From Agelas oroides (taxonomy: Eukaryota > Porifera > Demospongiae > Agelasida > Agelasidae): DNA of 64,000 nt. The stretch is taken from the NCBI GenBank assembly GCA_949130485.1, contig OX422204.1, positions 3,720,015 through 3,784,014 on the forward strand, read 5' to 3'. Below are positions 1 through 64,000 of the stretch, one piece after another; position 1 is the first letter of the stretch; every line of letters starts with the position of its first letter. The translations under genes and the position numbers were made by a program. The notes below the pieces were generated by a model. The model did no database searches. It saw only the letters and a program-made list of their open reading frames with translations, and was not told the origin of the DNA.

Positions 1-494
1 ACATTGTCATGTGTGTAGAGATACTAACTGAGCTGCTTCCTCTCCTCCTGAACAGGCAACATGACTCGCTCAGTTTGCTTCTCTCCATCTTTAGTTACTG
101 TTACATCAACGTCCATGAATGTTTATCCTTCTCACTGCTGTCACTTGGCTTAAGGAGCAGGATAGGTCATAATGACCCCAACACAATGTATTGTATTTAC
201 ATTGAATGTGATGTACAGGCTGAGGCTGTATTTGGTGTAGTGTCATTCCCAAGCTCAATTTTAGGTCTGGGAATGAGGCTAATATTTGGTGCATACTTTC
301 AGTCATAGTGAAATGATACAGTTCTGTTGTGAGCAATCAGGTTAAGCTCTTGCTTTTGATGGATTCTACGTACATTAATAACTGTGCTTATGATGATTTC
401 TAATATCTGTGTATCTCAGTCAGTTGTTTTTTTTTTGGTTTAACCCCTGTCTTCGAATGGTAGTCTGAAACATGTACACTTCTACTCTTGCTAG
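1..494 (+). other. Upstream ODAD2 intron, possible unresolved exon near 56
   Basis: The first exon I can place starts at 495 in the middle of the protein, so this stretch should be intron plus perhaps one exon. A good pyrimidine tract and acceptor end at 55 (CTCCTGAACAG), and a short open frame follows. Its translation does not clearly match the ODAD2 region expected there, so I do not call it. Confidence 0.3.
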
Positions 495-3400
495 AGATGG
501 TATTCTCCAATGGCTGTCGAGCCCCTCCTTGGAGGCAGGTGCTGGGAGACATTTGCTACATCCAGGTACTCCCATTTCAAGGAGACCCATTTTGTGTCAC
601 TGCCAGCACAGAAGGCTACTATGTCAACAAGGTATATTACTAGCTTTCCGACTCTTGGGTTTCTAAATCACATAGATCCCTAGATCTCAACATCTAACTA
701 CGTATTTGTAAGTTTGATACTAAGGATTCTCAGCAGATTATTTAAACCCGAGCATATCTGCACTTGCCCCATCCCCGGCTCCAGTTTTTGATCGCTTGCA
801 GTATGCAAATTTTTATCTTTTTACACATACTGCGAGCGATCAAAAACTGGAGCCGGGGAAGGCTTGGGAACAAGGCTATATATCTGCACTATTATATGAG
901 TTGATATCCACGTCTTTATAGGGTATGAAGGCATCAGGTGAAGTTGAACACGAGCGTGTTGGGGAGGTGTACACAACCCTTGTCGGATTGCTCAAGGCCA
1001 AAAGTGAACATTTTGCTACCACCATTGGCAAACAGGTATGCCAAGAGTGACTCTACAATGAGTACCTGGAGGATTCAAAGTGAAGCCAGTGACATGTCAC
1101 ATGGCTGCATGTGTTCCAACTTGGAGATCAAGATGTGATTACCCCACACACTCTTGTGCTTGACTTCAGCTAGCTGCACCAGTACTACATGTACGTATAG
1201 GTCATAAGTGCTGTTTCAATCCAGATTAAACTAATCCGGGCTTATGTAAATGCTGTAATCCTGATTCCAATCCATGTTATGTAACCCACCTTCCAATCCT
1301 AGTGTAGTCCACAGAAAGACTACCTACACATATGTATTGTGCGACTCCATGCATACACTTTTGTTGTGTACAGGAGTTCATCTACACTGAGAGAGTTGAT
1401 GATGGGGAGCCTGTAGAGCCTGGACCCCAAGAAGTTACCCTTCACGAGATACCAGACTCCACCAAACGCACCCCGCAGTCTCGACAGGAGCGAAAGTCAA
1501 CTATACCTGCAAGGTGTGCATGCCAAAAGTTTTAGTGTTTGTTATGCAAGCCAGCAATGTGGCTGTCAGCCCCTTTAGATCTCTACAGTCAAGCTCATAT
1601 TGCCTGCAACAGCATGTACATGTATGAAAGACATAGTACTCTACTAGAAAGTTTCAAGTTGCAAAGTACATATACTAGGAATGACGTGTATACCAAGAAG
1701 CAACAATGACCTTTGAATTTTGTTAGCCCTGTGCTGCTACTGCTTGCTGATTGATCTGTCTTGACAACTCGTGCTAGCACTCTTTACCTTTAATCTGTAT
1801 CAGTGACAAAACACACTTACATGCGTATGTATTATAATGTAGGTTTCTCCATTACCTTACAGAACACCCCAAAAGAAACCTGGTAGTGTTGAACAGAAGA
1901 AGATTCCAAAGAGCACATTCGAGAGTGCACGGAGCAGCCTGGAGCCTTCCCAGAAATGGAAGTCTCTTGAACTCACTGATGAGAAGAGTGCATCTCAAAG
2001 CCCACCTAAGACTGGGTAAGATGCACTCATGTCTTGAACTTGTGATGTGTTTGAAATATGAATTTCTGTATTGCTTCACCAGTTGATATGGCTGTTTATA
2101 ATAACTGCTGAGAAATATAGGACCTTCAGAAATAGCTGCGTCAATGTCAAAGTCAATGAGTAACTGCGTTTTGGCTGCATCAAACTCTTGGCTACAGTCT
2201 GCTTACACACCTATGTATCTACATAGCCACATTGGCTGACCATTATACTGCCTGCAGGATGTTTTCAATTCTGAATGTGTAACAGTGCATAGTATATAGA
2301 AAGGGTAACTTTTTGAGTGTCTGTATACCTGTTTTTGTTCTTTTGTTCAGCTCCAAGAAGCTGAGGGTAGAGACATTGTCCCTTCCTGAAGCCAAGACCA
2401 AGTCAGCCTCTTCAATGAAGTCCAAGTCCCGGTGAGCAGCTGCACGCACACCTTAGGCACGACCAACAACAAAACAGAATGCTGCTTCCAACACCAGGCT
2501 CTCTCCTCTCACTACTACAATATCAGCTCTGTAGTGCAGAATTATTTCACTCATTTTTGCTGACATCTATAGATCTATAGCTGACATTGAGGGGACACAA
2601 TTTTTTTTTTGTTTTCACTACGAGTCACTCTTTCCTTGCTAGCATGAGTCGGGGGTCAATGCACCTGTCACCAGAGGTGGAAGAGAGTGAGAGTAGCTCA
2701 GAGACTAGTGAGGAGGAGGAGCAGCAAGAAAGGCGACCAGTAAGAAGTGGGGGAGGGAGTCATGTCGAGGGGAAGGTGGAATTGATTACAGAGATTACTA
2801 GACGACAGTCACATACTATGCACAAACCAGCAATACATATTCTGACAGTCTGACTATGCATGAAGTAATTACTCCTGCTTTAGCCTTTTTTCTATGTATA
2901 AGCCAGCTTACGTTTATGGTACATGAAAGACTTAATAAATACGTGGATACTTGGAATTGCATGTAATACATAACCTAAATTTTTAGGCTTACGTCCATTT
3001 TTTTTCTTATCCAGGAGTCCAATGCAGACCTGCCAAGTGAGTATTGGCAGATTCAGAAATTGATCAAGTACCTCAAGGTAATTCTTATGTAATATGATCT
3101 CCTAATAGAGTGCCCATGGGCAGCACACTTTACATATTTGCCAACCATGTGGGGAGGGGGTACTCATCAACATTGTTTCCACAAAAAAGCGCACATGCGT
3201 GTTTTAGCAAATGTTTATCGAATCTGCCACCCTGCTTGCTTCAGCTGAGCTGACAAACACTGTTTGCTTTAATGGCGGAGTAAGGACCGCTGGAAATGAT
3301 CGTTAAGTACATGTAATAGAGTGAAGCGGCAGTGCATGTACCAACCCACCAGGTGATACACATTATTAGAAGGTCTATTGACTGTGGGTGGCAACAATGA

Positions 3401-6400
3401 TAACTTCTATGGAGCAAGGGTAAAACTTGTCAGTGTACAGAAATACATGTACGTACTGCTAAGAGAATGCTAGCTATCACTCTTGCAATGAGTGTGCGCT
3501 AAAGGAAATTTTATCACATGTCATTCACATGCCAAAATACGCACCAGGCCTTCCCTCTCCACCAGGTGCATATAAAATGTGTGGTAATTAAGTCACTACA
3601 CATTATCACATTCTGATGCAGGGTGGTAACCAGACAGCAACAGTGATTGCACTGTGCTCCATAATGGACTTTGACCTTAGCCAGGAGTCCTCCCAGCTGG
3701 CCATCCGGGATTCTGGGGGACTGGACCTCCTCATCAACATGCTTGAGACAGATGACCTCAAGTGCAAGATTGGTACCCTCAGAATTCTCAGGAAGATCTC
3801 AGAAAATAACCAGACACGCAAAGCCATTGTGGACCTTGGAGGTAAATCTATAGATTAAGCCTAGTAGTCACCATATGTTATCAACCTTGGTATTTTTGCC
3901 CTGAAGATTACTGTCAAGTGTTTGTTGTTTTAGGTCTGCCAACACTAGTACAGATCCTGGATTCCCAAAACCGTGAGCTGAAGTGCCTGGCTGCTGAGAC
4001 CATAGCTAATGTTGCCAAGTTCAAGAGAGCAAGACGCATTGTCAGACAAAGTGGAGGCATTCGGAAACTGGTAGGTGTTTTCTATTGATTGAACTACTTG
4101 TGTTTCCAGCCATTACAGTATTGAAATGGTGTCTTCTCAGTTGGCTCCTGCATAAACGAAAAGAGGGTCTTCTGTTATCAACTTAATATTGACAACCGAG
4201 AAAACTCTCCTGTGTAACACATAAAAATGTTCCTCATCACTGTACAGTTGTGTTGCCTACATATTAAGTACCCGTACATGTATTTGACAGGTTGTGTATG
4301 AGTTAGGCCGACACCACTGTGTAAAACATCTAGCTCCCAGTGAACTATGTATTACCATAACCTCTGGAAATACGGCTACATGTGATGAACTTGAGTGGAG
4401 TCTCAAAGAGAGGCATGAGTGTAGCTCTTGAGAGTTTTGATATGAAAATTCACCCACTCATCCAATGTACACACGATATTGTTACAACTCTAGTTGTACT
4501 CATGCAATGACTTAGTGCAGTCTCTCATGTCATCAGCTAATGTAGCAGCAACTGGTGCCCGCCTTGATTGTTAGTCCCACCTCTTTCACAGTACTACTTC
4601 TCTAATGCCTTCTTGTTGGATTCTAGTACAGCATAAATAGATGGGTGTACTATATTGAGATAAAAAACTCTTTGCAGTAACTTCATTCAAAATGGTGGTA
4701 GGCTCATTTTTGAGAGTAGATGCATTTTCAAGAGATTATGGTACTGTACTTGTACATGTACGTAGTAAGTGTCTGGTCTATTACAGGTGAACATGATTGA
4801 GGACTCAGGCCAGCCGGGGACTCCTGTGACTGGGGAAAGGACAAACTTGGAGGTGGCCAGGAGTGCATCACTGGGCTTGTGGAGCTGTTCCAAGAGCAGA
4901 AGCAACAAGATTGTGAGTGTGTGCATGTTACGATAGAGTGATACTCTTCATACAAGTAGTAGACTGTGATATACACACTAGCTTATTACTTGGTGGCTCT
5001 CTTATTTTCCGGGATGAATGGTGAGAAGAGTGTCTAGGTAGTGTTCATTGTTCAACTGAGTAAACTGGGACTGCGTATGAGACAGTGAAGGAACCAAACT
5101 TGGTGTGTGAACTTCAACTCAAGCCATCAGGTTCAAATATTAGAACCAGTCTTGAAATTTAAGGGCAGGTCACTGTGCCACAACACACTTCTGTGTTTCA
5201 AGTTCAATGGTGTCTGAGAGCTTAGTGCCATGGGTTTCCCAGAGTGAACCACGACCTGGACCGTTGGGGTGAATGTCAGAGCTGGTCTTGATGGTGATGC
5301 TGTTGGGGCTTGCTAGCCCTGTTGCAACTAGTGCAGAGCGACAGGTGGAAGTTTCAGCTGGCATGTTTCAAGGGTAAGGTTTGGTGCTCCTTCCAGCTGA
5401 GTTGGTGCATCAGGTTGTCAGTTTGGAAGTGGTTGAGATGCCTGAGCTGCAGCCTGAGTTGTGGCTTACAGCTGAGGGGATGTGAAATAGGCAGGCAAGA
5501 AGAAGTGTTTTCCAAGCAACGTGGGGTCCCAGTAACAGATGTGCTGGTGTGGATACAGTGTTTAGGCGCGATGGTGGGAGCTTTTGTAGATCAAATACCT
5601 GAATCTACATCTTCCAGTGGACAAGGGTGGAAGCACCTTCTTTGAGTAGTGCATTCTCATTCGTCAGTTTTGATAAAATGAGTTTCAAAAAAGTAGCACT
5701 AAGACCTTTTCTGACTTGTTGCCATTCATCCAGTGACAGTGTCTAGCTGTGGAGTAGGGGAGAGGGTCTAGCCACACTATTAGTCTCGGAACCAGATCCT
5801 CGAAAAATTTTTCGAGGGTCTGGTTCCGAGACTACCACACTATGTACTAGATCTACGTAGCTGTGGAGTAGGGGTGGCCTCGTTCCCAGTCCTCCACCAC
5901 AGCTATCGTCGCTTGCAGTACGAGGCCTGGTAAAAATTATCACGTGATGTATGCCACCGTCTACGTCACACATGCTAGTTAGTAAATTTTGTAGCCTCGT
6001 ACCCAGGCGAACGATATCTTGGGAACGAGACTGGAATTATTATGCAGCAGTAGCCACGATATCGATCGATAGGAAAGAAATAAAATATGTACAATGTAAA
6101 GCGCGAAGAACAAAGAGCAAGCTAGTGTTATAGCGACTTCAAAACCAACCTCTGGAACCGTTAGCAACAGCTGGTCGCGCTCCAGGTTCGTCATACAGCT
6201 TCTAGCGCTCTGCAACTGTTAACTTCGCTCTTGTTTCACGATAGCTGTGGTGTAGGACTGGGTACGAGGCTAGAGTAGGGGAGGGTCTAGCCACACTATG
6301 TACTACGTATACTCAAGTAGTACACTCTTACTGTTTCCATTATAAATAAGGTAGGAGACAAGCAGATACAGTAGTTAGTGTTCTAGTGGCTATATGTTCC

Positions 6401-6565
6401 TCCCAACAGGCCCTGTTGAAGACAGGGGCAGTTCACCTGCTTGGGAAGCTGCTGTCCACAGAAGAAGTGGATGTCCTCATTCCTGTAGTGGGCACACTGC
6501 AGGAGTGTGCATCTGAGGTGAGTCTGCCACAAACTGCACACACACGCACACACACACACACACAT

Positions 6566-6600
<35 letters not shown>

Positions 6601-6680
6601 CGCATACACACACACACACACACATGCATGGACACACACACACACACACACATGCATGCACACACACACACACACATGCA

Positions 6681-6711
<31 letters not shown>

Positions 6712-6714
6712 GCA

Positions 6715-6745
<31 letters not shown>

Positions 6746-6748
6746 GCA

Positions 6749-6779
<31 letters not shown>

Positions 6780-9700
6780 GCATGCACACACACACACACA
6801 CACACACAACACACACACACACACATGTACACATACACACATACACACACACACACATGCACACACACACACACACATACACACACGCACATGCACACCA
6901 CACATGTGAGTTTGATAGGTTAGAGTGCTGTGGTCCCCACAACTCCAGCTGTTTTTAGCACAGTATGCAGTAAAAGCTAGAAAGGATCATCAAATCCAGG
7001 CGCTTCTCACATAGACACACAAACCACACAAACCACACACATTTTGTGAGTGGTTTGCTAAAGGAATAGAACTGGACATTCTAATGGAGAATTTTAGGTG
7101 AACCAAATTCTCACTTATGCTTTCATCCCCTCATCCTAGTGCTGGTCTCACCAGAGTAAACATGAAGAGGTCACAATTGTACATCAATCTGTCTAAACTG
7201 GAGACACCTTTCTCTTGTTATTCTCCAGCGCACGTACCAGGAGCTCATCCATTCTGAAGGGATGGTGAAACATCTGGTGCGTGGCCTCAAAACCAAAGAC
7301 AAGGAACTACAGAAACACTGCGCCTCTGCGATCTTCAAGGTATGAGATCGGGACACCTCCATACACCCATGGACCTTGTACTTGGGAGCAACCTCGTTCC
7401 CTGGTTCCCTGCCCTAACCTCCTCTTGTTCTGCAGTAGGAGACAGTGTTAATGAGGCTGCTGGGAAAGTCTAACTGTTGATTGCCTGCAGTAGTTCACTA
7501 GTAACCATGTGTACAAATACAGCGTATGTATGGCTACATTTGCTCATAATAATTCTGTGTGACAGTTCCGTGTAGAAATCAAAGATTATTCCATCATGTA
7601 TTTCAATTACATCACTGCGTTCAAAGTGCCGTAAAAGGAAGGGGTCATACGTGCTTTGTGGATGTACGGATATCTGATGTATCTACATACAAAGAGCATT
7701 TGATCCCCACCATTAATGGAAGCTCAGCAATTCGACACTTTGAATGCAGTGGTGCACTTGAAATACGCAATGGGACGATCATTGATTTCTACAAGCGACT
7801 GTTATGTGTGATAATTCCCCCCCACTGATACTGCCCACCTTCTTTCAGTGTGCAGAGGAAGAGGCAACCCGAACACTTGTGCGTGAGCATGATGGCCTAG
7901 AGCCGCTGGCTTCCCTGCTAAAGTGCAGGGATGACAAAGATCTGCTTTGTGCAGCTACCGGGGCTGTGTGGAAGTGTAGCAAGAGTCGTGAGAATGTGAT
8001 AAAGTAAGTATACAAATACTGGAAGTTTTTTTGAGTTGTTTATTCTCTCCATCATTTGTTTAGATGTACGTCCATATTTTATTTTGAGTTGTTTATTCTC
8101 TCCATCATTTGTTTAGATGTACGTCCATATTTTATTTTGAGTTGTTTATTCTCTCCATCATTTGTTTAGATGTACGTCCATATTTTATTTTGAGTTGTTT
8201 ATTCTCTCCATCATTTGTTTAGATGTACGTCCATATTTTATTTTGAGTTGTTTATTCTCTCCATCATTTGTTTAGATGTACGTCCATATTTTATTTTGAG
8301 TTGTTTATTCTCTCCATCATTTGTTTAGATGTACGTCCATATTTTATTTTGAGTTGTTTATTCTCTCCATCATTTGTTTAGATGTACGTCCATATTTTAT
8401 TTTGAGTTGTTTATTCTCTCCATCATTTGTTTAGATGTACGTCCATATTTTATTTTGAGTTGTTTATTCTCTCCATCATTTGTTTGGATGTACGTCCATA
8501 TTTTATTTTGAGTTGTTTATTCTCTCCATCATTTGTTTAGATGTACGTCCATATTTTATTCAGGAAGCAGTTCCTAGATCTGAAGAGAGCTAATAGCTTG
8601 GGCTGTCTGCTAGTTCTGGCCTAAGTATACCTGACCTGTACAGACCTTGAGCTCAGGGAGTGTTTTTTTCCCATTGTGTTAAAACTTCAGTCAATCATTC
8701 ATATTTCAATTTAGCATCACACCCTGTGATGACTGAATTTTAGCCTCATTCCCAGACCCCCCAAGAAAATCGCCTGGTCACTTTATATGTTCTGAGTTAG
8801 CATCATGCGTTTATGGCTTACAATTAACTGACTGAGTATTACAAACTCTCGATGTTGAATTTACAGTTCATTAGTTGTCCCAGATGGGTATTACAAAAAC
8901 ACATATGTTATACTAGGACTGAACTATGCAATGGTATTATGTGTTGACCTGTACATTTATGCCTGTAGGTTCAAGGAACTGAAAGCCCTTGACCAGCTGG
9001 TGAGTCTTCTATCACACCAACCAGAGGAGGTGAGCACAGTACACTTGTGTACACATGTGCATGTGTCTGTGTGACCAGTGAGCCATAGTGCAGCCGCTCA
9101 TGTCTATGTGTGTATGTACATGTGTCATACTAGATAGGTATCCTAGCCTCGGTCCCAGCCTACAGTATACCTCGTTTCTCTGATGAGGGGAAGTTACTTT
9201 GACACTGTACATGAACAATCAATGAACCACATCTCCCTAAAAAAAAAAGCAGGCCTAGATGTTGTGCAAAGTCACCCACTGCACAGGACATGTTTCGGCC
9301 AATACCAGTGCTTATCAGCTGCGCTAGGGTGACCGGGAGATGGAGACCACTAGCCAGGCCCCTTCTTTGCTGTTATTACTAAGTGAAACTGTGGGACTAT
9401 ACGGTCAGATAGTGCACCTAGTTTCAGTCCCACTTTGTCTGTGTGTATATGTACTGACCATGGTGTTTGTGTTGTGAAAATATGTGACTCATGCACTGAA
9501 GAGAGTTGTTGTCCAGATGCATAACAGATTGAAGCATGAATAAGTATGTATGCTACAAGTACGTATCTACATATGATTTCTGAAATGAATGTGATTTGTA
9601 GGTGCTGGTGAACGTAGTGGGGGCACTGGGAGAGTGTGCAGCGCGAGATCCAGACAACAGGGTCACCATCAGGAAAGCTGGCGGGGTGACCCCTCTTGTT

Positions 9701-12265
9701 CAGCTGCTAACAGGAACCAACCAGGCTCTACTCATCAATACTACTAAGGCTGTGGGAGCCTGCGCTCTTGAGGCAGACAGCATGGTGTACGCATACTGTA
9801 TAACTATCCTTTATTTTGTAGGAGTTCATTTGAGACCCATTGTGCATGTATGTGCATCAAGAGTGCATAAGAACGGGCGGCTTGAGTAAGAGCATGTAAC
9901 TCGAATAGAAACCCATAGTCCGGTCAAAATTATTGAACCATACTACAAATAGAACACCCGGTCATGTGCTTAGCAACAATGGCTTATGTCTACGCAGCAT
10001 GTGCACATGTGTTACTATTTTTAGTACAGCGGTAAATTCTGACTGGTTTCAAATTTTACGGAGTTACACACTCTTACTCAAGCCGCCTGTTCTTATGTGC
10101 TCTTGATGTGCATATAATTATATTGTACAAGCTCATTGAGAGTACCAGTTATTTTCTAGCCTTAGGCTAGGACATGCATTGATAATCCAAGCCCCAAATA
10201 AAGACCTGCAATTATGAGAGTTTGGAGAGATTGTGCTAGATATAACCTGTTACATAGGCAACACATAGGAATCTCTCTGATGTCTAACTCGTACAGTGGT
10301 ATTGCCTTCATGTAGGTCCCTGAGGGATTGTTGTTTTACAAATTGGTGTGGAGAAGAATATAACCTGTTACCAGGGCCAATGAAGATCAATATGATTAAC
10401 ATTAGTAAGTGTTGCCTAGGTAACAGGATCTACTATAGTTGCGCTGGTTCACTTTCTACAGTGCAATTGATAAGCAAGATGGCGTGAGACTGCTATGGTC
10501 ACTGCTGAAATCACACAATCCTGAGGTACGTATGTGAGGTATCTGGTATGATACTTTGCTGTAATTACAACAGTAGATACTTGTCTTATAAAGCTGTGTG
10601 CTAAAAGTCCTCACTTGCCAATATCGCTTGTTGCATACATACACACACACACACATGTACACCGATGTGACATGCACAGCATGTACTGTAGCTCTTCATT
10701 CATTGCTGCTTCCATGCCCCACAGGTGCAAGCATGTGCTGCCTGGGCTATCTGCCCTTGTATTGAGAATGCCAAAGATGCTGGTGAACTGGTGCGGTCTT
10801 TTGTGGGTGGTCTGGAGCTCATTGTAGGTCTGCTCAAGTCCTTTGATCGCGAGGTTCTGGCTAGTGTGTGTGCCGCTATTGCCAAGATAGCCAAAGATGA
10901 GGAGAACCTGGGTGTGATCACTGACCACGGGGTGGTACCACTCCTTGCCAAACTCACTAATACAGTAAGTAGTAAACCTTTTGTGGTAGCTTGCTTGGAC
11001 AATACTGTACTGTGAGATACACATGTATTGTGAGATATACTGAATACTTGCCATAGTGGTCTGGTATGAATCAAGTCATGCAACTGCATGTGTAGATGTG
11101 TGCGTTTAGTATAATACTGGAAGATCAAGGTCTATAAGGAAGTATGAAGTAAAACAAGTACAGACTAGAGAATAGTGTTGTTTTTTAGTGTTGCCCTCTC
11201 TCATCCTTATCAGACTGACGACCATCTGCGAAAACATCTGGCTGATGCTATCGCAAGGTGTGCACCTGTTCATCATTTGGTTTGAAATGTGGTTTTGTTG
11301 TCTAGGACCATACATGTACGTACATGCAGCTTGGTCTGTTATGATACTTTACCACCAAACAAACCATCTGTGTTTGATCCTTGCTAAAGGGCATCAAAAT
11401 AGTTTTTGTGAACTTGTATGCATTTTATGCTAGGTGCTGTATGTGGCGTAACAATCGTGTGGCATTCGGTGAGGCATCTGCGGTGGCCCCTCTTGTGAGC
11501 TATCTGCAGTCCCCAGACCTGGAGGTCCACCGTGCCACAGCCTGTGCTCTCCATCAGCTCTCCAAGGACCCCGACAACTGCATCACTATGCACAATGCCG
11601 GTGTGGTGCAGGTAATAATGACATCAGTAAAATCATGAAAAATCATGTATTTCTATGTAATGTGGGCCCAGTTTTGTCATTAGCTAATGATTACAAAGAT
11701 CTCCCTGGTTTTGATCATCATGGGCATTGCATGGATTTTCTGTGATATATACTTTTTATTTTCGTGTACTAATGACGTAGGAACAAACAGGATAAGCATA
11801 TCGATGAATGCAACACTGACAAACGTGTCTCTGTGCTGCACAGAATCCAAAAGAAGCCTTTTACAATGGCGTATGGCAAGTGATGATCCTCCTGGCATCA
11901 TGTTTGTTTGTAAGAAATAAACTGCCAGGTTATGAATAAAAACATAATGGTAATACCCGCCTGCCCGCACTGTGTGGTGTGCAGGTAAAGCACCTGATGA
12001 GAAACTAAAAATCAAACAAAGCCTCATTCCCAAATATACTTCAACACTGCTTTCATAAAAGGTAAACATGTTAACCCAAGAAAACTGAAAGGATTTGTTG
12101 TATTCATGTCCATGAGTCTGTTTTCTTCCCTCCTTTTCCCCTGCAATGCAGTCCTTACTTCAGATGGTGGGCTCCTCAGATGCAGTGTTGCAGGAGGCTG
12201 CTGCAGGGTGCATCAACAATATACGCCATCTAGCCCTCGCAAATGAGAAGGCGAAATTCAAGTAG
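495..12265 (+). CDS. ODAD2: Outer dynein arm docking complex subunit 2 (armadillo-repeat protein ARMC4), 5'-partial
   Basis: ODAD2 is part of the docking complex that fixes outer dynein arms to ciliary doublet microtubules. Twenty exons join in frame: 495-631, 922-1035, 1374-1513, 1863-2015, 2351-2431, 2643-2739, 3015-3077, 3622-3841, 3934-4070, 4787-4912, 6410-6517, 7229-7339, 7849-8003, 8969-9029, 9602-9786, 10462-10525, 10725-10964, 11214-11257, 11434-11611, 12152-12265 (stop TAG at 12263). This gives 841 residues against 1044 in human, so about 200 N-terminal residues are missing. The first exons carry the family stretch [12 protein letters not shown] variable acidic, Ser-rich linker (1374-2739) follows, then [18 protein letters not shown] and about ten armadillo repeats with [24 protein letters not shown] and [14 protein letters not shown]. 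The exon ending at 9786 uses the second of two overlapping GT sites; only that one keeps phase. Motile cilia fit a sponge with choanocytes and ciliated larvae. Assignment is very secure; the 5' end is open. Confidence 0.95.
773..858. repeat. Foldback element in ODAD2 intron
   Basis: The arms are near-perfect inverted repeats starting CCCCGGCTCCAG and ending CTGGAGCCGGGG, around an AT-rich loop. The inner arm (GTTTTTGATCGCTTGCA) recurs in the foldback elements at 52307 and 63482, and the right flank GGGAACAAGGCTA is the end motif of the same group. Confidence 0.8.
5160..5645. repeat. Dispersed repeat, copy 1
   Basis: This ODAD2 intron segment shares several blocks with 57880-58140, for example the stretches around 5350-5415 and 57950-58015 (both ending TTGGTGCATCAGG) and around 5505-5560 and 58075-58135 (both with TGTGCTGGTGT). 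It is a diverged interspersed repeat of unknown class; I see no intact coding sequence in it. Confidence 0.55.
5742..6310. mobile_element. Nested foldback elements with CCTCGTTCCCAG-type ends
   Basis: Two structures lie in one ODAD2 intron. A 55-bp hairpin spans 5781-5835 (TAGTCTCGGAACCAG and its reverse complement). A larger element runs from about 5877 to 6272, with ends GGCCTCGTTCCCAGTCC and GGACTGGGTACGAGGC pairing over about 33 bp, and it encloses a third unit at 5993-6032. The flank GTAGGGGAGGGTCTAGCCACACTAT occurs on both sides (about 5754-5780 and 6272-6301), suggesting duplication during insertion. Confidence 0.65.
6539..6897. repeat. (CA)n microsatellite with ATGCATG interruptions
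   Basis: About 360 bp of CA dinucleotides broken at semi-regular spacing by ATGTAC or ATGCATG. It begins 20 bp after the donor of the ODAD2 exon ending at 6517. The long His/Thr and Cys/Val open frames through it are artefacts of the dinucleotide repeat. Confidence 0.97.
7557..7811. mobile_element. MITE family A, copy 1 (diverged)
   Basis: About 255 bp in an ODAD2 intron with terminal inverted repeats (GTGTGACAGTTCCGTGTAG at the left, its imperfect complement at the right). Closely related full copies lie at 30596-30864 and 34703-34946. This copy has more mismatches between its arms, so it is probably the oldest of the three. Confidence 0.85.
8031..8562 (+). repeat. 53-bp minisatellite, 10 copies
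   Basis: Ten head-to-tail units start GAGTTGTTTATTCTCTCC at 8033, 8086, 8139 and every 53 bp to 8510. Only one substitution is obvious (TTTGGATG instead of TTTAGATG in the ninth unit), so the array expanded very recently. It sits 28 bp after the donor of the ODAD2 exon ending at 8003. Confidence 0.97.
9206..9345. mobile_element. MITE family C, left-end fragment
   Basis: It contains TGAACAATCAATGAACCACA, then CCTAGATGTTGTGCAAAG and TCACCCACTGCACAGGAC. These blocks occur in the same order in the full element at 49661-49910. Only the left part is clear here. Confidence 0.65.
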
Positions 12266-12907
12266 CTACATATTTAACTCACATAGGTATCATCGTAGTT
12301 GCAAACGCTATGTGCTCATGTTAGTAGTTCCTTTGAACTTGACGCAGCAAATATCTTGCAGGTTTCTGCATGTAATGATTCTCTAATTAACATTATCCTT
12401 AATACTTGCAATGATATCTTCTCACTTGCTAATAAGTAATGAACAGCAAAATAGCATGATTATAGCAGCTTGAAGCAAAAGTGATAACTTTATTTCAAAG
12501 CTCTCCCTAGATAGGGCCTGGAAACAAGTCTTGTCCCACTTTCCCAGGATTAATTTGCACCAAAATCCTGTTGTTGCACAATTGAATGGTTCAGAGCACC
12601 ATAGATAGTAGAGAAGGAGGAACATTAGTTAGTGAACATTTCAGGGACATTTGTAGGCCAGTTGCATATCACTAAACATTTCTTGGTGGATGTGAAATAT
12701 TCCCCTGTTTATGGTTAGTCCAATCTGATTCTGAGCCCTTCTTTTATGTTTCCAAGCCGTTTCTGAGTTCATCAGCACTCCAGTGACAATGATACATATC
12801 TGCTCAGCAGTAGTTCATGGGTCATTTTCTGTGTCAGAGCACGACATTAATCGAACTGCCATGCAACAAACATAGACATTTATTATACTCTATTGTAAAT
12901 GTTGCTG
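12266..12907. other. Intergenic space between convergent ODAD2 and VPS25
   Basis: 642 bp holding both 3' untranslated regions. I see no open frame matching a gene and no obvious repeat. The only signal I can name is the minus-strand AATAAA at 12879-12884. Confidence 0.6.
12879..12884 (-). terminator. Poly(A) signal of VPS25
   Basis: AATAAA on the minus strand, 24 to 29 bases after the VPS25 stop codon. A canonical hexamer so close implies a very short 3' UTR, unless a later signal is used. Confidence 0.5.
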
Positions 12908-14863
12908 TCATGAGAAAAATTTCACTCCAGCATCAGAGTCATCAGGGTTGGACCCAGGAATGAGCTCTGCTTTTCCCTCCTTGGCTAGAGCTTCAATAGC
13001 CTTCTTCAACATCCATAACTCCATGCCATAGAACTCTGTGTGGGCACGTAGTCACACAATCATTCGTGAAACAACACAATATCTACATAGCTGTCATAAT
13101 ACTACAAAGCTATACTGGAAAATCTGTGAAGGTTCATATGATAAAATCATTATCACCACAGTACCAAGCTATACCAGAAAAAAATGTCACTCGTTTGTTG
13201 CTGCTTTTCAGAACAATATTTCAGAATAATATGTTACCTGTGCAAAAATTTCAATGTATGATGGTACAGCTATGTATAAAAGACCTAAGCCATGTTCACC
13301 AACAGTTAATAACTATACACAGAGCCATGCTATATGAGCTAACCTTCCTCTGAGCTATCTTCTCCTGTGTGTATCTCATACAGTGTGCAGACGCTGGTGC
13401 CTAGTCCACTCGTCTGAGCCTGTTGAAACCAACAATCACACATTATACATTGCTCTGAGCAGCCTTCATGATTGTGGATCAGCTCTCACAGAAAGACTGG
13501 GAGAATAATTATGCCACTGAGTACTACAATGTTGAAAGCAGTACAACAATACAGCAAGGCTTCTGCAAACCATACCTATCCATTCCTGGACAAGCATACT
13601 AATCTGTCTGGAAAGACATGCTTTATCTAGTTCTGCCATCTTCTGCTGTTGTTTGCTACCATTCTGGCAAACCCTCCACAGGACAGTGCAATATGATCAT
13701 GCCTGGTAGGACTCACTCCAAATAATACATCACATCATAATAATCTCCCTACCCACTGAAAGATGACAGGACATAGGACAGTGCAATATGATTGTGCCTG
13801 GTAGGACTCACTCCAAATAATACATCACATCATAATAATCTCCCTACCCACTGAAAGATGACAGGACATAGGACAGTGCAATATGATTGTGCCTGCCAAA
13901 TGATACATGCCATCAAATCTCCCTACCCACTGAAAGATGAGCTGTCCCCACTCTTGTGGAGACCTCCACATCACCAGACACCTTGACCTGTTCCTGTCCT
14001 GCCACTCGACATTACCTGGAGGGAGGGATCCAATCCTCCACCATATCATAATTATGGTACTATGACTAGACAGTTGTATGCACCAATCTTACCATGGGAC
14101 CTGCAGTGAATAGATCAGTAAGCTCTTTGTGGTTTGTGTTGGAACTAGTTGTACTGCCTTTCATACTCTCCTGCTCTAAATGATTCTCACACAATAATAC
14201 ACTGCACGTACCTCTGGATTCTAATGTCCTCAGGACCAAGCTGACTCCTTCTGGAGATAGTCTTCCTGTGCAGTCAGTTAAGGTACTACACAAATACACC
14301 TCTAAAATGAATCTCCTACAACATTACTGTCTAAACCACTTCAAGTGAGACACAAACAGTTGATGATAGTGTGCATCTCAAACAACTAATCTCTTGGGCC
14401 AAAGGTTGTGTGGATGTGGAACTTCGTCATACTATAGCAACATTTCAGTCCAGAAGGATCTTTGCAGACAGTAACAACCCTACAATGTCAACATGGACTT
14501 GTGTCACCAGACCCTTTTTATTTTTGTGTGAGCTGGCAGCTGTGTACAAGACTACAACAAAACCTTTCTCCCAAGCACACTGCAGAAAGATCAAATCTGA
14601 CAACATCTTCTAAAGTAGCCATTAGAATTAAATGAGTGAAGGATACGGTTAATCTTCCTGTTGTAAAAGAGAGGGCTGGATTGTGCCTCATTCACGTCCA
14701 GAACATAAGCCTTGGCAGCCTTGTGGTAGGCCAGCACGAGCTCACACCAGGCCTCTATCTGCTTGGCTTGGGTGTCACTGTTGGGCTGGATCGTGAAGAA
14801 TGGAGGGAAGTGGTACTGCCAAGGCCACTGGAACCCTGATGGTACTGACTTTGCTGCAGACAT
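12908..14863 (-). CDS. VPS25: ESCRT-II complex subunit VPS25
   Basis: VPS25 forms the two arms of the Y-shaped ESCRT-II complex on endosomes and recruits ESCRT-III (VPS20/CHMP6) for multivesicular-body sorting. The five exons, in gene order, are 14863-14647, 14265-14212, 14015-13927, 13419-13344 and 13035-12908 (stop TGA). They join in phase to 187 residues; human VPS25 has 176. The N-terminal winged helix carries the PPxF-type ESCRT-II core contact WPWQYHFPPFFTIQPN. The second winged helix has MWRSPQEWGQLIFQW and ends GVKFF, as in animals. The start is the ATG at 14863; the family normally begins a few residues before WPWQY, so the extra nine residues are modest. It is divergent from SLC15 with 221 bp between start codons. 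The intron after exon 3 contains duplicated copies of that exon's 3' end. Confidence 0.96.
13680..13920. repeat. 95-bp direct repeat in VPS25 intron carrying copies of a splice donor
   Basis: Units start AGGACAGTGCAATATGAT at 13680, 13775 and 13870, exactly 95 bp apart; the third is cut short after about 27 bp. The first two units include AATCTCCCTACCCACTGAAA, the same string that forms the 3' end of VPS25 exon 3 plus its donor at 13920-13936. On the minus strand each unit therefore presents a decoy copy of the real donor. Confidence 0.9.
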
Positions 14864-15084
14864 TCTACACAATAACAGATGTATCTCTGTCGCTTGGGCT
14901 CCGGCTGTGGCGTTGCCCTGGGTTAGTCAATCAACCCGTGCCCCCTTGATGTCTGTCAGGGTGCGGCTAATGATTTTTTTCTGGCACTCTAATTAAATCC
15001 CACTTCCTCGTGACCTTCAAAACAAGGGCTACGCCTACGTCTAGCCTATGAACACCGATCTCCTGTGGTGGACACTAGGCTGCT
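14864..15084. promoter_or_regulatory. Putative bidirectional promoter, VPS25 / SLC15
   Basis: Only 221 bp separate the two divergent start codons, and both first exons are coding. The stretch is GC-richer than its surroundings, with CpG around 14893-14955 and 15008-15041, and contains a CTTCCTCG site of ETS type near 15004. I see no TATA box. Shared regulation is inference from spacing. Confidence 0.6.
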
Positions 15085-37008
<21,924 letters not shown>

Positions 37009-38012
37009 TGTGTTGTGTGGATTTACACAGGCATACAGTAGCACACTATATTAACATGTTGATGTATCACATCATGGAAGAGTGTTACCAACTAATTGGT
37101 GTAATTTTTATATTGTGACTATTAATATGACATCACCATCATGGCATGGTTATTTATACGTGACCTTTTATGTTCATGAGTGGGAAGTAATGGTTGAACC
37201 TCCTCAAACTGGCTTGTTTGGGGCTGAGTGGTACACTAAGTCCAGCAAAGAGCCTGATAATCCAACACAAGGTAACAGACAAGATTGTGTCATAAATAGC
37301 ATGGTAGTTAACATCCTACTACTGTACTATCTATGATTGTGTATCAATTGTGGGTCAGCAATGGCTACTCCTCTTGAAGCATACCGTGAACATTATTGTC
37401 ACTACAATCACCTATTTGAGCACATGTTGATTATGAGGAGCTGTGGCAGCCTTGTTCCCATGCAGGCTTCTCCACAGAATGAAGAGTAAGTTGGGAACAT
37501 AACTCATTTTGTGAGGGGGGGGTGTGCCTGCATGCATAGAAATGAAACTAGAGGGCCCTGCATGGGTATATATGGTGGAGAAGATGTTTGGTTCTAAATA
37601 GTGAGAAAACCACTCAGCATGGGTTCTTTCCTGATGGAGAGAATTTTCCCGTCAACCCCTAATGGAGTTCTGACGGCACATATACTGAGTGACTGCCAGG
37701 TGTGTGACTGAGACATTCAGTACCATACACCTGCATGTGCAGTACAGATAGAGGATTATGAGGGTTGGTGGTTGTCTGGCTGTCGTGGCTCAGTGGCAGA
37801 GCACTGGTGGCTCAAGCCAGAGGTGTCCTAGGTTCGACTCGTGGCAACTGCCGGCCTTTTCACTTTCCTCTATTTTCGCCTCATAACATCTAAATTCCTT
37901 TATGATTTTGGTTTTGTTGAACAAGTAGTACACACATGGATCTCAGAATACTAATATAAGTGATAAGTATGCATGCAGGAAATAAAAATGCTATTGGTAT
38001 GATGTGTGTGTG
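37009..38012. other. Intergenic space between convergent SLC15 and the Tudor/Ig gene
   Basis: About 1 kb with both 3' untranslated regions. It holds the tRNA-like sequence at 37779 and a plus-strand AATAAA at 37981 that could end a long SLC15 transcript. I see no other gene. Confidence 0.6.
37779..37851 (+). repeat. tRNA-like sequence / tRNA-derived SINE head
   Basis: The A box TGGCTCAGTGG and B box GGTTCGACTCG are spaced as in a tRNA, and a 5-bp anticodon stem (CTGGT/GCCAG) folds. The acceptor stem has two mismatches and the T stem one, and position 33 is G instead of T, so this is not a functional tRNA. A SINE head or decayed tRNA gene is more likely. Confidence 0.55.
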
Positions 38013-41000
38013 TTATGTTGTACCAGCAACTGCTTTCGGCTTAGAGGTAAACAGTGATTTGAAGCCCTTCTTTTTGCTGTGAGACCCCTGCAAAGAGAAA
38101 AATGGTATAGTGCTTGCTGTATACTGAATTTTACACTATATAGCTAGGTGAAGAGCAACACATTCCAACTCATACAGTGAGTGCCCCAATAGTTTGGGAC
38201 ATGCATGCAAATTGCTTTATCACACTTTTTTGAGCCAATCACATCTTTGAAAATGTATACCTAGGTTTTACAATGCCTTATTAAACTTCCAATCACCATG
38301 ATATGACAGCATACCTTGCCATCTCCTAAGCTTTCTGGGCTATAGGTCTCCAAGGAGAGTTGCAATCTTCTCACTTGGTCGTTAACGGTCTCCTCTTCCA
38401 GTGGTAGTGACACACCCATACTTTCTTCTACATCGGCTAATGAACTCTCAGAGCCTGAGCTCCCTAGGGACGTGTTGACAGCTACACTGTCTGCATCCTC
38501 TTGCTTTCTACTGTCCTGCCGTGACGTTTCAGTGTTCATGTCTCTCTGTGACTGTAGTTGTGCTGCTATTAAATCCCCTGGCTCTGCTATTGTTTTGACC
38601 GTGCCGACAGAATTTACTCCATCGTCCCCTGTGTTTACATCTTCTGACACATTGAAGCTCTTCTTTCCAAAGTGGGGATGATTTTTTGGTGGTTTTTCTT
38701 TCTTTTTTCTGGACTTCTTTTCTCTTTTCCTTCTGTGTTCCTTGCTAGTTTTGCTTTGTGTTGTACTCTCCCCCTTTGTTGTCAAGCTCTTCTTGATTTC
38801 TGAAGGCTTGTAAGGGTGGAGCCCCTCTAAATCTAGATCAGTTGTGGAAGAGAGGGCACCATAGTTTTCACCATATCCTTCTAGATACTGTTCCATGTCA
38901 TTCTTTAGCACACTACTGACTCTTCGCAGGGCACGTTTTTTAGCGGGTTTTTTCTCTCCTGTTACTACAATTGTTGGAATCGGAGGCAACAAAGCCTTCT
39001 CCTCCTCTACACTTTCTTGTGCAGCATTATCTCTCACTGTTGAGGTTCCATCAGCAGGAAGCTTCTGATTGTTTCGTGCATATTCTGGAGGGCATCCATT
39101 TGCTGAATCTTGCTGTTCATCTTGTGAGACGGACTGATCTGGTTCATCAGTACCGTAGACATGCAGTGGAGATGGATACCAATGTGTGACATGTGGCACA
39201 CTCCTTACAGCCTCTTGAGGAGATGTTTTAGTATCGGCAGGACTTTCAGATGTTTTGCTTTTAAGCTGTTCAGGTGCTGGGTTTTGGTGCAACTCAGGTA
39301 TTCTCTCTTCAGGCATTTCGGCTTCAGGTGTTTGAGCAGATTGGGATCCAGTCTTTAGAAGAGTTTCTGGCATTATTGGGAACTCAGGCTTTCTTGCTTC
39401 AGGCTTTCTTGCTTCAGGCTTTTGGGCTTCAGGCTTTTGGGCTTCAGGCTTTTGGGCTTCAGGCTCTTGGACGTTAGGTGTTTGGGCTTTAGGTGCTTGA
39501 ACTTTAGGCTTTTGGGCGTTAGAAGTTTTGGCTTCAGGCTTTTGGGCGTTAGGAATTTGGGCTTCAGGCTTTTTGAGTGCTTCAGGCTTTTTGAGTGCTT
39601 CAGGCTTTTTGCGTGCTTCAGGCTTTTTGCGTGCTTCAGGCTTTCTGAGTGCTTCAGGCTTTTTGAGTGCTTCAGGCTTTTTGAGTGCTTCAGTGCTATG
39701 ATACGGTTCAGAGGGCTCTGACTTTGTGTCTGGAACTTCAATGTTCAGCTCACTGCAAACCAACAAGGAAACCAAATCACATATCAAGTAAATACCTAGC
39801 CTCCTACCCAGGCCACATAGAGGAAGAAAGTCAGTTTACTATCTCGCATGTGGCCAACATGTGAACATGCCACAACATAGAGAACTTTTACATTACTCAC
39901 TAAGAAGTACTGTAAGCATGGTTTGTAGTTGTGCAGAAAGGATGCTGTGTTATGTGTTACTATTGTGGTAGTCGTGCATGGAGGATGCTGTGCTTGCATG
40001 GAGGATACTGTGCCAGTGGTAGTCGTGCATGGAGGATACTGTGCTAGTGGTAGTCGTGCATGGAGGATACTGTGCTATATGGTTGGGGGAGCCCAAACCG
40101 CTTATGGGTGCTTACCAGCGGAAGTTAAGGAAAGTTATTCCGAGCTGAAGAAGGCGTTGAAGGATACTGTGCTAGTGGTAGTCGTGCATGGAGGATACTG
40201 TGCCAGTGGTAGTCATGCATGGAGGATACTGTGCTAGTGGTAGTCGTGCATGGAGGATACTGTGCCAGTGGTAGTCGTGCATGAAGGATGCTGTGCTAGT
40301 GGTAGTCGTGCATGGAGGATACTGTGCTAGTTGTGCATGGAGGATGCTGTGCTAGTGGTAGTCGTGCATGGAGGATGCTGTGCTAGTGGTAGTTGTGCAT
40401 GGAGGATACTGTGCTAGTGGTAGTCGTGCATGGAGGATGCTGTGCCAGTGGTAGTCGTGCATGGAGGATACTGTGCTAGTGGTAGTCGTGCATGGAGGAT
40501 ACTGTGCTAGTGGTAGTCGTGCATGGAGGATACTGTGCTAGTGGTAGTCGTGCATGGAGGATACTGTGGTAGTCGTGCATGGAGGATACTGTGCTAGTGG
40601 TAGTCGTGCATGGAGGATACTGTGCCAGTGGTAGTTGTGCATGGAGGATACTGTGCTAGTGGTAGTCGTGCATGGAGGATACTGTGCCTGTGCTAGTTGT
40701 GCATGGAGGATACTGTGCCAGTGGTAGTCGTGCATGAAGGATACTGTGCCAGTGGTAGTCGTGCATGAAGGATACTGTGCTAGTGGTAGTCGTGCATGGA
40801 GGATACTGTGCTAGTGGTAGTCGTGCATGGAGGATACTGTGCCAGTGGTAGTTGTGCATGGAGGATACTGTGCTAGTGGTAGTCGTGCATGGAGGATACT
40901 GTGCCTGTGCTAGTTGTGCATGGAGGATACTGTGCCAGTGGTAGTCGTGCATGAAGGATACTGTGCCAGTGGTAGTCGTGCATGAAGGATACTGTGCTAG

Positions 41001-43669
41001 TGGTAGTCGTGCATGGAGGATACTGTGCTAGTGGTAGTCGTGCATGGAGGATACTGTGCCAGTGGTAGTTGTGCATGGAGGATACTGTGCTAGTGGTAGT
41101 CGTGCATGGAGGATACTGTGCCTGTGCTAGTTGTGCATGGAGGATACTGTGCCAGTGGTAGTCGTGCATGAAGGATACTATGCTAGTGGTAGTCGTGCAT
41201 GGAGGATACTGTGCTAGTGGTAGTCGTGCATGGAGGATACTGTGCTAGTCGTGCATGGAGGATACTGTGCTAGTGGTAGTCGTGCATGGAGGATACTGTG
41301 CCAGTGGTAGTCGTGCATGGAGGATACTGTGCCAGTGGTAGTCGTGCATGGAGGATACTGTGCTAGTCGTGCATGGAGGATACTGTGCTAGTGGTAGTCG
41401 TGCATGGAGGATACTGTGCTAGTGGTAGTCGTGCATGGAGGATGCTGTGCTAGTGGTAGTCGTGCATGGAGGATGCTGTGCTAGTGGTAGTCGTGCATGG
41501 AGGAAGGATATTGTGCTAGTATTTATTAATGTAGTCATGCATGAAGAATACTACGTAGCTAGCACACAAACGTACGCATAGGTAACTTTGCTTGCAAATC
41601 CTGGACCTATAGAAGATGGGGGTTTCTTTCTCCCAGAAGCTGCGGATGATTCTATAGACATGTAGAGCAGTAACACAAGTAAAAAGCACCTTAGTACATG
41701 TGTAGACAAAATTTACGTGTGCAGGCTGTGGTAGGCATGGTTTTAAAATCGTGAATCTGTAAACACTGGACTACATGACAAGACTACTGGACTAGACTAC
41801 TCAACAGGGCTGCTGGACTGGATTATTGGACTACTCGACTGACCTTATATTGTAAATCTGAATCTAAAAATCTTATGAAAGTAGCTCCTTGGAGTGTATA
41901 GCACAAGAATAGACTGAGAGTTGGCCTTACTATAATCTACATACGAGATACTCTCATGACCAAAATGTTGTGTCTAGAATTCTAGAGCAAGTAGTAGCTA
42001 CATTATGTACACATAGGTGTATGGTAGAACTGGAAGGGTCTAACAAGGGGACTTAGCATGGGGATGTCCCAATTGTCAGTGATCTGGGCACAAAACTCTT
42101 AGTATATATGAAGAGAAGGTTATCTATTTTTGGTGACAACCAACAGCTCTATACTCATGGATACTTTCATGCAGGAGTATTGGCTTACCTGGGCAGGAGT
42201 ATTCAAATATGACATGCGCACTACAACAGTTCATTTTTTGACTTTTCACTGCCTCAGTTGAGAGAACTGTCACAGGGGTATTGATAGCTAGGGATGCTGA
42301 GGATGGCCAGGGGCAATCGGAAACATGTCAGACTCTACATAATTTGCACATGTGCCGCTTTTGAGTGACAATGAACTTGAAAGCTTCAGTACCTGAATGA
42401 AAAATTTGAAGCAATATTCTAAAGACTAGCGCAGACACTTTAAGTAAACCATATCCATATCCAGTTGTTGCTTGGATAACCAGTACTGCACTTCGGTAGA
42501 GATGCAAAACAAAGGGCCAAGTCTCAGTCTAGTCTTGTGTGCAAACAGCTATTTTCAGTAAATACTGATGTTTTTGGTGAGAGAGTGAGAAATGAAAAAA
42601 ATCCGAGATGCAGTTGGGATTCGAACCGAATTTTTTATTTATTTTTTCCGTGGATTCATTAAACATCAGTATTCATGCGTGCCTACTGTTGTTTACAGTA
42701 AATAACATCAAGCCTCCATATTTTCAGTAAGTCTCCTAGTGAGATAAGGTATGTTATTAGATTTAGATTTGCAGGTCAGTCCAGTAGTCCAGTAGTCCAC
42801 TCCAGTGTTTACAGGCACCCTTATGTAATCATTGTCTAAATATGGATTGTGTCACCCACCTTTAGTAACCACAACGTGGAAGGTGCGTTTTTTCCTTCCA
42901 TTCTCATTGGTGACAATGCATGAATACTCCCCACTCATGTTCACTGAGGCCTGCTGAATCTGCAGCATTCCTGGGTCAGAATGTGCCATGTTGGGAGCTG
43001 GATAATGACAACATTGGAGTGAGGGAAAAACTGATCAAGAGGATTTTGGAAGCTGTGATGATTGAAATATAGGAAGCACAGTGTTTTCATAAAAAGCATG
43101 TGGACAAAGGAATGCAGGTAACTCACACTTTGTTTATCTCTACATACTTTCAAGCAATGATTATTAAGGGAGTTTAGATATTCATGACAATAGCCAATGA
43201 ATGTATCTGACATGAGCTGTTTATCCCAAATTTAGTAACAGACATGACCAACCCTAGTGGCTATTTACAAGCGTATAGTCATCAACTGACTGAAGGCAGC
43301 TGCTGTGTTTTGTTTTTGGACCCTTATTGATCCATATTTGCCCAGTATTCATCCAGTACAAGGTTACATACACATTTATATATGTAGTGGTATGGCTTTG
43401 CCTGGTGCTAGGCTTAACTTATGGATCAGTTAATAGCTTGATTTATATCATCAGTGCAACACACTAATAATTGGGATTCTGCACTTCTAAGTTAATATCC
43501 GCTGCTTGTACCATTATCAGGGATCTTCTTGCCATCCTTGAACCACACATATGTGGGAGAATCCCTAGTGTCGGCCAGACAGGTGAGTAGCACAGAGCTC
43601 CCAGCAGAAACTTTCAGATGGGAAGGGCTTGCAGAAACAATTTCAGGGACACCTGTTTATGTTACGCAT

Positions 43670-43716
<47 letters not shown>

Positions 43717-46700
43717 TCTTCCTGTTAATGAGGGTAGCAGGGAAAATGTCCATTACACTATCAGTCTTTCTTTGTTGGAAGTACCTATTTGTATATGTAT
43801 TAGGGTAAAGTCTTAGTTTATCCATGCTAGACATAGTATTAAATCTTATGAGTATTCAACACGGTATGCTTGTAGCATTCCTTTGCTGGTCATCAGGGGA
43901 GTTTTCATGGAGTCTGATCACAAAACAACCACAGGTTTCGGTTTTAAACTATTGACCTGTGATTGGCTACAGAAAGAGCGGAGCCAGTCCCATACGGAGT
44001 CCAGCTTGAGACAAGCTTACTACGTACATGTAAGCTCACTATACATGGACATACTACACTGTATGTGGAGTTACTACCTGTGCAAGGACTTGCACATAAA
44101 TGTACCTGTTGTTATATATAGCTACATACGTACTCAAAAAGGACACCATATAGTAGTCACCTTGATTGCTTTCCCTTTCCCCAATGCTCTCTGCAGTAGG
44201 TGTTGGAGGAAGTGGGAGGGATGTCAAGGGCTGTTTTCTATCTGCTGCAGCTGGCTTTGGAATCTCATATGGCTGGGGAAAGACTGTTTGTTTGTTGTGC
44301 TTCGGTGACTGAAGTTTCTCCACTCCTTTGCTCTTTGCAACAAATGGTGCTGGGCTCGGTTTAGCTTTTCCAACCAGTCTGGTGGGTATTGGTCGTTGTG
44401 CAAACAAGCGCTCTGCATATGGTGTAGGCTCAGAGTATGCTCCAGAGACCATGCTTGGGGACTGTTTGATAGTGGAAACTGAATGTGTCTGAACAAGACG
44501 ATGATGATTCAGCTTGGGGAAATTTCTTTGTAGTCGTTTGAAGAACTTGGAGGAGCGATGTGGAGGGATTCCATTTGATTGATTGGAGTATGACCACACA
44601 CACGGTACAGAGACTTGCTCAAGGTTTCTTCTGAGGCCGACTCGGTGCAATGGATGAGGACGTAAGGCACTATTGAAAGAATGGTTGTGGTTTCTCCACA
44701 TTTGGCCAAATGGTGTGTACATGGGGTGCAGCATGCCTGTTGGCCTAGCCATGTGATGATAGCTGATGGGCAGTTGTGACGGAGGCTCTGGAAGTGGGTG
44801 ACCTGGAGCATCAATAGCATTCACTATAGGAATGCTCTCATAGGTTGGGGATGCTGTTATGTGTTGTGGTGACTGCTGGTGCTGGAATGCATGTCTTCTT
44901 GAGTCATGAGGTCTTTGTAACACTGGGACATCACTTTCTGCATCTCCTTGCTCTGAACCTGACTCATACAGGACGTTTTCCACAGTTCGGGGTCTTGGTT
45001 CAATCATGTCGTTTTGTATCAATCCACTCTTCCCAGCTGAGAGCAAATCCTCATTACTGGCAGTGTAGGCCTCGTTTTCAATCACCGGTGCAAGATCCTT
45101 CGCCTCAAACCATGTCTCATTTTCATCAGACAGAGCCTTGTGCCGCCACCTGAAACACAGTGCAAACTCAATCTTGTACTGCATACTCTCATGAGTACAC
45201 TTTCAAGCACATGAAGATTATTGCTCTAATGTTGCTTACATACTAATCTGTGCCACTCATTATCAGTACATACCTAACAAAGGCAATCCCAGTTGCTGTG
45301 TTGTTTTCCACCACTCCCTGTGCCCAGCCAGTTGTACTGTAGTAGTTCACTCTTGTGCCTGGGGAGAACTGCTTCTGCAGTGCATGAGTCTCCTTGGGTT
45401 TCAGCTGGCCGGGGTCCAGCAACTCTGTGTGGTTGGTCACCATGTTCCTTACCTGGAAGAGTGCAGTACAAGAGTGTTTCTGATAACAACTGCAAAGGTA
45501 ATTAATTACTGCTCATGTTAAGGGGGTTGCTGGTTAAACACTGGACTGCGGGTCGAAAGGACCAAGGTTCGAGTCCCACTTGAGTGGGGAACCATTAATA
45601 TATATATAATTAATTGTTTACCTGAGATGACCCAGTTAATGAGGAAATCCCCAATAGCACTTAGGCTAATTATAAGGGGTTCCCCAGGACCGACGGCTTA
45701 ATGTCTCCTCCAAAGGAGGGGAAGTAAAACCTTCTACTCAAAATTTTAGGTAAGGCTGAGTGCACGCAGAAGAGCAATATAAATCTCTGCTGCTTCAGAA
45801 AATTTCCAGAAACTAAAGTATTTATAATATAAATACTTTAGTTTCTGGATATTTTCTGAAGAGTGGGGAAGGGGGAGTGGATCGTGTGTGTACAAATGGT
45901 AGCTATGGTTCGGTGCATATACTAACTATAGTCATACACACAGCATATGAAAGTAAATCCAAAACATTGTTGCAACTATCACTTTACATAGACCACAGGA
46001 AGTGTTTTGTTAGCCTTGTTCCCCAGACCACTACTCAGCTTCCAGTATGGAAGAGTGACATGAAGTTGCATGGCCAGGGGCCTGGGATTGAGGCTGAATG
46101 TTTTGTAGTATAAACACATTCTAGTACTGTTCCCAATACAGTTCAGCACAGCCTCATGCCCAGGCCCCTTCTCATCCCATGCATGAAAGAGGGCATGAGA
46201 CTGGGCTAGATTTTATTTCACACAAACAATAACACTAAACGTAGTCATAGTTTGTGGTTACATAGCAACAGGATATTCATGTCATAAAAATATTGGATTT
46301 GGAAGGAGTTTAATCACAGGACACTATATCAGCCATGCATTTCATGGAAAGTCACATCTTCTACCACTGGTTGGTAAAGAGATTATGAGTATGAGTCATA
46401 CTTCCCTCACCCTGCAGAGCTTTTCCTGAGGACCAAGCTTCACCACCATTCCTTCATACCACACTCCATGCCATCTCACATTTACTTTGCCCCCAAGGTA
46501 GATTTGGTGACCACCTGTAGCACAGGAAAGTTTCTACTAGTGGTCTATTGACATTGCGACCTCATGACATAGCTGCAAGAAGGCAGCTCACCAAACAAAT
46601 GCTATCAGCAACAATGCAGACATTTGGGCAGTGAATGGTTCAAGTGACACGCTACTACAATAGTGATCATACCAGTAAACAATAACACTTGCAATACGGA

Positions 46701-46850
46701 GGGCGATGATAAGCAAGGGGAAGATCGTTGTGATGACAACCTTTATGCAGCACCGGACAAAGTGGGTGGGGCTCATAACATATCAGTATATAGCTCTACT
46801 TATGTTACTATTGGCTCACCCATATCAAGTGGTTTCACGTCTTTCTGCAT
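38013..46850 (-). CDS. Tandem Tudor/agenet-like, immunoglobulin-domain protein with K/R-P-E-A repeats
   Basis: I do not recognise an orthologue. Exons in gene order are 46850-46820 (ATG), 46514-46411, 45452-45274, 45149-44161, 43652-43512, 42997-42860, possibly 42296-42189, then 39729 or 39752 to 38315, and 38087-38013 (TAA). Two SH3-like modules open the protein: GGKVNVRWHGVWYEGMVV and GTRVNYYSTTGWAQGVVE... FVRWRHKA...ETWFEAKDLAPV, both like Tudor/agenet folds. A Pro-rich linker of about 310 residues follows. Next is one I-set Ig domain (SVLLTC, YVWFKDG, then SGEYSCIVTNENG). The C-terminal exon encodes about 15 repeats of KKPEA/QKPEA, then a Lys-rich and Ser/Glu-rich tail. The acceptor at 39752 breaks phase, while one at 39729 restores it and gives 1023 residues (1059 with the optional exon). 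Cytoplasmic or nuclear location is likely because I see no signal peptide. The function is unknown. Confidence 0.75.
39948..41515 (+). repeat. 31-bp minisatellite with 217-bp higher-order structure
   Basis: About 1.57 kb of the unit GGATACTGTGCTAGTGGTAG + 11 bases, inside the intron of the Tudor/Ig gene. The segments starting near 40656 and 40873 are the same over about 300 bp, so blocks of seven units (217 bp) have themselves been duplicated. A non-repeat insert lies at 40075-40161. Confidence 0.96.
40075..40161 (+). mobile_element. Ty3/gypsy gag-like fragment inside the minisatellite
   Basis: About 85 bp that do not fit the 31-bp unit. In frame they read AYGCLPAEVKESYSELKKAL, the kind of helix seen in the retrotransposon Gag domain (x-LP-x-x-x-K-x-x-Y-x-x-LK-x-x-L). 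It is far too short to be functional. The match is by eye only. Confidence 0.4.
42189..42296 (-). CDS. Candidate extra exon of the Tudor/Ig gene
   Basis: 108 bp, open through 36 codons, flanked by a pyrimidine-rich acceptor (CATCCTCAG) and a strong donor (CAG GTAAGC). It enters and leaves in phase 1, matching exon 42997-42860 upstream and the 39729 acceptor downstream. An open frame of this length is not rare by chance, so this rests mainly on the splice sites. Confidence 0.35.
43677..43714. repeat. (TG)n microsatellite
   Basis: Nineteen TG units within the intron between Tudor/Ig exons at 44161 and 43652, about 25 bp from the Ig exon acceptor. On the minus strand it is CA, so it is a third case of CA repeat near an acceptor in this window. 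Confidence 0.95.
45520..45865 (+). mobile_element. tRNA-derived SINE-like element with adjoining hairpin
   Basis: The head has an A-box-like TGGTTAAACACTGG and a perfect B box GGTTCGAGTCC (45566-45576). The body includes GACCGACGGCTTAATGTCTC, a type of core block I associate with invertebrate SINEs (recall, not checked). At 45793-45865 a 33-bp-arm hairpin follows (CAGAAACTAAAGTATTTAT and complement). It lies in an intron of the Tudor/Ig gene. Confidence 0.6.
46014..46095. repeat. Foldback-group element with TAGCCTTGTTCCCCAG end
   Basis: It begins TAGCCTTGTTCCCCAG and ends CAGGGGCCTGGGATTGAGGCT, with an inner CAGCTTCCAGTATGGAAG. It is a diverged member of the group with CCTCGTTCCCAGG termini. 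A further half-element occurs at 46150-46212 (CAGCCTCATGCCCAGGCCCC). Confidence 0.6.
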
Positions 46851-47511
46851 GTCTAAAGCCAAAGCTGTTTATTCGTAGACGATCAGAACGCTTCACGCCC
46901 TAGTTCATAAAGGTATTCATGAGTGTTTGTTGTCTCCGATCCGTCGAGGGGCGGGCTGCAACGTGGGTGTGGCTGACAGCCAACGTTGATGATGATGTAA
47001 TTGCGTAGGCATGCAGTTCAGGAGTTAGCAAGGGCTCAGCGGTGGCCATTCGAAGTAAGCAGATTTGTACTCAGGTGTACTCTTATACCAACCAACAGGG
47101 GCTGTTTCGATTTTTATTTTACATGCGTCTAGCCTAGCCTCTTGACTACTTTCCGCCGAGAGACATGAGATTGCCAAAATGCGGTCTGGGAACGAGAACA
47201 GATCTAGCCAACCGGGAACTCGAGTTTCTAAATTATTTTTATTTTACGTAGGTCCTGTACTACATGTACTATAAGGGCTAATTCGAATATGGGTAGCAGT
47301 CATAAAGAATGGGAAGTTTTCAGCCATGTCATCTGGTTCGTATTATGGTTAACAGTGCCATGATCATTTCGCTACCCCACTCAATAAGCTAGCAGTGGAA
47401 GGTACTGCTACAATCTATATGACAGCAAAAGTACGACCAGCTGTCTTCAGTTATGAGTCATCAAATTGTTGACATGAGCACACACCAACTACCATCCTCT
47501 CTGTGGTAGGT
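46851..47511. promoter_or_regulatory. Putative bidirectional promoter, Tudor/Ig gene / C7orf25
   Basis: 661 bp separate the divergent start codons. CpG dinucleotides cluster at 46870-47060 and 47145-47225. There is a foldback-type fragment near 47140-47205 (CTAGCCTCTTGACTAC, GGTCTGGGAACGAGAAC). Upstream untranslated exons may also lie here. Regulation in common is inference. Confidence 0.45.
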
Positions 47512-50500
47512 ATGGCATCTGGTGCCTCTACCCCTTCCTCTGCTTGTGGTGATACTCTGAGACACTTTATCCAGCAGCAGTGGGAGCTAGCAGGCCACCT
47601 GTTAGAGAAGGCCCTGCAGCTTAAGCAGGAAAGACACATTCATGGCATGCAGAGGATTGAGAGAAAGATAAGGGCAGAGAGGGGCTTCCTTGAGTCGGTA
47701 TGCTAGTGAGGCATCTGATATTTCAGCTGGTTAATTCTTTGTATTTTCTAGTGGCATGCATGTTTTGAGTTGGATGTTTGCTTTAATTCTTCATACAGCA
47801 GAGAAAAAAAAATGGAAACATCAGATTTTAGATTTGACAACGTCCTAAGCATCTCATTATGTATGCATTGTGTTTGCAGAAGATTGACTACAAATGTCTT
47901 CCATTTATTGACAGCTTCGCTCAGGCAGTGTGGAAGTGAAAGACCATCATGTCAGTAGCAGTAACCTGTTGCACCTGGAGGCTATACTGCACATCTGTGA
48001 ACAAGCATCCCAGGTATATGTCCCTGGCTGTCTGCATATGGAAGTATGGTTTAGCTTCTACTTTAATACCAACTGAAACACATCTTGACGAAAGGCGCCA
48101 CCAAACTAATAGAGCAGCAAGCATTTAGCCATTCATTTCTTATATTTTCCTCCACTTGGTAAATCAGAAAAGTGGTGTGTAGGAATATCTTGTACAAGAG
48201 ACTGTTGGTAATGCAACTTTCTGTATGTGGGTTTGACTTTTCAGATCTTCATCTGTTGCTATACACAAGTAGACTTTGTATGAGCATGAGGGTAATATCT
48301 CACAAGGTTGCTGTTTCGCTATATCTGAGATGTTGGCCAAGTGGCAAGTATACAGTAACAAATTGTGGCATGTGCAAAATGAACTTGTTCTAAGCAACTT
48401 CTGGTAGTTTTTGGTGCCTTGTTCTTGTTGTACATGCAGCTACAGGTAAAGCAATATGCATTCTAAGGCAGAAATTCAGATAGTTTTTACTATCTACACG
48501 TTGTATCTAAACTATGGTAAACATCAGAAGAACTGTATTTCAGACACATGTAATGGATACAATTGCCTTACTTTAGTATGGCAAATGTGGCATGAAGTGG
48601 CACTTTGAATAACCCACACAATGTTTGACAATGTTAACATAATTCGTTTGTTGTTTGTTAATTCATTCTAGGTGGTAGCAGTGCAACAGTCCTTCTGCTA
48701 CATACCCTCCACTGGCAGTCACTCTCAGTCAATTCTAGCGGATGTGGTAGCCAGTGAAGGAGGGTCATGGGTAAAGGTGTTTGCCAGAAATAGACATGCC
48801 CTGCACCGCAAATGGCTAGGTTGGTAATCTATTCCGGTTTCCCCTCCAAGTTCTTGAGGAACGCACCTCTACCATCTTATAACTACGCTCCATTGAGAAG
48901 TGTGCCATATTCTGTTTCACAGCAAGTTTGATTCCACCTCTCCAGGTGATGGTAGTTTTGGAGACAAGTCAGTGACAGATCTAGCCAAGAACTTTTCAGA
49001 AGCAAGCCAGCAGAATCGTTGCTTGTTTGAGCCTCCACAAGTTATGTTTGCCTTTTTTGATGGAGTCACACAGAGTTTGGCAGGTGCATGGGAGACCTTA
49101 AGCATGTGTATCTCTGCAGTAATGTTTGTAGCTTCATACTCAACACTGTGTACAAGGGCCAATATTGATTACATGTGCAAAACTGAGGATAGGATTAGTT
49201 AAAATAAAAATGTATGGCGAATACACATGCACTATATTTATATAGTGCATTATTGTGCAGTATACATTGTACCTCATCGTTGAATGTTTAAAAGCAGTCA
49301 TTGTACTTTTTACTGGTGTTGTTATCCCCCTCTTCCCTTCAGCTGAGTTGCAGACTTTTGGTATTGTCATTGTTGGTCCAGTGTTCAGTGATGACAGCAC
49401 AGAACCTGCCCCTACCCCTCTAAAAGTAGCTGCAATGTTCAGACAGGGTAACAGAGCTGTCCAGCCTGTGCCTCTGAAGCTACCCACAGTAAAGTTACCA
49501 CACTGGTAAAGTTGTCATTTGATGTTCATTTCTTGGCCCAAAGCTAATTAATAAGTGAAGTTGTTTTCTAAACTTCAGGCTACAGATGGCTAGCTACAAT
49601 TTATTACCAGGCATTCAGTGAACAGTACAGCACTAGTTTAGTTGCTAACACACAGACACATGCATGAACAATCAATGAACCACATCTTCTTAAAAAGAAG
49701 AGAGCTAGGCCTAGACGTTATGCATGCCTACCTGTTGCTATAGGATAAGGTCAGCCAACTGACTGTATTTTGTGCATGAGATAGCAGTCCCCATCTCCCG
49801 GTCACCCCAGTGCAGCTGATGAGGCCTGGTATTGGCTGAACATGCACAGTGGGTGACCTTGTATAACATCTTTTTTTTCAGTGAGATGTGGTTCATTGAT
49901 TGTTCATGCACACTTGCTGCTAATCGTTTAGTTGTTGCCTGTTCATATTTCTCTTCAGCTCCACAGTCAATCTGGATGTGTCTTGCATGCTGGCCTGGGT
50001 GTCCACCCTTACCCATGGTGGAGCTGGCAGCAAACTTGATGTGAGCTTTTGAGCATCATTGTTCTTTTGTATAGAAGCGGATCAGGAGAGAGATGGCTAC
50101 TTGAACAGACTCATCATGAGAAGAAGTTGATCTTGATAATCTTGTAGACAGTGCATTGAAACTGAGGTCTGGCACATGCAACTGAGGTTATCTGTTCTTT
50201 TGTGCAAGGATCCAATATTGGAGGATCAAGCGCAACAGGAGCGGTTGGAACCACTATGGCCTAAACTGCAAGCTGCTACAGAGGGTATATGCATGTATAC
50301 ATCAATCCTTGTTCTGTGCAGATTAGTGTAATACAGCGCAGAATTCTCATTGGTGTTTACAGGAAAAGGACTGATTGCTTGTAAGACTGCAGTGCAAAAC
50401 TTTACCAGTATTCTTGAGACTGTGGGAGGACCAGAGGAGAAAAGGAGAGGCAGGTTGTTGGCTACACTAAATGTGAAGTGTGCTTTTCTCCAAGTGACTA

Positions 50501-51717
50501 TGTGTGCAGCATTAGCCTCACAATATATGCATCATGAATCCTATGGTAAGTGATCAGTTTGGTATATACCCCTACCTCCATGCAGAGATCTTTTAGCCAG
50601 GGTAAAAGTTGTTGAAGATGCACCATCTGATCGGGCGATGAAGCTAGAGCTAGGTGGGAAAATCAAACCAAGATCCAAGGTAACTATATTTATATAGGAG
50701 AACTGCATTAATTTTGTAAATGAAGCAAGTACTGGTAGTTTACATTGGCCAACTATAACATGGAAAGTATAAAAGATCTCTAGCAATTTACAGACTCAGG
50801 ATATGTACCTTTACTAACTTTATAAGTAACTGCTCTGTACAACTACAGCATTGCATTGCATTCTTCATATAATGCAGTACAAAAATTGTTGTCTGTGTAA
50901 CAACCAGATGAGAAAAATTAAGACTTTCTCCAGCAGAATGTAGCCTTGTTCCCAGGCCTCCCCATTTTTACCTTCCGTTTGTGTTCACAATAATACACGT
51001 GTATTATTGTGAACACAAACGGAAGGTAATTATTGTGAACGTGTATTATTGTGAACGCAAACAGAAGGTAAAAATGGGGGAGGCCTTGGAACGAGGCTAA
51101 GCAGCATGTGCATGCTAATACAAACAGTTGTCAAGATACTACTCAACAAGTGTAAAAAAACTTATAGGGAGTGGGTGTATATATTGATATATTTTTATAC
51201 CTTAAACCATGTTTTGATCGGATAGTAAGTGTATGATTTTGAGGGTTTACATTCAAGTAGGGTGGGGGTCATGCAATTCTGAATGCTTTCTGTTCCTACA
51301 ATTGGCAAATACCTGTATCTCCCTATGCCATGATATTTCAATCTATATTTAAGGTAATATTTGGCACTGGAGATGCACTACGGGTAGTGACGTTGACTGC
51401 TAATGAAGCGTTTGTCCGAGCTGCAACTCACCAGGTATGAACATGACTTGTGACAAAGAATTATTTGTGTCTACTTAGTTTTTTGTGTATTTAATGTTGT
51501 ACCCTGTGCTATACATTGTGCTGTCAGAGCAAGTACCACAAAGATCTACTTCCAAAACGTAACAGTAGGTGTATGCCACAGAGCAGGTATAAAATTGTTC
51601 ACATGCACCTTTCACACTACCCTCTCCATGTAGGGAGTTTCATTCAATGTGTTCCTTCATTCATCACGAGCACTCACAGAACAGAAGCAGGCTGCCCATC
51701 ATGAAACTAGAACGTAA
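47512..51717 (+). CDS. C7orf25: UPF0415 / DUF1308 protein, C7orf25 homologue
   Basis: A conserved, poorly characterised soluble protein of animals, with related DUF1308 proteins in plants. The exons are 47512-47697, 47915-48013, 48672-48823, 48923-49083, 49343-49505, 49959-50040, 50209-50284, 50363-50453, 50586-50679, 51354-51434 and 51634-51717 (TAA), giving 422 residues; human C7orf25 has 421. Diagnostic stretches are ILADVVASEGGSWVKVFAR, FGDKSVTDLA, NLDVSCMLAWVSTLTHGG, ETVGGPEEK, VIFGTGDALRVVTLTANEAF and VFLHSSRALTE. The donor at 50454 (CAG GTTGTT) is weak, but it gives exact length agreement with human in that segment; the stronger GTAAGT at 50547 would insert about 30 residues. The 3' half is duplicated at 60657-62811. 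The function is unknown; I add none. Confidence 0.93.
49661..49910. mobile_element. MITE family C, full-length reference copy
   Basis: A 250-bp element with inverted ends TGCATGAACAATCAATGAAC and GTTCATTGATTGTTCATGCA, in the C7orf25 intron between 49505 and 49959. Inner blocks CCTAGACGTTATGCAT and CAGTGGGTGACCTTGTATAA recur in the fragments at 9206, 21073, 26456, 36388 and 60657. Confidence 0.9.
50941..51099. repeat. Foldback element in C7orf25 intron (copy A)
   Basis: The ends are TAGCCTTGTTCCCAGGCCTC and GAGGCCTTGGAACGAGGCTA, with inner arms TTTACCTTCCGTTTGTG and CACAAACGGAAGGTAA. The centre CGTGTATTATTGTGAACAC is doubled. The equivalent in copy B (61804-61904) is about 58 bp shorter. Confidence 0.85.
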
Positions 51718-53362
51718 AGATTGCATGTATGCTAGTGATGATTGTTCTGATGTACATGTGTACAACATTGTGTGTCCAACATAGTATAATCTAAATTATA
51801 GCGAGCCATGCATCTAGACATGCATGTACAAACATTTTGTATGAATTTTAATACAACTTGAGTTAAGTGACATAAAGTTTGAAATTTACTTGAACCGCCC
51901 ACATATATAGTCTACATGTGTACAACATGTGAAAAACATGTTTCTAAAGGAAAGAAGCCACCCCACACTTGTAAATGTCAACTAAACAGAAAATTTCTGG
52001 ACAAGAGGATGATTTCAGCAGATGCACACAGGCGCAGGTTTATTTCATAGAGTGGAGGTGCACATTTCAGCATTATGTGGACGCAACATCGATCATTATA
52101 GTGATGACCGGCATGATGTGGGTGTGTACTGCAAAATGCACAAAATAGAACTGCTTCAAGTACTAGTGTGCACTAAAATGATTGCACTAAATAATTGTGT
52201 GACACTAAAGCCCCGCTTACACTAGCACATAAACAGTTAGGCCAAACTACATCCGTTATGTGGTTTACAGAATGTGGTTTCCAAAGCCACATTATAGGGA
52301 TGTTTATAGCCTCGTTCCCAGGCCTTCCCAAATGTCCAGTTTTTGATCACTTGCAATATGCAAAAATGCAAGCAATCAAAAACTGGATGGTGGAAAGACC
52401 TGGGAACAAGGCTAGGGTGTTCATACAGCTACCCTAAACCCTAAAGTGCTATTGTAAATGCTTAAGACACTCTCTGAATTTAATCTCTATGCATAATCCA
52501 CTGATTGTATCATACTCATTAAAATAATCTAGCTATAGAAGAGTCATAAGTTTTGAGTAGTAAGTGAAGGTGGTTTAGCTTGTGTAGGGAGTATTCAATA
52601 CACTATCTCATGTTTGTCTAGCTGGCTCATGGTCAATCTGGCTACCTGGGTAGTTACAGTGCCTCCAGTCCTCTGTTGAGTTGTTACATTACATTATAAA
52701 AAGCTGTCATAACAACAGTAATATTGAAACTGTAAACAGTTTGTGGTTTACCAAGAGAGACCTGTAAGATAATATAAACTCTGAAAGTACCTTCACAACT
52801 AAAACCTTTTGAGAATATCATGTTATTCAATTGACTGAAGTTTATATACAGACCACTGTCTTCTCACATTTCGTGTGCAAATATTGGAGCAAATCTGTCC
52901 AGCCATTGAGGCAGCCACCTCTTTAGTATGGCCCAAAAGTGCTGGCTAATCCTGTGCAAGGTGACACGCCTAAAGCAGCCCCCCCCCCTCCTCTGTAGTG
53001 GCCAAAAAGTTGTTAGACTTACCACAAATGTTTTTCATCAGAGAGTGGTAGACCAACTATACAGTTGATGACACCACACTCATACCTGCACATAAACTGT
53101 GACTACTACTGCAAACTACTGGTAATATTGCAAACAGTGTGTGTGTTTTCCACTGAGAATACTGGACAGTGGGCAACTGTGATGTCACATGGCATGAACC
53201 ATAAGCACTGAGGTACATGTACTTTGCTAGCTGTTAAGTAATACATCATCGACTATAAAATTGCTAGTGTACTCCCTTTCACAAACTCAGTAGTCCAAAT
53301 TCATGTAACTGTGTACTAAACTGGTGTTGCCATATGTATGTAGCAGGTTGCTGTGCTCAAAG
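51718..53362. other. Intergenic space, C7orf25 to the membrane-protein gene
   Basis: It contains the C7orf25 3' flank (duplicated at 62812-64000) and one foldback element at 52307-52414. I see no open frame with recognisable protein content. Beyond 52862 the sequence is unique in the window and should include the promoter of the next gene; no TATA box stands out. Confidence 0.6.
52307..52414. repeat. Foldback element, copy A
   Basis: The ends are TAGCCTCGTTCCCAGGC and GACCTGGGAACAAGGCTA, with inner arms CCAGTTTTTGATCACTTGCA and TGCAAGCAATCAAAAACTGG. The copy B partner at 63482-63578 lacks part of the left inner arm. The inner arm matches the element at 773-858. Confidence 0.88.
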
Positions 53363-56300
53363 ATGCAGTTACTCTACTGGACTGTCATCACTGTCTTCAG
53401 TGTTTCAGTTGCTAGTGTGGTGAGTGAGTCACAAGTTGGTGGATACAGAGCACGCATCATTGTCCCTTCACCCACACCTGATTGCTGGAGCCCATCATGT
53501 CTCACGTGGTCACAATGTCTGGCAGACCCCGCACAGTGCTTCACCTCTCACACCACTGTCACCATGCTAGATGGGGAATATATCCTCCATGAATATCTCG
53601 AAGTGTATGGTGTTGTGTCACTCTCCATATATGGAAATAAGTCTGAAGTGAATGGTAGTGCAAGGGAAAATCAGGTGGTCATTAACTGTGAGTACAGAGA
53701 GGGTGGAATTGGGATCACGGCTGTGGCAAACGTTTCTCTCTCTGGAATAACAATGGTTTACTGTGGAGTGCTGGGGGTAGACAGACGCCTCGATGACAGG
53801 GATTTAGTATTTGTATATTTCGCACTGCATATACAGGAAGGGATTAACGTCAGCCTCAGCTTTATATTCATTACCAACAGCACTCAAATTGGTCTGCTGT
53901 GCATTAATCTACTGGGTACATCAGGCATTCAGGACTCTGTGTTCACCCGCAGTAATTACAGACTGTTGGAGAAGTACATGCAGGGAGAAACAGAGTGTTC
54001 CACAGATAGCTGGGAATGTCGTGGCACTAATGTATTGGTTCTGTTTTTTAATCCATTGGCCATTGACATTGTTCGTGCTAATATCTTTGGATCTAACTTT
54101 ATTGTTGAAAGAACAAACATATCTTATGGTGTGAACTTGAGACCACAAGACAGCTGGTTATCAGTTAGTGCAGGGATTGTAGTTCACCTCCATTCAGGGT
54201 TGGATTATGATGTACGCATTGTCATTTCCAAGTGCAACATTATGAACAACATTGATAAGACTACTGCCAATTTATATATGGCAATTGGTAGTAACTCTAC
54301 TGTTCTGATCGCAGACTCTAATTTTACTTGTGCAAACAGACTGACAGAAGATGGCCCATTAGAACTGGTACCTGTGGTTTATCCTAATGCTGGAACATTA
54401 ACGCTTCAAGTCTCTGATGAGTATGATGATACAGCTGCAATTAATGTAGAAATTGTTATGAATAAACTTTACATAGCTGAGAATGTTGGAGGTGGCCTGC
54501 TTGTTAATTGTCTTCCACAGCTTCCTCAAAGTTATATTCAAATGAAACTGAAGAATGTTGAAGTAGTACACAATTACCTTGGTCGAGATAATTTCCAAGA
54601 TAAACGCCGGCTTTATGGTTTCGTTGTTCGGTTTGAAAAGGGTGCTATAAATGCTGGTGGTGTGTATACCTCCCTAGAATCAGTTGAAATAAGCAACAAT
54701 GTTCTTGTATTCGAAAATGAAAACACATGGAATCAGCAACTTTTCTTGGATTTAGAAACTACTTGTGCCTTAACAATAATGAATATTGAAGTGCACTTTA
54801 AACAGACTAAATTGTTCAACAACAGTATGCCTGCGGTACTTGGTTATAATAGCAACCTGCATTTTCATGGAGCCAATGTTTTCAAAAACAACACAGGAAG
54901 ACAATGTGGAGGTGCACTAGTTCTCAGAATGAACAGTCACATTTACTTACATCGAGGTACTCAAGTTTACATTTTAGAAAACACAGCACTCAAGTATGGA
55001 GGAGGAATATGTGTGGATGGTGGTTCAGTTCCTGAAACATTTGATGTATGCTTCTGGCAAATAGCGGATCTTGACATTCTTTATAACAATGATACTTTTG
55101 TGTATCTGGAAGGGAACATAGCACCGATAACAGGATATGCAATATATGCTGGATGTGTGGCAGATTGCTATACCATAATTGGCAATTCCAGAATCAGGAT
55201 TACGTCTAATAGGTCTCGTGCAATCTTTTCACGTGTGTTTCGTTTTAAATTCCCGAACATAACTTTCAGCACTTGGTATCAAATAAGTTCACGCCCATTT
55301 AAAATCTGTTTTTGCTATCCTGGGCCAGAGCTTGTATGTGATGAGACTGTGGTGCCTAGTATTAGTGTCTACCCTGGACAGACATTCAACATCTCAGCAA
55401 TAGGAATGGGGATTGGAATTTCACCAGCAGTTGTTAGGAGTAGGATCAGCGGCAAACATAACATCTTCCCTGAACTTCAAAGCTTGGGTAATGCATGTGA
55501 ACCTCTCAACTACACAATCCTGGCTCCTGAAAACGTATCTGGGATCCGTGTGCAGCTGACGGTAGGAGGACATTATGTTAACTATGGTACGATAAAAAAT
55601 CTTAACGTTACCACCCTCAGGTGTCCTCTGGGCTTTGTTCTACGAGGATTTAAATGTGAGTGCCATCAAATGTTACAAACAGCCTCTGTCCGATGTGACA
55701 TCAACACTCAGAGATTCACAAGGTCAGGCTCTGTGTGGATTGGCATGGGGTCTGATGAGGAGGGACTCCTCACTCACATGCACTGTCCTAATGCATACTG
55801 CAAACTGCAAGAGACTGATCTCAACCTCACTAGTCCAGATGTACAGTGTGCCTTTGGTCACTCTGGAGTTCTTTGTGGAAGTTGTGAATCAGGTTTAGCT
55901 TTGATGCTGGGTTCATCCAAATGTCAGTACTGCTCCAATATATACCTGCTCTTAATACTCCCATTTCTTGCCGTTGGTGTGCTACTGGTCATAATACTGG
56001 GCAGAGTCAATCTCACAGTGGCCTCAGGAACAATGAATGGAGTGATATTCTATGCCAATGTTGTGAAGGCAAGTAGCAATGCACTCATTTCTAACTCTGT
56101 ATCCAGATACTTTTTGATCCTCTTTGCATGGCTGAACCTTGACTTGGGCATAGAAACCTGCTTCTTTAGTCACCTTGACATGTTCTGGAAAGTCTTCCTA
56201 CAGTTTGCCTTCCCCCTCTACATCTGGCTACTGGTTGCTGCCATCATTCTCCTCAGTAGATACTCAACTGTAGCAGCTAGACTAAGTGGTAGCAACTCAG

Positions 56301-57151
56301 TCCCAGTTCTAGCCACCCTCTTCCTCCTCTCATATGCCAAAGTCCTTGCCACAATCATTGTTGCCTTCTCATTCACATCTCTAGAGGCAGAGAAGATTAG
56401 TCCTCTTGTGTGGCTGCATGATGGGAACTTGAGGTTCCTGCAGGGAAAGCACATAGCCTTGGTTGTGGTCTCCATTCTGTTTGCCCTATTCTACATTATC
56501 CCTCTTACCCTACTCCTGCTGTTTGCTCCAGTCTTGCGGAAGGCACATAACCACAGGATAGTGAGGCTGGTTCAGATGTTGAAGCCTCTACTGGATGCCT
56601 TCCAGGGACCCTACAAGGATAGGTTTCACTGGTGGCCAGGACTGATGCTGGTTATAAGAATCATACTCTTAATTGCACTAACTGCCAATACAAAGTACGA
56701 TCCAAGACTCAGTGCTCTGTTAGTGGGTGTGACTGCCCTTCCTTTGGCTCTTCTTTCATATGGTGGAGTGTACAAGAACAAGCTACTGAATCTTCATGAG
56801 ACTGCACTGAATACAAACATGATAGTATTTGTATTATGGTCATTCTTCAACTACAGTTCATATGGAAGCAAGGCCCAGTTCACAAAGCAGCAGCAAGCTA
56901 CAGCCTACACCATGATCAGCATCTTCTATGTCCTCTTCATGGCTGTCCTGGTCTACCATGTTAGCAAGAAGATCGCAGACCTGGGCATACCTCGGTACCT
57001 CTTCCACCTCCTCAAGAGACAAAGTGAAACAACTAATGATGTTGGAGAGACAGAGTTGAGAGAGAGACAGGGCTCAGGCTGTGCTCCAGTACCTGCTCAA
57101 CTTCCCACTGTCACCTTTGTGGAGCTGAGAGAGCCCCTCCTCACTGATTAG
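53363..57151 (+). CDS. Large single-exon membrane protein: beta-helix-like ectodomain plus multi-pass membrane region
   Basis: An intronless 1262-residue protein. The first ATG of the frame is at 53363; upstream in-frame codons are non-ATG, and starting here puts a hydrophobic signal peptide (YWTVITVFSVSVASVV) at the N terminus. Residues about 25-750 form an extracellular region with many N-x-S/T sites and recurrent short hydrophobic/Asn-rich turns typical of right-handed parallel beta-helices. A Cys-rich module follows (about 754-860): CPLGF, CEC, HCPNAYC, then CGSCESGLALMLGSSKC. About eight or nine membrane helices occupy 860-1220, with NLTVASGTMNGVIFYANVV, AWLNLDLGIETC and FQGPYKDRFHWWPGL between or within them. 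The cytosolic tail is about 45 residues. I know this layout from demosponge predicted proteins, where it is a large unnamed family. A receptor or sensor role is only a guess. Confidence 0.85.
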   Translation: MQLLYWTVITVFSVSVASVVSESQVGGYRARIIVPSPTPDCWSPSCLTWSQCLADPAQCFTSHTTVTMLDGEYILHEYLEVYGVVSLSIYGNKSEVNGSARENQVVINCEYREGGIGITAVANVSLSGITMVYCGVLGVDRRLDDRDLVFVYFALHIQEGINVSLSFIFITNSTQIGLLCINLLGTSGIQDSVFTRSNYRLLEKYMQGETECSTDSWECRGTNVLVLFFNPLAIDIVRANIFGSNFIVERTNISYGVNLRPQDSWLSVSAGIVVHLHSGLDYDVRIVISKCNIMNNIDKTTANLYMAIGSNSTVLIADSNFTCANRLTEDGPLELVPVVYPNAGTLTLQVSDEYDDTAAINVEIVMNKLYIAENVGGGLLVNCLPQLPQSYIQMKLKNVEVVHNYLGRDNFQDKRRLYGFVVRFEKGAINAGGVYTSLESVEISNNVLVFENENTWNQQLFLDLETTCALTIMNIEVHFKQTKLFNNSMPAVLGYNSNLHFHGANVFKNNTGRQCGGALVLRMNSHIYLHRGTQVYILENTALKYGGGICVDGGSVPETFDVCFWQIADLDILYNNDTFVYLEGNIAPITGYAIYAGCVADCYTIIGNSRIRITSNRSRAIFSRVFRFKFPNITFSTWYQISSRPFKICFCYPGPELVCDETVVPSISVYPGQTFNISAIGMGIGISPAVVRSRISGKHNIFPELQSLGNACEPLNYTILAPENVSGIRVQLTVGGHYVNYGTIKNLNVTTLRCPLGFVLRGFKCECHQMLQTASVRCDINTQRFTRSGSVWIGMGSDEEGLLTHMHCPNAYCKLQETDLNLTSPDVQCAFGHSGVLCGSCESGLALMLGSSKCQYCSNIYLLLILPFLAVGVLLVIILGRVNLTVASGTMNGVIFYANVVKASSNALISNSVSRYFLILFAWLNLDLGIETCFFSHLDMFWKVFLQFAFPLYIWLLVAAIILLSRYSTVAARLSGSNSVPVLATLFLLSYAKVLATIIVAFSFTSLEAEKISPLVWLHDGNLRFLQGKHIALVVVSILFALFYIIPLTLLLLFAPVLRKAHNHRIVRLVQMLKPLLDAFQGPYKDRFHWWPGLMLVIRIILLIALTANTKYDPRLSALLVGVTALPLALLSYGGVYKNKLLNLHETALNTNMIVFVLWSFFNYSSYGSKAQFTKQQQATAYTMISIFYVLFMAVLVYHVSKKIADLGIPRYLFHLLKRQSETTNDVGETELRERQGSGCAPVPAQLPTVTFVELREPLLTD

Positions 57152-57536
57152 CTAGACGCTCACACAAAACAATGTACCATATAGTATAATCTTGTACATA
57201 TATGTGCTGAACTGTGTGAAATTGTTATAGAATATCTGGTGCAGCCAGTCCAAGTAGCTAGTACATATCAATTTTAACTCTGCATACGTTTTAAGATATA
57301 TAACACGCATGACCCCCTTTATTTTGGTATTCAGACTGTACAGATATGTCTGTAACAGTGCTGACAGATACACTTGTAACACTCAACATCCTACAAGCAG
57401 TGGGCAAATATGATGGATGTCATTTATGCTATGTCTTATTGTGAAAACAATCATGTATGAAGGAAAGTCAGTTTGTAGCTAGCCTCTAGTGAAAAGTGTA
57501 ACTTATGAAGGAGACTATCCTATGTTTTCTAGTTGC

Positions 57537-57726
57537 CTGTCTTGTTAGTAGTCCTGAAGAAGACCGCCTTGGTTGAAACGTTGTGTATTAAAATTTGTTG
57601 CCCCGAAGACATCTGCAGCGAAGTTCGGACTACAACTATGTTCAGCTGAATAAACAGTAGTCCAGAACCCAGCAAGCCAGACGTTGTAGGACTCCCTCCA
57701 CCCTCCTCCACTGTCTTGTTAGTAGT
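57537..57726. mobile_element. Short retroelement insertion with 16-bp target-site duplication
   Basis: CTGTCTTGTTAGTAGT occurs at 57537-57552 and again at 57711-57726, flanking 158 bp. The insert starts with CCTGAAGAAGACC...GGTTGAAACG, a hairpin-forming block common near the ends of invertebrate retroelements, and includes AATAAA at 57649. This fits a 5'-truncated retroelement or SINE; the family is unknown. Confidence 0.65.
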
Positions 57727-57879
57727 TACATGTACAGTTACTTTGTCCCTATAGACTCCTCTTATGAGCTGTTACATTACATGCAAGCATGCAAACAGAT
57801 TTACCTGTTCTGCATACCAAAGCAGAAATGAAGTGCATTCTATTATTTGTGCTAGTGGAGTTCTCTGAGGTTCAGAGCC

Positions 57880-58140
57880 CCAGCTGCATCTGTAGCAGGG
57901 AAGATCGCCCACATGCAATCAAACAGCAAATTCAAAGCCACTTTGGTGGTTGCAGCTAGCATGTCCCAAGGCGAAGGTTTAGCACCCCTTCTAGCCAAAT
58001 TGGTGCATCAGGAGATGTCTTAACTGCAGCCTGAGCTGTGGGAGGTGAAGCTAAAACAGACATATATATGCAGCAAAAGTGATTTCCCAACCAACGTAGG
58101 ACCCCTGTATCAAAATTAATGTGCTGGTGTAGGTGCAGCC
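57880..58140. repeat. Dispersed repeat, copy 2
   Basis: It shares blocks in the same order with 5160-5645, including the segment ending TTGGTGCATCAGG, then CTGCAGCCTGAG, then CCAACGTAGGACCC and TGTGCTGGTGT. The 57-bp array follows directly and may be an internal expansion of the same element. Confidence 0.55.
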
Positions 58141-58220
58141 GTGGCTGGTGCCTTTTGACCAAAAACCTAGATAAGATCCACTTTATGCCTCATTGTAAGG
58201 TGCAGTCACTTCCATGTATT

Positions 58221-58676
58221 GTTTCAAGGAGTAGTCTCAATGTGAGGTTCAGCTTGTGCTCACTGGTAGCATGCAGTGTTTCAAGGAGTAGTCTCAACGT
58301 GAGGTTCAGCTTGTGCTCACTGGTAGCATGCAGTGTTTCAAGGAGTAGTCTCAACGTGAGGTTCAGCTTGTGCTCACTGGTAGCATGCAGTGTTTCAAGG
58401 AGTAGTCTCAACGTGAGGTTCAGCTTGTGCTCACTGGTAGCATGCAGTGTTTCAAGGAGTAGTCTCAACGTGAGGTTCAGCTTGTGCTCACTGGTAGCAT
58501 GCAGTGTTTCAAGGAGTAGTCTCAACGTGAGGTTCAGCTTGTGCTCACTGGTAGCATGCAGTGTTTCAAGGAGTGGTCTCAACGTGAGGTTCAGCTTGTG
58601 CTCACTGGTAGCATGCAGTGTTTCAAGGAGTAGTCTCAACGTGAGGTTCAGCTTGTGCTCACTGGTAGCAATCTCA
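58221..58676 (+). repeat. 57-bp minisatellite, 8 copies
   Basis: Units start GTTTCAAGGAGTAGTCTCAA at 58221, 58278, 58335, 58392, 58449, 58506, 58563 and 58620. They are nearly identical. Because 57 is divisible by three, one frame stays open on each strand (19-residue periodic translations), but no gene structure supports coding. Confidence 0.95.
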
Positions 58677-59916
58677 CCTCTCAGTTGTCATGTAGCTATT
58701 CCTTATGATTACAACTTGGTACCTTTCTTGTGCTACTGGAGATTCCTAGGGTTCAGAGCCATGGCAGAATGTACAAGTTCTGGGTCAAATTTCTCATGTT
58801 TGGTCCAGAATTCTGGGTTGTGGTGGATGAGATGCATGGATGGGCAGTTGGACTGTCATTCCCTTAGGAATGGTCACTCCATTGATTTCAATGGTCTTCT
58901 CAGCAAGACCTGAGACATTGTAATGAACAAACTGCAGTTAGAATCCAGTGCAAGATAGCTTTGTTGTGCTGAGGTCATTGCCATCTCAGTTGTGATGGCT
59001 TGTACAGTTCTGGTTGAATGTTACACACTCTGTCACTGCACTGCTGACATAACAGTTATTGGTAGAATTTATCCACCAATAAGAGGAAACTATGTTACTG
59101 TCTGTCACTAACGTCAAGTCAGAGAACAAAATGATCAGGAATCACAACTTGAAATCCTGTACGCTTTAGAGCTTCACATAAGACCCCTCACAAACTGACT
59201 GTTGTTGACTAGTTACAGGTCTTTATGTGTTTGTTCTGTCATATATAGCTGTGTATGTAAATGTTGTGTGTGGGTGTGATTATATGAGTATCACCATAGC
59301 AAGTATACAAATATCATGAGTTTGATGCTGTCTATATTGTTACAAGTGCGCAACACGAGTAACAATGTCAACGGCAACAAACCAGTGATATGTTTTCTGG
59401 TATAGCTTGGTATTATGGTGACAATGATTTATCATTTTGCATTCTCAGACGCAGTGCGTGACTTGCAGTACCTGATATGGATTCTCATGTGACTTGTAGT
59501 AAAAAAAAATACACTTTTTATACGTCTAACTCACGTGAATGTATGGGAGTAAATCAGGAAGCCTTGCAGCTGCATGCAGTGATATTTATATAGCAAGTGT
59601 GTAGAGCAGGGAGGAAACTTCAGTAGACACACCTGATAAATCAAAATGACATCCGGACTTTAATTATAATTGAGCTAAAATGCAAGCTCTGCAGAAACAT
59701 GGGGTGATATGAAATACATTCTGCATGACTGTATCGTGACTTTCTTCCAAATTTGGATGTAGATTCCCTTTTTGTCAAAATCCCACTTGGTTAACGTTTG
59801 ACCAACTGGGGTAGTAAGGACTGGCATAATTATACTGATCGGACTGGGTATAGAATTAAGGTCTATATGGCACAAAAATAATAATGTTATAGCATACAAG
59901 CTGCAAAAATTGAATG

Positions 59917-60528
59917 TTATATGTCTTCAATAATATGCTGCAGTTCTTCCTCTGTTAGAGACAAGTCCTGGCATCCTGCAGTGCATGTGTAACAAAATGA
60001 TTGAAGTGCATATAGTCAACTCATGTATGATGCTATAGATAATACAACTGTATAACTACTGTAGCTACATATGTTGTTCCTTGTGAAATAATATTGCACA
60101 GCATGGCAATGAGCTGAGCTTACAGACTGCTCCTTACACACCTACTTATATAAAGTTATATTAAAAGTTGTATGTTGACTTGCCTCTATCCATATCCACA
60201 CAGGATATCCACCCAATGTGAGGGGGAGGAGAGAAGGAGGGATCATACTGCCCTGGGAGCTTGGGAATGTCCTTATATGGGTCCACCTCAGGATGGATCA
60301 CAAACTCAACAAACTGTGGGTGGACTATTCTTCCTTTGCTGTGTAGCATTAGTTGGGGTGGGTGAAGTGAATGTGTTTCACTGGAATGAGTAGGGAAGGA
60401 TGTAGGTGGATGATGTTGCCAGTGGTGTGTGTTCACAGTAATAGGAGGAAGAGGGAGAGGAAGAGCAGTGGTGGCTACAGACTGGATTCTGAGTGGGGCT
60501 GTAGTGGTCGGAGTGCTTCGTGGTCGTT
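59917..60528 (-). CDS. Last two exons of an unrecognised gene
   Basis: Exons in gene order are 60528-60184 and 59975-59917 (TAA). The first starts after CCCCCACAG, whose pyrimidine tract is the C-rich strand of the adjacent minisatellite. It codes for a Pro/Thr/His-rich stretch and then KGRIVHPQFVEFVIHPEVD, DIPKLPGQYD and SPPPHIGWISC. The intron appears to be GC-AG: the donor AGAG|GCAAGTC keeps phase, and the second exon (ending LSLTEEELQHIIEDI) begins after a CTGCAG acceptor. GT alternatives break the frame. Upstream exons must lie beyond 60657 on the minus strand, inside or past the duplicated block, and I could not find them. The gene may be truncated by that duplication. No family recognised. 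Confidence 0.5.
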
Positions 60529-60656
60529 CTGTGGGGGAGGGGAGGGGAGGGGAGGGGAGGGGAGGGGGGGAGGGGAGGGGAGGGGGGGAGGGGAGGGGAG
60601 GGGGGGAGGGGAGGGGAGGGGGGGAGGGGAGGGGAGGGGAGGGGGGGGAGGGGAGG
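60529..60656 (+). repeat. GGGGA-rich minisatellite (C-rich on the minus strand)
   Basis: About 125 bp of GGGGA units with GGGGGGA variants. The plus strand has many G4 runs and should form quadruplexes. On the minus strand it is an unbroken pyrimidine tract ending in CCCACAG at the exon boundary 60528. It also borders the left edge of duplication copy B. Confidence 0.95.
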
Positions 60657-61803
60657 TTGTATAACATCTAGGCATCCTTTTTTCAGGGAGACGTGATTTA
60701 TTGATTGTTCATGCACACTTGCTACTAATCATTCAGTTGTTGCCTGCTCATTTGCTATTTCTCTTCAGCTCCACAGTCAATCTGGATGTGTCTTGCATGC
60801 TGGCCTGGGTGTCCACCCTTACCCATGGTGGAGCTGGCAGCAAACTTGATGTGAGCTTTTGAGCATCATTGTTCTTTTGTATAGAAGCGGATCAGGAGAG
60901 AGATGGTTACCTGAACAGACTCATCATGAGAAGGAGTTGGTTTTGATAATCTTGATGACAGTACATTGAAAATGAGGTCTGGCACATGCAACTGAGGTTA
61001 TCTGTTCTTTTGTGCAAGGATCCAATATTGGAGGAGCAAGCGCAACAGGAGCGGTCAGAACCACTATGGCCTAAACTGCAAGCTGCTACAGAGGGTATAT
61101 GCATGTATACATCAATCCTTGTTCTGTGCAGATTAGTGTAATACAGCGCAGAATTCTCATTGGTGTTTACAGGAAAAGGACTGATTGCTTGTAAGACTGC
61201 AGTGCACAACTTTACCAGTATTCTTGAGACTGTGGGGGGACCAGAGGAGAAAAGGAGAGGCAGGTTGTTGGCTACACTAAATGTGAAGTGTGCTTTTCTC
61301 CAAGTGACTATGTGTGCAGCATTAGCCTCACAATATATACATCATGAATCCTATGGTAAGTGATCAGTTTGGTATATACCCCTACCTCCATGCAGAGATC
61401 TTTTAGCCAGGGTAAAAGTTGTTGAAGATGCACCATCTGATCGGGCGATGAAGCTAGAGCTAGGTGGGAAGATCAAACCAAGATCCAAGGTAACTATTTA
61501 TATAGGAAGAACTGCATTAATTTTGTAAATGAAGCAAGTACTGGTAGTTCACATTGGCAAACTATAAAACTTGTTTGTCATGGAAAGTATAAAAGATCTC
61601 CCAGAGTTTGAGCAATTTACAGACTCAGCATATGTACCTTCATAAGTAACTGCTTTGTACAACTACAGCATTGACTCCAAGCAACAGAATGATGTGAATG
61701 GAATAGAATGGAATGCATTGTATTTTTCATATAATGCAGTACAAAAATTGCTGTCTGTGTAGCAACCAGATAGGAAAAATATAAGACTTTCCCCAGCAGC
61801 ATG

Positions 61804-61904
61804 TAGCCTTGTTCCCAGGCCTCCCCTGTTTTTACCTTCCATTTGTGTTATTTTGAACACAAAAATGGAAGGTAGAAATGGGGGAAGGTCTGGGAACGAG
61901 GCTA
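61804..61904. repeat. Foldback element in the C7orf25 duplicate (copy B)
   Basis: The same element as 50941-51099, with ends TAGCCTTGTTCCCAGGCC and GGTCTGGGAACGAGGCTA but a single short centre. It shows that foldback length changed after the duplication, either by loss here or gain in copy A. Confidence 0.85.
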
Positions 61905-62412
61905 AGCAGCATGTGCATGCTAATAGAAACAGTCAAGATACTACTCAACAAGTGTAAAAAAACTTATAGGGAGTGGGTGTATATATCGATATACCTTAAA
62001 TCATGTGTTGATCAGATAGTCAGTGTATACTACAGTATGATTCTGAGGGTTTACATTCAAGTATAGGGTGGGGGTCATGTAATTTTGAATGCTTTCTGTT
62101 CCTACAATTGGCATATACCCGTATCTCCCTATGCCATGATATTTCAATCAATATTTAAGGTAATATTTGGCACTGGAGATGCACTACGGGTAGTGACGTT
62201 GACTGCTAATGAAGCGTTTGTCCGAGCTGCAACTCACCAGGTATGAACATGACTTGTGACAAAGAATTATTTGTGTCTACTTAGTTTTTTTGTGTATTTA
62301 ATGTTGTACCCTGTGCTATACATTGTGCTGTCAGAGCAAGTACCACAAAGATCTACTTCCAAAATGTAACAGTAGGTGTATGCCACAGAGCAGTATAAAA
62401 TTGTTCACATGC

Positions 62413-62736
62413 ACCTTTCACACTACCCTCCCCATGCAGGGAGTTTCATTCCTTCACACTACCCTCCCCATGCAGGGAGTTTCATTCCTTCACACTACCC
62501 TCCCCATGTAGGGAGTTTCATTCTTTCACAGTACCCTCCCCATGTAGGGAGTTTCATTCTTTCACACTACCCTCCCCATGTAGGGAGTTTCATTCTTTCA
62601 CACTACCCTCCCCATGCAGGGAGTTTCATTCTTTCACAGTACCCTCCCCATGTAGGGAGTTTCATTCTTTCACACTACCCTCCCCATGTAGGGAGTTTCA
62701 TTCTTTCACACTACCCTCCCCATGCAGGGAGTTTCA
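62413..62736 (+). repeat. 36-bp minisatellite, 9 copies, each carrying a 3' splice site
   Basis: Nine units with ACCCTCCCCATG at 62425, 62461, 62497, 62533, 62569, 62605, 62641, 62677 and 62713. Each unit contains the pyrimidine tract, the CATGCAG or CATGTAG acceptor and the first bases of C7orf25 exon 11 (GGAGTTTCATT). Copy A has exactly one unit, so the expansion happened after duplication. Confidence 0.96.
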
Positions 62737-62811
62737 TTCAATGTGTTCCTTCATTCATCACGAGCACTCACAGAACAGAAGCAGGCTGCCCATCATGAAA
62801 CTGGAACGTAA

Positions 62812-64000
62812 AGATTGTATGCTAGTGATGATTGTTCTGATATACATGTGTACAACATTGTGTGTCCAACATAGTGTAATCATGTTTCTAAATTATAGCA
62901 AGCCATGCATCCTACACATGCATGTACAAACATTTTGTATGATTCCTGCTCAGGTTGATGATTTTAGCAGATGCAATACGCAGAAACAGGGATTTTTGGA
63001 GGCTACAAATGCTAAGAGTTTACAGGAATTGTAGTGAAGACGTCTGTCTAGACTAAAAGAGGCTGCTTTTGGCCGTATAATTTCAGCATGTATATATAGT
63101 CTACATGTACATGTGTACAACATGTGAAAAACATGTTTCTAAAGGAAATAAGCCACCCAACACACGTAAATATGTCAACTAATTTCTGGACAAGAGGATG
63201 ATTTCAGCAGATGCACACAGGCGCAGGTTTATTTCATAGGGTAGAGGTGTACATTTCAGTATTATGTGGACACAACATCTATCATTATAGTGATGACCGG
63301 CATGATGTGGGTGTGTACTGCAAAATGCACAAAATAGAACTGCTCATGTGCACTAAATGATTGTGTGACACTAAAGCCCCGCTTACACTAGCACATAAAC
63401 AATTAAACCAGTTAGGCCAAACTACATCCATTATGTGGTTTACAGAATGTGGTTTCCAAAGCCACATTATAGGGATGTTTATAGCCTCGTTCCCAGGCCT
63501 TCCCAACCGTCCAGTTTGCAATATGGAAAATGCAAGCAATCAAAAGCAGGATGGTGGAAAGACCTGGGAACGAGTCTAGGATGTTCATACAGCTGCCCTA
63601 AACTACCTAAAGTCAGTAAAGTGCTAGACTAAGTGTAAATGGGACACTCTCTGAATTTAATTTATATGCATAATCCACTGTATCATACAAATAATCATGT
63701 AGGTAGCTATAGAAGAGTTGTATCAATTGGAGTTTCTAGTAGTTAGTGAAGGTGGTTTAGCTTGTGTAGGGAGCATTCAATACACTATCTCATGATTGTG
63801 TAGCTGGCTCATGGACCATCTGGCTACCTGGGTAGTTACACTGCCTCCAGTCCTGTGTTGAGTTGTTGCAGTAATTACATGATACAAGTTTACCAAGAGA
63901 GACCTGTAAGATAATAAAAACTCTGAAAGTACCTTCACAACTAAAACCTTTTGAGAATGTCAATTGAAACAACTGCATTTTTATACAGACCACTGTCTTC
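62812..64000. other. 3' flank of the C7orf25 duplicate
   Basis: It matches 51718-52862 with indels and contains the foldback element at 63482-63578. No gene is visible. The match reaches the last base. Confidence 0.8.
63482..63578. repeat. Foldback element, copy B
   Basis: Ends TAGCCTCGTTCCCAGGC and GACCTGGGAACGAGTCTA; partner of 52307-52414. The left inner arm has lost the TTTTTGATCACT part, so the hairpin is weaker here. Confidence 0.85.

What the first reader, a model, noticed from the sequence alone, without database searches (positions are those of the whole stretch)
53363..57151. Intronless beta-helix and multi-pass membrane protein of a sponge-type family
In a region where every other gene has 5 to 21 exons, a 3.8-kb uninterrupted frame encodes signal peptide, long N-glycosylated beta-helix-like ectodomain, Cys-rich stalk and 8-9 helices. 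It matches no vertebrate receptor class I know. Lack of introns suggests retroposition or ancient intron loss followed by family expansion; its position inside a tandem duplication fits ongoing expansion. This is my best candidate for an undescribed system: a surface sensor or self-recognition family.
Basis: partly seen in the sequence, partly recalled or inferred. Interest (0 to 1): 0.8.

Follow-up and report, generated by a model that had tools for sequence, protein, structure and literature searches.

The report
Large intronless sponge receptor-like family
This gene is one of a very large, unnamed family of intron-free genes in what is probably a freshwater sponge; each seems to join a variable beta-helix outside the cell to a conserved nine-helix membrane core, a design that looks like a sensing or recognition repertoire.

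Summary
Window 53363-57151 (+) is one open frame of 1262 codons: signal peptide, beta-helix-type ectodomain, Cys-rich stalk, about nine membrane helices, cytosolic tail. It is under purifying selection and is not a lone retrocopy. It belongs to a very large family in the same 259-Mb genome: 310 places encode the core motif AWLNLD(L/F)G (reversed control 0), and at least 95 distinct loci have uninterrupted frames of 1100 aa or more. In 21 aligned full-length members, stalk and membrane core are conserved (50-55% mean pairwise identity) and the ectodomain is not (29-34%). dN/dS is 0.12-0.35 in stalk and core, 0.47-0.75 in the outer ectodomain in 15 of 16 chosen pairs. Copies are clustered, recent ones share flanking DNA, and many are disrupted: duplication of DNA with birth and death, not retroposition. 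The nearby tandem duplication copied only the promoter and first 81 codons of this gene. My searches of family libraries, solved structures, prokaryote and viral contigs and papers found no description of the nine-helix core. I judge it a surface sensor or recognition receptor; ligand and signalling are inferred. AlphaFold2 without an alignment failed, so folds rest on profile matches and hydropathy.

The parts
53363..57151 (+). Whole single-exon coding sequence, 1262 aa plus stop
   Evidence: purifying selection
53363..53425 (+). Signal peptide (residues about 1-21)
   Evidence: hydropathy peak 2-21; also in the average of 21 paralogues
53426..55612 (+). Ectodomain, beta-helix type (residues about 22-750); fastest-evolving part
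   Evidence: Pfam on paralogues; identity 0.29-0.34; dN/dS
54815..55042 (+). Best beta-helix repeat stretch (residues 485-560: FNN, FKNNTG, GGAL, YGGGI), PMP-repeat-like
   Evidence: PF02415 at residues 535-551, 19.4 bits, just under cut-off; invariant N487, N510, G516, G517, G546, G547
55613..55936 (+). Cys-rich juxtamembrane stalk (residues 751-858); its end is the DUF7630-like module (residues 828-857)
   Evidence: invariant Cys 754, 765, 767, 778, 808, 813, 829, 838, 841, 854, 857; PF24633 weak here, over cut-off at 4 places of the genome
55937..56968 (+). Membrane core (residues 859-1202), about nine helices, N-out/C-in
   Evidence: averaged hydropathy and loop charges; 0.55 mean pairwise identity
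56126..56155 (+). Core motif AWLNLDLGIE (residues 922-931)
   Evidence: A922-G929 invariant in 21; 310 genome places
56528..56626 (+). Positively charged loop with KPLLDAFQGPYKD (residues 1056-1088), predicted cytosolic
   Evidence: 7.3 Lys/Arg against 2.0 Asp/Glu on average; invariant P1075, L1076, D1078, A1079, P1083, Y1084
57104..57148 (+). C-terminal tail motif PTVTFVELREPLLTD (residues 1248-1262), predicted cytosolic; possible sorting or adaptor motif (inference)
   Evidence: P1248 and E1257 invariant, L1259 and L1260 at 90% or more; same or similar ends in L040 and L043
49870..53604 (+). Source copy of the tandem duplication: DUF1308-matching exons, spacer, this gene's upstream region and first 81 codons (left edge approximate)
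60680..64000 (+). Second copy of the duplication (left edge approximate); goes on outside the window to about 65434, ending inside the gene at codon 81
   Evidence: L036

Best explanation
It is a cell-surface receptor of a large germline-encoded repertoire. The glycosylated beta-helix presents a variable face that binds external or cell-surface ligands. Binding is passed through the disulphide-rich stalk to the conserved nine-helix core, which signals or gates ions; the conserved tail motif directs trafficking or adaptor binding. Shown by tools: the domain order, the single-frame coding region, family size, clustering, constraint on stalk and core, faster ectodomain, frequent disruption of copies. 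Inferred: surface location, ligand binding, signalling by the core, role of the tail.
For: Signal peptide and extracellular N-glycosylation sites. N-out/C-in topology with a basic inner loop. Beta-helix profiles in family members. Core and stalk conserved, ectodomain divergent. dN/dS over 16 pairs that I chose: core 0.12-0.34, stalk 0.13-0.35 in the 13 pairs where it is defined, outer ectodomain 0.47-0.75 in 15 pairs and 0.34 in the saturated one; pN/pS above 1 in a few 40-codon windows, 321-400 in the window clade and 321-360 in the L024 clade among them. Very many copies, clustered: 57 of 100 listed places lie within 25 kb of another against a random mean of 10. Birth and death: of 36 loci, 21 full-length in one frame, 3 lacking the N-terminal part, 11 disrupted or split, 1 not assessable.
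Against: No expression, ligand or localisation data. Diversifying selection is not shown: regional dN/dS exceeds 1 only in the 30-codon N-terminus (4 of 16 pairs) and once, at 1.06, in residues 441-660 of a pair with a dS of 0.014. No match of the core to a known receptor or channel. Structure models were unusable. A conserved N-X-T site at 883 falls in a loop that the topology puts inside, helix 2 is weak, and the loop before helix 9 is slightly basic.
Confidence: 0.5

Rival explanations
1. Cell-cell adhesion or allorecognition proteins: beta-helices of neighbouring cells bind each other (self/non-self), and the membrane core is mainly an anchor or signals on contact.
For: Large variable family with a faster-evolving ectodomain, clustered with frequent disruption. 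Sponges show allorecognition (recalled).
Against: Hundreds of dispersed places fit a repertoire better than one polymorphic locus; no allele data were available; a pure anchor would not need a multi-pass core this conserved.
Confidence: 0.2
2. A channel or transporter family whose beta-helix is a structural or gating cap; expansion reflects dosage or specialisation for fresh water rather than recognition.
For: The core is the most conserved part and holds invariant charged residues in or near membrane segments (D927, K993, D1020, H1030, R1099).
Against: No Pfam channel or transporter family is listed for the 21 members; a cap would not be expected to diverge this fast. A weak MotA_ExbB match in L040 (13 bits, cut-off 22.9) was judged chance.
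Confidence: 0.15
3. A passenger gene of a mobile element, or a retroposed family, multiplying for its own sake.
For: Intronless, dispersed over many contigs, hundreds of places, many disrupted copies.
Against: Many divergent (about 30% identical) intact copies, purifying selection in the pairs tested; recent copies share ordinary flanks and 20 of 21 have no long A run after the gene. The loci were not searched for element proteins.
Confidence: 0.05

Closest known systems
Chlamydial polymorphic membrane proteins (Pfam PF02415 Chlam_PMP repeat)
   Same: FxxN and GGA(I/L) beta-helix repeats (motif names recalled): 18 of 21 family members match at E of 1 or less, best 3.9e-8; large, variable surface family
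   Different: No autotransporter barrel hit; signal peptide, stalk and about nine alpha-helices instead; in an animal-like genome
DUF7630 (PF24633), a 45-residue domain of unknown function
   Same: The end of the stalk matches weakly in 17 of 21 members (E up to 1) and 19 of 21 cores (E up to 10); over cut-off at four places of this genome, one of which (L043/L044) has the same domain order
   Different: Pfam models only this module; the window protein is under its cut-off (13.7 of 27 bits) and no Pfam model was found for the nine-helix core
Adhesion GPCRs
   Same: Large extracellular domain on a multi-pass core; large families (recalled)
   Different: No GPS/GAIN or 7TM hit, about nine helices
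TRP, polycystin and fungal Pkd2-like channels
   Same: Cys-rich ectodomain before a multi-pass core with a conserved basic-aromatic loop (recalled resemblance only)
   Different: No Pfam TRP, PKD or ion-channel hit among 21 members; the own-genome search with PF06011 did not complete
Expanded sponge SRCR immune receptors (PMC10855680, listing only; PMC4772301, passages)
   Same: Lineage-specific expansion of recognition proteins in sponges
   Different: Different domains; no SRCR hit here

Membership tests
Chlamydial Pmp | PMP beta-helix repeats | tested here: inconclusive
   Window protein 19.4 bits, cut-off 20.6; 18 of 21 relatives match at E of 1 or less, best 3.9e-8
Chlamydial Pmp | C-terminal autotransporter beta-barrel | tested here: not met
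   No such Pfam hit; hydrophobic helices instead
DUF7630 (PF24633) | Score over the curated cut-off | tested here: not met
   13.7 of 27 bits for the window protein
DUF7630 (PF24633) | Homology to a protein that carries the domain | tested here: met
   L043 (29.2 bits, but 24.0, under the cut-off) aligns to the window core, 30.7% over 381 aa, E 4.7e-45
GPCR, adhesion class included | 7TM family match, GPS/GAIN domain | tested here: not met
   None listed in 21 of 21 members at E up to 1 or for 21 of 21 cores at E up to 10
TRP or polycystin channel | TRP, PKD_channel or Ion_trans match | tested here: not met
   None listed at E up to 10 in 21 of 21 cores; a fold comparison was not possible
Unnamed beta-helix, stalk and nine-helix family of this genome | Same domain order and core motifs | tested here: met
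   21 full-length paralogues aligned; L040 and L043/L044 read
Retroposed gene | Homology ending at transcript ends; poly-A | tested here: not met
   Recent pairs share flanks: L009/L010 443 bp upstream, L020/L023 both sides; longest A run in the 455-500 bases after the last sense codon is 9 or less in 20 of 21 and 13 in one, L027
Retroposed gene | Target-site duplications | not tested
   No search made

The most novel reading that the evidence does not exclude
The family is the main germline-encoded recognition repertoire (microbial or self/non-self) of a nerveless animal, built on a membrane core that is a new class of signalling receptor or ligand-gated channel, with beta-helices used as variable binding domains in the way LRRs or Ig domains are used elsewhere.
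Probability: 0.2. Interest if true: 0.85.

Novelty: new variant of a known kind. Interest (0 to 1): 0.62.

Why it matters
A family of at least 95 loci with long unbroken frames in this genome has no name that I could find, and no Pfam model was found for its conserved core. If it is a recognition repertoire, it gives sponge immunity, symbiont recognition or allorecognition a concrete molecular candidate, and adds beta-helices to the folds used as variable receptor domains in animals. The mix of a constrained core, a variable ectodomain and an intronless coding region also makes the family easy to clone and test.

Tried and rejected
AlphaFold2 without an alignment: membrane part pLDDT 46.7, ectodomain 31.1; both too poor to compare with structure libraries, so no fold search was run. 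The structure tool's text admits only window sequences and loci from certain tools, so I did not hand it the paralogue alignment, which came from the fetch from genomes.

PDB sequence search with the single protein (none), the full profile (best E 0.48) and the core profile (best E 6.3): no credible match. NCBIfam none. Viral contigs by protein and by profile, prokaryote contigs by protein and by profile and phages by tblastn: no relative. The contig scans look for short back-translated peptides first, so distant relatives could be missed.

Weak Pfam hits judged chance: PEN-2, DUF454, DZR_2, Amdo_NSP_1-3, Vein_beta-barrel, Pectate_lyase_5, DUF4781, DUF7685, MotA_ExbB, EGF_LMN_ATRN.

Retroposition and expansion by the neighbouring tandem duplication were considered and rejected. 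The reading of the genome as the published Spongilla lacustris assembly was rejected: sizes are similar but not equal.

Rows dropped: L033:629-5920 (holds a run of N) from the alignment; the N-terminally short copies L012, L027 second copy and L031 and the disrupted copies from alignment and dN/dS; L039 and L041 from the tree. The 16 dN/dS pairs were chosen by me among the aligned members.
Full report
What is there. Window 53363-57151 (+) is a single ATG-to-stop frame of 1262 codons; the next longest stop-to-stop frame of the window has 524. A frame this long does not arise by chance, and comparison with relatives shows purifying selection. The protein has a hydrophobic N-terminus at residues 2-21, 20 N-X-S/T sites, a cysteine cluster at 754-857 and hydrophobic segments from 855 to 1202. 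Pfam gives only two sub-threshold hits for it: the Chlam_PMP beta-helix repeat (19.4 bits, cut-off 20.6) at 535-551 and DUF7630 (13.7 bits, cut-off 27) at 828-857. NCBIfam and PDB sequence searches give nothing.

The genome. The window is contig C22, 3720015-3784014, of a 259.3-Mb genome in 141 contigs. Contig lengths seen (C1 32.7, C2 26.2, C3 19.4, C4 12.6, C5 11.7, C6 10.5, C22 7.0 and C23 6.8 Mb among them) and the window's G+C of 43.1% resemble the freshwater sponge Spongilla lacustris (248.7 Mb, 23 chromosomes: 31.1, 22.2, 17.8, 13.6, 11.3, 10.4 ... 6.9, 6.8 Mb, 42.5-44% G+C; PMC12141999, outline and section 6 read) but are not equal to it. A freshwater sponge is therefore an inference; the species is not known.

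The family. A protein search of the genome gave 46 matches, with only 37 of 1095 candidates scored. I group them into 36 loci: 21 uninterrupted full-length genes of 1219-1358 aa, 3 lacking the N-terminal part, 11 disrupted or split, and 1 not assessable because of a run of N. I did not test each split copy for introns. A codon pattern for AWLNLD(L/F)G found 310 places, and the same pattern read backwards found none. This count includes disrupted copies and misses members with other residues, such as L043 (AFLNLDFG). A second protein search with the core of that divergent member scored 101 of 950 candidates: 79 of 101 matches lie in open frames of at least 1000 aa and 77 in frames of at least 1100 aa. 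Three of the 21 aligned genes are among these 77, so at least 95 distinct loci (77 + 18) have frames of 1100 aa or more, as the tool lists them. Of four places fetched from the 100 listed (items 11, 41, 61 and 71 of the list; 100 of 310 are shown), one is intact in a single frame (L040) and three are spread over several frames.

Anatomy across 21 paralogues, chosen because they are full-length in one frame. They share the order signal peptide, beta-helix ectodomain, Cys-rich stalk, membrane core, tail. Mean pairwise identity is 0.29 and 0.34 in the two ectodomain parts, 0.34 in residues 661-750, 0.50 in the stalk, 0.55 in the core and 0.33 in the tail. Scanned singly against Pfam at E up to 1, 18 of 21 match Chlam_PMP (best 3.9e-8), 7 of 21 Beta_helix PF13229 (best 7.7e-7) and 17 of 21 DUF7630 (best 0.0042); no 7TM, GPS, TRP or ion-channel model is listed, nor for the core alone at E up to 10. 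L040 shows only a weak Chlam_PMP match (E 0.37). DUF7630 passes its cut-off at four places of this genome, all in frames of 1146-1639 aa, and in 0 of 14 control genomes. One of these, L043/L044, shows a hydrophobic N-terminus, beta-helix-like repeats, stalk and core, at 30.4-38.5% identity to the 21 cores. The tail of the aligned members ends in a conserved P-T-V-T...E-L-R-E-P-L-L type motif, with exceptions such as the second copies in L025 and L026.

Topology. Averaged hydropathy gives eight clear segments and a weak one at 906-935. With nine segments that I placed by hand, loops before helices 4, 6 and 8 are basic (2.3/0.0, 7.3/2.0 and 1.8/0.1 Lys+Arg/Asp+Glu on average) and those before 3, 5 and 7 acidic (0.7/2.9, 2.1/2.5, 0.1/0.9), which fits N-out and C-in. 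The loop before helix 2 is neutral (0.1/0.3). Against it, the loop before helix 9, which should be outside, is slightly basic (1.7/1.3), though a glycosylation site lies at its edge (1163), and a site at 883 falls in a loop that should be inside.

Selection. I compared 16 chosen pairs; in 15 of them dS is below 0.8 outside the tail, in one (L025/L032) it is saturated. dN/dS of the core is 0.12-0.34. The stalk is 0.13-0.35 in 13 pairs; in three it is undefined (zero or saturated dS). The outer ectodomain (31-440) is 0.47-0.75, except 0.34 in the saturated pair. For the window gene against its two nearest relatives the core is 0.29 and 0.24, the outer ectodomain 0.75 and 0.60. Values above 1 are few: 1.06 in residues 441-660 of one pair with a dS of 0.014, and 1.05-3.46 in the 30-codon N-terminus of four pairs. 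Forty-codon windows with pN/pS above 1 are 5 of 62 in the window clade (1-40, three within 321-400, 1201-1240), 2 of 62 in the C4 clade (421-480) and 1 of 62 in the L024 clade (321-360). This shows relaxed or mildly diversifying change of the ectodomain, not proven positive selection. dS is lower in the core than in residues 441-660 in 14 of 16 pairs (for example 0.12 against 0.62 for L018/L023), which may reflect gene conversion; not tested further.

How it spread. Of the 100 listed motif places, 57 lie within 25 kb of another (random mean 10.2, maximum 22 in 500 trials), and 42 of the 57 have their nearest neighbour in the same orientation; the random model ends contig C3 at its last listed place. 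Recent copies share upstream or downstream DNA (L009/L010 443 bp upstream; L020/L023 419 bp upstream and 243 bp downstream; L011/L012 1000 bp downstream; L025/L026 over nearly all flanks compared), while the window gene shares only short upstream stretches (55-103 bp) with L010 and L011. In the 455-500 bases after the last sense codon the longest A run is 9 or less in 20 of 21 full-length members and 13 in L027. So recent copies arise by DNA duplication; the intronless state was probably already there in the ancestor. The neighbouring duplication (about 49.87-53.60 kb copied to 60.68-65.43 kb) carries DUF1308-matching exons and ends inside this gene at codon 81, giving a fragment 79% identical over residues 30-81, not a second gene. 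In the core tree the gene groups with L009 and L010 (100/100) and then with L015 (95/98, flagged as a possible long-branch join).

Explanation. The pattern of many germline copies, constant membrane core, variable ectodomain with glycosylation sites, clustering and frequent disruption is that of receptor repertoires. I therefore read it as a surface sensor or recognition receptor (0.5), with adhesion/allorecognition (0.2) and a channel or transporter with a beta-helix cap (0.15) as rivals. Steps not shown: surface location, ligand, signalling.

What is known. I searched the paper library for sponge beta-helix membrane families, Chlam_PMP or pectin-lyase-type names in sponges, single-exon expansions, DUF7630/PF24633 and allorecognition families. 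Judged from the titles and abstract starts listed, none of the papers shown describes this family; several searches matched many more papers than were listed, and DUF7630/PF24633 matched none. In the Ephydatia muelleri genome paper (PMC7385117) the passages seen on expansion name chemokine-binding and GABA-receptor clusters; the passages seen of PMC10176882 (Spongilla structures), PMC12716839 (GPCRs) and PMC4772301 (SRCR) do not mention it. Supplements, subscription papers and annotated sponge proteomes were not available. I recall, without a call, similar unnamed proteins in other early-branching animals; that is a lead only.

Noticed in passing
window 49870-53604 and 60680-64000 (to about 65434 on the contig): Tandem duplication carrying DUF1308-matching (PF07000) exons and the start of the beta-helix gene; the second copy lacks the rest of the gene.
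   Followed up: yes
window 28586-30300, 40051-41600, 7920-8660, 58099-58780, 62379-62810: Several large minisatellites with units of 26, 31, 53, 57 and 36 bp; the 26-bp array gave 59 overlapping copies of its reference.
   Followed up: no
A1 alignment, pairs such as L018/L023: Synonymous divergence is lower in the membrane core than in ectodomain residues 441-660 in 14 of 16 pairs, suggesting gene conversion of the core.
   Followed up: partly
L041:3396-4799 (minus strand): A member with a run of near-identical PMP-type repeats (SNVTITGNTTFNSNSATADGGG), suggesting ectodomain length change by repeat slippage.
   Followed up: no
L033:629-5920: A 1764-aa frame of a family member that contains a run of N; left out of the alignment.
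   Followed up: no
L028 and L030, just upstream of the ATG: Identical 26-bp stretch that holds a splice-acceptor-like CACAG; a 5'-UTR intron is possible in this subgroup.
   Followed up: no
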